NCBI GenBank assembly: GCA_031292195.1
Contig: JARLHP010000078.1
Location: 1-63,151, forward strand
DNA: 63,151 nt
Source of the DNA: Syntrophobacteraceae bacterium
GTDB taxonomy: Bacteria; Desulfobacterota; Syntrophobacteria; Syntrophobacterales; Syntrophobacteraceae
Reading direction: 5' to 3'
Shown: positions 1-63,151 of the stretch, piece after piece
How positions within the stretch are numbered: the stretch's first letter is position 1
How the letters are laid out: each line of letters opens with the position of its first letter
Program-made: the position numbers and the translations under genes
Notes under the pieces: generated by a model
What the model saw: only the letters and a program-made list of their open reading frames with translations
Database searches by the model: none
Told to the model about the DNA's origin: nothing

Positions 1-111
1 CGGGATTGGATCGGCAAGCCGTTCCAATCCCGGGCCCGCCTCGGCAGGGTGAAACCGCTGGAAATGGTGGATATGCGCGTGATCACCATGGACACTTGCA
101 AGAAATTTTGA
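1..111 (+). CDS. C-terminal end of an unidentified protein (partial)
   Basis: The first reading frame is open from the window edge to a TGA at 109-111, giving the last 36 residues of a protein. Third codon positions are mostly G or C, as in the surrounding genes, which supports coding. The visible tail (ending ITMDTCKKF) is too short for me to assign a family. It lies about 95 bp upstream of the mycofactocin precursor gene on the same strand, so it may belong to the same operon. An overlapping frame is open from base 6 to 332, but only its end, the precursor peptide, looks real. Confidence 0.45.
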   Translation, partial: RDWIGKPFQSRARLGRVKPLEMVDMRVITMDTCKKF

Positions 112-206
112 AGATTTCAGGAATAGTGGTTTTGTGCATCCGGAAAGGCGGCCCGAAAGAAACTGGGCGCGCCCATCCCATTAACTGCCAACGGGACAAA
201 CTGATT

Positions 207-332
207 ATGCGAGATAACAAGAAAATGGAGTCGACCGAGACTCAAACAGCAAGCAGCGAAGATGACGTTTTCGCCGTCCACGAAATAACTGTCGAAGAAC
301 TTGCCATCGACGGTATCTGCGGGGTATATTGA
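207..332 (+). CDS. mftA: Mycofactocin precursor peptide MftA (copy 1)
   Basis: Encodes a 41-residue peptide, or 35 residues if the ATG at 225 is used. The acidic leader is followed by the C-terminus VEELAIDGICGVY, the hallmark of mycofactocin precursors. In the known pathway MftC, with MftB as peptide carrier, oxidatively decarboxylates the terminal Tyr and crosslinks it to the preceding Val; MftE then cleaves the end off, and the Val-Tyr remnant becomes a redox cofactor. The ribosome binding site is weak for either start, so the start is uncertain. It stands at the head of the flavoprotein/ETF operon (556-8983), away from mftB and mftC, which lie with a second precursor gene near 17 kb on the other strand. 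The family assignment rests on the conserved C-terminal octet and on that context. Confidence 0.9.
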   Translation: MRDNKKMESTETQTASSEDDVFAVHEITVEELAIDGICGVY

Positions 333-555
333 GGAATTCAGGGTCGTGGGGCCAGGTCAAAGCCTCTCCTGGAGAGTGGGGCAAAGGATGGACAAAAAAC
401 GCTGCATGCTTGCTCCCGGCGATGGCGTTCCACACTTACAATGACATCTCCATGCCCGATCCGGAATACCTTATGAACCTGAGGTCTTTGTCCTCCGGCC
501 TTTCATCGAATGGATTCCCGCTCTCTTGATCGGCTTCCAGGTGGAATCGAAGCGT

Positions 556-2502
556 ATGTCTGATCACCTCTTTTCACCTCTTCGGCTGGGTCGGGTAAGC
601 ATACCCAACCGCATCTGTTTTCTTGCCCACCGCACTAATTTCCCCAACCAGGGCGTTCTAACGGACCGGCACGTGGCCTACTACCGCCGAAGGGCCGAGG
701 GGGGATGCGGGCTGATCATCGTGGGCGAACTGAGCGTTCATCCGCAGGACCGCCCCTGGGAATTCATGATCGAGGCCTTCGACCAAAAGGTCCTGGAAGG
801 CTACCGAAGCCTTACGGAAGCCGTCCATGAGAAGGGGGCGCGTGTTTTTGCCAACCTCAACCATCACGGGTTTCAGAGCAGCGGGGCCATTACCCGGTGT
901 GAAGTGTGGGGTCCCTCGGCCCTGTCGGATATCGCCTTCGGGGAGACTTCCAAGGCGATGGAAGACGAAGACCGGGAGACGGTCACAGGGGCCTTCTGCC
1001 GGGCGGCTTTTCTGGCCCGGGAGGGCGGCTTCGACGGAATCGAGATCGATATGGGTCCGGAGTCCCTCCTAAGGCAATATCTTTCGCCCCTTAGCAATCA
1101 GCGCGGCGATCGGTACGGGGGAAGCTTCGATAACCGGATGCGCTTTCCGCTCGAAGTCCTGGAGGGGGTGAGAAAAACGGTTGGCGAGGATTTTACGGTG
1201 GGCATCCGGCTTTGCGCGGATGAAAAATTCTGGGGGGCGATCACCATCGAGGAATCCGAACTTTTCGCCAAGACTTTCCAAAGTTCGGGCGGGGCGGATT
1301 TTATCGATGTCTCCCTGGGGACTTACTACAACCTCTACCTGATTTTGGCCTCCATGCACACCCCGGTCGGCTTTACCGTGGAACTGGCCGAGCGGATCAA
1401 AAGATCGGTTGAGGTCCCGGTGATCGCCAGCTATCAGATCGGCCCGGGGCAGATGGCCGAGAATATTGTGGCCGAAGGCCGGGCCGACGCTGTGGGCTAT
1501 GTTCGCCAGTTGATATGCGATCCCGATTTTCCCCGAAAAACGCGGAGCGGAAACGAGCGTGCCATTCGCTACTGTGTGAAGGACAACCGGGGCTGCATCG
1601 GCCGGGTAAACCAGAACAAGGCCATCGGATGCATTCAGAACCCCGAAGTGGGCTATGAAAAGATCGTGGAAAAAGAACCTCCCAAGGCAAGTTCCTTAAA
1701 GAAGGTGATCGTGGTGGGGGCCGGTCCGGCGGGGCTCGAGGCGGCGCGCGCGGCCAGCATGCGCGGCCACACGGTGGCGGTCTACGAAAGAGAAAAGGAC
1801 ATAGGGGGCCAGATCAATCTGATCCGGCTCCGCCCGGGTAGAGTCGGCATGTTCGGGGTTATCGGCTACCTCAAGGAGGCTCTTAACGAACTGTCCGTTC
1901 CAGTCACCACCTCCTTTGAAGTGACCCCGGAGTGGCTCCTGGGGCAAAACCCGGACGCGGTCATCGTGGCCACGGGATCAAAACCCATCGCAAGACCCGT
2001 TCCGGGCGCATACGGCCCCCCTTCGGTTTTGAGCGTCGGGGAGCTTTTGAGCGGCCGCTATCCGGTGGGCCAAAGGGTGCTCTTCGTCGATGAAAACGGC
2101 GGGCACCATGCCGCGGCCACTGTGGAGTGGCTGGCCGACCAGGGAAAGACGGTGGAAATGGTGACGGGGGATCTCTTTATCGGCATTGAGCTTGCGCCCC
2201 TGGGAGATCTCTATCTAAGCCGGCAGCGCCTCCTGCAAAAAGGGGTCACTTTCAGGACCGACGTGGTCGTAGACCAGCTGGACGGGAAACGGGTAAAGGC
2301 GCACGATCTCTACACGAACGAATTGATCGAGTTTTTCGAACACGACACAGTGGTTCTGGACATGGGAAACGTTGCCCGAGACGGTCTCTACCGGCAAATA
2401 AAGGGGCGGGTAAAAGAGGTGTACCGGGTGGGCGATTGTGTGGCCCCGAGGGGAATCGACATGGCCATTTTGGAGGGACGACGTGTGGGGGAGCGGCTGT
2501 GA
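556..2502 (+). CDS. Mycofactocin-associated FadH/OYE-family oxidoreductase 1
   Basis: 648-residue flavoenzyme of the 2,4-dienoyl-CoA reductase/old yellow enzyme type. An FMN TIM barrel (residues 5-335) is followed by an Fe-S linker and an FAD/NAD(P) Rossmann module (GAGPAGLEAARAA near 388). Such enzymes pass electrons NAD(P)H-FAD-Fe-S-FMN to an enone-like substrate. The linker cysteines are unusual: C340, C347 and C359 are present, but the second position of the FadH pattern is D343 (CVKDNRGC). Paired OYE paralogues of this architecture are known neighbours of mycofactocin genes in anaerobes. I chose the ATG at 556 because the FadH-like homology (HLFSPLRLG) begins just after it; an in-frame TTG at 526 is possible. 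It overlaps the next gene by 4 bp, so translation is probably coupled. The substrate is unknown. Confidence 0.85.
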   Translation: MSDHLFSPLRLGRVSIPNRICFLAHRTNFPNQGVLTDRHVAYYRRRAEGGCGLIIVGELSVHPQDRPWEFMIEAFDQKVLEGYRSLTEAVHEKGARVFANLNHHGFQSSGAITRCEVWGPSALSDIAFGETSKAMEDEDRETVTGAFCRAAFLAREGGFDGIEIDMGPESLLRQYLSPLSNQRGDRYGGSFDNRMRFPLEVLEGVRKTVGEDFTVGIRLCADEKFWGAITIEESELFAKTFQSSGGADFIDVSLGTYYNLYLILASMHTPVGFTVELAERIKRSVEVPVIASYQIGPGQMAENIVAEGRADAVGYVRQLICDPDFPRKTRSGNERAIRYCVKDNRGCIGRVNQNKAIGCIQNPEVGYEKIVEKEPPKASSLKKVIVVGAGPAGLEAARAASMRGHTVAVYEREKDIGGQINLIRLRPGRVGMFGVIGYLKEALNELSVPVTTSFEVTPEWLLGQNPDAVIVATGSKPIARPVPGAYGPPSVLSVGELLSGRYPVGQRVLFVDENGGHHAAATVEWLADQGKTVEMVTGDLFIGIELAPLGDLYLSRQRLLQKGVTFRTDVVVDQLDGKRVKAHDLYTNELIEFFEHDTVVLDMGNVARDGLYRQIKGRVKEVYRVGDCVAPRGIDMAILEGRRVGERL

Positions 2503-4457
2503 GCGATTTAGACTTCCTTTTTTCCCCCTTAAAAATCGGGGCGGTGGTGGTCCCCAATCGCATCCACTTTGCGGCCCACATGACCAACTTCGGGGAGCAT
2601 AACCGCATAAGCGAGCGCCACATCCATTACTACCGGGAAAGGGCCAGGGGCGGGTGCGGGCTCATCACCACCGAAGAGCTGACCGTGCACCCCACGGACC
2701 TGGCCTACGCGCGGCTGGTCGACGCCTTTAAGCCCGACGTTATCTCCGGGTTTAAAGAGCTTACCCGCGCCGTTCACCACTATGAGACCAAGATATTTGC
2801 CCAGCTAAACCACAACGGCATGCAGGGGGACGGCAAAACCTCGCGGCTCCCCGTCTGGGGACCTTCGGCGGGAAGAGACCCCATTTTCCGGGAAACCGCA
2901 AAAGAGATGGAATTAGAAGAGATAGAGGAGTGTGTCCGCTATTTTGCCAAAAGCGCGGGACATGCCGTGGAGGGGGGCTTTGACGGCATAGAGCTGCAGC
3001 TGGGGCACAGCTCCCTTATCCGGCAGTTTCTGTCTCCTGCCACCAATTTTCGGCGGGACGAGTACGGGGGCGCACTTGACAACCGGCTCCGTTTTTGCCT
3101 GGAGGTCCTCGCAGCCGTTCGCAAAACGGTGGGCAGGGATTTTACCCTGGGGGTGAGGCTAAATGCCGACGAGATGCTTTACCGGGGCGGAATCACCCAT
3201 GAAGACGCCAAGCAAATAGCGGTCAGGCTTGAAGGTTCAGGGCTTATAGATTTTCTGGATCTAAGCCTCGGGACCTTTTCGAATCTATTTCTGGTCGAAG
3301 GCTCCATGCATACCCCCCTGGCCTACACCGTTCCTCTTTCCGCCGGAATCCGGTCGGTAACGACCCTTCCGGTTTTTTGCACCAACCGGATAAACGATCC
3401 GCACCTGGCCGAAAAGATTCTGGAAGACGGCCGGGCGGACATGATCGGCATGGTGCGCGCTCTTATCTGCGACCCGGAGCTTCCCAACAAGGCGCGGGAG
3501 GGCCGGGCCGAAGACATCCGCCACTGCATAGCGTGCAACCAGGGCTGCATCGGGAGGATGGGCCTGGGTTTTAGACTGGGATGTCTCCAAAACCCGGCGG
3601 TCGGAGAAGAAAAGCTCCTGGGCGCGGGAACGCTTACCCCGTGCGAAACCCCCAAGCGGGTGGTGATCGTCGGGGCCGGGCCCGCGGGGCTTGAAGCGGC
3701 GCGAACAGCCGCCCTCCGCCGTCATGAGGTCATTATCTTTGAAAAAAGCGGTGAGGTGGGAGGGCAAAATATCATTGCCGGAAAGGCCGCCGGAAGGCAG
3801 GAGATAACGGGTGTTACCCGGTGGCTCATCGGGCAGGTCTCAAAACTGCCCATCGATATAAGGCTTAACGTCGAGGCCTGCGAGGAGATCATTTTAAAGG
3901 AAAACCCCGACGCGGTGATTGTAGCGACCGGTTCTTTTCCCAAACAAAAGCCTTTCCCCGGAAACTACGGTTTCCCGGACGTGGTGACGGTGGAGCAGGT
4001 CCTGACCGAAGAAATCGAGACAAAACACAAGGTCCTGTTAATAGATCTGGACGGTCACCACAAGGCCACGGGAACGGCCGAGTTTTTAGCCGACCGCGGA
4101 AGAAAGGTCCACATGATCACCCCCGCCCTGTTTGTGGGCGGTCAGCTGGGGCCGCTTCAAGACCTCTATCCGGCACGGCAAAGACTTGCCCGAAAAGGTG
4201 TCACCTTCACCCCGGACATAGCCGTGCTCGAGATCCAGGGTACCCTGGTCAAGGGGCTGAATGTTTACTCCAACGAACTGATCGATTTTGAAGGTTACGA
4301 AACGCTGGTGCTGGCGGCCGGAAACGTCTCCGACGACTCGCTCTACTTCGCTCTTAAGGCAAAAGTGCGGGAGCTCTACCGCATCGGGGACTGTGTCGCC
4401 CCCCGAAAGACGGACATGGCCATTTTAGAGGGCCATAGAGTAGGCAGGCTCTTATGA
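2499..4457 (+). CDS. Mycofactocin-associated FadH/OYE-family oxidoreductase 2
   Basis: 652-residue paralogue of the preceding gene: FMN barrel, 4Fe-4S linker and FAD/NAD(P)-binding domain. Here the cluster ligands are complete (C343, C346, C350 in CIACNQGC, and C362 before QNP). The GTG start at 2499 overlaps the stop of the upstream gene as GTGA, with GGGGGAG just upstream as ribosome binding site. The pair may form a complex or use different substrates; the complete versus altered cluster site is the clearest difference. Its stop overlaps the ETF alpha start by 4 bp (ATGA), so electron transfer from the flavoprotein to ETF is likely. The physiological substrate is not evident; candidates are mycofactocin itself or an unsaturated acyl or aromatic compound. 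Confidence 0.85.
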   Translation: MSDLDFLFSPLKIGAVVVPNRIHFAAHMTNFGEHNRISERHIHYYRERARGGCGLITTEELTVHPTDLAYARLVDAFKPDVISGFKELTRAVHHYETKIFAQLNHNGMQGDGKTSRLPVWGPSAGRDPIFRETAKEMELEEIEECVRYFAKSAGHAVEGGFDGIELQLGHSSLIRQFLSPATNFRRDEYGGALDNRLRFCLEVLAAVRKTVGRDFTLGVRLNADEMLYRGGITHEDAKQIAVRLEGSGLIDFLDLSLGTFSNLFLVEGSMHTPLAYTVPLSAGIRSVTTLPVFCTNRINDPHLAEKILEDGRADMIGMVRALICDPELPNKAREGRAEDIRHCIACNQGCIGRMGLGFRLGCLQNPAVGEEKLLGAGTLTPCETPKRVVIVGAGPAGLEAARTAALRRHEVIIFEKSGEVGGQNIIAGKAAGRQEITGVTRWLIGQVSKLPIDIRLNVEACEEIILKENPDAVIVATGSFPKQKPFPGNYGFPDVVTVEQVLTEEIETKHKVLLIDLDGHHKATGTAEFLADRGRKVHMITPALFVGGQLGPLQDLYPARQRLARKGVTFTPDIAVLEIQGTLVKGLNVYSNELIDFEGYETLVLAAGNVSDDSLYFALKAKVRELYRIGDCVAPRKTDMAILEGHRVGRLL

Positions 4458-5443
4458 TCCGGGTACTTGCGCGTCACAGTGAAGGGGTCTTCGATGAGGC
4501 GACTTTTGGCCTCATCGCGGAGGCTCGGCGCCTTTTGGCCGATATCGGCGGCGAGGGCAAGGTTACCGCCCTGGTTCTGGGTTCGAACCTTTCTCCGGAA
4601 AGCCTCAGCGCCCTTGGCCCCCGGGGGGCCGACGAGGTCTTGTACCTGGAGAGTAAAGCCTTCGAGCGCTACCGGGGCGAACTTTTTTGCGAAGCGCTTT
4701 GCGAGCTTCTGTCAAAGGGTAGCCCCTCCTTTTTCCTTATGGCCGAAAGCGAGGAAACGTCCGATCTGGCCCCAAGGATCGCCGCGCACCTGGGAAGACC
4801 TCTCATAAACCGGGTGGTCGACCTCAAAATTCCCCGGAAGGGCGAAGTGCTGGCCTTCCGTCCCGTATTAAACGGCTACGTGTTCGAAGAAGTCGCGGCG
4901 CAATGTGAAGGGGGCCCGGTTATCCTCTCCTTTTTGCCCTCCGTTCTAACGGCCGACGAGCCCGATGCGGCCAAAGAGGCGACCATTCGAACCGAGTCGT
5001 GGATGGCGACTAAGACCTCGGGAGTCAGGCTCCTGGAGGTAATCGAAGCCGACCCCGGAAGCCTGGAGATCGAAGAAGCGCCAATCGTCGTGGCGGGGGG
5101 CCGCGGCATGGGCAAGGCGGAAGGCTTCAGCCCTCTTTTCGAGCTGGCGGAGTGTTTGGGGGCAACCGTTGGCGGCACGCGGCCCGTAATCGATGCGGCC
5201 ATTCTGCCCTTTGAACGCCAGATCGGGCAGACCGGAAAGAGTGTCGCGCCCAAGCTGATCGTCAACTGCGGTATCTCCGGGGCAAACGAATATACGGCGG
5301 GAATGGAGAAGTCTCTCCTGGTGATCGCAATCAACAAGGACCCTCGGGCCAGAATGTTTAATTTCGCCGATCTGGGGATCGTGGCCGATGTCCACGAACT
5401 GCTTCCGCTTTTGATCGCGCGGCTAAAAGAGATCAAGGATTAG
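4454..5443 (+). CDS. etfA: Electron transfer flavoprotein alpha subunit (FixB/EtfA-like)
   Basis: 329 residues. The C-terminal half carries the FAD-binding ETF-alpha signature: GGTRPVID near 238, then QIGQTGKSVAPKL and a GISGANEY segment, followed by AINKDP and the GIVAD/LLP end. The N-terminal half is divergent. ETF takes electrons from flavin dehydrogenases and hands them to a membrane quinone reductase. The beta subunit is not adjacent; it lies three genes on (8114), with a cytochrome and the membrane Fe-S protein between, so alpha and beta flank their likely electron acceptor. The ATG overlaps the stop of the upstream oxidoreductase (ATGA). Confidence 0.88.
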   Translation: MIRVLARHSEGVFDEATFGLIAEARRLLADIGGEGKVTALVLGSNLSPESLSALGPRGADEVLYLESKAFERYRGELFCEALCELLSKGSPSFFLMAESEETSDLAPRIAAHLGRPLINRVVDLKIPRKGEVLAFRPVLNGYVFEEVAAQCEGGPVILSFLPSVLTADEPDAAKEATIRTESWMATKTSGVRLLEVIEADPGSLEIEEAPIVVAGGRGMGKAEGFSPLFELAECLGATVGGTRPVIDAAILPFERQIGQTGKSVAPKLIVNCGISGANEYTAGMEKSLLVIAINKDPRARMFNFADLGIVADVHELLPLLIARLKEIKD

Positions 5444-5452
5444 GGCCGGAAT

Positions 5453-6196
5453 ATGTCAAGGTGGCCGAAAATCGAAATTTGCGCCTGGTTCCTGGTCCTC
5501 CTGGTGTTTGCAGGGGCCTGCGACTGTTGGGCCTACACCAACAAGGACTGCATCCGCTGCCATGAAGCCGTTAGCGTGAGCGCTCCAAGTGCTTCGGCCC
5601 ACGCCGAGCTGGGCTGCCTGGACTGCCACACCAAAGTAAAAGATAAAACCCATGAGAGCGCGAAGGAAGAAGCCCGGGTAAATTGCGGCCAGTGCCACCA
5701 GCAGGGGAACCTCCACGGCATGAACGGTCAAGGCGAAACCCGCCCCCGGTGTTTTGACTGCCACACCAAACACCACATTTTAGCCAAAGACAACCCGAAG
5801 TCCTCCGTAAACCCGGATAATCTCAAAATCACCTGCGGGAAGTGCCACCCCCTGGAGACGGGGCGCACCGGGTATCTCTCCTCGTTTTTGTACCTCCAGA
5901 TCAGGTCGCATAAAAAGGGGGACTTTTCCAGGGCCTATGACAGGAGCGACTGTATCGGCTGCCACCAGGGGCGGGCCGCCCACGGGGAAACAACCCCTCT
6001 CGGTAGCGAGAAGTGTTCCAGGTGCCACCTGCCGGGAAACGCTCACGGGGCCATGTCGGGCTATATTCACCCCAAGGCCGATCCGGTAAAAGAGCCCTTG
6101 ATGTTTGCCGCCGCCTTGTCTTACCAGGTGTTTATCGTAGTGGTTCTGGCAGCGCTTTTTTGGGCCGGGTTCAGATTTTTCAGGAACAAAGATTGA
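5453..6196 (+). CDS. Seven-heme membrane-anchored cytochrome c
   Basis: 247 residues with an N-terminal hydrophobic signal or anchor (residues 5-28), seven CXXCH heme-binding motifs (CIRCH, CLDCH, CGQCH, CFDCH, CGKCH, CIGCH, CSRCH) and one C-terminal membrane helix (about 218-240). It should sit on the outer face of the cytoplasmic membrane with covalently attached hemes. Encoded 9 bp after ETF alpha and 4 bp before the membrane Fe-S oxidoreductase, it probably exchanges electrons between that protein or the quinone pool and the periplasm. The architecture recalls the NrfH/NapC and Tmc-type membrane cytochromes, but I cannot place it in a named subfamily. Confidence 0.85.
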   Translation: MSRWPKIEICAWFLVLLVFAGACDCWAYTNKDCIRCHEAVSVSAPSASAHAELGCLDCHTKVKDKTHESAKEEARVNCGQCHQQGNLHGMNGQGETRPRCFDCHTKHHILAKDNPKSSVNPDNLKITCGKCHPLETGRTGYLSSFLYLQIRSHKKGDFSRAYDRSDCIGCHQGRAAHGETTPLGSEKCSRCHLPGNAHGAMSGYIHPKADPVKEPLMFAAALSYQVFIVVVLAALFWAGFRFFRNKD

Positions 6197-6200
6197 GGAG

Positions 6201-8078
6201 ATGCCATTGTTCACCGTCTTTGATCCCTTGCTGATTACCGCCGCCCTTCTCGTCATGATCGCGGGAACGGCAGTGCGGTGGCGCTCCTGGCAAAGGGGAA
6301 GAAAAGAAGAGCGCTCCGGGGACTGGAAGGGGCTCTGCGGCTATCTTCTCTCCCACCGCAAAATCATGCGGAAGGACCGCTCCGGGATTGCCCACCTGCT
6401 TCTTTTCTGGGGAGTTCTCCTTCCGCTTGCGGTCATCTTTTTGGCCCAGTTCTCCTTTGTCCTTCCCGCGAAGCTCGCGGGCGCCCTTTCTCTTTTTTTA
6501 AATCTCCTGGGTGCCGCGGCCATAGTCGGAATCCTTTTTTTCCTTGTGCGGCGTATGGGAAAGGATGGTTCGCCCCCTGAAGGCGTCCTCCCGCCCGCTG
6601 TTCTCCTCCTCTTCATTCTCCTGAGCGGGTTCGAAGCCCAGGGGGTTCGTCTTAATATTGTCCCGGCACCGCTCTGGACGGCCCCGGTAGGAGCGCTTTT
6701 TTCCGCCCTCTCCCCCGCCTCGCCCCTGTTCCTCCAGCTCCTCATCCGGATGCATTTGCTTGCCGTGCTCCTTCTTGTGGCCACACTTCCCTTTACCTTC
6801 CTGCGCCACGTGACGGCCGGGGCCCTGAACGTCTATTACAAAAGCAAAGGCCCCCGGGGGGCGCTTAGACCGCTTGCCATGGAGGAAGGGTGTCTCGGGG
6901 CAAAGACCGTCGAAGATCTCTCCTGGAAGCAGCTGCTCGACGCCGAGGCGTGCGTTTCCTGCGGCCGCTGCGAGGAAAACTGCCCCGCCTTTCTTTCCGG
7001 AAAACCCCTTTCCCCCCGCAAGGTGATAAGAACCATCTTAAATCAGATGGCGACGCCCCGCGGCTCTCATCCTCTCCTTGGTGAGGCCGTAACCACCGAA
7101 GAGCTCTGGTCCTGCACCACCTGCATGGCCTGCGTGGCCCATTGTCCCCTTTACATCGACCCGCTGGACAAGGTCGTGGACATGCGCCGATACGAGGTCC
7201 TGGGCAAGGGGGCGGCGCCGGTCGAGGCCCGGCCCATGCTCCGCAACCTGGAGCTTTTCGGGGATGTTAACGGAAAATCGGCTTCCCACCGCACCGACTG
7301 GGCCCTAAACCAGGAGGTCCCGCTTTTGTCCGGCCAGCCGGTGGAAGTTTTACTCTGGGTCGGCTGCTCCGGGGCGTTTCACCCCGCCTACCGGGAAACC
7401 ACCCGGGCCATGGTCCGGATTCTCAAAAAAGGGCAAGTCTCTTTCGCCATCCTTGGAAAAGAGGAGAAATGCTGCGGCGACCCGGCCAGAAGATTGGGCG
7501 AGGAAGCGCTTTTTCTCGACCTTGCCAGGGAAAATATCCGCCTTTTTAACCGCTTCTCTTTTAAAAAGATCGTTACACTTTGTCCCCATTGCTTCAACGT
7601 GCTCAAAAACGAATACCCCGCTCTTTCTGATAACCTCCTGCCGGGTAACTTCGAGGTCCTCCATGCGTCGCAGTTCGTGCTGGAGTTGATCGAGCAACAG
7701 AAGATCACGCTAAAATATCCGGTAAGAAGCACGGCGGCCATTCACGATCCCTGCTATCTGGGACGGGCCAACGGCGTCTACGAGCCCCTTAGAAAAATCG
7801 CCGGGGCCGTTCCCGGACTGGTTTTACACGAGTTCCAAAGAACGGGTGAAAGCGGCTTTTGCTGCGGCGGGGGCGGGGGGCGAATGTGGCTTCACGAGAG
7901 CGGGACTCACATCAACACCCTGCGGGCAAAAGAGATCGCGCAAAGCGGCGTGGGGCTGGTTTCAACGGCATGTCCCTACTGCCTTACCATGCTGGAAGAC
8001 GGTCTGGGGGGGCTCGAACTGGAAAAAAGACCGAAGGTGAGGGACCTGATAGACATAGTGGCGGACTCCCTGGGATAA
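6201..8078 (+). CDS. Membrane Fe-S oxidoreductase (HdrD/DsrK-like, ETF:quinone type)
   Basis: 625 residues. The N-terminal third has several membrane helices (residues 8-30, 60-82, 90-115, 130-150, 175-205) resembling a NarI/DsrM-like heme b domain. Two 4Fe-4S motifs follow (CVSCGRCEENCP near 252 and CTTCMACVAHCP near 305), then two CCG cysteine-rich domains (CCGDPARR near 425 and CCGGGGGRMW near 555). This fusion (DUF224 type) is known to link ETF to menaquinone in syntrophic and sulfate-reducing bacteria. Its place between etfA and etfB supports that role. GGAG lies just before the ATG. The direction of electron flow cannot be read from sequence. Confidence 0.86.
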   Translation: MPLFTVFDPLLITAALLVMIAGTAVRWRSWQRGRKEERSGDWKGLCGYLLSHRKIMRKDRSGIAHLLLFWGVLLPLAVIFLAQFSFVLPAKLAGALSLFLNLLGAAAIVGILFFLVRRMGKDGSPPEGVLPPAVLLLFILLSGFEAQGVRLNIVPAPLWTAPVGALFSALSPASPLFLQLLIRMHLLAVLLLVATLPFTFLRHVTAGALNVYYKSKGPRGALRPLAMEEGCLGAKTVEDLSWKQLLDAEACVSCGRCEENCPAFLSGKPLSPRKVIRTILNQMATPRGSHPLLGEAVTTEELWSCTTCMACVAHCPLYIDPLDKVVDMRRYEVLGKGAAPVEARPMLRNLELFGDVNGKSASHRTDWALNQEVPLLSGQPVEVLLWVGCSGAFHPAYRETTRAMVRILKKGQVSFAILGKEEKCCGDPARRLGEEALFLDLARENIRLFNRFSFKKIVTLCPHCFNVLKNEYPALSDNLLPGNFEVLHASQFVLELIEQQKITLKYPVRSTAAIHDPCYLGRANGVYEPLRKIAGAVPGLVLHEFQRTGESGFCCGGGGGRMWLHESGTHINTLRAKEIAQSGVGLVSTACPYCLTMLEDGLGGLELEKRPKVRDLIDIVADSLG

Positions 8079-8113
8079 ACAACTGATATGAATAGTCCCG
8101 CATCGAGGCATGC

Positions 8114-8983
8114 ATGAAAATTGTGGTTTGCGTAAAGCAGGTCTGCCAGGTCTGCGGCAGGAGCGGACTAGCGCCCGAGACCCGGTTTTTGACCCCGCAA
8201 GATCTGGTGTACCGGGTAAACCCTTACGATGAGGCCGCCGTTTCGGTGGCCGCAAGGATCAAAGGGGCATCGGATAAAACGGAAGTCCATCTGCTAACGC
8301 TCGGACCTCTCACGGCCGAGCGTGAGTTGAGGCGCTGCGCGGCAATGGTCGAAGCAAACGACCTCTTCCAGATCGTTTCGGATGCCGACCTCGACCCGAG
8401 GTCCAAGTCCGACCTTCTGGCGCAAGCCATAAGAAATATCGGACCAGACCTGGTCTTGTGCGGCAAAGAGTCCATCGACACCCGGCACGGCCAGGTGGGG
8501 GCCTTTCTGGCCCACAGCCTGGGACTCCCCTTTGTGGCCTCGATAAAGGAACTGGATATCTCGGCGGAAGGGAAGGCCAGGGTGGAACGCTCGGCCGGGC
8601 GGGGCCTTCGCGAGATTCTGGAGTCCACCCTGCCGGCCGTATTCAGTGTGGATATGGGTGCGCAGGCCTTGCTCCTGCCTTCCCTGGAGCAAAAGAAACG
8701 GGCCGATCGCCTGGTGGTGCGGACCCTTGCCTTCGAGGAAGGCGCAAAGCCCCGGACCAAAAGAGTCGGCCTCCATCCTCCCCGTCCCAGGCCGAAAAAA
8801 ATCGCCGCCCCCGACAGCCGGCTTCCCGCTTTTGAAAGGATCGCACAGCTCCTTTCGGCCGGCCGCGTCGAGAAGAAGGGGGTCGTTTTGAACGGCACGG
8901 TTGAATCCCAGGTGGATGGACTTCTCGCTTTTCTAAAAGAACATTCTCTATTCAACGCGAGGAATGTCCCCGGCGGAGAATAA
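8114..8983 (+). CDS. etfB: Electron transfer flavoprotein beta subunit (FixA/EtfB-like)
   Basis: 289 residues. It begins KIVVCVKQV, typical of ETF beta, and has the NPYDEAAVSVAARI segment and the DLVLCGKESIDTRHGQVG nucleotide-binding region. It would pair with the alpha subunit at 4454 to make the ETF of this operon. The extended C-terminus (residues 225-289) is unlike the usual ETF beta tail. It is the last gene of the plus-strand operon; the next gene is convergent, 87 bp away. The mycofactocin precursor at the operon start and the OYE pair suggest a dedicated ETF rather than a general beta-oxidation ETF. Confidence 0.87.
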   Translation: MKIVVCVKQVCQVCGRSGLAPETRFLTPQDLVYRVNPYDEAAVSVAARIKGASDKTEVHLLTLGPLTAERELRRCAAMVEANDLFQIVSDADLDPRSKSDLLAQAIRNIGPDLVLCGKESIDTRHGQVGAFLAHSLGLPFVASIKELDISAEGKARVERSAGRGLREILESTLPAVFSVDMGAQALLLPSLEQKKRADRLVVRTLAFEEGAKPRTKRVGLHPPRPRPKKIAAPDSRLPAFERIAQLLSAGRVEKKGVVLNGTVESQVDGLLAFLKEHSLFNARNVPGGE

Positions 8984-9070
8984 TGCGAGGATAGGGTCAT
9001 TATCACGCGCGACTCGCAGGAAGAAATTCCAGCGCCGACGATAAGCGGGTGTGTGGGGCCTTCTAGTGCG

Positions 9071-11473
9071 TTATGCTTCTTCCAGCCAGTGGCGGGTGTC
9101 CGACAGGTCGGGTTTTCCCATGCTGGTCACGTTTTGAAGGATGTTCAACAGTTTCGTTCCGGGGACGGGTTTGATCACCACTCGGTCCACGCCGTTTTCC
9201 TCGAGTTTGGCCCGATCGAAGCGTCTGTCCCACCCTGTGTAGAGTAAAAACGGGGTCTTGGGAAGGCCCTGTTCGACACAATAATCTTTCACCAGTTTTC
9301 CGAAATCCCACCCGTTTATGTCGTCCATGCCCAGATCGCACAGTATCACATCGAAACCGCCGTGTTTGTATGCTTCAAATCCTTGTTCGGCCGTTCGGCA
9401 GGTGACCAGTTCGACTTCGCTGTCTTCGAAAAACATTTCCATGGCTTTGAGAATGTTTATTTCATCATCGACCATCAGGAAGCTGATTTTTCTTCTCTCC
9501 GCGCTCACCTCCGCCGCGGTTCCCGCCACCGGGGGTTCCAGGGCGCGCGGCAGGACCACGGTAAAGGTGGTTCCCTTGCCGATTACACTTTTTACCCGTA
9601 TCTCACCCTGATGCCGTTTAATAATTCCATAGCTCGAAGAAAGACCCAGACCGCTGCTCTTCAACCCCTTTGTAGTGAAAAAAGGCTCGAAAACCTTCTG
9701 CAGATTTTCATCGGGAATGCCAATGCCGGTGTCGGACATGTCGAGATAAATCCGATCATCCACGGCCCGGGCCGAGATATCCAGGGTCCCGCCCAGCGGC
9801 ATGGCTTCAAGGGAGTTTTTTATAAGATTTACGATGACTTCAAAAATTTCGGAGGGTTTGCCCGTGGCAAAGCATTTGGCGGTCTTCAACAGATTGAGCT
9901 CATACTTTCTGGAGTCCGGGAGGTCCTTCCAAAGAGGTTGCGTCAGTTGCACGGCTTCCTCCAGAAGATCGCCCAGGTCTATGGACGTTTCTTTACTGGA
10001 CGAACCATTTCCGCGAAAATGGGTAAAATCTTTTATGCGCCTCACCACTTCGGCCGCGCGCTGGGAGGCCTCCTGGATTTTTTGCAGGGCCTCGGCCGCA
10101 TCCCTCATTTTGCCCGAAGCCAGTTTGGCGGCGGCGGCATCGGCCGCCCCCTGGATCATCTGAAGCAGATTGTTGAAATTATGTGCCACGCCGCTGGCCA
10201 TTTCCCCCACGGCGGACAACCGTTCGGTCATCACCAGCACCTGCTCCAGTTTCTTGCGCATGCTCAGGTCGCGCCCCACACTCAGGACGGCGGGTTCGCC
10301 CTTGTAGACTATGGGTCTTGCATGAAATTCGAAGGGGATGATGGTCCCTTCGCGACTCAACATTTCCAGCTCGAACTGGACGGCTTCACCCGTTCTTATT
10401 TTCTGTCCCGACAGGAACAAGCGGTCATGTTGATCTTCGACCACCAGGGACTTCACCCTCATGGCCAGAATGATTTCCCTGGAATATCCCAAACGTTCCA
10501 CCGCCACATCGTTTACTTCCAGAAACCTGCCCTTGTGATCAAAAATGAATATCGGGTCGCTCACACTGGCAAACAATTCTTTGTACCGGGAGAACTCCTC
10601 GAGCTGCTTTCGTTCCGTGACGTCGCGATGAATGCCCCGATAGCCCGTGAGGGCGCCTGAATCGTCGAACAAGGGAACCCCGCTGGATTCGAGATGCACA
10701 ATGTGGTTGTCGCGGTGGCGCCTCCTGCTTTCGAAGAGTTTGAATGCTGTGGGGCGGCGGCGCGCGGCCGAAAGCACCTTCATGATGGCTTTTTGGTCTT
10801 CCGCCGGCATTCTTTCCCATATCGGCTTTCCAAGCAGTTCATCGGCCCGGTAGCCGATGATTTTCTCCGCTCCCACACTGCTGTATGTATATTTCCACTC
10901 CTGATTGACCTCCCATATCCAGTCGGGAAGATGGGTGGCGATGTCTCGAAAACGCTGCTCGCTTCGAAGCAGGGCGTCCTGGGCCATTTTACTCTCGGTG
11001 ACGTCCCTGGCCAGCACTACCACGGAGGTTTGACCCCGACACTCGATGGTGGTGCCGGTGACCTCGGCATCCACGATGGTGCCGTCTTTTTTGGCAAAGC
11101 GGCGGTCCAGGACCTTTAACATGCCGTTGTGCAGGAGCCTGTGCATCTTGTTGTCCAGGTCGCAGACGTCGTCCGTTTCCAGTATTTGGTCGTAGTACAT
11201 GGAGAGCAGTTCGCGATGCGTATATCCCAGCCAGTCGATGGTAAAGGAGTTGCAGTCCAGAATTCGCCTGGTGGAATTGTCCAGGACTATGATGGCCTCG
11301 GGAGCATTTTCGAAGATGGCCTGAAAATTGGACTCGGATACCGAAACCATGGCCAGTGAACGTTCGAATTCCACACTGGCTTCTTTGAGCAGATTGGTCA
11401 GTATATCAATCTTCCGTTCGGAAGATTCGTGCATCTCTTCTATGTCGGCGATACTTCTACGCGGGTTCTTCAT
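9071..11473 (-). CDS. Hybrid sensor histidine kinase with PAS domains and C-terminal receiver
   Basis: About 800 residues from the ATG at 11473. An N-terminal coiled coil is followed by three PAS domains (roughly 50-170, 170-290, 300-415) with PAC-type ends. A HisKA segment has the phosphoacceptor His in GVAHNFNNL, then comes an ATPase domain with intact N, G1 and G2 boxes (NLIKNSLEA, DTGIGIP, GLGLSSSYGI). A receiver domain at the end has DD and the phosphoacceptor Asp in VILCDLGMDD. No transmembrane segment is evident, so it is probably cytoplasmic. It lies 7 bp after a FIST-domain gene, a common pairing in which the FIST protein supplies a small-ligand input. It is the last gene of the mycofactocin/Lar operon. 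No DNA-binding output domain is present. Confidence 0.85.
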   Translation of the reverse strand: MKNPRRSIADIEEMHESSERKIDILTNLLKEASVEFERSLAMVSVSESNFQAIFENAPEAIIVLDNSTRRILDCNSFTIDWLGYTHRELLSMYYDQILETDDVCDLDNKMHRLLHNGMLKVLDRRFAKKDGTIVDAEVTGTTIECRGQTSVVVLARDVTESKMAQDALLRSEQRFRDIATHLPDWIWEVNQEWKYTYSSVGAEKIIGYRADELLGKPIWERMPAEDQKAIMKVLSAARRRPTAFKLFESRRRHRDNHIVHLESSGVPLFDDSGALTGYRGIHRDVTERKQLEEFSRYKELFASVSDPIFIFDHKGRFLEVNDVAVERLGYSREIILAMRVKSLVVEDQHDRLFLSGQKIRTGEAVQFELEMLSREGTIIPFEFHARPIVYKGEPAVLSVGRDLSMRKKLEQVLVMTERLSAVGEMASGVAHNFNNLLQMIQGAADAAAAKLASGKMRDAAEALQKIQEASQRAAEVVRRIKDFTHFRGNGSSSKETSIDLGDLLEEAVQLTQPLWKDLPDSRKYELNLLKTAKCFATGKPSEIFEVIVNLIKNSLEAMPLGGTLDISARAVDDRIYLDMSDTGIGIPDENLQKVFEPFFTTKGLKSSGLGLSSSYGIIKRHQGEIRVKSVIGKGTTFTVVLPRALEPPVAGTAAEVSAERRKISFLMVDDEINILKAMEMFFEDSEVELVTCRTAEQGFEAYKHGGFDVILCDLGMDDINGWDFGKLVKDYCVEQGLPKTPFLLYTGWDRRFDRAKLEENGVDRVVIKPVPGTKLLNILQNVTSMGKPDLSDTRHWLEEA

Positions 11474-11480
11474 GGCAACA

Positions 11481-12641
11481 CTATTGGAATCCGATAATGG
11501 ATACGGTGGCCGTTTCATTATGGAGGAGGCTGGGGCCACCCCGTTTCAAGGGGCAGAACTCCCCGTAAGTATAGAACCCCAGCAGCGGCAAACCTGCGCA
11601 CGCCTCCTGGCGAACCCTTTGCGACTCTTCCCCTATGCGTCTGCCCAGGACAATTCTTCGCGCCATGCAGGAAAAGAAAAAAACCATGGCCGGATCGCAG
11701 TTGCCCAGATCGGCCAGGGCCATCCTGGCAGCCTTTTCGGCCGCGTCGATCGTACATTTGGCGTCTCCGCAGGTCAGACGCACCACGGCGCCTTCGGGAA
11801 TCTCGCCGGCGTAGCTTATCGACCCCTCACTCTGGTCCACCGAGACGGAAGCCCGTAAAATAAGGTTGTAACTGGGGTCATCAAGGCAGCGGTCCACCAG
11901 ACCAAGAGGGTACTCGATGCCCACCAGGGGGAGATTTTCGGCGTGCTTGCCGAAAAACCGCTTGTAGACTTCAAGAGCCGGCTGGCCGTCGAGTTCGTAG
12001 AGAACGCGCCCCGAAGATCGCGTCACCCGCCTTGTGATGCCAATGGGAGACCACCCGCTTTTCACTCCGATGCCAACTTTGAAGTCACCGCAAAACCCGA
12101 TGGCTACAACCGCATCGGAGAGGAGTTCCGAACCGCAAAACTGGAGGGTGCGTTGAAAACTGTCGGCGTCCGCCGCCGCCCCCCCGCAAATGGGGATCTC
12201 CGGGCCCAGCACCGACATCATCCCTCGCAAAATGGCGCAACCGTTTCCCGTCAGACCGTCCGAGAAGATATGGACATACTGCACCGAAGAGGGCAGTTTT
12301 TCGGCCAGCTTTTTCCCCGCGGCTTCACTGTCACGGCCGAGATCTTTTACCGAAGCGATATGGAAATCGATTCGATCGGTGACGATTCCACCGAGCACCG
12401 CCGAACCCGAACTGAAACCCTCGCTGGAAATCTCTCCGTAAGTCGTACAGCCGACCAGCACGTTGGTGGAGATCGTATCCGTAATACCGGCAACCAGCTG
12501 TGGGAGTCCCTTTCCAACCGATGAGAACAGCCATGCGGCGTCTGGTTCTTCACCGAGACTTTCTATAAGACTTTTTCCCAAACGCCTGCCCGTTTCAGCG
12601 GAAAACCTGCCTTTACTGGTGACCGTTTCGGCTTTGAACAT
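11481..12641 (-). CDS. FIST domain sensory protein
   Basis: 386 residues with FIST_N (about 20-215) and FIST_C (225-370) signatures: VGCTTYGEI, HIFSDGLTGNG, PICGGAAADADSF, VGIGVKSGWSPIG and the C-terminal GFYTYGEFCP. FIST proteins are cytoplasmic input modules thought to bind small ligands such as amino acids. The ATG at 12641 is preferred over one at 12662 because GGAG lies 6 nt before it. It is encoded between larC and the hybrid kinase in one transcription unit, so it may report the state of the mycofactocin or nickel-pincer pathway to the kinase. That link is an inference from gene order. Confidence 0.83.
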   Translation of the reverse strand: MFKAETVTSKGRFSAETGRRLGKSLIESLGEEPDAAWLFSSVGKGLPQLVAGITDTISTNVLVGCTTYGEISSEGFSSGSAVLGGIVTDRIDFHIASVKDLGRDSEAAGKKLAEKLPSSVQYVHIFSDGLTGNGCAILRGMMSVLGPEIPICGGAAADADSFQRTLQFCGSELLSDAVVAIGFCGDFKVGIGVKSGWSPIGITRRVTRSSGRVLYELDGQPALEVYKRFFGKHAENLPLVGIEYPLGLVDRCLDDPSYNLILRASVSVDQSEGSISYAGEIPEGAVVRLTCGDAKCTIDAAEKAARMALADLGNCDPAMVFFFSCMARRIVLGRRIGEESQRVRQEACAGLPLLGFYTYGEFCPLKRGGPSLLHNETATVSIIGFQ

Positions 12642-12679
12642 GATACGCTCCAACCGAATCATCGGCTCGGTGCCGGTTT

Positions 12680-13861
12680 CTACAGACCCAGGGCGGCAGC
12701 TTTGGCTGCCTCCATTACTTCTTTGAGGGAAAGATTTTTTTCAAGGGTGATCCGCCTGCAGTCTTCGTATTCGGGAGAAATATTGGTAACGCCGTCGTTT
12801 GTTTCGGCAAATTTGCACTTTACAGGCCCATGGACGGTTTGTACTTCGCGGATCGTTCTGCGCGCCTTGAACCGATTTTCGAGTCTCCACCTGAGTCCGA
12901 TTGTAGTGGTTTCGCGCAGCAAAAAGTCGGTGAAGCGCTCCAGGAGATGAGGCTGACAGATCACGGACACAAGTGTCCCGGGGCGGTTTTTCTTCATCTG
13001 GACCGGGCTGAGGAATACGTCCAATGCTTCCATCTCCAGCATTTTACTCATCAGGTAATCATACACCTGGGGGTTCATGTCATCAATATTGGTTTCAAGA
13101 ACTGCAACCTGTTCTTTTTCATAGCCGCGCAATTCATCGCGGGCTTCTCCAATCATGATGCGCAGCAGGTTGGGCATATCCGGTTCGCTCGTTCCCGCCC
13201 CGTAGCCGATTTTTTCCAAGGTCATACCCGGCGAAGGCCCGAAGCCCGAAGAAAGCGTGGTCAGTATGGCGGCGCCGGTGGGTGTGAGGAGTTCGCCTTG
13301 AACTCCCGTCGAATAGATCGGCTTGCCCTTGATCAACTCCGCGGTGGCCGGGGCCGGCACCGGCAATATGCCGTGCGCGCACTCCACGGTCCCGGCGCCC
13401 ACATGGAAGGGCGAGCAGTAGAGCCTCTCGATTCCCATGGCCGCCAGTCCCGCCACGCCCCCCACCACATCGATGATCGAATCCATGGCGCCAACTTCGT
13501 GAAAATGAATGCGATCGACGGTAGTCCGATGAACATGGGCTTCGGCTTCCGCCAGTCGCCTGAAAATCCTGAGGCTCTTTTCCTTCACGGACTCATCCAG
13601 GCTGCTCGCCCCGATGATCTCCTCTATATCCTCCAGGTGCCGGTGATGGTGATGATGGTGATGATCATCTATTGTAACGATAGCCCGGCTTCCGCCGATG
13701 CCCTTCTTCACCACTTTTTCCACATCGATATCGTAGTGGCTGAGGCGCAGTTTGGCGATTTCGTCTCTCAGCAGTTCCACACCAAGCCCCGCATCCAGCA
13801 GCGACCCCAGGATCATATCCCCGCTGGCGCCGCAGAAACAGTCAAAATAGGCGATTCTCAT
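12680..13861 (-). CDS. larC: Nickel insertion protein LarC (nickel-pincer cofactor)
   Basis: 393 residues starting RIAYFDCFCGASGDM, the family signature. LarC performs the last step in making the nickel-pincer nucleotide cofactor, CTP-dependent nickel insertion. A histidine run (seven consecutive His near residue 78) probably binds nickel and is typical of the family. In Lactobacillus plantarum the gene is split and joined by frameshifting (LarC1/LarC2); here it is one uninterrupted frame. GGAGG lies 7 nt before the ATG. It sits 81 bp after larB, and that spacer holds an imperfect palindromic repeat. No larA (lactate racemase) or other obvious client enzyme is present in the window. Confidence 0.92.
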   Translation of the reverse strand: MRIAYFDCFCGASGDMILGSLLDAGLGVELLRDEIAKLRLSHYDIDVEKVVKKGIGGSRAIVTIDDHHHHHHHRHLEDIEEIIGASSLDESVKEKSLRIFRRLAEAEAHVHRTTVDRIHFHEVGAMDSIIDVVGGVAGLAAMGIERLYCSPFHVGAGTVECAHGILPVPAPATAELIKGKPIYSTGVQGELLTPTGAAILTTLSSGFGPSPGMTLEKIGYGAGTSEPDMPNLLRIMIGEARDELRGYEKEQVAVLETNIDDMNPQVYDYLMSKMLEMEALDVFLSPVQMKKNRPGTLVSVICQPHLLERFTDFLLRETTTIGLRWRLENRFKARRTIREVQTVHGPVKCKFAETNDGVTNISPEYEDCRRITLEKNLSLKEVMEAAKAAALGL

Positions 13862-13874
13862 TATTTCCTCCGTT

Positions 13875-13914
13875 GGGTCCCATGGGTCCAATAGGAACCA
13901 TAGGACCGATGGGG
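13875..13914. repeat. Imperfect palindromic CCATGGGTCC-type intergenic repeat
   Basis: The larB-larC spacer contains iterated, partly palindromic words (GGGTCCCATGGGTCC, then variants AGGAACCATAGGACC and GATGGGG). It could form a hairpin in the mRNA between the two genes. Whether it affects stability or is only a dispersed repeat cannot be told. Confidence 0.45.
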
Positions 13915-13942
13915 CTTATTGTACCCTGAAAAGACCCTGTTC

Positions 13943-14773
13943 CTACCGGCTGCAAGCTACCGGGTGAAGCCTCTCGGGGCAGCGTGCCGGCCCCGCCTCT
14001 TCCACTGCCGGTTGCTTGTCCGCTTTGTTCAGGGCCAGTCTGTTTATGAGTCCCGCCTGGTACCCGGCGCCGAAACCATTGTCGATGTTTACTACGGACA
14101 CTCCCGAGGCGCAACTGTTGAGCATGCTGAGCAAAGCCGCCACCCCCCCGAAGCTTGCCCCGTAACCGACGCTGGTCGGCACTCCAATTACCGGACAGGA
14201 AACCAGGCCGCCGACCACGCTGGCCAAAGCGCCCTCCATGCCCGCTATTACCACCACCACGTTGGCTTCAAACAAATCTTGGCACACGTTGAGAAGGCGG
14301 TGAATTCCGGCCACGCCCACATCGTAAATCCGCTTGACAGTGTTGCCGAGCATTTCGGCTGTGACCGCGGCTTCTTCGGCCACGGGCATGTCCGATGTGC
14401 CGGCGCTCACCACCGCGATATTTCCGTGCTTTTCCACCGGTTCGGGGCGGATCACAACGATTCGGGCCATCTCGAAGTATTCACACTCCGCTACCTCGCG
14501 AACCGCTTCATATACTTCGCTTCCCGCCCGGGTGGCCAGCACGTTGGCATGAGTCTGCGAAATCCTCTGCACAATGCCTTTTATCTGCGAAACGGTCTTG
14601 CCCTGGCAGAATATGACCTCCGGGACCCCGGTGCGCACGCACCTGTGATTATCGATTCTGGCGTAGCCCAAATCTTCAAAGGGAAGTTTCTTCAACTGAA
14701 ACATCGCCGCGTCCAGATTCATCCGGCCGTTTTGAACCTTCTCCAGAAGGTCTCTAAGATGCTTGTGGTCCAT
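13943..14773 (-). CDS. larB: Nickel-pincer cofactor biosynthesis protein LarB
   Basis: 276 residues. LarB carboxylates nicotinic acid adenine dinucleotide at C5 and hydrolyses the phosphoanhydride; it is related to PurE. The PurE-like region is visible as VVSAGTSDMPVAEEAA (about 120-140), AGMEGALASVVGG and the VPTSVGYGASFGG loop. The ATG at 14773 lies 3 bp past the larE stop, with GAGG upstream; a TTG two codons earlier is possible. The C-terminal 20 residues beyond the conserved core are variable. Encoded between larE and larC. Confidence 0.93.
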   Translation of the reverse strand: MDHKHLRDLLEKVQNGRMNLDAAMFQLKKLPFEDLGYARIDNHRCVRTGVPEVIFCQGKTVSQIKGIVQRISQTHANVLATRAGSEVYEAVREVAECEYFEMARIVVIRPEPVEKHGNIAVVSAGTSDMPVAEEAAVTAEMLGNTVKRIYDVGVAGIHRLLNVCQDLFEANVVVVIAGMEGALASVVGGLVSCPVIGVPTSVGYGASFGGVAALLSMLNSCASGVSVVNIDNGFGAGYQAGLINRLALNKADKQPAVEEAGPARCPERLHPVACSR

Positions 14774-14775
14774 TC

Positions 14776-15633
14776 TCAAACCTCGCTTCCTTTTTCCTGC
14801 GTCTCGCTTTCGGCCTTCGGGTTGAGGTTTCCCATGCGATATCCTTCCAGATCGAGCATCACCAACTTGAACCCGATTCCTTTCAGAAAACCCACCACAT
14901 CCTCCCGGATCTCTTTTTCGAGCAGTTTGGGTATGTCTTGAGCGGCAATCTCGATGTGGGCCACCTTACCGTGATGCCTCACCCGAAGCTGCCTGCTGGT
15001 TATTTTCGACAGAATAAAGTCTTCCGCTGCTTCGACCTGCGAAAGTTTTTCCGCGGTGATCGGAGTTCCATAGGGAATCCTGGTCGCCAGGCAGGGCGAG
15101 GCGGGTTTGTCCCAGGTGGACAATCCCAACCGCCTGGACAGGGTCCTGATATCGGCTTTTGAGAGCCCGGCCTCCAGCAGCGGACTTCTCACCCCGAGTT
15201 CCAGGAGTGCTTTCATGCCGGGTCGATAATCGCCCCGGTCATCGCTGTTGGACCCGTCCGCCGTCCAGTTCAGGCCCCGTTGTCCGGCAAGAGCGGTAAT
15301 GGCGGCAAATCGGCTCTTCTTGCAGATGTAGCACCTATCCTCGGAATTTTTCGTAAATTCGGGGATTTCCAATTCGTCGGATTCGATGATGAGGTGTCCG
15401 ATGCCTGACTCCGCGGCGAGCCTTTCGGTTGCCTGCTTTTCATGGCGCGGAGTGGTCCGGGACGCGGCGGTCACCGCCAGGACCCTGTCGTTTCCCAGCA
15501 CCATTTGAGCAACCCGCACCAGCAGCGTGCTGTCCACCCCTCCGGAGAAGCCCACGGCCACGCTCTCCATTTTTGTGAGGATCTCCTGTAGACGTGAATA
15601 CTTCTCATCTGTGGCTTTCTCGATTGTGACCAT
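14776..15633 (-). CDS. larE: ATP-dependent sacrificial sulfur transferase LarE
   Basis: 285 residues from the ATG at 15633. It has the PP-loop SGGVDST (about 31-37), the DRCYICKKSRF motif and C181 in SPCLATRIPYG. That cysteine matches the residue that donates its sulfur as dehydroalanine in Lactobacillus LarE. LarE sulfurates the LarB product twice to give the pincer dithio compound. A longer frame extends upstream through mftC, but the LarE homology starts at VTIEKATDEK. It begins only 38 bp after mftC, which places nickel-pincer synthesis inside the mycofactocin operon. Confidence 0.93.
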   Translation of the reverse strand: MVTIEKATDEKYSRLQEILTKMESVAVGFSGGVDSTLLVRVAQMVLGNDRVLAVTAASRTTPRHEKQATERLAAESGIGHLIIESDELEIPEFTKNSEDRCYICKKSRFAAITALAGQRGLNWTADGSNSDDRGDYRPGMKALLELGVRSPLLEAGLSKADIRTLSRRLGLSTWDKPASPCLATRIPYGTPITAEKLSQVEAAEDFILSKITSRQLRVRHHGKVAHIEIAAQDIPKLLEKEIREDVVGFLKGIGFKLVMLDLEGYRMGNLNPKAESETQEKGSEV

Positions 15634-15671
15634 CAGGTGCGCTCCATCAGATAAAATACGGGCGCCGGTAG

Positions 15672-16718
15672 TCAATTGCCCGTAACCATTTGCCTGTGCG
15701 CCGGGTGAGCCTTGACGCCCACGCAATTGGCCAGGCAGCCGGGGTCCGGTACTCCAAGTCTTCTCTGGGTGTGATAGGCGATAGCAGGGCAGCCTCCATG
15801 GCACATATCGAAGCGGTGGCAGCTTCCACACGATTTGATCTCCAGGCGGCGAAACGATTCGAAAACGGGAGAGTGCTTCCAGATAAAAGCCAGCGGCTCC
15901 TCGGGCGCCCGGCCTGCCAGGAATTCGGATTGCTGCAGGAAAGCGCACGGGTACACTCTTCCCAAAGGAGAGATGCAGCAGGTGAGCTTGCAGGCCCCGC
16001 ACATGTTCAGTCCGAGGGACCTCCGTTCTTCGGTGGTGATCGAAAAAAAGGAGTCCCCGGTCGAGACCTCGAGGTTGCGACTGAGCCAGTTCGAAAATTC
16101 GACCATCTGCTCTTTGGAAACGTTCAGCCTGGACCATGATTTTTCCCCGCGCCCCGAGGGCCGGAACCTGGAAACACGGAACCCGGCCCCGAAGGAGGCG
16201 GCGAGTTGGGTCAGCTTGTCGAGTTCCAAAAAATTGAGCCTGGTGAGCACCGTGTTGATGCTTGCCGCTACGTTTCTCTGCCTGAGAAACTCCAGTGATC
16301 TCAACGCCTTCTTATAACTTCCCCTGCCCCGAACACCGTCATTGGACTCGGGCGTGGCGCCGTCGAGGCTCACCTGGATGTATACCAGCCCGTGATCCAG
16401 GCGGCGCGCCACCTCCCGGTCTATGAGAGTCCCGTTGGTGCTGATGCACGTCACCATGTCCTTTTGGTGAGCATAGTCCATCAACTCCAGGAAATCCGGG
16501 CGTGCGAACGGTTCCCCGCCCCCGATATTGAGTTGGAAGACTTTGGCGGCGGCGAGATCGTCGATGACCCGCCTGCACTCCTCCGTGGTCAGTTCTCCGT
16601 ACCGCTTTGCGCCGGAATCGGACAAACAATGAACACAGGAAAGGTTGCAGGCGTAAGTCACTTCCCAGGTAACGTTTACCGGGGCGCATAGACCCATCTC
16701 AACGTAGCCGTTGCTCAT
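15672..16718 (-). CDS. mftC: Mycofactocin radical SAM maturase MftC
   Basis: 348 residues. The radical SAM cluster motif is C24-x3-C28-x2-C31 in TYACNLSCVHC, followed by NIGGGEP for SAM binding. A C-terminal SPASM domain has the cysteine array MCGACKLTCC, YPCAF, CGSC, MCHGGC and PGC. MftC oxidatively decarboxylates the terminal Tyr of MftA and then forms the Val-Tyr C-C bond. The WEVTYACNLSCVHCLSDSG and SRFRPSGRG stretches match MftC rather than other SPASM maturases such as PqqE, as I remember them. It starts inside the end of mftB (20-bp overlap), as expected for a coupled pair. Confidence 0.95.
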   Translation of the reverse strand: MSNGYVEMGLCAPVNVTWEVTYACNLSCVHCLSDSGAKRYGELTTEECRRVIDDLAAAKVFQLNIGGGEPFARPDFLELMDYAHQKDMVTCISTNGTLIDREVARRLDHGLVYIQVSLDGATPESNDGVRGRGSYKKALRSLEFLRQRNVAASINTVLTRLNFLELDKLTQLAASFGAGFRVSRFRPSGRGEKSWSRLNVSKEQMVEFSNWLSRNLEVSTGDSFFSITTEERRSLGLNMCGACKLTCCISPLGRVYPCAFLQQSEFLAGRAPEEPLAFIWKHSPVFESFRRLEIKSCGSCHRFDMCHGGCPAIAYHTQRRLGVPDPGCLANCVGVKAHPAHRQMVTGN

Positions 16719-17022
16719 CGATCAACCCTTTTGCTTCAAACGTGCGGAAAATCTCTTTGAGCCGATCCAATATCCGTTCTCCGGGAAGGCCGGATTTGTG
16801 GCGAATGGAATCCACCAATTTGCCTATTGTTTGTTTCCCGTCGAAAAAATCCTCGTTGATGAACCTCCCGGTTGGAACAAAATAAATTCTGGGGCCCCTG
16901 TGGTTGTAAAACAGAAGGCCGAACCTTTCCTGCCGTACACGAACTCCGCCGGCCAGGCGATAAGAACTGGACTCCGTGAAGTTATCCGAGGCTGCCGGGT
17001 GAGCGGCTTTGGTTCCTGCCAT
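16699..17022 (-). CDS. mftB: Mycofactocin peptide chaperone MftB (PqqD-like RRE)
   Basis: 107 residues with the PqqD/RRE winged-helix pattern (YRLAGGVRVRQERFGLLFYN near 20-40, then a helical half ending KGLIDEQ). MftB binds the MftA leader and presents the peptide to MftC. The order mftA-mftB-mftC with tight spacing is the canonical mycofactocin arrangement. A GGGGGGA ribosome binding site stands just before the ATG. It is somewhat short for the family but appears complete. Confidence 0.93.
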   Translation of the reverse strand: MAGTKAAHPAASDNFTESSSYRLAGGVRVRQERFGLLFYNHRGPRIYFVPTGRFINEDFFDGKQTIGKLVDSIRHKSGLPGERILDRLKEIFRTFEAKGLIDEQRLR

Positions 17023-17055
17023 CGATCCCCCCTCGAAAAAGAAACGGCCCGGGAA

Positions 17056-17178
17056 CTAATAGACTCCGCAGATACCGTCCACGGCCAACTCTTCAACGAT
17101 CACTTCATCCAGAATCCAGGGTTCCGTGCAGGTCTGCTCTTCTTCAGGCAATGTTTGATTTCTTCTTTCTGTTCCCAT
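17056..17178 (-). CDS. mftA: Mycofactocin precursor peptide MftA (copy 2)
   Basis: A 40-residue peptide reading MGTERRNQTLPEEEQ at the start and VEELAVDGICGVY at the end. The terminal octet is the MftA core; the Val-Tyr is the part kept in the cofactor. AAAGGAG lies about 11 nt before the ATG. It stands 33 bp before mftB and 47 bp after the SDR gene, so this is the precursor transcribed with its maturases. Compared with copy 1 at 207-332 the last 13 residues differ only by Ile/Val at one position, while the leaders differ almost completely. Both could be substrates of the single MftB/MftC pair. Confidence 0.95.
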   Translation of the reverse strand: MGTERRNQTLPEEEQTCTEPWILDEVIVEELAVDGICGVY

Positions 17179-17225
17179 TTCTGTTCAGTCTCCTTTATTG
17201 GCAGCTCTTGACCGGGAGTCCTCCC

Positions 17226-18035
17226 TCAGGGCGCACGAGCCGTCCAGCCGGCATCCACCACGACCTGTCCGCCGGTCATACACTTCGAATCTTCGGTGCA
17301 AAGCCAGCGTACCGCCTGCCCGACGTCTTCGGGACAAATCTCCCGGTCTTTGAAGAGGTGTCCGGCGAAGAAATTCTGTTTGGCCTCTTCGGTTTCCATT
17401 CCGAATGCGCCGGCCAGACCGGCCATCATGTCCGTCCACACTGTACCGGGACAGACCACATTCACATTGATATTGTGATCGGCGGTCTCCATGGCGAGCG
17501 ACTTGGTCAACCCGATAATGCCGTGCTTCGCCGCACAGTAGTGGGATCCCATACCGAAGCCGCGAAGGCCCCCGACCGAAGAGATGTTCACCACTTTTCC
17601 GCCGTGTTGCTCGATCATATGGGGCACCACATGTTTACAGCACAGGAAGGTGCCCTTGAGATGGATATCGAGCATGTCGTCCCAGGCCTCTTCAGACATG
17701 TCCACCAAGGCTTCCAGACCGCCAATGCCCGCGTTGTTCACCAATATATCCACCTTGCCGAACGTATCCATGACCTGCTTGACCATCGCCTCCACATCCC
17801 CGGAATTGCGAACGTCGCACTCGATGCCAATGGCCTTTCGCCCCATCTGTTCCAATTCCCGCACTGCCCCGGCCATCGTCTCCGGGTTCGAGAGCTGATA
17901 CGGGGTGGTCTCGATGTCACGGCATATATCGGCGATGGCGATGTCCGCGCCCTCCCGGGCCAAACATCTGGCCGCGGCCAGACCATTTCCTCGCGCCCCT
18001 CCTGTAATGATGGCCACTTTGCCTTCGAGCTTCAT
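17226..18035 (-). CDS. Mycofactocin-coupled SDR family oxidoreductase
   Basis: 269 residues. Classical short-chain dehydrogenase: TGGARGNG cofactor motif near 10, NNAG near 95, catalytic Ser in NISSVGG and the YCAAK pair near 165. After strand 3 it carries the insertion DICRDIETTPYQLSNPETM, the mark of mycofactocin-coupled SDRs. In those enzymes NAD(H) stays bound and electrons leave through mycofactocin. The ATG at 18035 has GGAGGAG upstream. It is the first gene of the operon with mftA, mftB and mftC. The substrate is probably an alcohol or hydroxyacyl compound but cannot be specified. Confidence 0.9.
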   Translation of the reverse strand: MKLEGKVAIITGGARGNGLAAARCLAREGADIAIADICRDIETTPYQLSNPETMAGAVRELEQMGRKAIGIECDVRNSGDVEAMVKQVMDTFGKVDILVNNAGIGGLEALVDMSEEAWDDMLDIHLKGTFLCCKHVVPHMIEQHGGKVVNISSVGGLRGFGMGSHYCAAKHGIIGLTKSLAMETADHNINVNVVCPGTVWTDMMAGLAGAFGMETEEAKQNFFAGHLFKDREICPEDVGQAVRWLCTEDSKCMTGGQVVVDAGWTARAP

Positions 18036-18351
18036 GCCTTTTCTCCTCCACTTCCTGCGGGCGAAGCCCCAGGGCTCGGTCCCGCTCAATGTGTCCGATC
18101 GGCTGCGCCACGGCCATGCTTAACTCAACAACACTGCTGCAGGCCGGCCTCCCCCGGGTCCATTCTGTTCCAAGGGAAATTTATTGTAAGCGCGCCGGGT
18201 TAAGACTCACTCCGGTCCGATGGCCCCTGCCGCCGTGGTTCGGTGTGCCTGCCGCCTATCCGCCGAAGGCCTGCCCTTTTGACCGGCCGTCGTCTCCCGG
18301 CCGGTCAAAAAAAAAGAACTCTCTGTGTCGCCGTGGTGGATTTTCCTGTTT
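18036..18351. other. Spacer upstream of the SDR-mft-lar operon
   Basis: No gene is evident in these 316 bp. The part next to the SDR gene should hold the operon promoter, but I find no convincing -35/-10 or -24/-12 box. The far part contains copy A of the GACCGGCCG hairpin repeat. Confidence 0.5.
18277..18345 (-). repeat. Dispersed hairpin repeat, copy A
   Basis: A 13-bp perfect inverted repeat (TTTTGACCGGCCG, 8-nt loop, CGGCCGGTCAAAA) at 18277-18309. Beside it is a tract reading, on the minus strand, CCACCACGGCGACACAGAGAG. The same composite occurs at 56617 and 58870. The stem is followed by A rather than T in either direction, so it is not a canonical terminator. Confidence 0.8.
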
Positions 18352-18693
18352 TTAGTGTGAGACCAAATTTGCCGTGTGGCCTCCTCCGAACTTATGCGAC
18401 AGTTCCCGTAACATCTTGATATCTTCAGTGGCTACGTTGCCTCCGTACTCCGCCACCTGGAAGTCGAGTTCGTGCTGCAGGGAGGAAAGGATCATAAGAG
18501 CGTCCAGGTAATAGACCAGCTTCACATCGCCTTTGAAGTCATCTTTATACTTTTCGAGGAGCGAATCGGCGTCCAGTCCCTTCAGCATTTCCGCGTATCG
18601 GGCAAGGTCCAGACGGTTGCGCAAATAGTCGTCCATAAGGCCTAAGGCTCTGTTTACCAATTCAACTACTTCGTCATGCATGGGGTGATACAT
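18352..18693 (-). CDS. Hypothetical helical protein
   Basis: 113 residues, acidic and mostly helical by composition, with no cysteines and no membrane segment. I do not recognise the family. GAGG lies about 9 nt before the ATG. It follows three genes on the same strand (winged-helix protein, 119-residue protein, Mrp) with short gaps, suggesting one transcription unit. Confidence 0.65.
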   Translation of the reverse strand: MYHPMHDEVVELVNRALGLMDDYLRNRLDLARYAEMLKGLDADSLLEKYKDDFKGDVKLVYYLDALMILSSLQHELDFQVAEYGGNVATEDIKMLRELSHKFGGGHTANLVSH

Positions 18694-18726
18694 AAGAGCG
18701 CCCTCGCTTGCGTTTTGTTTTTCCGA

Positions 18727-19017
18727 TCATTCACTTGCCGCCAATGCTTCTTCGCCCTTCGGGGAAACCACAAACTTTACCATGAAGGTGTTTCCTTCAC
18801 TTCCGACCCTGCGCCGCTCCATCAACCCCATTTCCACCAGATTGCGAAGCCGCTCCTTTACGCCGGAAGACGATATCTTCAGCATTTGCGAAAGTGCGTG
18901 ACAATGGAATTCACCCGCTTTGCGGTGATGACACGAACCCGAGCAGTCGGTGCCTCCCTGCTCTTTTACTATCCTCAGTATGGCCAGAAGGTCTTCGCCG
19001 AGTCGCTCTGATTTCAT
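18727..19017 (-). CDS. Winged-helix transcriptional regulator with Cys/His insert
   Basis: 96 residues with a MarR/ArsR-like winged-helix core (LSQMLKISSSGVKERLRNLV as recognition region, then a basic wing ending FMVKFVVSPKGEEAL). Between helices 1 and 2 lies CSGSCHHRKAGEFHCH, a cluster of three Cys and three His that could bind a metal or Fe-S cluster. That suggests a metal or redox-responsive switch. Encoded 12 bp after a small gene of unknown function and near Mrp, an Fe-S carrier ATPase. Function inferred from fold only. Confidence 0.7.
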   Translation of the reverse strand: MKSERLGEDLLAILRIVKEQGGTDCSGSCHHRKAGEFHCHALSQMLKISSSGVKERLRNLVEMGLMERRRVGSEGNTFMVKFVVSPKGEEALAASE

Positions 19018-19029
19018 CGCCTTCCCCGT

Positions 19030-19389
19030 CTAGGTCATTCTGACTACGAAGTTCTTCGTCTTGTTTATAAGACCTCCGAGTTCCGCGCCCAGCTTATCGA
19101 CGGTTTCCAGGGCCGCCGCTTCGTTTCCGGCGGCGATCGATTCTTTCAACCGCAGGGCCATCTGGCCGCATTGCCAGGCGGTTTCACCGGCCTTGACCGT
19201 CTTCATATAGGCCCGCGAGGTCAGTGGCTCAATTTCGCGGCCCTGCTCCGTGCAAAGCACCCTTATCTTTTCGGCCGCGGGACTCGATAACCCGTTCAAG
19301 CTTCCTTCGACTTCCTTGAAGGTCCCCAGCATTTCCCTGATGAGGGTGGGACCCTTTCCAGCCACGTTGGGCATTGCCTGTTCCGTCAT
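19030..19389 (-). CDS. Hypothetical helical protein downstream of Mrp
   Basis: 119 residues from the ATG at 19389 (AAAGGAA upstream); an ATG 15 bp earlier is possible. Predicted alpha-helical, with single cysteines only. I do not recognise a family. It lies 18 bp after Mrp on the same strand, so it may act with Mrp or with the winged-helix protein that follows. Confidence 0.6.
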   Translation of the reverse strand: MTEQAMPNVAGKGPTLIREMLGTFKEVEGSLNGLSSPAAEKIRVLCTEQGREIEPLTSRAYMKTVKAGETAWQCGQMALRLKESIAAGNEAAALETVDKLGAELGGLINKTKNFVVRMT

Positions 19390-19407
19390 TTTTTTCCTTT
19401 CCATTCA

Positions 19408-20304
19408 CTAACGTTTATGAGCATCTCTGCCCTCAGCCCATTGGCGCTGCTTTACCACCACTTTCTCACGGGGCGGAAGCCGCCTGAGGATGTCGTCGGC
19501 TATTTTCACCATGGCCTGAGCGCTAAGAGAATCAGGGTTCTTGAAGACTATGGGGATACCGTCATCGGCGGCATCCGAGTACTGCCCGTCCAGAGGGATT
19601 CCTCCGAGAAAAGGAATATTGAACGTTTTCGCCAGTCTTTGTCCCCTGCCCTTGCCGAACAAAAATTCTTCCTTGCCGCAGTCGGGGCAGCGATACGAAC
19701 TCATGTTTTCTATAAGGCCAAGAATCGGGGCGTTAAGCTCCCGGGCCGCATTGATGGCCCGGCTGCACACCTGCGCCGATATTTCCTGAGGCGTGGTAAC
19801 CACCACCATGCCGTCCAGGCTGGGGATGGACTTCATGATCGTTATCGGTTCATCTCCCGTGCCCGGAGGCAGGTCGATGAAGAGAAAATCGAGCTCATGC
19901 CACCTGATGCTGCTCAGAAATTGCCTGATTACCCGCGCCTTGTATTGTCCCCGCCACATGATGGGCGTCATGTCGGTAGGCCAGATGAGGGCCACGGACA
20001 TGACCTTCAACCCATGGGGAGTAACCACCGGATCGATCCCGTGGCTTCCGTGCAGGATGTCTCTCATTTCGGTTTTGACGCCCACCATTTTGGGCACGCT
20101 GGGTCCGTGGACGTCTGCATCGAAGATGCCAACCTCCATTCCCCTCTTCTTCATGGCCGCCGCCAGGTTCACCACGGCGCTGGTCTTTCCCACCCCGCCC
20201 TTGCCGCTGATGATGGCGATCTTATAATTGACGTCTTTGGTGGCGTCTCTGATCGGCCCGTGCATCCTGTGCATTTCTTCCTTCGTCATTTCCGCGTGAT
20301 GCAT
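19408..20304 (-). CDS. mrp: Mrp/NBP35-family ATP-binding protein
   Basis: 298 residues from the ATG at 20304 (AGGAG 6 nt upstream). P-loop SGKGGVGKTS near 35, the IFDADVHGPS switch and the FIDLPPGTGDEP motif define the Mrp/ApbC family. The CXXC pair in YRCPDCG is the site where these homodimers hold a bridging 4Fe-4S cluster. The role is Fe-S cluster delivery to apo-proteins. Clients encoded nearby include the DUF362 ferredoxin-like proteins, MftC and the siroheme proteins. The DUF362 family domain at the usual N-terminus of long Mrp forms is missing, as in many anaerobes. Confidence 0.88.
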   Translation of the reverse strand: MHHAEMTKEEMHRMHGPIRDATKDVNYKIAIISGKGGVGKTSAVVNLAAAMKKRGMEVGIFDADVHGPSVPKMVGVKTEMRDILHGSHGIDPVVTPHGLKVMSVALIWPTDMTPIMWRGQYKARVIRQFLSSIRWHELDFLFIDLPPGTGDEPITIMKSIPSLDGMVVVTTPQEISAQVCSRAINAARELNAPILGLIENMSSYRCPDCGKEEFLFGKGRGQRLAKTFNIPFLGGIPLDGQYSDAADDGIPIVFKNPDSLSAQAMVKIADDILRRLPPREKVVVKQRQWAEGRDAHKR

Positions 20305-20363
20305 TTTGACTCCTGATATCGGATGGCAAGACTTGTGATGTCGGGTCTTTGGTTTCTGACCGA

Positions 20364-21476
20364 TCACTCGCTGATTAGGAGTTCACACATTGTGTTCCCC
20401 AGGGCCATTTTTTCCCCGTATTCCAACATTCGGGCAGGAGTATTTCCCGTAATGGCCAGGATTTTGTCCGACCCTTCATGGAGAACGTTGAGGTCTTGGG
20501 CTATCGAACCGGGAATGCCGGGGCTTCGCTGGATCACTTGCCACGTGACCCAGTCGAGGGCCACGGGGTCGGCTGAGGCCAGAATGCCCAGGTCGGGAAC
20601 GAACGGGATATCTGAAAAAGGATAGTCATCGCTCTGTGGAGTGACCGAATTGAGGAAATTTATGAAAAATGCTTTGCCTCTAAGGTTCTTCATTACGACT
20701 GCGGCCGCTTCCGCAACGCTTTCCTGGAACTCCGCGATCCCCGGGGGGGTGATGCTCATCGCCCCCTTCGGACAGCTCATGAAGCAGCCAAGGCAGCCGT
20801 TGCATATCCGCGGGTCGAAAGAGACCCTGGAACCGTCGTCGCTCAGGGCGCCGGTGGGGCAATAAGAAAGACATGCCCTGGAGCCGTCGCACCTGTTTTC
20901 GTCAAACCGCAGTTCGAGGCAGGAGTGGACTCGCGATTTCCCGGTACGGGTCAGAAGCCCCATCCCCAGGTTGTACACGGCCCCGGCTACTCCCACCAAC
21001 GGGTGGGCGGTAATATGAGAAAGGACGATCAGGTTCGAAATATCCAGGATCAGGCTTCCCAGTTCGACGCCCCCCAGGTGGTCGCCGTCCGAGGGACAAA
21101 ATCGGCCTTCTTCGTTGGTAAATCCTCCCGCCAGCATCATCTGGTTATCCAGCGCGTCACCAATACCGAAACCCTGTACGATGGCGCTGTCCGTCCACCC
21201 ATGGCCGTCGAACCGGGGGCCTTTGAACAAGCTCCCGCTGTCGGTCACCAGCGCCGTGGCGCCCCTCTCCCTGGCCTGCTCGAAGAGCGCGGTGACCGCT
21301 ACGGGCGGAAGAGCGTGGCCGTAGCCCAGTTCGCTGACGTTGGCCTTGATGGCCAGGCTTCGATTCGGGACCACCACGTCCGCCATCTCTTCCAGACTCA
21401 AAATGGACGCAATTTTGGCGGTAAGGCTCTTTTGGATGTTGGTGCTTCGCCCTTTGACCCAGTAGACTCGACTCAT
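20364..21476 (-). CDS. DUF362 protein with ferredoxin-like Fe-S motifs (1)
   Basis: 370 residues of the DUF362 family: an N-terminal domain (KANVSELGYGHALPP near 45), a ferredoxin insert and a C-terminal segment (DLGILASADPVALDWV). The second cluster motif is complete (CNGCLGCFMSCP). The first is degenerate (C-x5-C-x3-CP in CDGSRACLSYCP), so one site may be lost or altered. DUF362 proteins are cytoplasmic Fe-S proteins of unknown activity, common in anaerobes. It is the upstream partner of Mrp and 123 bp from a second DUF362 gene. Confidence 0.8.
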   Translation of the reverse strand: MSRVYWVKGRSTNIQKSLTAKIASILSLEEMADVVVPNRSLAIKANVSELGYGHALPPVAVTALFEQARERGATALVTDSGSLFKGPRFDGHGWTDSAIVQGFGIGDALDNQMMLAGGFTNEEGRFCPSDGDHLGGVELGSLILDISNLIVLSHITAHPLVGVAGAVYNLGMGLLTRTGKSRVHSCLELRFDENRCDGSRACLSYCPTGALSDDGSRVSFDPRICNGCLGCFMSCPKGAMSITPPGIAEFQESVAEAAAVVMKNLRGKAFFINFLNSVTPQSDDYPFSDIPFVPDLGILASADPVALDWVTWQVIQRSPGIPGSIAQDLNVLHEGSDKILAITGNTPARMLEYGEKMALGNTMCELLISE

Positions 21477-21532
21477 AGACGTTTTCCCATTTCCCTGGCC
21501 CTCATCAGGCCCAAGGCTATCTGATTATTTCA

Positions 21533-21584
21533 GGGCGGGTCGGCGACCCGCCCCTCCCATTCGCTTGCCGGTCGAGCCGGCAAG
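21533..21584 (-). terminator. Two GC-rich hairpins between the DUF362 genes
   Basis: GGGCGGGTCG/CGACCCGCCC (21533-21553) and CTTGCCGG/CCGGCAAG (21565-21584) lie just after the stop of the gene at 21600. They could end or attenuate transcription. No good T-tract follows, so this is tentative. Confidence 0.4.
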
Positions 21585-21599
21585 TTTTGGGATAAAGTC

Positions 21600-22958
21600 C
21601 TATTGGGCCGTCGGATCGAACTGTTTCCAGTTTTTCAGCCACTCCGGCAGATTTTCTCTTTTGAACGGCAAGAATTCGCGAGCCAGATGATGGTTTTTGA
21701 ATATCTGGCGCATCGGTTTGACAGTCATCGGGGTCTTACGGATTTGCCACTTGGAGATATTTTCCGGATTGAGTTCAGGTTCGTAGACCACCAGCTCATA
21801 GTTCGTGGTGCCCATTCCGATCTTCTCGCCCGCCTTGAGTTGAATCCTGGGGGTAAAAGCGTTTACTGCCTTGAATTTGTCTTCCCCCGGTTTTAGACCC
21901 AGCTCTTCGGCGCGGGACGTGGGCATTATGGGCGCCTTGTCGATCATGTCGCAGACAGCCGAATCGATGGCCACCGGGTCTTTGGATGCAAACACGCCTA
22001 CATCGGGCACCACCGGCATACCACCCCACGGGAAGCAGTCACATTCCGGGCAGATGTCCACCGCATAGGACATATAGCCGATCTTGCCGGGTTTGAAGGT
22101 CTTTATGCAGCCAAATGCGGCGTCGGCCATGGCGATCTGGGCCAGCGGGAAGTAATCGTCGCGGAAACCGATGCCCTCCATGCCGGTGAACATGCAGGTG
22201 ACCTGGCAGGAATAGCACAGGGCGCACTTGGCATAGTCTATCACCACACCTTCCGGGGTTACCGTGATGGCCTCGTCGGGGCAGCTGTCTTCGCACATCT
22301 TGGAATAGGGACACTCGGTGCCTCTGCAGGCCTCCTTGTTTACCTTGGGGTAGCCGATGGCGTCTTCCGGGTCGCCCCAGAAAGCCAGGTGGGTCTGGTA
22401 CTTGCCGCGCTTTGACTGCGCCCCTATTCCGAAGTTTTTGATGCAGCCGCCAAAGGCGGTGATCGGATGCCCCTTGGCATGGGCCAGGTTGATGCACGCA
22501 TCCGCTTCGTACATGCCCCGTCCGATATAGGTCTCTTTCAAAATGTTGCCCTCGGGGAGTTCGATCCTCAGATCGTCTTCGCCCGAAAACCCGTCCGCGA
22601 TCACGAAAGGAGCCTGAAGGCTTGCCGGGTTGTGGCCGTGCCGATTGGCCCCTTCCATCGCCAGCTGGCCGGTGCAGCGGTTATTGTAGAGGTGGTAGGT
22701 GAGGGTGGTGGTGTCGGTTACAAACGGTCTTCCGCCGCATGCCTTGACTTCTTCGATAATAGCCGCGACGAACTCGGGGCGCAAACAGTGGGTGCGGTTC
22801 CACTCACCCTGGTGAATCTTTATGGCGACGCTGTCGTCTTTTTCTATACATTTGTCCAAGCCCGCCAAATAGAAAAGATCCTTGGCCTTGCAGATCGTGC
22901 TCTCCGTCCAGTTGGTGGCGTTGGCGCCGGCGAACCAGACTTTTGAAGTCTTAGCCAT
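21600..22958 (-). CDS. DUF362 protein with ferredoxin-like Fe-S motifs (2)
   Basis: 452 residues, longer than its neighbour. DUF362 core with KIHQGEWNRTHCLRPEF near 48 and a ferredoxin insert near 215-260 (CRGTECPYSKMCEDSCP and CALCYSCQVTC). The C-terminal domain has VPDVGVFASKDPVAIDSAVCDM. The extra C-terminal 80 residues are basic. A possible sigma-54 promoter and an inverted repeat lie upstream (22998-23098), next to the sigma-54 activator gene. The reaction is unknown; an electron-transfer or Fe-S role is inferred. Confidence 0.8.
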   Translation of the reverse strand: MAKTSKVWFAGANATNWTESTICKAKDLFYLAGLDKCIEKDDSVAIKIHQGEWNRTHCLRPEFVAAIIEEVKACGGRPFVTDTTTLTYHLYNNRCTGQLAMEGANRHGHNPASLQAPFVIADGFSGEDDLRIELPEGNILKETYIGRGMYEADACINLAHAKGHPITAFGGCIKNFGIGAQSKRGKYQTHLAFWGDPEDAIGYPKVNKEACRGTECPYSKMCEDSCPDEAITVTPEGVVIDYAKCALCYSCQVTCMFTGMEGIGFRDDYFPLAQIAMADAAFGCIKTFKPGKIGYMSYAVDICPECDCFPWGGMPVVPDVGVFASKDPVAIDSAVCDMIDKAPIMPTSRAEELGLKPGEDKFKAVNAFTPRIQLKAGEKIGMGTTNYELVVYEPELNPENISKWQIRKTPMTVKPMRQIFKNHHLAREFLPFKRENLPEWLKNWKQFDPTAQ

Positions 22959-22997
22959 TCTGTCTTCTCCTGTAAGTGGTGGTCGTCAGAAAGTAGC

Positions 22998-23012
22998 GCA
23001 GTGTGCCGCCCA
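22998..23012 (-). promoter_or_regulatory. Possible sigma-54 promoter (-24/-12)
   Basis: On the minus strand TGGGCGG-CACA-CTGC has GG and GC in the correct 10-nt spacing and matches 8 of 11 consensus positions of TGGCACG-N4-TTGC. It lies about 40 bp before the start of the DUF362 gene. A sigma-54 activator gene is divergent-side adjacent at 23573-24910. Confidence 0.4.
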
Positions 23013-23078
23013 AAGAGCCCGGGCCTATATTTCAAAAGCTCCTGGTGGCCCTTTGAGCGATTGTCTCCAGTTACACTT

Positions 23079-23098
23079 GTTCCACTAGCCGTTGGAAC
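23079..23098. promoter_or_regulatory. Inverted repeat, possible activator site
   Basis: GTTCCA-N8-TGGAAC, a perfect 6-bp dyad, located about 70 bp upstream of the possible sigma-54 promoter. That is the usual place for an NtrC-type enhancer site. Confidence 0.45.
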
Positions 23099-23507
23099 AC
23101 TAACCGCCGTATCATCCCCCTTTCGTCCTTAACTTTGGGTGAAGGGCTGCCGGTAACTGAGACTTCGAGCTGGATCGGTCAGCATGTTACTTTTAGACGG
23201 AGAGGCTGTAACCACACCCCCAATCACCACCTTCGCACCGGCGAAGTGTCAAGGAAAGATAAAGCAACCTTGAGCAAGGTCTGTGCCCGTGCCTGCGGGA
23301 TGGGCGCCAGGGACTCCGGGATTGACTGTTTATCCTCTACTTTCAATGGGATAGAGGGAAGTGGGAGCGGGGGTGTCAAATGGGGAAGGGATTATCCGCG
23401 CGCCTGGAAACGGCGCCTGTGTTAGATGCTCCCTCCCGCAGGGGGGGCTAGGGCAGGGCAACTAGTTGAAAAAGAAAGAAAAATAAGATATTGAGGCCCG
23501 TGGGGTC
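23099..23507. other. Gene-free stretch
   Basis: No credible reading frame, RNA gene or strong repeat is visible here. The open frame at 23135-23425 has atypical composition and no ribosome binding site. Confidence 0.4.
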
Positions 23508-23546
23508 GAAAGGGGCTTTTCGCCGCAATGACGAAACGCCCCTTTC
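23508..23546 (-). terminator. Hairpin after the sigma-54 regulator gene
   Basis: GAAAGGGGC/GCCCCTTTC stem with an inner extension, 27 bp beyond the stop of the response regulator. A likely terminator, though the following T-tract is weak. Confidence 0.55.
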
Positions 23547-23572
23547 CCGGGCAGAAGGTCCGGCAGGAGAAA

Positions 23573-24910
23573 CTATGGGAAAACCTTGTGTTTGTGGAGT
23601 TTTTTGTAGAGGGTTTTGCGGTTGATCCCCAGGATTTCGGCGGCCTTGCTCTGATTGCCTCCGGCCGAGTCCAGGACCTCTATGATATGGTCTTTTTCAA
23701 GTTCTTCCAGGGTTTGCAGTTGACGGGGCGGCGCCTTCCGGTTGGCCAGAATCTGCGAGGGCAGGTGCTCGGGCATTATGGTCCCCGACACGGCGAAGAT
23801 CATCGCTTTATTTATGACCGATCTCAGCTCCCTCACATTTCCCGGCCAACTGTAGTCTCTCAACACCTGCAGGGTTTCCGGGTGCATGGTGGCCTGGAGA
23901 CCCCGGTGTTCCGTTTTCAAGAAATGAGAAACCAGGCATTCGATATCTTCCGGGCGGTTTCTAAGCGGTGGAATGGTGATGTCGATAACACCCATGCGGT
24001 AGAAAAGGTCCTCGCGGAAGGCGCCCCTGTGGACCGCATCGCTCAGATCCATGTTGGTCGCCAGGATTAACCTGGTATCGACCTCAACCTCCCTGGTTTC
24101 GCCAACACGTCGGAATTTTCTGGTTTCCAGGAAACGGAGGAATTTTTTCTGTAATTCCATGTCTATATTGCCGATTTCATCCAGGAAAAGCGATCCCCCG
24201 TGGCTTTGCTCCACCAAGCCGGTTTTCCTTTCCCCCGCTCCCGAAAAGGCCCCCTTGCCGTGTCCGTACAGCTCGCTTTCCGCCAGGTTCTTGTTTAAAA
24301 GGCCGCAGTCGATGGTAACCAAGGGGCCGTGCCTGCGGAAGCTGGCCGAGTGGATCTGGGAGGCAAGCACATCCTTGCCCGCGCCTGTCTCGCCCTGGAT
24401 AAGAATGGAGCTGTCGGTGGGGGCCGCCTTTTCCACAAGATCATATACCGCTCGCATCGATCTGCTGGGGCAGCGCAATGAACTGAGGCCTTTATCCCCA
24501 CCTTTCACCCTTTCGGGCCGGGTGCACGCGCAGGCCTCATCCGCTGAATCGGCTATCGCCCGTTTGACCAGGCCCTGGAGTTCGTCCAGTTTAAACGGCT
24601 TGGTAATGTACTCCCTGGCCCCCAGTTTTAAAGACTCCACCGCCGTTTTGATGTCGCCATAGCCCGTGATCATCAGCACCTCGGGAGCCGGGCATCTTTT
24701 TTTCACTCGCCGCAACACCTCGATGCCGTTCATCCTGGGCAGCTTTATGTCCAAAAGCACAACATCGAAGGGTTCGTTGTCCAGGAGTTTGAGGCCTTCC
24801 TGTCCATCCCTGGCGGTCTTTACCTCGTAGCCTTCCAGGGTAAATTCACTTTCAATCAGGTGTCTAATGTTTTGCTCGTCGTCTATGGCCAGAATCTTTC
24901 CAGGACTCAT
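23573..24910 (-). CDS. Sigma-54-dependent response regulator (NtrC type)
   Basis: 445 residues: receiver (1-120; acidic DDE near 9, phosphoacceptor Asp in VVLLDIKLP, Lys in ITKPFKL), AAA+ domain (145-380; GETGAGKD Walker A, FLDEIGNI Walker B) and a C-terminal Fis-type helix-turn-helix (KAAEILGINRKTLYKKLHKH). The sigma-54 contact loop reads GAFSGA instead of the usual GAFTGA, a conservative change. AGGAG precedes the ATG. The probable partner kinase is encoded 93 bp upstream on the same strand. Targets are likely nearby genes with -24/-12 promoters. Confidence 0.92.
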   Translation of the reverse strand: MSPGKILAIDDEQNIRHLIESEFTLEGYEVKTARDGQEGLKLLDNEPFDVVLLDIKLPRMNGIEVLRRVKKRCPAPEVLMITGYGDIKTAVESLKLGAREYITKPFKLDELQGLVKRAIADSADEACACTRPERVKGGDKGLSSLRCPSRSMRAVYDLVEKAAPTDSSILIQGETGAGKDVLASQIHSASFRRHGPLVTIDCGLLNKNLAESELYGHGKGAFSGAGERKTGLVEQSHGGSLFLDEIGNIDMELQKKFLRFLETRKFRRVGETREVEVDTRLILATNMDLSDAVHRGAFREDLFYRMGVIDITIPPLRNRPEDIECLVSHFLKTEHRGLQATMHPETLQVLRDYSWPGNVRELRSVINKAMIFAVSGTIMPEHLPSQILANRKAPPRQLQTLEELEKDHIIEVLDSAGGNQSKAAEILGINRKTLYKKLHKHKVFP

Positions 24911-25003
24911 TACGAAGCTCCTCTCGCTTCTTTTGCCACTTTCCCGAATCGCGGGCCGGCCGCAAAACGACTGAGGCTCCGCAACCCGTAAGCTCCACGG
25001 CTC

Positions 25004-26200
25004 TCACACGGCAGGAAAACGCAAGACGAAAGCCGATCCCTTTCCTTTGACACTGTTGACTTGAATATCTCCCTTATGGTGCTGCATTATACTGTAGCAG
25101 ATGGACATACTCAGCGGCGTTCCGCCAACCCCCGGATTGGTGGCCTGGGGTGTTTGCAGTGTCCCGCCATCCGGTCCTGTCGCACAGACACTTCCGTTAT
25201 CCGAGATTACGACCTGGACGTGGTTGCCGCTGTTCCCGGCGCTGACCGTCAGCGTGGCGCCATCTTCCGTGCTCTCCAGCGCGTTGTTTAGAAGATTCAA
25301 AAACATGTGTTTCAGTTCGGATTCATTGCCTATTATCGGAACGGGCTTCTTATCCGCACCGTTGACTAGGATAATCTTTATGCCGCTATCCTTGGCGTGC
25401 TGTTTGATAAGCGAGGCCGTGTCATCGATCACCGAATTTACATCCAGGATTCGATGCTCGTCGGTGGATTTCTGAGAAAACCGGATCAGGTTCCGGATAA
25501 TGTCTCGGCAGCGATATGCTTCATTATTTATGATCTGCAGGTAATCTTCAAAATAGTGGATAATCCTGGCGGTGTCGAACTCCCGGACCGTTTTCAGCCG
25601 TTTGAGCAACCCCTCTGAAAAACCGGCTATGGAGGTGAGCGGGTTATTTATTTCATGAGCGATTCCCGCCGCCAGCAGGCCTATGGCGGCCATGCGGTCC
25701 GCGCGCATCAGGTTGAACTCGTATTCCTTGCGCTCCGTAATATCTCTCATCAGAAGGATTACACGTTCCACCTGGTGTAAAGGACCTCTTACCGCCGATG
25801 TGGTCCACTCGAAGCAACGGCCCGTAAACTCCCCATGACCAATAACGATCTCGCCACGCATGGTTTCGCCTGTATTCATGGTCTGGAGCGCGGGGCATTT
25901 CTGACAGACTTTATCTTGACAGTAAAAAGCTTCATGGCACTTTTGGCCGATCAGCGGACTTTGCGCAAACACTGTCTGCTGAACCTCATTGACAAAAACG
26001 ATGTTGAGGTCCCGGTCAAGTATGGTAAGCCCGTCCGTCATATTATCGATGATGGCTTCCAGTTCGTTATGGCGGCGCGCCAGTTCGGTGCTCAGAGCTT
26101 CGAGTTCACTTATCTTGGAGCGAACCTGTTTGAAATGGCCAACCTTGGAATAGCCAAGTCCTTTGAAATCAGGAGTAACTGGTTTGAATTCTTTTGGCAT
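25004..26200 (-). CDS. PAS sensor histidine kinase, partner of the NtrC-type regulator
   Basis: 398 residues from the ATG at 26200, 8 bp after the alcohol dehydrogenase gene. A coiled coil (30-60), a PAS domain (60-180) containing C-rich CHEAFYCQDKVCQKCPAL, a HisKA domain (GIAHEINNPLTS) and an ATPase domain (NLLNNALES). The ATP lid is abnormal: after ISDNGSV the usual GIP and phenylalanine-rich lid are replaced by a Gly/Thr/Pro-rich stretch, and the GLGL box reads GTPLSMSI. The PAS cysteines suggest a redox or metal cofactor. No membrane helix. The two-component pair probably controls the neighbouring dehydrogenase or DUF362 genes. Confidence 0.83.
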   Translation of the reverse strand: MPKEFKPVTPDFKGLGYSKVGHFKQVRSKISELEALSTELARRHNELEAIIDNMTDGLTILDRDLNIVFVNEVQQTVFAQSPLIGQKCHEAFYCQDKVCQKCPALQTMNTGETMRGEIVIGHGEFTGRCFEWTTSAVRGPLHQVERVILLMRDITERKEYEFNLMRADRMAAIGLLAAGIAHEINNPLTSIAGFSEGLLKRLKTVREFDTARIIHYFEDYLQIINNEAYRCRDIIRNLIRFSQKSTDEHRILDVNSVIDDTASLIKQHAKDSGIKIILVNGADKKPVPIIGNESELKHMFLNLLNNALESTEDGATLTVSAGNSGNHVQVVISDNGSVCATGPDGGTLQTPQATNPGVGGTPLSMSICYSIMQHHKGDIQVNSVKGKGSAFVLRFPAV

Positions 26201-26208
26201 ATCGAATT

Positions 26209-27366
26209 TTACCAAGCCTCCCGATACAGTGACTCGATTTCCTCTGTGGAGTAGCAGTATGGATTGGTGGTCATGCAGATGTCGTCCTTGGCAAGTTCGG
26301 CCAGTCTGGCTATGTCCTTCGGGTTCATACCCAGAGTGGAAAGCCTGCTGGGAAGCTCGAGTTCCTCGATTATCTTGCGGACCTTGTCCAACGCGCATCG
26401 GGCCGCCGCCTCGATGGTCAACCCCTCCGTATCCGCGCCCATGGCTTTGGCGATACGGGCGTACTTCTCCAGGGAGTACTCCATGTTGCGGTTCATCACG
26501 ATGGGCAGCAGGACGGCATTGGCCAGGCCGTGATGGATGTCGTAGAAACCGCCCAGGGGATGGGAAAGAGCATGTACGGCCCCCAAAATGGCATTGGAAA
26601 AGGCGATGCCCGCCTCAAGGCAGGCTACCGACATTCCCACCAGAGACGGGATGTCCTTGTAGCGCACCGCGTGCACAAGGTGTTCGCTCGCAAGTTCGAT
26701 GGCGTGGATGGCGTGAGGATCGGTCAGCGTCCAGGACAGTGAAGAGACATAAGCTTCTATGGCGTGGGTAAGAGTGTCCATCCCGGTGGCCGCTATCAAT
26801 TCGGGTGATTCGGTTTGCAGAAGGAGTGGATCGATCAGCGCGAGTTCGGGCATTATGGCTCGGCCTATGATCAGCATTTTCATGGCCCGTTTGGAGTCGG
26901 TGATCACCGCCATCTGGGTCACATCCGCACCGGTGCCCGCGGTTGTGGGGACACAGACCAGCGGAGGGACGGGCTGCGTCACAAGATTACATCCTTCATA
27001 ATCATAAATGCGGCCGTGGTTGGACACAAGGATGGCAATTCCCTTGGCGGTATCAATGGCGCTGCCCCCGCCTACCGCCACAATCACATCGCATCGATTC
27101 CGCTCATAAACTTGCGCCCCGGTTTCCACCTGGAAATCCCGCGGGTTTGTCACCACGTTGTCGTAGACGACGTATTTCAAATCCTCCTCTTTCAGATGTC
27201 CAATCGTTTTGTCTACCCAGCCGGCCTCGATTATGCCCGGATCGGTGACCAGAAGAATGCGCTCTCCCCCCAGCCGCCTGGCGCACCGGCCAACGATGCT
27301 CAAGGCCCCCAGCCCGTGAATTACTTCAGGAACTTCAAATTTCTGTAACGAATCATATGCATCCAA
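26209..27366 (-). CDS. Iron-containing alcohol dehydrogenase
   Basis: 385 residues of the group III metal-dependent alcohol dehydrogenase family. NAD-binding GGGSAIDTAKG near 97, then the metal-ligand segments GMDTLTHAIEAY (Asp and His, near 195-206), ALSHPLGG and IHHGLANAVLLP (near 263-281). It likely oxidises a primary alcohol or reduces an aldehyde. Iron alcohol dehydrogenases are reported in mycofactocin gene neighbourhoods of anaerobes, so it may use mycofactocin as electron acceptor. That coupling is inferred from proximity to the mft operon only. It begins the operon that includes the PAS kinase. Confidence 0.88.
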   Translation of the reverse strand: MDAYDSLQKFEVPEVIHGLGALSIVGRCARRLGGERILLVTDPGIIEAGWVDKTIGHLKEEDLKYVVYDNVVTNPRDFQVETGAQVYERNRCDVIVAVGGGSAIDTAKGIAILVSNHGRIYDYEGCNLVTQPVPPLVCVPTTAGTGADVTQMAVITDSKRAMKMLIIGRAIMPELALIDPLLLQTESPELIAATGMDTLTHAIEAYVSSLSWTLTDPHAIHAIELASEHLVHAVRYKDIPSLVGMSVACLEAGIAFSNAILGAVHALSHPLGGFYDIHHGLANAVLLPIVMNRNMEYSLEKYARIAKAMGADTEGLTIEAAARCALDKVRKIIEELELPSRLSTLGMNPKDIARLAELAKDDICMTTNPYCYSTEEIESLYREAW

Positions 27367-27438
27367 GGCAAGCTCTCACTCTCTTTCATAACTGCTCTTT
27401 CATGACTGAATCAATACTGTCGCTCGTTTGCCTCAATT

Positions 27439-27750
27439 TCATCCGGCCTTGATCCGAAATTCATAGGTGCGATTGAGCAGGTCATTACACGTTATTTCAA
27501 GAGCGGTGAGAGTGCGATAGGGAAGATCATCATTGCGGATTAGGTCGTGCTCGACGGAATTGGCTATTTCAATACACTGCCGGAGTATTTCTTTTCCCCT
27601 GAGTGTCTTTAAATAAACTTTCCCGTCAATAGGAATGACGGAGTCTATGAGTTTTCCTATTCGATATCTGAATTCGCAAGGAAGCCCCGGTTGAGCCAAC
27701 AGGGCTGCACAAATATTGCAAAACTGGTCGATCATGGGGGACCCATCCAT
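27439..27750 (-). CDS. Hypothetical protein
   Basis: 103 residues from the ATG at 27750; an ATG at 27735 and a TTG at 27789 are alternatives, and none has a strong ribosome binding site. Contains scattered cysteines (QFCNICAAL near the start) but no clear cluster motif. I do not recognise it. It stands alone between the alcohol dehydrogenase and rubredoxin genes. Confidence 0.5.
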   Translation of the reverse strand: MDGSPMIDQFCNICAALLAQPGLPCEFRYRIGKLIDSVIPIDGKVYLKTLRGKEILRQCIEIANSVEHDLIRNDDLPYRTLTALEITCNDLLNRTYEFRIKAG

Positions 27751-27968
27751 TTTTGCACTGCAAGTTAATAATCTATCACACTGTGGCAAGCGAAATCAAC
27801 CCGGCTGGCGAGAACTCGCCATCCATTCGAAATACATTGAAAAACACCGCAAGCAAGAAATTGCGGGCGCCATCGGGTTGATGTCTGGAACCGCGCGAAC
27901 AGGAATTTTAAGCGGATATCGGATTGGCGGGTTGCAAAAAAGATATGAGGTCCGCAATTTCCTTTAAA

Positions 27969-28112
27969 TTACTCGATCTTGTTGAAGAATTCTTTTCCCA
28001 CACCGCAGCTCGGGCAAAACCAGGAGTCCGGGAGCGATTCAAAATCACCTGTGGAATCCGGCCCCGCCGGATCGTAGATGAAGCCGCAGATCGAACATTG
28101 CCATTTTGCCAT
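27969..28112 (-). CDS. Rubredoxin
   Basis: 47 residues with the two iron-binding knuckles WQCSICGFIYDP and WFCPSCGVGK that hold a single Fe(Cys)4 centre. It is a small cytoplasmic one-electron carrier. The residue spacing and length are normal, apart from a short loop (GPDSTGDFESLPDS). It follows a small siroheme protein gene by 39 bp on the same strand and may supply electrons to it. Confidence 0.95.
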   Translation of the reverse strand: MAKWQCSICGFIYDPAGPDSTGDFESLPDSWFCPSCGVGKEFFNKIE

Positions 28113-28151
28113 AGGGACTCCTTTCGGGCATCGAGAGGTGGAGGATCACGG

Positions 28152-28841
28152 TCAATCACCGTCAAGTCCGCAGGCGCGCATCAAGGGACCCTTGCCCTCC
28201 TTTTTCAGGATTGCGCCCAGCCGGAAGTTTCTGGTCGTGTATCTGGTCGAGGCGACTCGATAATATTTGAGGATCCGTTCCATCAACTCCAGGGTCTGCG
28301 TCTCGTCCAAATTGGCGGCGATGATTTGCGCAAACATCGGCTCCTTGCCCCCGGCGCCTCCCGCCATTACCGTCCATCCGCCGGGGAGCCCGATCAGGCC
28401 GATATCCTTGATGGCGGGCTCGACACAGGAGTTGTAGCAGCCCGCAATGCCAATCTTGACTTTGGCGTTTATCTTCGGGAAGGGGTGGAAGCGCTCCCCG
28501 AGCTTCAACGTAAATGCCAGGGTGTCTTTCTGCCCCCGGGAGCAAAAGGTGTTGCCGGGGCAAGCCTTGATGTACTGCTGACAAAGGGCGCTGGTCTGCC
28601 GGGGGGAGATGCCCGTCGCCTCATAAACGGCATCGATGTCCTGCTCGCCCACCCCTATCAGCGCCAGTCGCTGTGCGCCTGTAACCTTGAGCGTTTTTAC
28701 TCCGAATGCTTCGGCGGCCTCCGCAACGCGGCGTGCGGAGGCAACGTCCATAACCCCACCGGGGAGACTGGCCATGATCGCGTATGTTTGCTGGTCTCTT
28801 TGCAGAATTGCCGCCTTGCTCAAGATGTCATCTTTTCCCAT
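28152..28841 (-). CDS. Small siroheme sulfite/nitrite reductase-like protein (1)
   Basis: 229 residues from the ATG at 28841 (AGGGAG upstream). A ferredoxin-like half domain (PGGVMDVASARRVAEAAEAF) is followed by the siroheme/4Fe-4S region with ACPGNTFCSRGQ and GCYNSCVEP (Cys-x5-Cys and Cys-x3-Cys ligands). This compact single-module type matches the low-molecular-weight assimilatory-type sulfite reductase of Desulfovibrio. Electron supply could be the adjacent rubredoxin. A similar protein is encoded 204 bp upstream; the two share the fold but are clearly diverged. Confidence 0.88.
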   Translation of the reverse strand: MGKDDILSKAAILQRDQQTYAIMASLPGGVMDVASARRVAEAAEAFGVKTLKVTGAQRLALIGVGEQDIDAVYEATGISPRQTSALCQQYIKACPGNTFCSRGQKDTLAFTLKLGERFHPFPKINAKVKIGIAGCYNSCVEPAIKDIGLIGLPGGWTVMAGGAGGKEPMFAQIIAANLDETQTLELMERILKYYRVASTRYTTRNFRLGAILKKEGKGPLMRACGLDGD

Positions 28842-29045
28842 CTGCTTTTCTCCCTGTGCCACACACGACCTGGCCCCGCGACCGGATCCAATGTTGTTGC
28901 GTCAAACAGATGGGTTTCACTGCGTTTTACCCAACCTACACTGGCTCTCGACGGGCTGGTAGGATGGGTGGAGCGAAGCGCAACCCATCAGGCAAATCTT
29001 GAACGCAACCTGGTATTAAGCGTGCTAAAATAGATTTTTGCGCCT
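28842..29045. repeat. Spacer with GGATGGGTGGAGCGAAGCG-type repeat
   Basis: Between the two siroheme genes. Near 28960-28991 the tract AGGATGGGTGGAGCGAAGCG followed by CAACCCATCAGG can fold back on itself (GATGGGT with ACCCATC). Such tracts are common intergenic repeats in environmental bacteria. A weak relative (GTTTGGTGGGCTGCGCTG, AGCCCACCCTAC) lies near 52790-52826. Confidence 0.5.
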
Positions 29046-29714
29046 TTAACCGGCGGCCAACGCCTTTTTGAATTCATCCAGGCCTATTTTATCGATCACC
29101 CGCCCCAGGCGCACCTTGTTTGCCCACCCGCACCCTTCGAAAAAACGCACCACACGTCCAACCATATCCATGGCCTGCTGGTCGTCCAGACCCTCGGCTA
29201 TGATATCCCCCAGCCTGGGTCTTGCACCCCCATTGCCGCCGGCGCTGACCGTCCAGCCTTCAGGCGTGCCCCGCAGCCCCACTTCCTTGACCATCGGGGC
29301 GGCGCACGAGTATTCGCACCCGGCTACACCGATCTTGAACTTTGCGGGGAGTCCATGGCCGTGATAGAGCTTGTCCAGTTTGAGCCCCACCCCGACCGCA
29401 TCCTGCTTTCCGTGCCTGCAAAAAGTGGTGCCGGGGCAGAACTTGACCATTCGCACACAAAGACCGATGGCATGGCCGATACTCATATCCAGATCGGCCC
29501 ATATCGCAGGCAGGTCTTCTTCCCTAATGCCCACGATGGCTATTCGCTGGCCGGAGGTTAGCTTCATCGCCTCCGCGTTGTATTTTTCCGCCGCGTCCAC
29601 GATCCTGCGGAACTGAGCCACCTCAATAAAGCCACCCGGGATATGGGGAGCAATAGCGTATTTTTCGCCATCCCTCTGGATAATGGCCCCCTTTTCTAAG
29701 ATATCGGCTTTCAT
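29046..29714 (-). CDS. Small siroheme sulfite/nitrite reductase-like protein (2)
   Basis: 222 residues, same architecture as the previous gene: PGGFIEVAQFRRIVDAAEKY half domain, then FCPGTTFCRHGKQ and GCEYSCAAP cluster ligands, ending in a short helical tail. GAGGAAC precedes the ATG. The tandem pair may be two independent enzymes or an alpha/beta assembly like dissimilatory DsrAB, but both lack the ferredoxin insert of DsrA/B and are half the length. It lies 59 bp after a stand-alone lipoyl-domain gene. Confidence 0.87.
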   Translation of the reverse strand: MKADILEKGAIIQRDGEKYAIAPHIPGGFIEVAQFRRIVDAAEKYNAEAMKLTSGQRIAIVGIREEDLPAIWADLDMSIGHAIGLCVRMVKFCPGTTFCRHGKQDAVGVGLKLDKLYHGHGLPAKFKIGVAGCEYSCAAPMVKEVGLRGTPEGWTVSAGGNGGARPRLGDIIAEGLDDQQAMDMVGRVVRFFEGCGWANKVRLGRVIDKIGLDEFKKALAAG

Positions 29715-29773
29715 GACAGTTCCTCTTCGTAAGACTGTGTGTCCTCAAAGCAGCCCGGCAAAACTCGCTGACT

Positions 29774-30091
29774 CTATCGGGGCAGGACAGCTCCGCCGCC
29801 ATCGTATTCGCCGCATGCCTGAAACTCTTCGGCGCTCTCGGCCACTACGCCCAGAATGTCCCCAATATTCACATTCACATCTTTTTCCACTAAATGAAAT
29901 AACAGCCCGGAAGCCGGCGCAACCATCTCGATCGCCGCTTTCCTCGTATCCAGAATAACCACTGCCTGGCCGTCGGCCACGAAGTTTCCATCGGCCTCCA
30001 GCCACGTCATCACGACAATTTTCCTGTTTTTTTTGGGGACCCGCGTGTGCAGACCTGCGATGTACTTGGGTACCCGAATCGGGGTAATCAT
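29774..30091 (-). CDS. Stand-alone lipoyl/biotinyl-domain protein
   Basis: 105 residues from the ATG at 30091. One beta-barrel lipoyl-like domain: MITPIRVPKYI start, DGQAVVILDTRKAAIEMVAP as modification loop with Lys in the hairpin position (TRKA), and the second half VNIGDILGVVAES. It resembles the E2 lipoyl domain without the catalytic part. Lys followed by Ala rather than Met argues for lipoylation instead of biotinylation. It is the first gene before the two siroheme proteins and rubredoxin. A carrier role for a sulfur or acyl group is an inference. Confidence 0.75.
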   Translation of the reverse strand: MITPIRVPKYIAGLHTRVPKKNRKIVVMTWLEADGNFVADGQAVVILDTRKAAIEMVAPASGLLFHLVEKDVNVNIGDILGVVAESAEEFQACGEYDGGGAVLPR

Positions 30092-30558
30092 GGTTGCAAT
30101 GCCTTTCCTGCTCTTGTCCGGGCCGTCTTTGATCGCGGGTGGCACGGGCAAGCATTGCCCGTGCCCAAGGCAAGAGGGTTTCTATGCTATTGTTGGAATC
30201 GCCCGCTAGCCCTCTTGTCCTTTCAAATCCCTCCCTTTCACATATTTAATCCACTCAGCGACTTCACCTTATTCCTTTTCTCGTTGCCGTTTCTATTGCC
30301 GCTTCCCGTTTCCACTTCTCGTTGCCGTTTTGCGGCGCCTAATACCTTTGTGATATAGGCACTGTGGATTCAAGGGCCCTCTAACAGATTGGGTAGGCCC
30401 TGCCGTCTGCAAAACCGCCTGGCGTGCTAATGCCACTCTTTGAAAACCAAATAGGGAATCGCTCCAATTTATTTACCACTCACAATACACTCTTGCCCTC
30501 TCTTCATCGTTCAATCTTCGTACGCTTGTATGAAACTTCATTGGGCCAAGATCGTCCC
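30092..30558. other. Gene-free spacer left of the IS110 element
   Basis: Holds a perfect 11-bp hairpin (GGCACGGGCAA, 3-nt loop, TTGCCCGTGCC, 30141-30165) and a repeat at 30236-30345 matching, inverted, 59388-59468. A 24-bp stretch at 30113-30136 recurs with one mismatch at 32398-32421 on the other side of the insertion sequence. No gene seen. Confidence 0.55.
30236..30345 (+). repeat. Dispersed intergenic repeat GTTGCCGTTTCTATTGCCG
   Basis: Starts TTTCACATATT and continues through CGTTGCCGTTTCTATTGCCG to TTTGCGG. The same order of words appears on the minus strand at 59388-59468, shorter and with mismatches. No coding function is apparent. Confidence 0.65.
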
Positions 30559-31941
30559 TTACGCAGCCAAAGGTTCGATTTTAAAACCCATTTCCTTTAA
30601 AGCCCTTGTATAGGTTGCCAAGCGACGCTGAATAAAACGAGCCTCATAGACTTCTGAGCCTGTATCGGCGTACGCTTGCCCATAACGAACCAGCCGAAAA
30701 ATGAGCTGGGCAAGTTTGCGAGCGGTTGCGAAAACGGCAACAGAGGCGCCTTTGCGTCTGGAGATGCGGCGGTAGTAGGCGCCGAGCGCCGTTTTCGAAT
30801 TGCGCAAAGTTGTGGCGGCCATGCGCAGAGCATTGCTCACCCGTGTGGAGGTGACAGCCCGAAACTTGCCCGGGACCTTTTTCCCTGCGCTGACCGAAAT
30901 ATTGGGCGCCAAACGCAGGTATGAAATGAAGTGGCCTTCATCTGGAAAGGCGGACAGATCGGGGCCTAATTCACTCATGAAAACGGCGGCGGTGTCCACA
31001 CCTATCCCGTCGATTGTGGTGAGATCAACGCCGGACATGCGGTAGAGGGCCTGACGCATTGGTTCCTGGCCCCGCCGGGAGAATTTATTCGCCTTGTCTT
31101 TGGATGCCGGGGGCGGCGCGAACGAATCTTTGGAGGCGGGAGATTGCAATGAGTCAACGGATTTGAGAATCTCAGCATCGTAGTCGGCGATGACGGCGCA
31201 TAGCTCATCGTAAACCCTGAGAGCTTGTCCGAGGTTGAACAAATGCTCGGGGCGCCAGTTCCCGGTGAGTTCTTCAGCGATCTGTGATTCCGATTTTTGG
31301 CATCGCCGATCACGCAAACCCGCCAGGACAAGTGGGTCGCGTTCACCGCCTGCAATTGCGCGGATAATCGCCATGCCAGTATGGCCTGTAATATCCGAAA
31401 CGGCGTGATGTACACAAACGTTCATCTGGTCGAGACTCTTTTGTATTCGTCGAACCCAGTCTGAACGTTGGTTCAAAATCGTATTGCGTTCGCGAATGAG
31501 GGCGCGAAGGCGACAGATGTCATCGCCCGGTCGGAAAGACCCCCGGAGCAATCCGCAGGCGTGCAGTAATTGAATCCACTGGGAGTCGATCATATCGGTT
31601 TTTCGACCGGGAACATGAGCAATCTGGCGGGCGTTGACCAAATGGACGTCAAAGCCACGGCTGTCGAGGATTTCAAATAAGGGGATCCAGTATACGCCGG
31701 TGCTTTCCATGGCGACGGTGGCAATCTTCTGCTGCTCAAGCCACCCGGCTAAGCGCAACAACTCCGGGGTGGTGGTTCCGAAACGCTTTACGTTCGGGGA
31801 ACCGTCCGGTAAAGGCGGACCGGCGACAAAGTGCTCGCGTGAGCCCAAATCGATGCCGGCTGCCTTGGGTTGAATAGTATTCAATGCGTGTTGCCGCCCT
31901 TTGTGGTTCTTGTCCGGGACCTTCTTTTGCTTGGGGGCCAT
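30559..31941 (-). mobile_element. IS110-family transposase
   Basis: 460 residues from the ATG at 31941 (AAAGGAG upstream). The N-terminal DEDD RuvC-like domain shows Asp in AAGIDLGSREH, Glu in AMESTGVYW and two Asp in KTDMIDSQ. The C-terminal Transposase_20 domain has TIDGIGVDTAAVFMSELG and the Ser region APNISVSAGKK. The frame is intact, so the element may be active. IS110 elements lack usual terminal inverted repeats and are guided by a bridge RNA from their non-coding end; the long spacer upstream of this gene (31942-32250) is the candidate. Exact element ends are not defined here. Confidence 0.92.
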
Positions 31942-32194
31942 CGTTTCCATCTCCTTTATAGGTGTGGGAACGACAGCCCGGGGTGGCTTTAATAAATATT
32001 CTTGTATGGGAGAGTGCATATGCCTCATCAGTGTTCAAAGCCGGCCCGGGGCCATGCTGTTACAGGGGCATTGAGCTCCAGAGCAAAAGGGACCTTGACT
32101 GCTGCCGTTCCGAACTTGTTCTTTTAGATTGATGCGTCCGGCAGAGCAAGACCCAAGTTTCATTCTCGTTCAAACCGCATTTAGAATGCGGCGG

Positions 32195-32250
32195 CCCCGC
32201 TGTTACCTGGCTGTTATTCACGCTGTTAGCTGGCTGTTAATTTCGACCTC
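32195..32250 (-). repeat. AACAGCCAGGTAACAGC repeat tract (IS-proximal copy)
   Basis: On the minus strand reads TAACAGCCAGCTAACAGC then AATAACAGCCAGGTAACAGC. The same words form a tandem array at 59111-59215, suggesting a dispersed element. Confidence 0.65.
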
Positions 32251-32809
32251 AAAATCAGGAAACATCAATTAAATCGGTGGAATAGGAAAATTGAGGGAGA
32301 AAAAACGCCGTATTTACAGCCAGGATCAGCATAAGGATGTCTCTGCCGGACGGCGTCGCGCAATGCAGTTGAGCTGAGCAAATGCTTAATTCAACTTCTT
32401 GTCCGGCCCGTCTTTGATCGCCCGTCTTTGATCGCCCGGGTTTGGAACTTCGCTGAGGCAGCAACATGCATGCCACCACCTTAAAGACCGCCTCATCCTC
32501 TGGACTCCGGTCGGCTGACGGAGGATAGAAGCTTTAACCACCGAAGGCCCCATGAGGCGAATGGCCTCACGAGGCGGGCGCATTCGGCAGGTAACATCCT
32601 GAGTTTTCTCTTTAAAGTGAGTTGTGGGGTCTGGTGGGGCAGCGATTTGGACAACCGGTGCGGCTAATTTCCTCACTTTGCGCCGCGGAGGGCGCACTTT
32701 GTTTTACTGCAGTTGGAGGCGCCCCGGCGGCGCGCTCCTGCTTGTGGCATGCCGTAAACATAGATGAGAGGCCGTTCCGTAGATTTACGCAAAGCACTTG
32801 TGATGTGGT

Positions 32810-32825
32810 TGGTATGCAATTTGCT
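32810..32825 (+). promoter_or_regulatory. Possible sigma-54 promoter
   Basis: TGGTATG-CAAT-TTGCT matches the -24/-12 consensus TGGCACG-N4-TTGCT except for two C-to-T changes, with exact GG/GC spacing. It points toward the carboxylate transporter gene, but 360 bp upstream of its start. Confidence 0.45.
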
Positions 32826-33185
32826 CAAGCTTTTACCGGTTTCAGGTCTCGCACTGCGCTGCTCAATCATGCTCCCGGGCGTTCTCCCCGTTGATTGATT
32901 CGTTTCTCCCGATCATCCGGATATCTGCTGAAAACTTCCCCGCGGTCCCTCCCGGACACTGCGCGTCCGGGCCGCCCCGTTCGCTGAGGCAACCGCGGTG
33001 CGCTGAAAATCCCTGGAACCCGGAGGCTCTATCAGTACCGTGTAACGGGCCCTGGTTGCCCGATTCAACAGTCAAAGGGGGTGGATAAAGGCGAATGTCT
33101 GCCATGAGCAGGGGGTATCAACGGAGTCTAACTCATTTGCAAAAGTATGGTTCAGACAGAAAACTCTTTTGGGGGGATAAGACAG

Positions 33186-33776
33186 ATGGCGGAACAAACA
33201 AGCATACACGTTGTAAATCAAGCAGTTGCCGATCCATCCACGGTGGGCCTGGCTAGTTTCGGCATTGCCCTTTTTACCTTGAGCTTTCTAAACGCCGGCC
33301 TTATCGGTCCGAAAGCCGTCGGTGTTATCATACCGCTGGCCCTGATTACCGGACTGGTTCATTTTTTTGCCTGTTTGAACGGTTTCAAGAAAAACGAGCT
33401 TTTTACAGGTCTGGTATTTGGCATTTATGGAATGTTCTGGGTAGTCTACGGTCTGATCAACCTGGGAGTGGCGTTACGGATATATGAGCTGGACGTCAAT
33501 ACTCTCCTCGTTTTCCTGGTGGCGTATACTATATTTACCGTCTACGTTCTCGCCGCCTCCTTTGTAACCAATAAAGCCGTGATACTTACACTGATACTTC
33601 TGCTTGCCGTGTTCGTACTGCTGGATCTCGGTCTGGCAGGAAATCCGGCGCTGGTGAAACTGGCGGGATATGTGGGAATGGTCTACGGGCTCCTGGCGCT
33701 TTATATCTCCGCGGCCGGATTGCTGGGCGCGCTTTATGGCCGCTCGGTCCTTCCCGTGGGCCCGATTGCCAGATAG
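33186..33776 (+). CDS. Acetate/carboxylate transporter (GPR1/FUN34/YaaH family)
   Basis: 196 residues with six hydrophobic helices (about 20-40, 48-66, 75-97, 105-125, 130-150, 160-185). The segment NPALVKLAGYVGMVYGLLALYISAAGLL fits the last two helices of the SatP/YaaH family. The N-terminal VADPSTVGLASFGIA corresponds to the family NP(A/S)PLGL motif. It imports or exports small carboxylates such as acetate across the inner membrane. The ATG at 33186 follows GGGGGGATAAG. Encoded alone, possibly from a sigma-54 promoter. Confidence 0.85.
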   Translation: MAEQTSIHVVNQAVADPSTVGLASFGIALFTLSFLNAGLIGPKAVGVIIPLALITGLVHFFACLNGFKKNELFTGLVFGIYGMFWVVYGLINLGVALRIYELDVNTLLVFLVAYTIFTVYVLAASFVTNKAVILTLILLLAVFVLLDLGLAGNPALVKLAGYVGMVYGLLALYISAAGLLGALYGRSVLPVGPIAR

Positions 33777-33842
33777 GAAAACGTTAATCGCCGTGGCGGC
33801 GCGGTCCGGGGACCGTGCCGCTCTCCGGATTGGTGGGAGAGT

Positions 33843-35111
33843 ATGAAAGAGCATCCATCCTATGCGGGATTTCCGCCGCTCCAGGACAAAGAGCAGATTG
33901 TGGAGGCCCTGGTAAACGACCCGCCCGAGGTCCGCTGGCGGGTGGTAAGAGACATTTTCCGCATAAACGACGAAGAGGATCGGCAGGACTTGATTCGAAG
34001 GCTCCATCCGCATCTTTTCGGGGCCACCGACTTCCGGATCAAACACCGTATTACGATGGCCCTCCAGGCGTTGCACAATCCGTGTCAGGTCGAAGGCTAT
34101 GTGGTGGTCAAAGGGAAGGGGGCGTTCAGGCACAAAGAGATGGAGTTGCCCGGGGGGGAACTCGAAAATCCGGAGGACCCTGGGGCAAAGAGCCTTTTTC
34201 CCGTTGTGGATTTTCACATTCATCCGAAGTCTCCCGATCTGCGATTCTTTGCGGATATGCGCGAGGCCGGCGTCACCCATGGGGTCATTCTGGCCACGGA
34301 TACGGACCCCTCCGATGTGGACCGCCCCGAGATAAAGGAGCATCTCAAAAGTGCTTATTCCCGGAGTCCCCGGTCCCGGGCCGTTCCCTTTGAAAGAATG
34401 CTGCTCCAGATCAAAGCCAGCTTGTATTCTCCAACTCATGTCGAAAACCGGGACGTGGCCGACTGGGTGGCCGATTATCCGGAAGCGCTGATAGGTTTTG
34501 GCTCCGTGAACCTGTCCAGGGGCAGAGACTATGTGGAAGAGAAGCTGGAAGAAATAGGGCGGCTCAAACTGCGGGGCATCAAATTGCTGCCCTACTCCCA
34601 GTTTTTCAATGCCGCGGAAAACGAAAACGTGGATTTGCTGTTTCAGTATTGCGCCGACAGCGGCGCCATTATTCTTTCGCACAGCGGGTGCGGCCCCGGC
34701 CCCTTCGAGGTCCCGGAAATCAGTCAGTACGCGCACCCCGGCCTCTGGGAGTCGCACCTCAAGAAGTACCCGTCCGTACCTGTGGTCTTTGCCCACTTCG
34801 GGTCTTACAGTCAATACATCCCGGGCATATGGCTGCATGAAGTGCTCCAGTTGGGGAAAAAATACAGGAATGTCTACGCGGACCTCGCCGCGGTGGACTG
34901 GCTTCTCAATCGCGAAGTGGTCGTAAAGGAAATCCGGAAGACGATGGGCTTTGGCAGAGTGCTATTTGCAACCGACTATCCTCTGCCGAAAAGCGCCGGT
35001 CTCAGTCTGGCGTACCTGGTAGGGGCGCTCAAGGCCAACACCCTTCTCACCGAAAAAGAAAAACGGAAGGTTCTCGGCCTGAATGCGTCACAACTGCTTG
35101 GCCTTGGATAG
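33843..35111 (+). CDS. Amidohydrolase-family TIM-barrel protein with N-terminal extension
   Basis: 422 residues. Residues 1-115 form a helical domain (EVRWRVVRDIFRINDEEDRQ) unlike the family core and reminiscent of HEAT-type repeats. The barrel starts at FPVVDFHIHPKS (HxH metal site near 125) and continues with GIKLLPYSQFFN, VVFAHFGSYSQYIPG (His near 320) and LFATDYPLPKSAGL (Asp near 378), the amidohydrolase-2 pattern. Metal-dependent hydrolysis or decarboxylation is likely; the substrate is unknown. It is followed after 3 bp by the SirB1-like gene, probably in one operon. Confidence 0.8.
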   Translation: MKEHPSYAGFPPLQDKEQIVEALVNDPPEVRWRVVRDIFRINDEEDRQDLIRRLHPHLFGATDFRIKHRITMALQALHNPCQVEGYVVVKGKGAFRHKEMELPGGELENPEDPGAKSLFPVVDFHIHPKSPDLRFFADMREAGVTHGVILATDTDPSDVDRPEIKEHLKSAYSRSPRSRAVPFERMLLQIKASLYSPTHVENRDVADWVADYPEALIGFGSVNLSRGRDYVEEKLEEIGRLKLRGIKLLPYSQFFNAAENENVDLLFQYCADSGAIILSHSGCGPGPFEVPEISQYAHPGLWESHLKKYPSVPVVFAHFGSYSQYIPGIWLHEVLQLGKKYRNVYADLAAVDWLLNREVVVKEIRKTMGFGRVLFATDYPLPKSAGLSLAYLVGALKANTLLTEKEKRKVLGLNASQLLGLG

Positions 35112-35114
35112 GAC

Positions 35115-35963
35115 ATGGTTTTGACCGATCATTTTGCATCGCTAAATGAGCAGTTTCTCTCAGCGACCATGTGTCCGGAGGATCGGATCGATTTGGTCCA
35201 TGCCGCGCTGCTCATCTCCCGCCTGGCTTATCCCGACCTCGACGAACCGTTCTACCTGGCTGAACTGGAAGAACTCGGGAGACGGTTGAGGGCGATGACC
35301 GAAGGCCTTGGCGATGCGGGGCGGATTGCTCAAATGATGGCGCGTCTGCTTTGCGAGGAAGAAGGGTTCAGAGGAAATTCCAAAGACTATTACGATCCGG
35401 ACAACAGTTATCTGAACCGCGTGCTGGACAGAAGAACCGGGAGCCCGATCTCTCTTTGCCTGGTGTACATGGAAGTTGGGCGAAGAGCCGGCCTGAGCGT
35501 CCGAGGCATAGGCATGCCGGGGCACTTCATCGCCGGCCTTTATTCCGGCGGCCGACGGTGTCTTGTAGATCCTTTCCACTGTGGAGTCGTTCTTGACGAG
35601 GAGGAATGTCGCCGAAGGGTGGCCGTGCAACATGGCGGGTTCAAACCGTTTGGCCCCCGCTTGTTGGACCCGGCGCCGCCAAAGCGGATGCTCGTTCGAC
35701 TCCTCAGGAATCTAAGAGGCATTTACACTCACAGGAGTGAAGGCATCAAGAGCTTTCAGATCATCGAATGGATTGTGGCGCTCGATCCCCATGCGGCCGA
35801 CGAGTACAAGATGCGTGGATATATCTACGAAGGAATGGGGGCTTTCGATCTTGCCGTCAGAGATATGGAAAAATACCTCTCACTGACGCTTGATCCTCCC
35901 GATGCCCAGGCGATCCATACCAGAATTGAAGAGCTGGGAAAGAAGACCTCCCGGTTGCACTAG
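35115..35963 (+). CDS. SirB1-like transglutaminase-fold/TPR protein (UPF0162)
   Basis: 282 residues. The N-terminal transglutaminase-like domain has YYDPDNSYLNRVLDRRTG, ISLCLVYMEVGRRAGL (Cys in the nucleophile position) and GMPGHFIAGL (His), followed by LVDPFHCG. TPR-like repeats close the protein (residues 210-275). Members occur widely in bacteria and have no settled function. It is translationally close to the amidohydrolase gene. Confidence 0.85.
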   Translation: MVLTDHFASLNEQFLSATMCPEDRIDLVHAALLISRLAYPDLDEPFYLAELEELGRRLRAMTEGLGDAGRIAQMMARLLCEEEGFRGNSKDYYDPDNSYLNRVLDRRTGSPISLCLVYMEVGRRAGLSVRGIGMPGHFIAGLYSGGRRCLVDPFHCGVVLDEEECRRRVAVQHGGFKPFGPRLLDPAPPKRMLVRLLRNLRGIYTHRSEGIKSFQIIEWIVALDPHAADEYKMRGYIYEGMGAFDLAVRDMEKYLSLTLDPPDAQAIHTRIEELGKKTSRLH

Positions 35964-36012
35964 GCGGTGAACGGCAAACACGTATCATCAACCGAACAGA
36001 TGGAGATAAGTC

Positions 36013-36285
36013 ATGCCAAAGTACTTGATCGAACGTGAAATCCCGGGCGCGGGCAAGCTGTCTGCGCAGGAACTTCAGGCCATCTCACAGAAATCCTGTG
36101 GAATACTGGCCGGGATGGGACCGCAAATCCAATGGGTCCAGAGTTATGTTACCGCCGACAAGGTCTATTGCGTCTATATAGCGCCAAATGCCGAGATGGT
36201 GCGCGAGCACGCCCGGCAAGGCGGTTTCCCGGCAAATGTGGTGGCAGAGATAAAGACGACGATCGATCCGACCACCGCCGAATGA
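36013..36285 (+). CDS. DUF4242 protein
   Basis: 90 residues of the DUF4242 ferredoxin-like fold: MPKYLIEREIPGAGKLS start, WVQSYVTADKVYCVYIAP centre and VREHARQGGFPANVV end. Members of this family include a nickel-binding actinobacterial protein; the role here is unknown. It overlaps the next gene by 4 bp (ATGA). Confidence 0.8.
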   Translation: MPKYLIEREIPGAGKLSAQELQAISQKSCGILAGMGPQIQWVQSYVTADKVYCVYIAPNAEMVREHARQGGFPANVVAEIKTTIDPTTAE

Positions 36286-36647
36286 GACGAGCAATGAACG
36301 AGATCGAAGTGCGGGAAAACGAAATCGAAGTGCGGGAATTGGAGCGTACCAGTCCCATTATTCAGGTGGCTATCGAACTGGGCATTAAGGTTCGGGGCAA
36401 TATGGGACTTTGCTTTAACGAAGGCCGGCGCCACCCGCCGGGTGAAGAGATGACCCTGTTTTTCAATACGGCTCGGAACAGCTTTTTTTGCAAGACATGC
36501 CGGGACCTAGGCGGCTCCGTTATCGATCTGGTCAGCCAGAATCGAAAATTCAGCCGGGAGGAAGCCATTGCCTGGCTCAAGCACAGGCGGGAGTTCGATA
36601 CGCTCACAAAAGAGCGTTATGGCTCGAAGGGCAGGAAGAAACAGTGA
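36282..36647 (+). CDS. CHC2-type zinc-finger protein
   Basis: 121 residues, or 117 from the ATG at 36294. The middle holds the CHC2 zinc finger known from DnaG primase: C-x-N-E-G-R-R-H near 44-51 and FFCKTCRDLGGSVIDL near 67-82. No primase catalytic domain follows, so it is a stand-alone finger that may bind nucleic acid. The basic tail ends KGRKKQ. It has an internal duplication EIEVRENEIEVREL at the N-terminus. A terminator-like hairpin follows. Confidence 0.8.
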   Translation: MRRAMNEIEVRENEIEVRELERTSPIIQVAIELGIKVRGNMGLCFNEGRRHPPGEEMTLFFNTARNSFFCKTCRDLGGSVIDLVSQNRKFSREEAIAWLKHRREFDTLTKERYGSKGRKKQ

Positions 36648-36676
36648 CCGCGGTGTCGCGGTAAAGTGTGAAATAG

Positions 36677-36725
36677 GAGGGCCGGCACGGCGCCAACACA
36701 CACTCCGGCGCCTCCGCCCTTTTTA
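36677..36725 (+). terminator. Hairpin and T-tract before the pupylation cluster
   Basis: A GGGC..GGCGCC stem with GGCGCC..GCCC return followed by TTTTT, between the CHC2 gene and the ATPase gene. It separates the pupylation cluster from the upstream operon. Confidence 0.6.
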
Positions 36726-36740
36726 TGCTGAAGGACGGCC

Positions 36741-38531
36741 ATGGGACCAGAGAATAGGAAAAAATCCGGCAAACCCTCCGCAAAATCCCGCAAGGCTGTG
36801 GTGGATAGTATTGTCCGGGAAGCATCGGAAATGGGACCTGTCGGGCAGCCCGAAGACGACCAAAGCCTCGCGGAAAAAATGAGGGAGTCGGAAGCCAAGC
36901 GTTTGGCCCTTGCCCAGGCGCTTCACGCTTCCCGCGAGCAGATCCGCAAGTTCATGCCCAAACCCGACGAAGAAAAAGACAAGGCCCTGCCCTTTGGAGT
37001 GTTCGTACGCTATGGACATGACGTTCGGACCGCCATTATCAAGCATCACGGCAGGCTCTACGAAGCCCGGATCGAAAGGGAAGAACCCGCGGGGAGCCAA
37101 CCGGCTGTAAAGACCTTTCACGCCATACTCGATTCCAGGAGGCAGAATGATCCTTCGGCCGGCAATTTGCGAAAAGGCGAGCTGCTGCTTCTAAACAATG
37201 AATTGAACGTCATCGCCGCCAGGGGCTTCGACCTGGTTAGTGGAAGCCTCGGGACCGTCCAGCAGGTGCTCAGCGAAGATAAACTTCTCATAAGGACCGC
37301 GGGCGACGATTCTTTGGTCGTGAGCAGGGCCGACCCTCTCCTGGGAAAGAAAATCCTGGCGGGGGACAATGTGGAATACGATCCGGATTCCCTGTTCGTC
37401 TACAGCCTGCTTCCCAAAAGCAGTGTGGACAGCCTGGTGCTGGAGAAGGTCCCCGATATAGCCTATGAAGACATAGGAGGCCTGTGCGACGCCATCCAGG
37501 CCATAAGGGACGCCGTCGAATTGCCCCACCTCTATCCCGACTACTTCAGGGAATTCCGGTTGGCCCCGCCCAAGGGAATACTGCTCTACGGACCGCCGGG
37601 GTGCGGCAAAACCCTGATCGCCAAGGCCGTGGCCAGCAGCCTGACCAAACGCATAGAGGAAATGACCGGAGAAAGAGGTGAGAGCTACTTCCTCAATGTA
37701 AAAGGACCGGAACTTCTCAATAAATTCGTGGGCGAAACCGAGCAGGCCATCAGAGACTTGTTTGCCAGGGCCAGAAATCACGCTACCTACAAGACCCCGG
37801 TGATCGTCTTTTTCGACGAGATGGATTCCCTGTTCCGCGTGAGGGGCTCGGGGGTTTCTTCCGACATGGAAGCCACCATAGTGCCCCAGTTTCTGGCCGA
37901 GCTGGACGGACTGGAAGTCCTGGAAAACGTCGTGGTCATCGGGGCGACAAACCGCGAAGACCTCATCGACCCCGCCATACTGAGGCCCGGGCGCCTGGAT
38001 CGGAAGGTGCGCATACCTCGGCCGGACAAGGAGGCGGCGGTGGAAATTTTCTCGAAGTACCTCACCGAGGAGCTTCCCCTCGATCCTGCCGGTCTGAAGG
38101 CCTTCGCAAGCAAAACGCAGGCCGTGAGGGATATGATCGAACTCGTGGTGGACACGATGTATGCCGCCGGGCCGGAAAATGAACTGATGGAGATTACCTA
38201 TGCCAACGGGACCAACAGGGTCCTCTATGTGCAGGATTTCGCCAGCGGCGCGATCATAGAAAACATAGTGCGGCGCGCGAAGTTTCTGGCGGTAAAGGAG
38301 CTCGTGGACCACGGGAAAAAGGGAATCCGCCTCGATCACCTGTTGAGGGGCCTGAGGCAGGAGTTTCGGGAAAACGAGGATCTGCCGAGCAACACAAACC
38401 CGGCGGAATGGTACCGGATTATCGGAAAAGGGGGCGAGCGGGTGGTGCGGATTTGCTCGCTTGCGGGCGGCCGGGACAGGTGCGTGCAAAAGCACGGGGA
38501 AGTGATCGAGCCGGGGGAAGCGTTGGAATGA
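36741..38531 (+). CDS. mpa: Proteasomal ATPase (Mpa/ARC family)
   Basis: 596 residues. An N-terminal coiled coil (40-75) that should bind Pup, OB domains (85-240), and an AAA+ module with Walker A GPPGCGKT (284-291), Walker B VIVFFDEMDS (D359, E360), and arginine-finger and sensor regions typical of Mpa (NVVVIGATNRED, LRPGRLDRKVRIPRPD). Mpa/ARC unfolds pupylated proteins and normally feeds the 20S proteasome through a C-terminal penultimate Tyr (GQYL-type). Here the protein ends VIEPGEALE and lacks that motif. Overlaps dop by 4 bp (ATGA). Another protease or protein remodelling alone are possible roles. Confidence 0.93.
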   Translation: MGPENRKKSGKPSAKSRKAVVDSIVREASEMGPVGQPEDDQSLAEKMRESEAKRLALAQALHASREQIRKFMPKPDEEKDKALPFGVFVRYGHDVRTAIIKHHGRLYEARIEREEPAGSQPAVKTFHAILDSRRQNDPSAGNLRKGELLLLNNELNVIAARGFDLVSGSLGTVQQVLSEDKLLIRTAGDDSLVVSRADPLLGKKILAGDNVEYDPDSLFVYSLLPKSSVDSLVLEKVPDIAYEDIGGLCDAIQAIRDAVELPHLYPDYFREFRLAPPKGILLYGPPGCGKTLIAKAVASSLTKRIEEMTGERGESYFLNVKGPELLNKFVGETEQAIRDLFARARNHATYKTPVIVFFDEMDSLFRVRGSGVSSDMEATIVPQFLAELDGLEVLENVVVIGATNREDLIDPAILRPGRLDRKVRIPRPDKEAAVEIFSKYLTEELPLDPAGLKAFASKTQAVRDMIELVVDTMYAAGPENELMEITYANGTNRVLYVQDFASGAIIENIVRRAKFLAVKELVDHGKKGIRLDHLLRGLRQEFRENEDLPSNTNPAEWYRIIGKGGERVVRICSLAGGRDRCVQKHGEVIEPGEALE

Positions 38532-40069
38532 GTATTCCCAAAGTCGTCGGAATAGAACAGGAATATGCCATAACCATAAAGGGAGGAGACGATCTTTCGG
38601 CTTTCCACGCATCCTGTATGCTGGTCAATGGTTATGCGCGCAAAGCGGGCCTCAGAGGGCCGGGGATCGAGACACTGTGGGACTACGACCACGAGACCCC
38701 TTTCCAGGACATACGGGGAGAGCTGTTTTCCAGGAAATCGGGGCGCGATATCACCAGAAAAGAGGATAACCTTCTGATCAATGCGGCCCTGCCCAATGGG
38801 GCAAGACTCTACACCGACCACGCCCACCCCGAGTACAGCACCCCCGAGTGCCTGGGCGCTAGAGAGGCCGCGGCCTGCGACAAAGCCGGGGAACTTATAT
38901 TGGCCTCCGCGCTGGAGCTGGCAAAGGAAGCCTTCCACCCCGTGACTGTCGATCTTTTTAAAAATAACGTGGATCACCAGGGACAGAGTTACGGATGCCA
39001 CGAAAACTATCTTCTGGACGCCGGAGTTCACCAGGAATATTTCGTCGACGATCCGGCAAAGGCCCAAAGAACGCTGATTCCTTATCTTGTCACCCGCCAG
39101 GTATTCGCCGGTTCGGGAAAACCGGGCACTTCCTTCCAGATCTCCCAGCGAGCCGACTTCATGGAGTCCCTGTTCGGCCTGGATACCATGTTCAAACGGC
39201 CCATAATCAATACCAGGCAGGAACATCATGCCGACCCGAAAAGATTTCGAAGGCTGCATCTGATCCTGGGTGATTCCAATATGAGCGAGTTTGCTTCCAT
39301 CCTGAAAATAGGGGCCACCCAGATCGTTTTGCAGATGATGGAAGATGGCTTCATCACCGACAATTTCAGCCTGAAGGACCCTGTCCAGGCTGTAAAGCGG
39401 GTTTCCGCCAGGTTTGACTGCGAACTTGAGCTTGCCGACGGAAAAAAGACCACCGCCCTGGACCTCCAGCGCAGGTTCCTCGACCTTGCCCTGGAATATC
39501 GCTTGCGGCGCGACGTTGCGCACGTCCCGCAAGTCGATTCCATTTTGGAGGCCTGGACCAATGTCCTGGACGGACTCGCAGAGCTCAAAATGTCCCCGGA
39601 CATGGACCTGGAAGACGATCCGCGCGATATGAGCCGAAAACTGGACTGGGTCCTGAAGCTTTGGCTGTTAACCCGTTACCGGCGAAGGAAAAGCCTCTCC
39701 TGGGACCATCCGCAACTCAAAGTGCTCGATCTCGAGTACCACAACATCGACAGGGGCAAGAGCATATTCTACTCGCTCCAGCGGCAGGGACTCACCGAGA
39801 CCATCCTGCGGGCCGAAGAGACCGCCGCTTATGTCGACGAGCCGCCCGCCGCCACCAGGGCCTGGTTCAGGGGCAAGTGCCTGCGGAAGTTTCCCCAAGA
39901 GGTCTACCTCATAAACTGGGAGGTGGTCGGTTTTGACCACGGGGACATCCACCGTATGGTGCCCCTGCTCAATCCTCTCAAAGGAACGCGCGAACGTTTT
40001 CAGCAGATCTTCGACCAGGCGGCCAATTCGAAAGAACTGCTGGACATGTTGGCCAAGCTGAATTCTTAG
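38528..40069 (+). CDS. dop: Depupylase/deamidase Dop
   Basis: 513 residues from the ATG that overlaps the ATPase stop. Glutamine-synthetase-like fold of the Dop/PafA family: GIEQEYAI (E10, E12) near the N-terminus, the Dop-specific insertion around 40-85 (DIRGELFSRKSGRDITRKED) and D97 in LYTDHAHPEYSTPE, equivalent to the catalytic Asp. FKNNVDHQGQSYGCHENYL and ISQRADF form the active site. Dop cleaves Pup from substrates and, where Pup ends in Gln, deamidates it. The local Pup ends in Glu, so only the depupylase activity would be needed. The insertion and DHAHPEYS distinguish it from PafA. Confidence 0.93.
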   Translation: MSIPKVVGIEQEYAITIKGGDDLSAFHASCMLVNGYARKAGLRGPGIETLWDYDHETPFQDIRGELFSRKSGRDITRKEDNLLINAALPNGARLYTDHAHPEYSTPECLGAREAAACDKAGELILASALELAKEAFHPVTVDLFKNNVDHQGQSYGCHENYLLDAGVHQEYFVDDPAKAQRTLIPYLVTRQVFAGSGKPGTSFQISQRADFMESLFGLDTMFKRPIINTRQEHHADPKRFRRLHLILGDSNMSEFASILKIGATQIVLQMMEDGFITDNFSLKDPVQAVKRVSARFDCELELADGKKTTALDLQRRFLDLALEYRLRRDVAHVPQVDSILEAWTNVLDGLAELKMSPDMDLEDDPRDMSRKLDWVLKLWLLTRYRRRKSLSWDHPQLKVLDLEYHNIDRGKSIFYSLQRQGLTETILRAEETAAYVDEPPAATRAWFRGKCLRKFPQEVYLINWEVVGFDHGDIHRMVPLLNPLKGTRERFQQIFDQAANSKELLDMLAKLNS

Positions 40070-40103
40070 GGTTTTAAAACCTCTCGGTTCGGAAGGATAC
40101 CCG

Positions 40104-40292
40104 ATGGTCGAATCCCAACAAGTTCGGCTCAAAAAAAAGAAGAAGAGCTCCAGGGATGACGAATCCGCTTCTCCCGATGCTGCGGCGGAGAAGAAAAAGA
40201 AGTTGAAGCAGCTCGATGATTTCATCGAGGGAGTACTTAGAGAGGCCGGCGAAGAATTCCTGGAAGAGTTCAAACAGGTGGAAGGGGAGTAA
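40104..40292 (+). CDS. pup: Prokaryotic ubiquitin-like protein Pup
   Basis: 62 residues. A Lys/Asp-rich disordered N-terminus (five consecutive Lys at residues 10-14) and a helical C-terminal half (LDDFIEGVLREAGEEFLEEFKQ). It ends Val-Glu-Gly-Glu instead of the usual Gly-Gly-Gln or Gly-Gly-Glu. The terminal Glu is the residue PafA ligates to lysines, so no deamidation is needed. GGAAGGA precedes the ATG by 7 nt. It lies 34 bp after dop, in the canonical dop-pup order. The Glu in place of the penultimate-pair Gly is a variation worth noting. Confidence 0.92.
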   Translation: MVESQQVRLKKKKKSSRDDESASPDAAAEKKKKLKQLDDFIEGVLREAGEEFLEEFKQVEGE

Positions 40293-40635
40293 GACCAAGT
40301 TGCGCCCACGGCGAGGTGAAAAGAGCGGGGGGGGGACATCAATGTTGTTGAGATAAGCGACCCAACTGGAATCGGTGCGGCTCTTTTAGAACAGGAATCG
40401 GTGCGGCTCTTTTAGCAGTGATCGTGATCCCGCAGGGATCAAAGCCATTAGCCGGGGGTTGAGGCCGTCAGGCCGATACCCCCGGAAACGAACGAAAAAG
40501 AAGGAGACGACCCCGTGAGGGGTCGCAGATCAGCGGGAAAAGCTCGGGATTTCTTGACTCAACAACATTGTGGGGGGCTCATGTCCCCCAAGCTCCCCGC
40601 TCTTTTGACCTTCGCCTTTTCAAGGAGGTGGCGCT
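40293..40635. other. Spacer between pup and pafA
   Basis: Instead of prcB and prcA, which occupy this place in actinobacteria, there are 343 bp without a gene. They hold an inverted-repeat element (40319-40606) and two direct copies of GGAATCGGTGCGGCTCTTTT (40369 and 40394). Confidence 0.7.
40319..40606. repeat. MITE-like element with terminal inverted repeats
   Basis: Left end AAAAGAGCGGGG...GGGGGACAT...CAATGTTGTTGAG (40319-40352) is mirrored at the right end CTCAACAACATTG...ATGTCCCCC...CCCCGCTCTTTT (40558-40606), the right arm having about 15 extra bases. Inside are short palindromes (GATCCCGCAGGGATC, GGGGGTTGAGGCCGTCAGGC, GACCCCGTGAGGGGTC) typical of dispersed intergenic repeats. No transposase. 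Confidence 0.7.
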
Positions 40636-42150
40636 TTGGAGGAAAGGATTTTGGGAACCGAGTGCGAGTATGGGCTCGTCCATCAGCGCTTGTCCCTGCC
40701 CTCCCGCGCAAAAAAAGGGAGCGGTGGGGCGAGAGGCGGGACATTGCGCGAAAATCTCGAACGAATGTCCTCTTTGCTGGTCTGTGCGCTCGCGTCGGCG
40801 GGCCTTCCGGCGGCCGGCGAATTCCTGGGCAACGGCGGCCGCTTTTACATCGACCGGGGCAGTCACCCCGAATACGCCACCCCCGAATGCAGGAGTGTAA
40901 AGGCTCTTGTGGCTCATGAAAAGGCCGGGGACAGACTGGTGCGCCGCCTGGTGGAGGGCGCCAGGCTCCTCATGGCTCAAAAGAATATTCCCGGCAGGCT
41001 TCATGGTTTCAAAAACAATCTCGACCCCCATGGAAACACTTACGGAAGCCATGAAAACTATCTCGTAACGCCGTTGGCCATGCGGGAAATCGGCAGAATA
41101 ATCCCGTTTCTGCTCACCAGGCAGATTTTTGCCGGGGCGGGTAAGTTGCTGGGCCCGGCCACGCCGGGCGTCGAGCCACCCGACTGTTTTCCTTACGCCA
41201 TATCCCAGCGCGCCGATTTCTTCGAAAATGTCTTTAGCGACAGAACCCGCGAGACCAGAGGCATTATCAACACCAGGAAGCGGGAAATCGCTTACGGGGG
41301 CCAAAACGTCCGCCTTCATGTGATTCTGGGTGATTCGAACCTGTCCGAATACGCTATCCAGCTCAAGGTGGGTGTTACCTCTCTTGTATTGAGAATCCTC
41401 GAGGAGGATTGTCTCGAAGAGATTCCCCTCTATTCCAAACCCGTGGAGGCCCTCAAGGCCATTTCGCGTAGTCCGTGGGGCGGGTGCCGGGTGGATGGAA
41501 GAGCCGGCCGCTATACGGCCCTGGACATTCAGGCCATGTACCTGGAAAAGGCTCAAAGGTTTTTTGCCTTACATGGTTCCGCGGAAGAAAAGGCCGTCCT
41601 GGATCTGTGGGAAAGCACCCTGGTGGGGCTGAGCACTCTGAGGATATCCCCCCGGACCGGGGTCATAGAAGAGGATCCGGGCAGACTGGGCTCAAAACTC
41701 GACTGGGTTATCAAGCTATGGCTTTTAAACCGCGCCCGGGAAACAAATGGGTTGAGCTGGACCGATCCGAACCTGCGCCATCTCGACTTCAGGTACCATG
41801 ATCTGGACCCGGAAACAGGGCTTTTCGACGCTTGCCAATCCCTGCGAATCGTTGACCGGGTGGTGGACGAGGAAAAAATTTGCCTGGCTCTGACCGAGCC
41901 CCCGGAAGACACCAGAGCCTGGATGCGAGGAAAGATCATCCGCGAAGCCTCGGGAAGAAATGTGGACGTGATTGTCGAAAACTGGGAATCGATCAAGATC
42001 GTCGCCAGAGGGCAAGGCCCGGGCGCTCATCCTTTCGAGAGGCAAAAACGGCTGGTAAACAGTCTCAAAGCGGATTTAAAGGACCCTTTCGAGGCCCGCG
42101 ACAGCGCTTTGCTGGCCAGTGTCGCCCGATTTATCGAACAGTGCGATTGA
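40636..42150 (+). CDS. pafA: Pup-protein ligase PafA
   Basis: 504 residues, TTG start with a strong AAGGAGG upstream. Glutamine-synthetase-like fold: GTECEYG with E9 in the position known from mycobacterial PafA, D73 in FYIDRGSHPEYATPE, FKNNLDPHGNTYGSHENYL and ISQRADFF. It lacks the Dop insertion, which identifies it as the ligase. PafA activates the C-terminal Glu of Pup with ATP and joins it to substrate lysines. A 25-residue segment (SRAKKGSGGARGG) and the C-terminal part are a little longer than in actinobacterial enzymes. The gene for an uncharacterised protein follows after 15 bp. Confidence 0.93.
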   Translation: MEERILGTECEYGLVHQRLSLPSRAKKGSGGARGGTLRENLERMSSLLVCALASAGLPAAGEFLGNGGRFYIDRGSHPEYATPECRSVKALVAHEKAGDRLVRRLVEGARLLMAQKNIPGRLHGFKNNLDPHGNTYGSHENYLVTPLAMREIGRIIPFLLTRQIFAGAGKLLGPATPGVEPPDCFPYAISQRADFFENVFSDRTRETRGIINTRKREIAYGGQNVRLHVILGDSNLSEYAIQLKVGVTSLVLRILEEDCLEEIPLYSKPVEALKAISRSPWGGCRVDGRAGRYTALDIQAMYLEKAQRFFALHGSAEEKAVLDLWESTLVGLSTLRISPRTGVIEEDPGRLGSKLDWVIKLWLLNRARETNGLSWTDPNLRHLDFRYHDLDPETGLFDACQSLRIVDRVVDEEKICLALTEPPEDTRAWMRGKIIREASGRNVDVIVENWESIKIVARGQGPGAHPFERQKRLVNSLKADLKDPFEARDSALLASVARFIEQCD

Positions 42151-42165
42151 ACCCGCGGTGATTTC

Positions 42166-42876
42166 ATGAACAGAGTCGAATTGTCTCCACAGCAGCGTTA
42201 CCGAGACGGCGTAAGGGAGGTCCTGGTTCTCCAATACGAGCTTCACGAGGTGGGACATCATTCGGTATGCCCGGATAAACCGGTGGAACCCCTGGCCCAT
42301 GGCGTTTCGGACATTTACAAGTGCCTCCACCAGGGGGCCTTTGGTGTTGGCCACGACATAACGAACGAGGACGATTTCAGAGGCCGTCTGATCGAGGAAA
42401 TGATGAGGCCTCAAACCGTTTCCACTTCCACGGAGAAACTGCTGGAAAGCCTCTCCGCGGACGGCGCTCTTTTGAGAGTGAATCTGCGGCCCCTGCGGTT
42501 GCTCTTTTCCGGCCGGGAGGAAGAAGTATGCCGGCTTTTGGTCCAGGTTTGCCTGCAGTCGACCGCAATTGCAACACAGAGTCCGGCCGAATTTTTTTTC
42601 GCTCTCGAATCATTTCGGGATTTGAACAGATTCGGGGAGCTCAGGGCGGGGGGAATCGTGTTCTCATTTTCGGAAAAGGTGGTCGAAGCCTTCCTGCGGG
42701 AAATAAACCTGCTGGCCAAAAGCATGGGCGCCATTCCGGTGTTGAGCCACTCGCCGGCGTACAGGAAGTTCAATAACCCTTCCTACCGCGTCGTCCACCG
42801 GGAGGCCTTGAGGAAGTCGCCTTTGGCCGAACTTATACGAAACCTGCGGAAGATCGAATCAGGATATGTGCACTAA
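42166..42876 (+). CDS. Conserved uncharacterised protein linked to pafA
   Basis: 236 residues. The segment DIYKCLHQGAFGVGHDI (near 45-62) and the C-terminal HSPAYRKFNNPSYRVV (about 198-213) look like conserved motifs of a bacterial family of unknown function that I recognise only by pattern. HEVGHH near residue 27 has the HExxH spacing of zinc peptidases, but no third ligand site is evident and the flanks do not fit zincin helices. No signal peptide or membrane helix. It sits 15 bp after pafA and overlaps the radical SAM gene by 11 bp, so it belongs to the pupylation operon. Confidence 0.75.
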   Translation: MNRVELSPQQRYRDGVREVLVLQYELHEVGHHSVCPDKPVEPLAHGVSDIYKCLHQGAFGVGHDITNEDDFRGRLIEEMMRPQTVSTSTEKLLESLSADGALLRVNLRPLRLLFSGREEEVCRLLVQVCLQSTAIATQSPAEFFFALESFRDLNRFGELRAGGIVFSFSEKVVEAFLREINLLAKSMGAIPVLSHSPAYRKFNNPSYRVVHREALRKSPLAELIRNLRKIESGYVH

Positions 42877-45103
42877 AAGATACCGCGAGAGCGGAAAGAC
42901 TGAAAGCACAGAGCGAGGTGCATCCCCGGGAGCGGAGCGTGAGGGTCGAAAGGTCCACGCCATATTGCTGCAGCCTCCGCCCGGGGACCTCACAGGCCCA
43001 TACCCGGCGCTGGCCTATCTCAAGGCATCGGCCTCACGGGCCGGATTCGCCGTATCGATAAAAGACCTTGGAATCGAAGCCCTGGGCTTTCTGACAGAAA
43101 GAGGTCGAATCGATTGCCTGCTGCGAAAGGCCGGCAGTCTTCGAAAGGAACTGGAAGGCAAGTCGACTCTAAACAGCGCCGAGCTGCACCGCTACACGCT
43201 GCTGGTATCGGCGGTGGGGCTGGAGCAGAGTCCCGACCTGGTCCGCGATTCCATGGCGGTGCTGAAAAACAGGGAGAAGTTCTACGATTATCGGCGGTAC
43301 AAGAAGGCGTGCCTTCTTGTGGAGGCCTTCTACAGGCTGCTCTCGGCGGTTCATTTCCCGACGCGGGTGACCTCGTCCGAATACCCGACGGTGCGGGAAT
43401 CGGGCAGCTTTGAAAATGTCATGGCGCACTGCGCGAGGGAGGTCAATCCCTATATCGAATACTACGAAGAGGTTGTCTTCCCCTATATCGCCGCAAAAAA
43501 TCCGCGGGTCGTGGGCATATCGATGGTTTTTCCCTCTCAGTCCGTGCAGGCCCTGGTGCTGGGCAGGATGCTTAAGCAGCGGTTTCCGGAAGTTCACGTC
43601 GTCCTGGGAGGGGCGTACCTGTCGCAGTGGGTCCTCCTCATGAATGACGCCCGGCTGGCGGGGGTCTTTACCTGCGCTGATTCCGTGGTGTGCGGCGAGG
43701 GGGAAGGGCCGTTTTGCGAACTGCTGGACCGTGTTGTAAACGGCCGGGAACTCCAAAACGTATCCAACCTTATTTACCTCGATCGGCCTTCCTCCGCCAT
43801 ACGCCGATTCAGCACGCTGGTGTACGCCGATCCGGCCGATCTGCCTCCTCCGGATTACTCGGACCTCGACCTGGGGGCCTATCTCACCCCCCAACCCGTT
43901 CTTCCTTATTGCATCAGCAGGGGATGCTATTGGGGCCGGTGCGCTTTTTGCCAAAACCGCTACGGAGATCACGGTATAAGACGATATCAGGCGGTGCCGG
44001 TTGAAAAAGCCTTGGCGGAAATGTCCATGCTGGCGGACAGATACGGCTCCAACCATTTCAACTTCAGTAACGACGCCATCGATCCGGGCTACCTCAAGCG
44101 GTTCAGCCAGGCTCTTTTGGATAAAGGCCTCAAATTCATCTGGAACACCGATCTGAGGGCGGAAAAGGCCTTTACGGAAGAACTTTGCCGGCAGATGGCC
44201 CTGGCGGGTTTAAACTGCGTGGCCATCGGCTTTGAAAGCGGGTGCCAGAAGACCCTGGACGCTATGGACAAAGGCTATGAAGTTCAAACCGTGCGGCAGG
44301 TAATGAAGAACTTCTACGACGCCGGCATAGCCACCGAGGCAATGGGGATTTTCGGCTTTCCGGGAGAAACGCGAGAAGACGGCGAGTTGACCGTTCGGTT
44401 CATCGCTGAGAATGTGGACCGCATATCGTACTATGTCATCGGGCTTCTAATGGTGCTGCCCGGTTCAAAACTCTATGAGAATCCGCACCAGTACGGCATA
44501 AGTTCCATTTCACTGGAACAAAACCCCCTGAGAACCCCCGAACCCGTCTGGAGATCGGAGAGCCGCATGTCGGCTCGCTCCGTTAATTATCTCTACGAAA
44601 GGTTGAGCAGTCTTGAAGACGAGTATGCCATAAACGACTATCCCTACGTCGGGGCTTTGTCCACCAATCACGGCTTTCTCTATTTCAGGCTGGGGCCCGA
44701 CGTTCTAAAACGGCTGAGGCAGGAGGAGAAAAAGCGTCTGGGCAGATTGGGCGCAATTCTGGGAAACAGCTTGCAGGCGGGAACAGCTAAATTCAAATTG
44801 CTTGTTCCGCGTCGAAACCTGCCCTGCACCGTCTACTCCAGCCCATTTCCGGTTGAAGAGGGCCGGGCGGACCAATTGGAGCGTGAGTGGGCGGCCTCGG
44901 CGACCATGCGGGACTATCTGGTCGATCCGGTAAATATGCCCATCCCGGTGAGCCCCGGCCAGTTGAAGTTATTGCGCAGAGTCGATGGGCACAGGAATAT
45001 CAAAGCCATTCTGGCCAAGGTCCCCGAGACCGGTTCAGAACAACTGATTTCTTTTCTGCTCTACCTGGCGCACAGGGGGGTTATCGTGGCAACGGGATTG
45101 TGA
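42866..45103 (+). CDS. Cobalamin-binding radical SAM protein
   Basis: 745 residues. An N-terminal B12-binding-like Rossmann domain (residues 25-330; VVGISMVFPSQSVQALVLGRML and VVLGGAYLSQWV) precedes a radical SAM core with C354-x4-C359-x2-C362 (GCYWGRCAFC), one residue longer than the usual Cx3Cx2C. FGFPGETREDGE is the later core strand. The last 60 residues (GQLKLLRRVDGHRNIKAIL) resemble a PqqD-like or winged-helix recognition element. The class performs methylation or other radical chemistry on peptides, lipids or cofactors. It is the last gene of the pupylation cluster; its substrate is unknown. A cobalamin riboswitch follows it, not precedes it. Confidence 0.85.
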   Translation: MCTKRYRESGKTESTERGASPGAEREGRKVHAILLQPPPGDLTGPYPALAYLKASASRAGFAVSIKDLGIEALGFLTERGRIDCLLRKAGSLRKELEGKSTLNSAELHRYTLLVSAVGLEQSPDLVRDSMAVLKNREKFYDYRRYKKACLLVEAFYRLLSAVHFPTRVTSSEYPTVRESGSFENVMAHCAREVNPYIEYYEEVVFPYIAAKNPRVVGISMVFPSQSVQALVLGRMLKQRFPEVHVVLGGAYLSQWVLLMNDARLAGVFTCADSVVCGEGEGPFCELLDRVVNGRELQNVSNLIYLDRPSSAIRRFSTLVYADPADLPPPDYSDLDLGAYLTPQPVLPYCISRGCYWGRCAFCQNRYGDHGIRRYQAVPVEKALAEMSMLADRYGSNHFNFSNDAIDPGYLKRFSQALLDKGLKFIWNTDLRAEKAFTEELCRQMALAGLNCVAIGFESGCQKTLDAMDKGYEVQTVRQVMKNFYDAGIATEAMGIFGFPGETREDGELTVRFIAENVDRISYYVIGLLMVLPGSKLYENPHQYGISSISLEQNPLRTPEPVWRSESRMSARSVNYLYERLSSLEDEYAINDYPYVGALSTNHGFLYFRLGPDVLKRLRQEEKKRLGRLGAILGNSLQAGTAKFKLLVPRRNLPCTVYSSPFPVEEGRADQLEREWAASATMRDYLVDPVNMPIPVSPGQLKLLRRVDGHRNIKAILAKVPETGSEQLISFLLYLAHRGVIVATGL

Positions 45104-45154
45104 AATGATCTTTTGCGCCTCGATGAAAGTGATTTGTCCCAATATGGTTTCTGC

Positions 45155-45183
45155 TTGACACCCGTTTGAAAGCCCCCTATTGA
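45155..45183 (+). promoter_or_regulatory. Sigma-70-type promoter of the riboswitch transcript
   Basis: TTGACA (45155-45160), 17-bp spacer, TATTGA (45178-45183), placed just before the riboswitch start. Confidence 0.6.
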
Positions 45184-45199
45184 ATGGAGTACAATTTCA

Positions 45200-45361
45200 G
45201 CATCAGGTACACGACCAGTTTAATAGGGAATCCCGTGAAATTCGGGAGCGGTCCCGCCGCTGTAAACGGGGACGAAATCCGATTTAGCCACTTTTTCGCC
45301 TGGCGAGAAGGGAAGGTTCGGAGAGTAGGACGATCCGTGAGCCAGAAGACCTGCCTGATGC
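45200..45361 (+). promoter_or_regulatory. Cobalamin (adenosylcobalamin) riboswitch
   Basis: Closing stem GCATCAGG/CCTGATGC at 45200-45207 and 45354-45361. Conserved core words are present: GGGAATCCCGTGAAATTCGGG, GCGGTCCCGCCGCTGTAAACG and the B12-box element GAGCCAGAAGACCTGCC. It is complete and on the plus strand, yet no recognisable cobalamin transport or synthesis gene follows. Confidence 0.92.
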
Positions 45362-45427
45362 CGTTGGGCGTACCCGTACGTGGAAATATCGGGCAGCCAC
45401 CATAAGGACCAAGTGAACCAGGGTGCG

Positions 45428-45462
45428 ATCCTTAGGGCTATTTAGCTCTAGGGATTTTTTTT
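45428..45462 (+). terminator. Intrinsic terminator of the riboswitch
   Basis: ATCCTTAGGGCTA pairs with TAGCTCTAGGGAT (45428-45455), followed by a run of eight T. This is the expected expression platform: premature termination when cobalamin is bound. Confidence 0.88.
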
Positions 45463-45548
45463 GGTCAAAAGGATGGCTCTCGACCTGATCGCTTCGACGC
45501 TGCGGCGTCAATGTACTCGGCTGCAAACACTCAAAAGAGGGAGATGTG

Positions 45549-45614
45549 ATGGAGAAGGGCATGATCCTGTACGTTACCGAAGGAGAATCACGAGATGTTT
45601 ACTATTCGAAGTAG
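45549..45614 (+). CDS. Short reading frame after the cobalamin riboswitch
   Basis: A 21-residue frame (MEKGMILYVTEGESRDVYYSK) with a good GGGAG ribosome binding site 5 nt before the ATG. It is the only credible start downstream of the terminator. It may be a real micro-peptide, a leader, or the stump of a gene lost downstream. I do not recognise the sequence. Confidence 0.4.
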   Translation: MEKGMILYVTEGESRDVYYSK

Positions 45615-46010
45615 AAAATTCCACCAGCATTTGGTTGCCAGGCCAAGGGGCGCTGCTCTCTCTTTTCCCCGACCCCTTACCAAAAATGGGAGTCGGGAAT
45701 GGTCTAAAGACCTGAAGCTGCTTCAAACCAAAAAAAGGTAATCACCGGAGCGGGCAAGAGGGAACCGGGCCTCGCGGGCCAGGTTCCCGGCCGCGAAGAG
45801 GGGAGGAGCAAACCGTGTTCGACCTGCGAATGCGCCGCTTAAACTGTCGTTTTCCCCTGTGTGTGGCCCCTCTTTTGCGCCATGTCTTTTGCGTTGACAG
45901 CCTCTGGTCCCCATGCTATGGCACCGCTATGGGCTTATCGCCAAAAACAGATGGTTGGCGCGTCTAAAAGGTAGCCATAACCGTTTCGTCGGCGCGATGG
46001 AGGATAATCC
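45615..46010. other. Gene-free stretch after the riboswitch
   Basis: Contains two hairpins, CCCGAC/GTCGGG (45669-45698) and GGGAACC/GGTTCCC (45750-45770), but no gene. An orphan riboswitch with decayed downstream DNA is the simplest reading. Confidence 0.5.
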
Positions 46011-46403
46011 ATGCGGATGCCCGTGACCGCGGAGGACATTCTGGTAGGAATATTCTACCATCTCAAGCTGGACCAGCGTGATAAGGTGACCGCCGACAGG
46101 GAGACCCTGCATCGGGTTTTTTACCGAGTGCGGGAAAGACATCCCGGGGTGATGGCCCTGTTCTCCTTTAGAGATCGCGAGCTTTTCCCCGAGAGTTCTC
46201 AATTGGACCAGGCGTTGTCCAACCTGGACGCTGCGGGCCTGATTTCCCGCCGCAGCCCGGCGCCGCGGTATTACCGGTTCGAAGACCCACTGGTGAGCTG
46301 TTACAAAAAGTTCTCCAAAGATCTCTTGAGAGATGCCGGAATAGACGAGGACGAAATAGACGCGGTAGCCCAAGAGATTGACTGCCTCACCACCGGGAAT
46401 TGA
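46011..46403 (+). CDS. Hypothetical protein, possible winged-helix
   Basis: 130 residues, GGAGG 8 nt before the ATG. The sequence TAEDILVGIFYHLKLDQRDKVTADRETLHRVFYRVRER and LDQALSNLDAAGLISRRSPAPRYYRF is compatible with a small helix-turn-helix/winged fold. It overlaps the region of the HD-domain gene start by a few bases and may regulate or partner it. No family recognised. Confidence 0.65.
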   Translation: MRMPVTAEDILVGIFYHLKLDQRDKVTADRETLHRVFYRVRERHPGVMALFSFRDRELFPESSQLDQALSNLDAAGLISRRSPAPRYYRFEDPLVSCYKKFSKDLLRDAGIDEDEIDAVAQEIDCLTTGN

Positions 46404-46405
46404 TA

Positions 46406-47971
46406 ATGGCCTCCGCTCCATCCTCCGATCTCCTGGAAGGCTTCCACAAGGGCATAGGTGAATTCGCGGAAGAATTCGTGGCCAACCCCCGGTATCGGGG
46501 ACAGTTCCCAAAAGAGCCCAAGATTATCCACGATCCCCTCTGGGGAACGATCAAACTTGAGCCGTGGGAAGTCGCCCTGCTCGACCTGCCCCTGTTTCAA
46601 AGACTTCGCCAAATTCATCAGACTTCCCTTGTTTTCTATGTTTTTCCGGGATGCAACCACAGCAGATTCGAACATACCCTGGGCGTCATGCAACAGACCC
46701 GAAGGCTGATCGACGCCGTAAATGCACACTACCCCGCCGACAGGCCCAAGTTTGAATTCAAAACCGTACGAAACCTGAGACTTGCCGCCCTTTTCCACGA
46801 TTGCGGACATTCCTGCTTCAGCCATATCACCGAGGAACTCTACGGGGCGTGTTCGGACATGGTCGCCTTTTGGGAAACCGGTGAACTGGCCAGAGCCCAT
46901 CCCCACGAAACCTTCAGTTCGTTGATTTTGAGGTCCGCGCCGGTCAAGGAACTCATCGAGGAAATTGAAAAAGAATACGACATCGAACTCGACATCGAAA
47001 AGGCCGCCAACTGGATACTCGGGAAGCCTTCCGAACGGTCCGGAAAAAAGATGCACTTCGAGACGCAGGTGATCAACGGGCCTTTCGATGCCGATAAGCT
47101 CGATTACATTTTCAGGGATGCCCATTATAGCGGGCTTCCGGTCGGGCTGGACCTAGACCGGCTCTGGGCCTCCTGCAAAGTGAACGAAGCGGAAAATGGC
47201 GATGAGGTCCTGACGCTTCATCAGGCCGGCGTTACGCCCCTGGAACAGATTTTGTTCAGTAAAATAAACCTTTTTGCTATCGTTTATCACCATCCCAAGG
47301 TCAGGGCCGCCGAAAAAATGTTTCAGTCTATCATCGAAAGCGCCAAAAGCGACCCTGAAAGAGTCTGTTTCAATGTTTCCGATCGTCGCTTGGATCTCAA
47401 TCGCGCCACGGATTATCTGTGGCTGACCGATGAGGTGTTTTTCTCCGAGGCCTTGCGACGCAAAAAAGAAGACCCTTTCCACAAGATGCTGCACGATATC
47501 AGGTATCGTCGATTCTTCGTGAGGGCCTTGACCATCAGCAATGATACTGTTGCCGCTGAGCGCCATGAGGAATTCATGCAGTTGCGCAAGCTCAATCAGC
47601 CGGGGGCATCGACTTACAGGGCGAAGCGGACTCTGGCCAAAGAGATCTTGGCGGCGGCCGGGCTGGAAAACGAAATCGGCGTCGGGGATATCTGGATTGA
47701 TCTGCCCTCGGATCCCTCCTTCGGGGAAGCGGACAGAACTTTGGTGCGTACGGCCGCTGGGACTTTGCGCAAAGCGAGCGATCTATTCCCTCTCCATTAC
47801 TGGAGCGACCTTTTTCAGAAACACAAGTGGAGAGGCCATGTTTTCTGCCCCCGGGAGCATCAGCAGAAAGTCCATGAAGCCGCGCTGGAAGTCTTTCAAA
47901 GTTATGGTCTCAAATTCAGGAAGGCGGCGGGCGAGACTTCCCACGTGCCAGACCCCAAATCCACGGTGTAA
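46406..47971 (+). CDS. HD-domain phosphohydrolase (dGTPase-like)
   Basis: 521 residues. The HD metal site is visible: His in SRFEHTLGV near 91, HD in FHDCGHSCFSH near 131, and a later Asp in DADKLDYIFRDAHYSG near 228-241. This pattern fits the HD hydrolases related to dGTPases and SAMHD1. The frame starts at the ATG at 46406; a TTG at 46400 is possible. It should hydrolyse a nucleotide or phosphate ester in the cytoplasm. The C-terminal 200 residues carry no motif I can name. Confidence 0.84.
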   Translation: MASAPSSDLLEGFHKGIGEFAEEFVANPRYRGQFPKEPKIIHDPLWGTIKLEPWEVALLDLPLFQRLRQIHQTSLVFYVFPGCNHSRFEHTLGVMQQTRRLIDAVNAHYPADRPKFEFKTVRNLRLAALFHDCGHSCFSHITEELYGACSDMVAFWETGELARAHPHETFSSLILRSAPVKELIEEIEKEYDIELDIEKAANWILGKPSERSGKKMHFETQVINGPFDADKLDYIFRDAHYSGLPVGLDLDRLWASCKVNEAENGDEVLTLHQAGVTPLEQILFSKINLFAIVYHHPKVRAAEKMFQSIIESAKSDPERVCFNVSDRRLDLNRATDYLWLTDEVFFSEALRRKKEDPFHKMLHDIRYRRFFVRALTISNDTVAAERHEEFMQLRKLNQPGASTYRAKRTLAKEILAAAGLENEIGVGDIWIDLPSDPSFGEADRTLVRTAAGTLRKASDLFPLHYWSDLFQKHKWRGHVFCPREHQQKVHEAALEVFQSYGLKFRKAAGETSHVPDPKSTV

Positions 47972-48192
47972 GTCCTTACTGATTTTTCTTTCCCGCAGCT
48001 CCCCGGAAGCATGATTAAAATAGGCGGAGCTGGTCAGGTTGCCGCTTTTTCGCTCCAGGTGAGGCGATTGGCCATTTTAAAGTCTGGAAGGGTTTTAAAA
48101 ATATTGGTAAAGGTCGGGTTGCGTACGTCGTTTTGGTTGGCTTAAATGAAAGAGATTCACCCAGTTGTGGTGTTTGGACGAATCGGTAAAAG

Positions 48193-49164
48193 ATGAAAAA
48201 AGTTCTAAAAAGAGCACTTCTGCTTTGGGTAATCGGAACCGCCCTGGGCGGTTTTTTTTCGACCGGTATCGTAAATGGCGCCGATATCGACTACACTCTT
48301 TATTCCCAACTTTTGAGATTTCACACTGACGGCAAGGTCGTCGAGGTGGATGGCGTGCCCTGCTTGAAAATAATTCTAAAAAAAGGGCAGTCGATCAGCT
48401 ATTTTTGCCGTTTTGTGCCCTATTTCGATCGTGACTTCAAGTTCTACCGCCAGCGAATCGCCCTCATAAACCGGTTGGAGTTCATGGCGGTGGTGGGCGC
48501 GACAGATAACCTGAGCACAAACGAAGCCTCCATCTATGTCCCGCTCGATTTCTCCATACGGCCGCAGATTCTTCCCGAACGGCTGAAAAACATTTCCACG
48601 CTGCCCAAATTCATCCTGATCAACCTCGACAAGCAGTGCCTGGGGCTCTATGAGAACGGCATTTTGACCCGGCAGTTCCCGATTGCCTCCGGGACCAAGG
48701 GAACTCCCGCCAGAAAGTTTGTCATAATGTCCAAGGAAAAGGACCATTTTTCAAAGGAATACGACAATGCCTGGATGCCCTATGCATTGAGACTCTTTGC
48801 AGGCTACTACCTCCACGCCGGTATTCTTCCGGGTTATGCGGCCTCTCACGGATGCATCCGCCTGATATTTGAAAACGCCGTCGCCGTGTACAATTGGGCA
48901 CAGGTTGGAACGCCCGGCGAGATAATCAATGGGGGCTCGAAGAAAAAAGAGGAGCAGCCACCACAAGAGATCCAACCACAGCAGGAGGAGCAGCCACCTC
49001 AGGAGCCACAGCAGGAAATGCAGCCACCACAAGAGATGCAGCCACCACAAGAGGAGCAACCACCACAGGAGGTAAAGCCGGAATCAGAGCCGGATCAAGA
49101 GAAAATACCGCCTGCCCATGGTAGGGGCCACTCAGACCGGGAGCTTTTCGACCCTGACTTTTAG
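48193..49164 (+). CDS. L,D-transpeptidase (YkuD) with Pro/Gln/Glu-rich tail
   Basis: 323 residues. Signal peptide (1-29), an N-terminal LysM-like or linker part, then the YkuD domain (about 130-240) with H203 in YLHAGILPG and the catalytic SHGCIRL (H219, C221). It crosslinks peptidoglycan or attaches proteins to it in the periplasm. From residue 250 the protein becomes an imperfect repeat of PPQE-type units (EEQPPQEI, QPPQEM, EEQPPQEV) of about 55 residues, likely an extended spacer, ending in a short charged tail. The repetitive DNA there is prone to length change. Confidence 0.88.
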   Translation: MKKVLKRALLLWVIGTALGGFFSTGIVNGADIDYTLYSQLLRFHTDGKVVEVDGVPCLKIILKKGQSISYFCRFVPYFDRDFKFYRQRIALINRLEFMAVVGATDNLSTNEASIYVPLDFSIRPQILPERLKNISTLPKFILINLDKQCLGLYENGILTRQFPIASGTKGTPARKFVIMSKEKDHFSKEYDNAWMPYALRLFAGYYLHAGILPGYAASHGCIRLIFENAVAVYNWAQVGTPGEIINGGSKKKEEQPPQEIQPQQEEQPPQEPQQEMQPPQEMQPPQEEQPPQEVKPESEPDQEKIPPAHGRGHSDRELFDPDF

Positions 49165-49413
49165 AGTCAAAAGCCCTCCTGCCCGCATGAAAAACTGAAG
49201 GAGCGGCTTCCCCTCCGGTAAAAGTCTGCCGATCCTCAGACAATTGACTAGGCGGCGCGTTTATGAAAAGCGTCCACCTGCTTTTCGGCTTCATCACTTT
49301 CCGAATCTTCTCCCCATGGACATCGTTATTCCCGGACATTATTAATGAATAATTAATTGGATCTGGGGCGCATCGCGGCATCCAGTCGCCGCCCACCGCC
49401 TTATGGAGGAAAA

Positions 49414-49875
49414 ATGGAAACTGACCCGAGCCGTGACGATCATTTCAGGGAAAAGATCATGGAAATGCTGTCCGGCGCCCATTCCTCTATGGGAGTCGAA
49501 TTCAAAAGCATGGTTTTTGCCGAAGTGCAAAATTATTCGAGGGAGCTTCAGGAAATCGAACACGCCTCGGATCTGTTCTTCAGGCTTTGTGAACTGATTG
49601 TCGATTGTCAATCCTTGAGCGTACCCGATGATTCATTCAAAATAATCGTCGCCTGCCTTCTCTGTCAGCCCGAAGATGCGATGAACTGCCCCAATGAGGA
49701 AGTGAGGGAACTGATCGGGATGACCATCCCCAGTTTCGAAGCGGCGCAGGACCATTTGAAAAACAGGCAGTGTATCGTTTCAGCCTTGAATAGAGAAAAG
49801 ACCGGTCGAAAGGGAAGCATCATGGCCGGTAAGAAGAATTTTTCCAGGGGCGAAAAATCCGAGGTTCTGGGGTGA
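49414..49875 (+). CDS. Hypothetical protein
   Basis: 153 residues from the ATG at 49414 (GGAGG upstream). Acidic, mainly helical, with a few cysteines (FFRLCELIVDCQSL, ACLLCQ, AMNCP) and a basic C-terminal tail. No family recognised. A strong inverted repeat follows, marking the end of the transcript. Confidence 0.6.
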   Translation: METDPSRDDHFREKIMEMLSGAHSSMGVEFKSMVFAEVQNYSRELQEIEHASDLFFRLCELIVDCQSLSVPDDSFKIIVACLLCQPEDAMNCPNEEVRELIGMTIPSFEAAQDHLKNRQCIVSALNREKTGRKGSIMAGKKNFSRGEKSEVLG

Positions 49876-49893
49876 GGCGCCCCTAGAAAATTG

Positions 49894-49928
49894 CAGGAGG
49901 GATGAATTTTGACCATTCATCCCTCCTG
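49894..49928. terminator. Bidirectional hairpin terminator
   Basis: A perfect 14-bp inverted repeat (CAGGAGGGATGAAT, 7-nt loop, ATTCATCCCTCCTG) between convergent genes at 49875 and 49971. Confidence 0.75.
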
Positions 49929-49970
49929 TCTGCGCCTCGCTCGAGGCTTTCGAAAATCTTTATCTTTCGG

Positions 49971-51524
49971 TTATTGCGGAATATTGCCGTGCTTTTTCGG
50001 CGGAAGCGCCTGGCGCTTGTTGCCGATCACCCGGAATGCGTCGATCAACCGCACCCTGGTTTCGGAGGGCATTATCACGCCGTCGATGTAGCCTCTGGAT
50101 GCCGCGATGTAAGGGTTGTAGAGTTCCTTACGGTAGTTGTCGATCACTTCCTTGCGCCTGGCGACCGGGTCCGCGCTTTCCTGGATCTCGCGGCGAAAGA
50201 TGACGTTTGCCGCCCCTTCGGCGCCCATGACCGCTATTTCGGCCGTGGGCCAGGCGAAGTTGAAATCGGCCCGCAGATCGCTCGAGCACATGGCCAGGTA
50301 AGATCCACCGTAGTCCTTGCGGGTGGTCAGGGTGATCTTGGGTACGGTGGCCTCGGAGTAGCACCAGAGCAGTTTGGCGCCGTGCCGGATAATTCCGCCC
50401 CATTCCTGCTGCCTGCCCGGCAGATATCCCGGGACGTCGGCAATGGTCAGGATCGGCACGTTGAAGCAATCGCAGGTGCGAATGAAGCGTGAGGCTTTAT
50501 CCGAGGAGTCGATGTCCAGGCATCCGGCCAGCACCTGGGGCTGGTTTGCGATAATGCCTATGGTTTTTCCGTCCAGCCGGGCGTAGCCGACAATGATATT
50601 TTGGGCGAAATAGCTGTGGACTTCCAGGAAATCGCCGTTGTCGACTATCGAGCGGATGACGCCTTTCATGTCGTAGGGGCCCATGGTGGCGTCGGGGATG
50701 ATGGTGTCCAGTTCCGGGCACAACCTGTTCGGATCATCACCGGTATCGACACAGGGAGGATCGTCCATGTTGTTTTCCGGCAGAAAGGAGAGCAGCCGCT
50801 TTATCTGGTCGATGCAGTCCGCATCGCTTTCCGCCGCGAACTGGGCCACGCCGCTCTTGCTGTTGTGAGTCATGGCCCCGCCCAGTTCCTCCTGGGTGAC
50901 TACCTCGCCCAGAACCGACTTGATGACGTCCGGGCCGGTGATGAACATCAACCCGGTCCCTTTGACCATATAGACGAAGTCGGTCATAGCGGGCGAATAT
51001 ACCGCGCCGCCGGCGCAGGGACCCATAATGGCCGAGATCTGGGGAACGACCCCCGAAGCGGTGGCGTTGCGGTAGAAGATCTGGCCGTAGCCGGAAAGCG
51101 CATCTACCCCTTCCTGGATTCGTGCTCCGCCCGAATCGCAAAAACCGACGATCGGCTTGCCGCTCCGCAGGGACAGATCCATGACCTTGCAGATTTTCTT
51201 GGCATGCATTTCGCCGAGGCTACCGGCCCGGGAGGTGAAATCCTGGGCAAAGGCGAAAACCTGCCGTCCATTGACATTACCAAAACCGGTCACAACCCCG
51301 TCCGCGGGAATTTCGACTTTATCGATTCCAAAAAGAGTGCCCCGGTGTTTCATAAACATATCGAGTTCACGGAAGCTGCCGGGGTCGAAGAAATGATTCA
51401 GGCGCTCCCGGGCGGTCATCTTACCGCGTTCGAGTTGCTGGGCAACCGCCTTGGCGCCGCCCATTCCGACAACTTTGGCCTCCCTATCGCGAAGCTCTTT
51501 CAGTTTATCCGCCACTACTCCCAT
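49971..51524 (-). CDS. Acyl-CoA carboxylase carboxyltransferase subunit (PccB/MmdA-like)
   Basis: 517 residues from the ATG at 51524; the ATG nine bases upstream is too close to GGAGG. Crotonase-fold carboxyltransferase: MTARERLNHFFDPGSF near 35, GGARIQEGVDALSGYGQIF, MGPCAGGAVYSPAMTDF, and the C-terminal GIIRHGAKLLWCYSEATVPKIT with the KDYGGSYLAMCS loop. Such subunits transfer CO2 between biotin and propionyl- or methylmalonyl-CoA. No biotin carboxylase or carrier gene adjoins it; the stand-alone lipoyl-like domain at 29774 is distant. Whether it works as a carboxylase or a decarboxylase in propionate metabolism is open. Confidence 0.9.
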   Translation of the reverse strand: MGVVADKLKELRDREAKVVGMGGAKAVAQQLERGKMTARERLNHFFDPGSFRELDMFMKHRGTLFGIDKVEIPADGVVTGFGNVNGRQVFAFAQDFTSRAGSLGEMHAKKICKVMDLSLRSGKPIVGFCDSGGARIQEGVDALSGYGQIFYRNATASGVVPQISAIMGPCAGGAVYSPAMTDFVYMVKGTGLMFITGPDVIKSVLGEVVTQEELGGAMTHNSKSGVAQFAAESDADCIDQIKRLLSFLPENNMDDPPCVDTGDDPNRLCPELDTIIPDATMGPYDMKGVIRSIVDNGDFLEVHSYFAQNIIVGYARLDGKTIGIIANQPQVLAGCLDIDSSDKASRFIRTCDCFNVPILTIADVPGYLPGRQQEWGGIIRHGAKLLWCYSEATVPKITLTTRKDYGGSYLAMCSSDLRADFNFAWPTAEIAVMGAEGAANVIFRREIQESADPVARRKEVIDNYRKELYNPYIAASRGYIDGVIMPSETRVRLIDAFRVIGNKRQALPPKKHGNIPQ

Positions 51525-51779
51525 ATCGGCCATTCCTCCGTATCGACTTTATAATAGAAGCCGGGATTTGCCGCCCTTTGACGACAGTGCGGCCATTCTA
51601 GCCGCTTAAAGTGTTATGTCAAGGCCTTTCCAGGCCGATAGTCCAAAAATTCACATGGGCTCAGCCAAAGGCGGCCGATTCCGAGAATAAAGGGGCAAGT
51701 CATAAAAACTGTATGGAGGTCGCTGGGGGGGCGGAAATTGGCCGAAACGCGACGGGGCCCTGTGCCGCCGGCGGCTGTC

Positions 51780-52214
51780 TCAGCGTTTGCGCTCATAAGG
51801 GACGTGGATCGGATTGAGGCCCGAGTCGCGGGCCCGCTGCCACAGGACGCGACTTTGCTGTTTGCGCTCGAGGTCGTCGCCCAGGATGAAATGGACTGTC
51901 GTTTCAAAAAGGCCCATGAATTCCAGGTCGGACTGAGAGTCGCAGACCAGCGCCTCGAAACCGTCGGCCAGAAACTGGCCGAGAGTGATCAGAACCGGCT
52001 CTTCAGGCCGTGCGGCTCTCGGATTGAAAATGGCGTGAGGCATGAAACTCTGCTGTGAAAATGTCCACAATAATTGGTCGATCAGCTGGGCGGCGGCCAT
52101 GGAATCGACCACGATCCTCACCCGCTTTCTTTCCGAGAAGAACCGATCGGTCCAGCGGCAAAGAAAATCTCTTTGTTCGCCGGTGGTAGTTTCGACGAAA
52201 TAGATGGTGCTCAT
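51780..52214 (-). CDS. holC: DNA polymerase III chi subunit (HolC)
   Basis: 144 residues from the ATG at 52214. Pattern of HolC: IYFVETTTGEQRDFLCRW start, RVRIVVDSMAAAQLIDQLLWTF, FMPHAIFN and EPVLITLG. HolC joins the clamp loader to single-strand-binding protein in the cytoplasm. The catalytic alpha subunit dnaE lies about 0.8 kb away on the same strand, with an unrelated gene between. Confidence 0.82.
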   Translation of the reverse strand: MSTIYFVETTTGEQRDFLCRWTDRFFSERKRVRIVVDSMAAAQLIDQLLWTFSQQSFMPHAIFNPRAARPEEPVLITLGQFLADGFEALVCDSQSDLEFMGLFETTVHFILGDDLERKQQSRVLWQRARDSGLNPIHVPYERKR

Positions 52215-52320
52215 CTCTGTAACCGATTGTGTCGCAGTCAATCTGCAATTAATATGTCAGGTATAGACGGGGGTGCGCCATACTTGCTTCCCGCTTCCTT
52301 TTTGCAACAGGAGGAATATC

Positions 52321-52707
52321 ATGATCGGCAGAGCTATTGCAACCGCTGTAATCGTGGTCCTTTTGGCGGCGACCGCCGCCTTCGGGTTTGGAGGCGGGGG
52401 CGGCGGTGCTCCGGGCATTGGTGCTCCCATGTCGACCCTGATGCCCGGTCCGCCGAGAAACGTGACGGCCACCGCCGGCAAGGGGATGGCGACCGTGAGC
52501 TTCGATCCGCCGAAAACCAGCAGCAGCCCTGTCACTTACTACACGGTGACAACCCACCCGGGGCATATCTCGGTCAGCGGCTACAAGAGCCCCATCGTGG
52601 TGAAAGGGCTTGGCGGCGGGGTAACTTACGTTTTCACGGTGAGCGCCACCAGCGTTATCGGTACGGGGCTTTCTTCGGAGCCTTCCAACTGCGTCACCCC
52701 GCAATAG
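52321..52707 (+). CDS. Secreted fibronectin type III domain protein
   Basis: 128 residues from the ATG at 52321 (AGGAGG upstream). Signal peptide (1-22) ending near AFGFG, a Gly-rich linker, and one FN3 domain (PPRNVTATAGKGMATVSFDPP to GTGLSSEPSNCV). It should be exported and may act as a binding or surface module. Divergent from holC, so the 106-bp gap holds both promoters. Confidence 0.75.
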   Translation: MIGRAIATAVIVVLLAATAAFGFGGGGGGAPGIGAPMSTLMPGPPRNVTATAGKGMATVSFDPPKTSSSPVTYYTVTTHPGHISVSGYKSPIVVKGLGGGVTYVFTVSATSVIGTGLSSEPSNCVTPQ

Positions 52708-52996
52708 GCGGTGGGACCGCCAGCCGGGATTGCCAAGCCCAAACCACGGACTTTCGCGGTTTCCCGGGGGGCATGAGGAGCTTGCGAAAAGTGTTTGGTG
52801 GGCTGCGCTGTGCTTAGCCCACCCTACAGCCCCGGACACCCTATGTCCGGGCCACCCTGGTCCGCCGCAGCCTTTTCCATCGCAAAGCCTGATGGGCATC
52901 GAGCGCTTTCCTTGACAGAAACCGGTATGTCTCGATGCGCCGTATTGCACCTGGGAGAAAAGGCGATTCGTACTTACTTTATCCTGCTAAACGACG

Positions 52997-55900
52997 CTAA
53001 TGGACCCCATTCCTGTACATCGCCTCCGCGCAGTCCGGGCCGAAATAGAGGCGCATTTCCTCAAAAAAGGCGTGAGTCGGATTGACCGGCAGTTTGGACA
53101 AGGCGAGCACGGCTTCGCCTTTATCTTGGACCGCCAGGTGCAGGACCGCGCGGCAATCGCCGTGATGGCTTATCAAGAGGTGTCTCAGCCTTCCGAACGC
53201 GTCCCGGTCCATACGGGTTGCGTCGAGCTTTATGCGAACCGAGTCCACCGCCTGCAGCGCTGCTTCCTCCATGCTCATGAGGCGGTTGGCGATCAGCTTG
53301 GTCGATTTTTCGTCATGCTGGACTTTTGCCCACAGGGCGAGCGGTTCATCGCCCGCGATCAGCTCCCGGGCCTGGGTGAAGGGTTCGGCGAAGGCCACGA
53401 CCTCTATGGTGCCTTCCTTGTCTTCCAGGTTTAGAAACGCCATGCGGTCGCCGCGCTTGGTGGTGATTTCCTTTATGATCGAAAACACGCCGCAGAGCAC
53501 CACCTCGGCGCCTTCCCGTCTTTCTTTTACCGATTGGGTGTCGGCGGTGGAAACCGAGCGAATCTGTTCGGAATAGAAATCGAGGGGGTGGCCGGAAATA
53601 TAGAAGCCGAGCGATTCCTTTTCGAACTGGAGCCGCATTCGGCTATCCCAGTCGGCGATAGCGGGAAGTGCGGGGGGCGCCAGCTTATTTTTGGAGCGGA
53701 GCACTTCGAACAGGTTCATCTGCCCCGACATGCGGTCTTTCTGGACGGTGGCGGCCCGGTCCAGCACCTCGTCCAGACCCGCCATGAGCTGGGCCCGATT
53801 GGGGTGCAGGGAGTCGAACGCACCGCAGCGGATCAACTGTTCGATTACCCGCCGGTTTACCTTCTGCGAGTCGATCCGGGCGCAGAAGTCGTGGATGGCG
53901 GTATAGGGTCCCTGTTCGCGCCGGCACTGCAAGATGATCTCCACGGCGGTCTCGCCCACGTTTTTCACCGCTCCCAGGCCGAAGCGTATCATGCGCTCCA
54001 CCACCTGGAAGGCCATGCCGCTCTCGTTTACATCGGGGGGGAGAATCCGGATTTCCATCTGGGCGCACTGGCTGATCAGCTTCACTATCTGGTCGGAATT
54101 GCCAATAAAGCTGTTCATGAGGGCGGCCATGAATTCGACGGGATAATTGGCTTTGAGCCAGGCGGTATGGTAGGCTATAAGGGCATAGGCCGCGCTGTGG
54201 GACTTGTTGAAGCCGTACTCGGCGAACTTGGCCATGAGGTCGAAAATATGGTTGGCTTTAGATGGGTCTATGCCGTTTGAAACCGCGCCTTTAACGAACC
54301 GGTCCTTCTGGGCGTCCATAATCGAGCCGATTTTTTTCCCCATGGCCTTGCGCAGTATGTCAGCTTCGCCCAAGGTATAGTTCGCCAGGGTGCTGGCAAT
54401 TTTCATCACCTGCTCCTGGTAGAGGATAACGCCGTGGGTCTCTTCAAGTATGGGCTTTAGTATATCGAGATCGTAGACGATCTCGCCTCCGTGCTTGCCC
54501 TGTATGAACTGATCGACCATGCCGCTTCCCAGGGGGCCCGGCCGGTAGAGGGCGACCAGGGCCACAATGTCGGAGAAAGTCTCCGGGCGCAGCTTTACCA
54601 GTATGTCCCTCATGCCTGAGCTTTCCAGCTGGAACACCCCGGTTGTGTCGGCGCGGGCGAGAAGGGCGTAAGTGGCCGGATCGTCCAGCGGAAGGTCTTC
54701 CATCCTTACTTTTACGCCGTGATTTTCCTCGATCATCTTCACCGCGTCATTTATGACCGTAAGGTTTCTAAGCCCCAGGAAGTCGAACTTTATGAGCCCC
54801 GTTTTTTCGACGTATTTCATGGGGTACTGGGAGACGATTTCACCTTCCGGGCCAACGCACATGGGCATATATTCGACTATGGGCCGGTCGGCTATGACCA
54901 CTCCGGCGGCGTGAGTGGAGGCGTGGCGGGTAAGTCCCTCCAGTGCCCGGGCTATTTCGAACAGTTCCTTCAGCTGTGGATTTTCGGACTGCATCTCGAC
55001 CAGGCGCGGTTCGACGGCCATGGCCCCCTTCAGATCGATTCCGAGTGTGGCGGGAATGAGCTTGGCGATGCGGTCGACTTCGTTGTAGGGCATGGCCAGG
55101 GCCCGGCCCACATCGCGAATGACCGCGCGCGCCTGCATGGTGCCGAATGTGGCGATCTGGGAGACCCGGTCCTTGCCGTACCGGTTGGTCACGTATTCCA
55201 GGACTTTTGCCCGGCCGTTTACGCAAAAGTCCACGTCGATATCAGGCATGCTGATACGCTCGATATTTAGAAAGCGTTCGAAAATGAGCCCGTGTTCGAT
55301 CGGGTCGAGATCGGTTATGCGCATCGCATATGCTACAAGGCTTCCTGCCGCGGAGCCCCGGCCGGGGCCCACCGGAATTCCGTTTCTTTTCGCATAGTTT
55401 ATGAAGTCCGAAACGATCAGAAAGTAGGCGGGAAAGCCCATCTGCTTTATTACGCGTATCTCGTAGTCGACCCGTTCCCGATATTCCCCGAGCCTCTCTT
55501 CGTCAATAGACGGATCCTTTCGTTTTATGGCCTCGATTCTCAGATCGAAGCCCTCTCTTACCTCTTTTTCGAACCGCTCATCGATGGTCTCGCCTTCTTC
55601 GATGGGAAACACCGGGAAGTGATAGCTGCCCAGGTCGAGTTTCAAATTGCATCTGGATGCGATCTCCACCGTATTCTGGAGCGCATCGGGAACGTGGGCG
55701 AATTCTTTGGCCATCTCTTCGGGGGACTTGAAGTAGAGTTGATCGGTATGAAACTTGAATCTTTTTTCATCAGAAACGGTTTTGCCCGTCTGAATGCACA
55801 GCAGGATTTCATGGGCGCGGGAGTCGCTTTTGCGCAGATAATGGCAATCGTTTGTGGCCACGAGTGGAAGCGAGACCTCCCGGGCCAACCGCACCAGGCC

Positions 55901-56521
55901 CTCGTTTGCCACCGTCTGTTCCGGGATTCCGTTGGCCTGGATTTCCAGGTAAAAGTTGCCCGGCTCAAATATCCGGGCGTATTCCAGGGCCAGCTTTTTT
56001 GCCGACTCGTACTGATTCCTGATCAGCATAGAGGGGACCTCGCCTTTGAGGCACCCGGAAAGGCCGATCAGCCCTTCGCTGTGCAGCCTTAGAATTTCCT
56101 TGTCGATTCGCGGCTTGTAATAGAAGCCTTCGAGGAAGCCCAGGGAGACCAGTTTCATCAGGTTCCGGTAGCCGGTCTGGTTTTGGGCCAGAAGAGTCAA
56201 ATGAAAGCTTCGGTCTTCATCTCCGCCCGTTTCCGTGGGGCCCGCCGTGGAAGTCTGGCCCTGCGCGCGCTCGAGAGCCGCCGATCTGCCCCGGTCATGG
56301 CGGCTTCTGGGCGCAATGTAGGCCTCGCACCCCACTATCGGCTTGATGTCATACTTTTTGGACAACTCGTAGAATTCGAGCGCGCCGTACATGTTGCCAT
56401 GGTCCGTGATGGTCGCGGCCGGCATCTGGTAGGCTTTGGCGGTTTCAAAGAGGTCCTTTAGCCGGATCGCTCCGTCAAGGAGGCTGTACTGGGTATGGAC
56501 ATGCAGATGGACAAAATCCAT
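52997..56521 (-). CDS. dnaE: DNA polymerase III alpha subunit
   Basis: 1174 residues. PHP domain at the N-terminus (FVHLHVHTQYSLLDGA, TDHGNMYG), the catalytic polymerase core with PDIDVDFCVNGR (two catalytic Asp) and GPGRGSAAGSL, tandem HhH region and an OB-fold (EVVLCGVFSIIKEITTK). Replicates the chromosome as the core of the holoenzyme. An acidic/polar insert (QGQTSTAGPTETGGDED) sits near residue 90 in the PHP domain. Complete and of normal length. Confidence 0.96.
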   Translation of the reverse strand: MDFVHLHVHTQYSLLDGAIRLKDLFETAKAYQMPAATITDHGNMYGALEFYELSKKYDIKPIVGCEAYIAPRSRHDRGRSAALERAQGQTSTAGPTETGGDEDRSFHLTLLAQNQTGYRNLMKLVSLGFLEGFYYKPRIDKEILRLHSEGLIGLSGCLKGEVPSMLIRNQYESAKKLALEYARIFEPGNFYLEIQANGIPEQTVANEGLVRLAREVSLPLVATNDCHYLRKSDSRAHEILLCIQTGKTVSDEKRFKFHTDQLYFKSPEEMAKEFAHVPDALQNTVEIASRCNLKLDLGSYHFPVFPIEEGETIDERFEKEVREGFDLRIEAIKRKDPSIDEERLGEYRERVDYEIRVIKQMGFPAYFLIVSDFINYAKRNGIPVGPGRGSAAGSLVAYAMRITDLDPIEHGLIFERFLNIERISMPDIDVDFCVNGRAKVLEYVTNRYGKDRVSQIATFGTMQARAVIRDVGRALAMPYNEVDRIAKLIPATLGIDLKGAMAVEPRLVEMQSENPQLKELFEIARALEGLTRHASTHAAGVVIADRPIVEYMPMCVGPEGEIVSQYPMKYVEKTGLIKFDFLGLRNLTVINDAVKMIEENHGVKVRMEDLPLDDPATYALLARADTTGVFQLESSGMRDILVKLRPETFSDIVALVALYRPGPLGSGMVDQFIQGKHGGEIVYDLDILKPILEETHGVILYQEQVMKIASTLANYTLGEADILRKAMGKKIGSIMDAQKDRFVKGAVSNGIDPSKANHIFDLMAKFAEYGFNKSHSAAYALIAYHTAWLKANYPVEFMAALMNSFIGNSDQIVKLISQCAQMEIRILPPDVNESGMAFQVVERMIRFGLGAVKNVGETAVEIILQCRREQGPYTAIHDFCARIDSQKVNRRVIEQLIRCGAFDSLHPNRAQLMAGLDEVLDRAATVQKDRMSGQMNLFEVLRSKNKLAPPALPAIADWDSRMRLQFEKESLGFYISGHPLDFYSEQIRSVSTADTQSVKERREGAEVVLCGVFSIIKEITTKRGDRMAFLNLEDKEGTIEVVAFAEPFTQARELIAGDEPLALWAKVQHDEKSTKLIANRLMSMEEAALQAVDSVRIKLDATRMDRDAFGRLRHLLISHHGDCRAVLHLAVQDKGEAVLALSKLPVNPTHAFFEEMRLYFGPDCAEAMYRNGVH

Positions 56522-56991
56522 GCGGCAAACGTCTCCTCACTATCGGTTCAATTGAAAAAATAATCCTGCTCCGGCGCCTGAGGCCGGTTTGCGTTCAAGA
56601 CAAATCAAAAACAAATCCACCACAGAGGCTCAGAGGCACAGAGGGATTTCTTTTTTTGACCGGCCGGGAGACGGCGGCCGGTCAAAAGAGCAAGAGCCAT
56701 AAGTCGGCACTTGAACGCTAAATCGTATGAGGCCCCTGCCGGAAACCAAAAACCCGCCGGCCGAGCGTTGTCATCTCCCACCGCTTGCGCGATCCTTTTT
56801 AGATCCTAACATATGAGGCGGGCTTCTTCCCCGGAAAAAATAAGGCGCCACTTTGGCCGGGGAGTTCTTTATAGAGCCTCTTATTTTCATCTTGCCGCCG
56901 GGAGCCAAATGCGTTTAGGATATCAATCCAAGTCATTTACATACCGCCAACCGGCATGCTTTTTCCAACCCCATGAGGCAGGAATAAATTT
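56522..56991. other. Divergent spacer between dnaE and glmS
   Basis: 470 bp without a gene. Contains copy B of the hairpin repeat. Promoters for both flanking genes should lie here; none is strong enough to name. Confidence 0.5.
56617..56687 (+). repeat. Dispersed hairpin repeat, copy B
   Basis: CCACCACAGAGGCTCAGAGG tract followed at 56654-56686 by the TTTTGACCGGCCG/CGGCCGGTCAAAA stem. Same composite as copies A (18277) and C (58870). Confidence 0.85.
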
Positions 56992-58827
56992 ATGTGCGGA
57001 ATAGTTGGCTATATCGGTCCGGATGAAGGTCGCGAGGTCCTGATGAACGGTCTCGCCAGGCTGGAATACAGGGGTTACGACAGCGCGGGCATTGCGATGG
57101 TGGGTCCCGACGGCTGCCTTCAGATCGTTCGTTGCCAGGGAAAGCTCAGCGGACTCCAGGGCAAGCTCGATGGCAACCCGATCAACGGGACGGTCGGCGT
57201 GGCCCACACCCGTTGGGCGACTCACGGCAGGCCCTCGGAAGAAAACGCCCATCCTCACCGCTGCGGTCCTTTTGCCCTAGTGCATAACGGCATAATCGAA
57301 AATTACGCCTCTTTGAAGGATGAGCTTGTGAAGGGAGGACACCAATTCGCCTCCCAGACGGACACGGAAGTGATCGTGGCGCTCCTTGACAGCGAGAGGC
57401 GCAAAACCGGCGACTACAAACAGGCGGTTCGCAATACCCTCAAGAAGCTCAAAGGTTCCTATGCGGTGGTAATCGTAAACGAAGAGGAACCCGACATGCT
57501 GATTGCCGCCAGGAATGAAAGCCCCCTGATCATGGGGCTGGCCGACAGCGCCTTCTTTCTTGCCTCGGACGTACCGGCCATCCTGCCCTATACGCGCCGG
57601 GTAATCTATTTGAACGACGAGGAGATCGTTTTCATAAACAGGCAAGGCTACTCGATCGAGTCGCTACCGGACGGGGGAGTGAGAAATCCCGAGGTTCAGC
57701 AGGTCAACTGGAACCCGATCATGGCCGAGAAGGCCGGTTACAAGCATTTCATGCTCAAGGAAATCTACGAGCAGCCAAGGGCCGTTATCGACACTTTCCG
57801 CAGTGTGGTGGATCTGGACAGCAAATGGGTCAATTTCCCCGAGCTCAATCTGAAAAAGGAGCTGCTGGAAAAAATCGAGCGGGTCTTCCTGGTTGCCTGC
57901 GGCACCTCCTACCATGCGGCGCTGGTGGCCAAATACATGATCGAGGGCCTTTGCCGGGTCCCGGTGGAGGTGGACCTTGCCTCGGAATTTCGCTCACGAG
58001 ATCCCATTCTGGACGACAAGGTCCTGCTGCTGGTCATAAGCCAGTCCGGGGAAACAGCCGATACCCGGGCGGCGCTAAAAGAGGGGCTGGACAAGGGCGC
58101 TCATTGCCGGGCCATCGTGAACGTGGTTGGAAGCAGCATAGCCAGGATGGCTCAGGGGGTCATCTACACCCATGCCGGTCCGGAAATCGGGGTGGCTTCG
58201 ACAAAGGCATTCACCACCCAGCTGGTGGCCCTCTATCTGCTGGCGGTCTACTGGGCCGCCGAAACGGGCCGGGCGCCGCGGGAAACGATCGAGCAATGTG
58301 TCCAGGAACTTATCGAACTGCCGGGAAAGATGGAAAAAATTCTCTCGGATGGGGGCCAGATCGGCGCCTGGGCCAGAAAATTCAAAGACTATAAGGACTT
58401 TCTGTATCTGGCCAGAGGCACGCTCTACCCGATAGCCCTGGAAGGGGCGCTAAAACTCAAGGAAATCTCCTATATCCATGCCGAAGGCTACGCGGCGGGC
58501 GAGATGAAACACGGCCCCATAGCGCTTATCGACGCGGAAATGCCGGTAATGGTGCTTTTGCGGCAGGGGCCGCTTTTCGAAAAAATGATCTCCAACATCC
58601 AGGAGGTCAAGGCCAGAGACGGGATAATCCTGGCGCTGATCGAAGGCGAACCGAGCGAAATCGTAGGCTCGAACCAAAATCAGTTTGTCATTGCGCCCTC
58701 CTCGGAGTGGCTTTCGCCCGTGCTTTTCAGTATCCCCCTGCAGTTGCTGGCCTATCATGTCGCGGTGCTTCGCGGCACGGATGTGGACCAGCCGCGAAAC
58801 CTGGCAAAGAGTGTTACTGTGGAGTGA
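56992..58827 (+). CDS. glmS: Glutamine-fructose-6-phosphate aminotransferase
   Basis: 611 residues. Class II glutaminase domain with the N-terminal Cys (MCGIVGYIGP), the TRWATHG loop and NGIIENY. Two SIS domains follow (CGTSYHAALVAKYMIE, SQSGETADTRAAL, and the C-terminal VDQPRNLAKSVTVE). It makes glucosamine-6-phosphate for peptidoglycan and lipopolysaccharide. Complete. No glmS ribozyme is expected or seen upstream. Confidence 0.96.
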   Translation: MCGIVGYIGPDEGREVLMNGLARLEYRGYDSAGIAMVGPDGCLQIVRCQGKLSGLQGKLDGNPINGTVGVAHTRWATHGRPSEENAHPHRCGPFALVHNGIIENYASLKDELVKGGHQFASQTDTEVIVALLDSERRKTGDYKQAVRNTLKKLKGSYAVVIVNEEEPDMLIAARNESPLIMGLADSAFFLASDVPAILPYTRRVIYLNDEEIVFINRQGYSIESLPDGGVRNPEVQQVNWNPIMAEKAGYKHFMLKEIYEQPRAVIDTFRSVVDLDSKWVNFPELNLKKELLEKIERVFLVACGTSYHAALVAKYMIEGLCRVPVEVDLASEFRSRDPILDDKVLLLVISQSGETADTRAALKEGLDKGAHCRAIVNVVGSSIARMAQGVIYTHAGPEIGVASTKAFTTQLVALYLLAVYWAAETGRAPRETIEQCVQELIELPGKMEKILSDGGQIGAWARKFKDYKDFLYLARGTLYPIALEGALKLKEISYIHAEGYAAGEMKHGPIALIDAEMPVMVLLRQGPLFEKMISNIQEVKARDGIILALIEGEPSEIVGSNQNQFVIAPSSEWLSPVLFSIPLQLLAYHVAVLRGTDVDQPRNLAKSVTVE

Positions 58828-58869
58828 GAATGAAATTTGCCTGGCGCTGGTGAGCCGAAACCAAGGCCT

Positions 58870-58938
58870 CACCACAGAGACACGGAGGCACAGAGGAGAT
58901 TGCTTTTTTGACCGGCCGGGAGACGACGGCCGGTCAAA
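58870..58938 (+). repeat. Dispersed hairpin repeat, copy C
   Basis: CACCACAGAGACACGGAGGC tract followed by TTTGACCGGCCG/CGGCCGGTCAAA. Together with copy B it flanks glmS as direct copies. Confidence 0.85.
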
Positions 58939-59110
58939 GAATGGTCCCCTTTCGTGTCGCCGGTTTAACCGTTGTGTTGAAGACTCCGATTGCCAGGGGG
59001 TACGCGGTTGCCATGAACGGAGTCAGCTGGCTGTTAATTCGGCGTAAAAAATTGGACTGCTTTTGTAACATGATGATTTGAATTGGTATTCTGGATTTTT
59101 GGCGCCAAAA

Positions 59111-59215
59111 TAACAGCCAGGTATCAGCCAGCTTAACAGCCAGGTATCAGCCAGCATAACAGCCAGGTATCAGCATGAATAACAGCCAGGTAACGGCCGG
59201 GCTAACAGCTCGGAG
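59111..59215 (+). repeat. Tandem array of TAACAGCCAGGTATCAGCC
   Basis: Four units spaced about 23 bp: three near-identical copies of TAACAGCCAGGTATCAGCC and a last diverged one (TAACAGCCAGGTAACGGCC). The inverted form CAGCTGGCTGTTAATTCGGC precedes it near 59026. Related to the tract at 32195-32250. No CRISPR: spacers are too short and similar. Confidence 0.8.
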
Positions 59216-59387
59216 GCTGCGTGAGAGCAGTGAAGGGTGAAGAGTGAGCAGTGAGCCGTGAATTGCGGGCCGAGGTTTTCGATATGCGGTTTTCAAAGAG
59301 CGGCGCTACCGGGTGAGGCAGGCGACACGCCTGTCCATCGATTACGCTCTAATCCACGGGGCTTATACCACGGGGATTTTTCAATCC

Positions 59388-59468
59388 GCAAAGCGGCATC
59401 GAGAAACGGAAAGGAGAACCGGCAATAGAAACGGCAACCAGAAGAGGCAAAAGCAATATGTGAAAGCG
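59388..59468 (-). repeat. Dispersed intergenic repeat (inverted copy of the 30236 element)
   Basis: Reads on the minus strand TTTCACATATTGC, then GGTTGCCGTTTCTATTGCCG, TTTCCGTTTCTCGATGCCG and TTTGCGG, the same word order as 30236-30345. Confidence 0.65.
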
Positions 59469-59533
59469 AGGAAGGGGAAGCCGCAAACATGGCCATCTCC
59501 CGATTTTTCCGGCTTTCACTTACTTTGGCCTTC

Positions 59534-60577
59534 TTACTTCTTTTTTTCTACTCCCCCTACCACCAAAACCGCAAAGCTATTTTCAATCATGGCGGGGCGG
59601 GATTTGGAACATTCGGGCGTTGATTTCGAGGGGGGCGCAAATTCGGCTGTGGGAAGGTAAATCTTGTGAGTTTTGGGGTCGATGGCCATGGTGCGCGCGC
59701 CCCGTTGTGTTGTGACTGTTTCTTCGACCTGGTATTTATCGGGGGAGGATTGGCGAACCACCGTAAGAGTGCCGTCTCCGTTCGAACTAAATGCCAGCCC
59801 CGAATCAGGGTCAAATCCGTTCCCATCGACTCCCCCGCCAATCGGGACAGTTGCCGTCACTTTTTCCCGCCTGCCATCAAAAATAGTCATGAGCTTGTTA
59901 TGGCATCCGGAAAAGATCCGCTGATGCTCCCGGTCGATTGCCATTCCAGTGGGTCCTTCACAGGGCTTGAGAGAAAATCGCCCGGTGACTGCGAGCTTCC
60001 TACTGTCGATTTTCACCAGTTCGCCGGTGTCTTCAATGTTTACGTATACATTGCCTTTTGCATCCGATTGGGCAAATTCGGGTTTACCGCCCAACGGGAT
60101 TGTGATGTCTATTTTACCGGATGCGGCATCGAAGACCGTAGCATCATGGCTGCGGCCATTGAATGCGAATACCCTTTTGGAAGCCGGATCATAAAGGATG
60201 GCGTCCGGATTTGCCCCGGTCTTGACCTGACCTATGGTGCGCAGGGTTTTCAAATCGAAAATGGTGACCGTATCGGCCCGCCCGTTGCTGATGAAACCGC
60301 GGTTGAATTCGGGGGCCAGTGCGATTCCATGCACGCCGGGGGTGTCCGCGATATCCCCTGTCAGCTCTTCAGTATCGAGATCCATGACGATCACGTGAGT
60401 GCTACGGGAAATATAGAGACGCCTGGCATCGCTATCGACAGTCGGGTAATCCCAACCGCCCTTTCCGCCGATAGGCAGCTTTTTGATCACATGATAACCT
60501 GGGCCGGCCGCGCAGGTATTCGCGCACAGGACCAAAGACAAGAACAACCAGAGTATTTTCGTATACGCCCGTTCCAA
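59534..60577 (-). CDS. Secreted YVTN-type beta-propeller protein
   Basis: 347 residues from a TTG start at 60577 (GGAGG 9 nt upstream). Signal peptide (1-21, ending CANTCAAG). The rest is made of seven-bladed beta-propeller repeats with YVTN-like segments (RLYISRSTHVIVMDLDT, KRVFAFNGRSHDATVFD, HKIYLPTAEF). The product is exported, with no clear active site; such proteins bind ligands or surface partners. The region around the start is duplicated at 62389-62455. Confidence 0.82.
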   Translation of the reverse strand: MERAYTKILWLFLSLVLCANTCAAGPGYHVIKKLPIGGKGGWDYPTVDSDARRLYISRSTHVIVMDLDTEELTGDIADTPGVHGIALAPEFNRGFISNGRADTVTIFDLKTLRTIGQVKTGANPDAILYDPASKRVFAFNGRSHDATVFDAASGKIDITIPLGGKPEFAQSDAKGNVYVNIEDTGELVKIDSRKLAVTGRFSLKPCEGPTGMAIDREHQRIFSGCHNKLMTIFDGRREKVTATVPIGGGVDGNGFDPDSGLAFSSNGDGTLTVVRQSSPDKYQVEETVTTQRGARTMAIDPKTHKIYLPTAEFAPPSKSTPECSKSRPAMIENSFAVLVVGGVEKKK

Positions 60578-61329
60578 AACTTCATTCCTCCATCCATCAT
60601 CCGTGTCGAATTCAGGTGCTGTTGGCTTGGCGGCCTTCGGACCTGGCAGTAAGTCATTATCATGCCGGGTATTTGAGGGGGAAAGCAAGGAAATACCCTT
60701 GAAATACCTTGTGAGGGGGCAAGATTTTTAATGGCTTTTTGATATGACCTCACGGCCATAGGACGTTCAGGGGCGGACATGTAAAGGGACGGACATGAGA
60801 GAAAACCGCCCGCACGCTCGCTCATGAGTCTTCTTGCGGGGCGGAACGGGGGCTCTACAGAGTGGCGCGCCCGCTGTGTTTAGCCTCATGGAAAAAGCTT
60901 ACTGGATCTCTTCCGGGCCTGCCTGGACCCACCGGCCCTGTCGAGCTGTAACGGGATGTTCCGCTCAAAAGGGACTGCTTGCGGGAGGGCGGGATTAAAG
61001 CTGTCAATCGGCAGCCCCGGAGTTTGAAAAGATGATATAGTAACGATGAGGGCAAGCGAAAAGGAATCCGCTGGAATAAGAAAGACGGTAATAAACCTGG
61101 TATCGGTGAAAGGCGATTTAAGCTTGTCCAGAGTTGATGTGTCGGTGCTCTCTACAGGGGCCCAGGCATCAGTGAGCCTCACAGCAGCGGTTATTAAGGT
61201 AGAGATGAGCAGAGCATGGAAGCTCCCGGGCTCACGCAAGAACTCATCGCGCATTCGCGAGTAATCGCAAAAGGTCGAGGGATACGCCAACTGGAGAGAC
61301 TCCTTCAGGATCACGGGGGGAGACCATCG
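60578..61329. other. Spacer with no firm gene
   Basis: Includes the duplicated upstream segment of the propeller gene (60574-60646). An open frame at 61046-61264 (plus, 72 residues) and one at 60886-61404 (minus) overlap; neither has a good ribosome binding site. I leave both out. Confidence 0.45.
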
Positions 61330-61452
61330 ATGTGGACAAAAAAGAGCAGTCCTCCGGTAGTGATAGAGGGGGCTGTGTATGAGTATCATTGGTATGAACA
61401 CCACGGGATCGGAAGGCGCGAGATAAAAAGGAAGAAGGTAAGGGAGCTATGA
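61330..61452 (+). CDS. Small hypothetical protein coupled to the MucR-type gene
   Basis: 40 residues, GGGGGGAG before the ATG and ATGA overlap with the next gene. Basic C-terminus (GRREIKRKKVREL). Unrecognised; the coupling is the main support. Confidence 0.5.
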   Translation: MWTKKSSPPVVIEGAVYEYHWYEHHGIGRREIKRKKVREL

Positions 61453-62384
61453 TAGTAAAACTGAAAGCTAAAAACCTCGATTATCCGGATCTCACGGCAG
61501 ACCGGCGGTATTTTGTTATCGGAATTGAAGCTGACGATTACCGGATATTGAATGATTTTGGCAAGCCGCACCTTTATCCTTCACCTCTTTTCGAGGTCAT
61601 CGAACCACGAGAGCCTGGTTCCTGGATCACTGAGTACGGAGAAGATGGTGAGCGTTATTCGTATCCTCCCGTGTTGAATGAACCAGGTTTTTTTGAGGAT
61701 TATTTTGACGGCGATGCCAGCGCTGTATCTCAGTTCTGGCAGGCAATGAATGAACGGCTTTCGCAACCAGGTTCGGTTGTCTCCGATGAACTCCCGAACT
61801 CGGAATCCGTGAAAACGGTACCGCCCAACGAGGGAAGGATTAAAAAACTGCTGGATATCACAGCCGATGTTGTTAAGGCTCAGGCCTCAGTTGAGCCGAT
61901 GTCTCCCAGGCAGATCAGGCTTTCCCTTATTGAAACGTTTTCTACTCTGCAAAGAATGCAGAGAGCCGAAGAAAGAGGTCTCTTACCGGATAGTGGTCCA
62001 ACCAGGGAGGCGAAAACCGAGGAGGTCCAAAAGGTAAAAAATGAGCCGCTCCAATCAATTCATGATGACAAGGTTGTCTGCCTGGAGTGTGGAGCCGAGA
62101 TGAGGCAGCTCACAGCAAAACATCTTAGCCGGCACAACATCACAGTTCGAGAGTACAAGCACAAATGGGGATTTGCTCTTAAACAGCCCCTTTCCGCAAA
62201 GCGACTGACCAGGGCGAGAAGCCTGGCCGCCAGGAAAAGAGGGCTCCCTGCAAACCTGGTCAAGTTCCTGGAGCAACGGAAGCAAAAAAAGGTTGAGGCA
62301 GCGGCCGTGAGTCATCATCCAGCGGGAAAAAAACAGGGTAAACCCACGGCTAAGGGAAGAGCAAAAGCGCGCAAGACCGCCTAA
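61449..62384 (+). CDS. MucR/Ros-type zinc-finger protein with unusual N-terminal domain
   Basis: 311 residues. The C-terminal part (about 212-275) is a Ros/MucR C2H2-like finger: VCLECGAEMRQLTAKHLSRH, then REYKHKWGFALKQPL and the basic RSLAARKRGL. This is a DNA-binding regulator. Typical family members are near 150 residues; here about 200 residues precede the finger, with an acidic N-terminal domain (RYFVIGIEADDYRIL, LYPSPLFEVIE) that I cannot assign. The C-terminal tail is Lys/Arg/Ala-rich. A helix segment (SPRQIRLSLIETFSTLQRM) links the domains. Confidence 0.82.
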   Translation: MIVKLKAKNLDYPDLTADRRYFVIGIEADDYRILNDFGKPHLYPSPLFEVIEPREPGSWITEYGEDGERYSYPPVLNEPGFFEDYFDGDASAVSQFWQAMNERLSQPGSVVSDELPNSESVKTVPPNEGRIKKLLDITADVVKAQASVEPMSPRQIRLSLIETFSTLQRMQRAEERGLLPDSGPTREAKTEEVQKVKNEPLQSIHDDKVVCLECGAEMRQLTAKHLSRHNITVREYKHKWGFALKQPLSAKRLTRARSLAARKRGLPANLVKFLEQRKQKKVEAAAVSHHPAGKKQGKPTAKGRAKARKTA

Positions 62385-62699
62385 AGCACCCAAAACTTCA
62401 TTCCTCCATACATGTCGAATTCAGGTCTTGTTGCCTTGGCAGCCTCCCGACCTGGAAATTGTTTCCATTCCGGGCTCTTTTTGTGAGCGCCCGGGTTCCT
62501 GCCTGCACTTTCGCTCCTGGCAAGAAATATTGACTTGGCGGATGCTGGAATCATGGCGAGGTTGAGTGAAGGATGATATATTCCTGACTGTAGTTCAGTG
62601 AAGCAGTCAGGGACGAAAGTATGCGAAAGAAAGGCTGTTGGGTTTCAAATTAGCGGGATTGGGTCGGGCCGGGAAGGAACAGCGCACTTCTGAGGTATA
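62385..62699. repeat. Spacer with duplicate of the propeller-gene 5-prime region
   Basis: 62389-62455 repeats 60574-60646 with gaps (CCAAAACTTCATTCCTCCAT, then GTCGAATTCAGGT and CCTTGGC). The 1.8 kb between, holding the small frame and the MucR-type gene, is thus bounded by direct repeats. The rest shows no gene. Confidence 0.7.
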
Positions 62700-63014
62700 A
62701 TGGACGTCGAGAGTATAATTTCTGCAATTAGCCGGGGCATGATCCGTATAAGCGATCATGCCGATGAGGAAGCCGAGGCTGACGACCTGACATTCGACGA
62801 GATTTATTTCTCGGTGCTTCACGGAGAGATCATTGAGAATTACCCGGTTGATAAGCCCTACCCAAGCTGCCTAATTTTCGGGAGGACCTTTGGCGGTAAC
62901 CCCGTTCACACGGTTTGGGCTTATAATGAAGATAATGAGTGGGCAGTGCTTATAACCGTGTACCGCCCTGACCCCACCCGGTGGATCAACTGGCGAGAGA
63001 GGAAGAGACCATGA
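62700..63014 (+). CDS. DUF4258 protein (probable toxin)
   Basis: 104 residues with GAGG before the ATG. DUF4258 pattern: ISDHADEEAEADDLTFDEIYFSV, then GEIIENYPVDKPYPSCLIFG and HTVWAYNEDNEWAVLITVYRPDPTRW. Genes of this family commonly precede a YgiT-type zinc-finger antitoxin and are predicted RNase-like toxins. Here such a gene follows with an ATGA overlap. Confidence 0.85.
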   Translation: MDVESIISAISRGMIRISDHADEEAEADDLTFDEIYFSVLHGEIIENYPVDKPYPSCLIFGRTFGGNPVHTVWAYNEDNEWAVLITVYRPDPTRWINWRERKRP

Positions 63015-63151
63015 TGCCATTTGAGAAATGCCCGGTATGTGGAAGTGAGATGGTGGCAAAGGAGGTTGAAAAGCTTCTGCGGGGCGGGCTCAACACAGCG
63101 ACCGTAAAAGTAAGTGCAGAGGTCTGCCTTCGGTGCGGGGAGCGACTCTAC
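63011..63151 (+). CDS. YgiT-type zinc-finger antitoxin (partial)
   Basis: The first 47 residues, cut by the window edge. Two CXXC pairs (KCPVCGSEM and VCLRCGERLY) and the LRGGLNTATVKVSAEV strand match the YgiT/MqsA N-terminal zinc domain. The DNA-binding half would lie beyond the end. Confidence 0.85.
   Translation, partial: MMPFEKCPVCGSEMVAKEVEKLLRGGLNTATVKVSAEVCLRCGERLY

Follow-up and report, generated by a model that had tools for sequence, protein, structure and literature searches.

In the mycobacterial mycofactocin pathway, MftB binds the precursor peptide MftA, MftC decarboxylates and cyclises its Val-Tyr, MftE releases AHDP, MftD oxidises AHDP to premycofactocin, and MftF adds glucose (PMC7491314 and PMC11778925). 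According to Haft 2011 (PMC3023750), the MftA, MftC and MftF families agree perfectly, and the MftD and MftE families are not universal. We analysed a window of 63,151 nucleotides (the whole stretch of DNA considered here) from a Syntrophobacteraceae bacterium, whose genome (G000) comprises 5.5 Mb in 311 contigs, is 94.9% complete and has a contamination estimate of 3.4%. The window carries a mycofactocin island on its minus strand, in which SDR-mftA-mftB-mftC-larE-larB-larC follow one another with overlaps or short gaps between genes. Its features, in the direction of transcription, are these:

23573..27366, minus strand: sigma-54-type response regulator, PAS histidine kinase and ErcA-like iron alcohol dehydrogenase
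21600..22958, minus strand: DUF362 protein b (DUF362b), with a LarA-like fold prediction and H164-x9-K174-x15-H190 kept
20364..21476, minus strand: DUF362 protein a (DUF362a), with a 4Fe-4S domain and without the LarA tether lysine
19408..20367, minus strand: Mrp/NBP35-type P-loop NTPase gene, recurring in clade I islands
17226..18089, minus strand: mycofactocin-coupled SDR (NF040490 SDR_subfam_3, 502.8 bits)
17190..17193, minus strand: GGAG, ribosome-binding-like site, 11 bases 5' of the mftA ATG
17056..17178, minus strand: mftA of variant type beside a clade I mftC, mycofactocin precursor of 40 codons with the C-terminal end VEELAVDGICGVY
16699..17022, minus strand: mftB, peptide chaperone (TIGR03967, 40.9 bits, cut-off 33)
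15672..16718, minus strand: mftC, radical SAM maturase of clade I (TIGR03962, 377.5 bits, cut-off 265)
14776..15672, start approximate, minus strand: larE, sulfur transferase of nickel-pincer cofactor synthesis (TIGR00268)
13943..14779, minus strand: larB (NF033503)
12680..13891, minus strand: larC (TIGR00299 and NF052512)

The mftA at 17 kb runs from an ATG at 17178 to a stop ending at 17056 and encodes MGTERRNQTLPEEEQTCTEPWILDEVIVEELAVDGICGVY; the SDR gene ends 47 bases upstream and mftB starts 33 bases downstream. The original prediction had placed here a 40-codon gene with a ribosome binding site, encoding an MftA precursor directly before mftB and mftC, and its coordinates are exact, the minus strand alone having been left unstated. 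The best model for the peptide is NF040489, "variant-type mycofactocin precursor" (45.5 bits, cut-off 30), and TIGR03969, which had been proposed as a check, also matches over its cut-off of 25 with 30.6 bits (both by hmmscan); in a whole-genome search the gene has an E-value of 1.5e-10, and the neighbouring genes pass TIGR03967 and TIGR03962. Membership in MftA is claimed by these two NCBI models and not by Pfam PF23709, whose gathering cut-off of 27 is reached neither by this peptide (24.0 bits) nor by the second one of the window, at position 207 (23.1 bits). The peptide ends in ICGVY, a C-terminal Val-Tyr core with Cys-Gly before it. Judged by its sequence, the frame is thus a genuine MftA precursor gene and a member of an already catalogued family. 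The claim that the precursor was hidden does not hold, since NCBI has a dedicated model for it (NF040489) and another for its SDR neighbour (NF040490). The row of genes is presumably co-transcribed; a scan of 12500-19100 gave promoter and terminator sites no commoner than in shuffles (2 vs 3.4 and 5 vs 7.9), and so neither supports nor excludes an operon.

The island is conserved well beyond this window. Naming the genes of other loci by tblastn with reference proteins, the families of which were checked, we found the order iron alcohol dehydrogenase-histidine kinase-regulator-DUF362b-DUF362a-Mrp-SDR in six of the seven loci with a clade I MftC (the window, L096, L120, L122, L014 and L140), the seventh (L121) starting inside DUF362b at a contig edge and ending at mftC. 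An mftA lies between SDR and mftB in six of the seven (the window, L096, L120, L121, L122 and L014) and is absent there from L140, of genome G028; a precursor occupies the same place between SDR and mftB/mftC in L015, L128, L129 and L130. The lar genes come after mftC in the window, L122, L140 and L014, and after mftF in L096 and L120, the latter without a larE match. The sigma-54-type regulator, the PAS histidine kinase and the ErcA-like alcohol dehydrogenase keep their order in other clade I loci and are possibly the control unit of the island. The ErcA-like protein scores 463.9 bits, under the cut-off of 550.

The genome encodes two MftC over cut-off, which are 52% identical to each other. 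In a tree of 31 MftC rows, the copy of the window falls inside clade I (7 rows, support 97/97) and the other, on contig C104, inside clade II (8 rows, 94/99); clade III has 9 rows (100/100). Genome G084, of another family, also holds both clades I and II. In four of the eight clade II loci (L132, L133, L137 and L138), mftA-mftB-mftC are followed by OYE1-OYE2-ETF alpha-cytochrome-HdrD-like genes; among the others, L136 ends within OYE1, L135 has OYE2 and ETF genes, L134 is cut within mftC, and L007 ends before the OYE/ETF genes.

The precursors tend to follow these clades in their leaders. We compared leaders of 12 residues among 22 precursors labelled by MftC clade (seven of clade I, eight of II and seven of III) and further unlabelled ones; the set omits L015 and G255 (copies of the G059 peptide), the actinobacterial loci and two Bacillota loci (L016 and L017), in which a search for the MftA end pattern found no peptide. 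The best-matching leader belonged to the peptide's own clade alone in 19 of the 22, among them all eight clade II precursors. Two were tied, the 17 kb peptide between clades I and III and that of G028 among all three clades, and one, L014 of clade I, was nearest to clade III. The leader of the 17 kb peptide even has a higher mean similarity to clade III (0.49) than to clade I (0.32). By eye, clade II leaders approximate F..xEIKIEE, and those of clades I and III P.ILEEI. Since the leaders of I and III are alike, as the ties indicate, leader type sets clade II apart and does not single out clade I. Moreover, co-inheritance of neighbours alone would yield a match between leader and clade, so that the presumed cognate recognition of leader by maturase is not proven by it. 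A clade I leader for the G028 precursor had been considered and was dropped, given its three-way tie.

At the other end of this part of the window, on the plus strand, lies a second precursor:

207..332, plus strand: second mftA of the window (model hits), with a clade II-like leader and the end VEELAIDGICGVY
412..534, plus strand: remnant of a clade II mftC 3' end, 37 codons, 86% identical to the C104 mftC
526..4457, starts approximate, plus strand: two FadH/OYE-family genes, best NCBIfam model TIGR03997 (mycofactocin OYE 2)
4454..8983, plus strand: ETF alpha, multihaem cytochrome, CCG/Fe-S (HdrD-like) and ETF beta genes

The peptide at 207 passes both NCBI MftA models (33.6 and 34.6 bits), and much of what had been predicted for the pair is borne out: the cores are near-identical (one difference in 13 between VEELAVDGICGVY and VEELAIDGICGVY), the leaders are by sequence of different types, and the second precursor does precede flavoprotein and ETF genes. 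Its leader is nearest to clade II (mean similarity 0.40), as are those of an orphan copy in G084 (0.54) and of a copy on contig C150 of the same genome (0.48). Of the OYE genes, the second passes TIGR03997 (865.3 bits, cut-off 793.15) and the first does not (755.9). The ETF alpha scores 154.3 against a cut-off of 240 and the ETF beta 82.8 against 200 with the models of mycofactocin-associated ETF, the best model for ETF alpha being that of acryloyl-CoA reductase, with 162.4 against a cut-off of 600. Going by gene order, the OYE, ETF, cytochrome and HdrD-like genes are a probable outlet for mycofactocin electrons.

Between the 207 mftA and the first OYE gene stands the mftC remnant, which is 88.7% identical over 124 bases to the 3' end of the C104 mftC (118 of 137 bases in another comparison), and whose frame stops where mftC ends. 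C104 ends in the same 141 bases with which the window begins, an overlap that would be usual for neighbouring contigs of a k-mer assembly, so that C104 apparently adjoins the window. If so, an intact clade II mftA-mftB-mftC lies about 4-5.5 kb upstream, and the joined order reads zinc ADH-aldehyde dehydrogenase-mftA-mftB-mftC-sigma-54 activator (opposite strand)-zinc ADH on C104, followed by (207 mftA)-(mftC remnant)-OYE-OYE-ETF. The simplest account we can infer is that the 207 copy is the leftover of a duplicated mftABC from which mftB and most of mftC were lost. OYE1 comes immediately after mftC in five of the eight clade II loci (L132, L133, L136, L137 and L138), an arrangement consistent with DNA having been deleted between the 207 copy and OYE1. 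Near the orphan precursors in G084, G314 and C150, as well as in L097, tblastn (E<=0.01) over stretches of 0.7-2.8 kb detected no leftover mftB or mftC sequence, and matches came solely from the first 600 bases of the window. The 207 copy is unlikely to serve as an additional precursor source for the 16 kb maturases: the leaders nearest to its own are of clade II, the remnant of a clade II mftC follows it, and the contig that apparently adjoins the window carries an intact clade II mftABC.

The count of two precursors given in the original prediction stands for the window and falls short for the genome, in which four mftA-like sequences score over the NF040489 cut-off: two in the window, one on C104 and one on C150. 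In the last, none of ATG, GTG and TTG occurs from the upstream stop to the conserved region, and the 18 kb examined turned up no mft neighbours. This clade II-like orphan lies in L008 at 8515-8613, on the minus strand. Of 395 genomes sampled from the phylum, 18 carry a precursor match over cut-off; in three of them there is more than one (four in G000, three each in G084 and G314). At the level of the order, the variant MftA occurs in three of 39 genomes, all of the window's genus (G000, G028 and G032), a patchy spread that would fit horizontal transfer.

Taken together, the precursors seem to belong to two cassettes residing in the same genome rather than to a single supply gene that was duplicated. 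We put at about 0.8 the probability that the 17 kb gene is the MftA of a clade I cassette, SDR-mftA-mftB-mftC and then larE-larB-larC, and that the 207 copy derives from another cassette, of clade II, as the remainder of a duplicated mftABC whose intact counterpart is the one on C104. By analogy with characterised homologues, MftB would hold the leader, MftC would decarboxylate and cross-link the C-terminal Val-Tyr, and the presumed cofactor would serve the SDR and the alcohol dehydrogenases nearby and hand its electrons to the products of the OYE/ETF/cytochrome genes at 0.5-9 kb.

The alternatives differ in what they would make of the same genes. The most radical, that the 17 kb frame is a chance or dead ORF, could point to its length of just 40 codons, to a score under the Pfam MftA cut-off and to G028, which lacks the gene at this site though it carries a precursor elsewhere. 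It is nonetheless nearly negligible given the two NCBI models passed, the place kept in five other clade I loci and the bias of change towards synonymous codons: over the final 12 codons, six precursors from clade I genomes (L096, L097, L014, L120, L121 and L122) differ from the 17 kb mftA by 4-7 synonymous and 1-2 amino-acid-changing codons, when the synonymous share of the possible single-base changes is 24/108 (22%). It is also highly unlikely that the clade II sequences on C104 and C150 belong to another organism, or that the join of C104 to the window is false. The 311 contigs, the contamination estimate of 3.4% and the C150 copy, with neither start codon nor mft neighbours, might raise such a suspicion; however, the 207 copy and the mftC remnant are inside the window, on the same contig as the clade I cassette, the ends of C104 and the window coincide over 141 bases, and G084, of another family, has both clades as well. 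A more serious contender is the idea that the same maturases process both precursors into a single cofactor pool, with the supply set separately by the maturase and the OYE/ETF operons. In the mycobacterial pathway only the C-terminal Val-Tyr enters the cofactor (as far as the available portions of PMC7491314 and PMC11778925 describe it), so both peptides could yield the same product, and separate regulation of the two is possible. Furthermore, precursors without mftB/mftC alongside also occur in G084 and G314, and in G028 the sole precursor found (E<=0.001), whose leader is not clearly of one clade, precedes OYE1 about 20 kb upstream of mftB-mftC (L140, L097), with none between SDR and mftB. 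Yet two divergent MftC are encoded in the genome, the leader of the 207 peptide matches clade II and not the clade present at 16 kb, and the mftC remnant beside the 207 copy points to the decay of a duplicate. We therefore regard a single pool as possible and somewhat doubtful, and two co-resident cassettes with a partly decayed duplicate as likelier than two supplies.

A further alternative arises from the lack of MftE and MftD: the matured Val-Tyr might stay on an uncleaved peptide, and several MftA would then be protein-bound redox carriers for different oxidoreductases. Searches of G000 gave no match at E<=1e-5 for either protein. As controls, an actinobacterial MftE (L025) scores 362.8 bits by hmmscan, which is not a whole-genome search, and the search run on G000 also recovers MftD over cut-off from the L025 and L022 genomes, and not from the L017 genome. 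Among 19 precursor-bearing relatives of the phylum (17 from the survey of 395 genomes, G028 and G032), all 19 have an MftC over cut-off and none an MftE; MftD exceeds its cut-off in one of the 20 genomes including G000 (G405). The mftA copies also adjoin different dehydrogenase or flavoprotein genes, as such carriers might. Against them speaks the presence in G000 of an MftF (365.1 bits, cut-off 280, C186:537-1943), a protein that in mycobacteria glycosylates a small molecule, and the observation that an mftE mutant of M. smegmatis still makes some mycofactocin through an unknown peptidase, an mftD mutant making none (PMC7491314, available portion). Besides, proteins of the MftE superfamily that score under cut-off (11 of the 19 relatives) and similar sub-cut-off relatives of MftD (E<=1e-20 in five of the 20 genomes, among them G028 and G032) might stand in for the missing enzymes. 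Uncleaved carriers thus seem decidedly unlikely to us. The sole mftF over cut-off, on C186 (L098 1-1955), comes after the end of another ETF beta gene, which over 278 bases is 98% identical to that of the window; a second OYE/ETF operon may therefore exist.

In the clade I cassette, in which we place the 17 kb gene, larE-larB-larC come directly after mftC, although the genome gave no match to a LarA domain. PF09861, which is the N-terminal part of LarA, was found in 17 of the 20 genomes searched (in G324 as a weak fragment only) and was absent from G000, G028 and G032, the three mycofactocin genomes found in the genus. The notion that lar genes as such track mycofactocin in this order was rejected, since LarC is over cut-off in 37 of its 39 genomes and the variant MftA in three. 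G000 has a second larC, on contig C76. In search of a client for the lar products, DUF362b is the candidate of the island. It is well conserved, with identities of 93% in G032 and G028 and 85-86% in G084, G177 and G324 (MftC 71-77%), and it was found in the clade I stretches and in some of clade III (L015, L128 and L129), and in none of clade II. Its structural model (pLDDT 67.4, pTM 0.75) matches 18 PDB chains at E<=0.001, all 18 of the LarA family (best 2.1e-6), with TM-scores of just 0.26-0.44 and several chains being the same protein. All nine DUF362b keep H-x9-K-x15-H (H164, K174 and H190), the spacing of His174, K184 and His200 of LarA, which are a His and the NPN-binding Lys and His (PMC11770544, available portion); the motif also occurs in the Lar_N-bearing frame of five of five LarA loci, and the tether lysine in none of seven DUF362a. 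Eight cysteines between positions 211 and 255 are invariant in the nine DUF362b. Profile comparisons are fainter. DUF362b scores 11.0 bits with Lar_N PF09861, under the cut-off of 23.3, and eight of nine orthologues match Lar_N at E<=1 (best 0.042). The hhalign comparisons with the LarA profile are weak (probability 5%, E 0.0075 for DUF362b alone; 11%, E 0.0029 with both DUF362 groups), though the one for DUF362b alone puts H164, K174 and H190 on the LarA residues without gaps. When residues 1-192 of DUF362b were compared with solved structures by phmmer, the one match (E = 0.51) was not to LarA, and a profile built from both DUF362 groups picked up ferredoxins by way of its Fe-S part.

One reading of these data, tentative and on balance rather unlikely, is that the clade I island couples two rare redox cofactors, a lar-made nickel-pincer nucleotide whose client is DUF362b and not LarA, and mycofactocin, from whose intermediate or substrate the hydride would come. 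Under such a coupling, larE-larB-larC would make the nickel-pincer nucleotide, DUF362b would be a LarA-fold enzyme with the tether lysine and a nickel-ligand histidine, its eight cysteines could hold Fe-S clusters, and it would pass electrons on, perhaps replacing MftD, where none was found, in the oxidation step by which mycofactocin becomes redox-active. As DUF362b is not in clade II stretches, it cannot replace MftD in all genomes unless encoded elsewhere. Kinship of DUF362 and LarA is already in print: both are in Pfam clan CL0471, and DUF362 served as outgroup of LarA in PMC11770544, the available portion of which states no nickel-pincer role for DUF362. The literature searched gave neither a link of mycofactocin with the nickel-pincer cofactor nor a case in which a DUF362 protein with the NPN-binding residues is encoded next to lar genes while the genome lacks a LarA match. 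If the coupling were true, a DUF362 protein would gain a nickel-pincer function, lar genes without larA would gain a client, and mycofactocin would be tied to the nickel-pincer cofactor.

The peptide itself is thus expected, and its value lies in the setting. A literature search for NF040489/NF040490, for variant-type mycofactocin and for multiple or second mftA returned nothing relevant. Two diverged mycofactocin cassettes in one genome are a natural test of leader discrimination by MftC, and the missing matches to MftD and MftE make concrete the open end of the pathway outside actinobacteria. With the described MftA (TIGR03969 and the variant NF040489), the 17 kb peptide shares the C-terminal DG-I-CG-VY, the length and the place before mftB and mftC; it differs in a leader that scores best as variant type, in its SDR_subfam_3 neighbour and in being one of four mftA-like sequences in its genome. 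The mycobacterial mftABCDEF clusters have the same order mftA-mftB-mftC and likewise an MftF and an MFT-coupled SDR, whereas here mftD and mftE were not found, mftF is on another contig, two mftC are present, and larE-larB-larC join the same row of genes. Comparable, too, are the non-actinobacterial clusters of Geobacter and Pelotomaculum in Haft 2011 (PMC3023750), a study in which the MftD and MftE families are reported as not universal; the present genome adds to them several mftA, two kinds of cassette side by side and a link with lar genes, which the available portion of that work does not mention.
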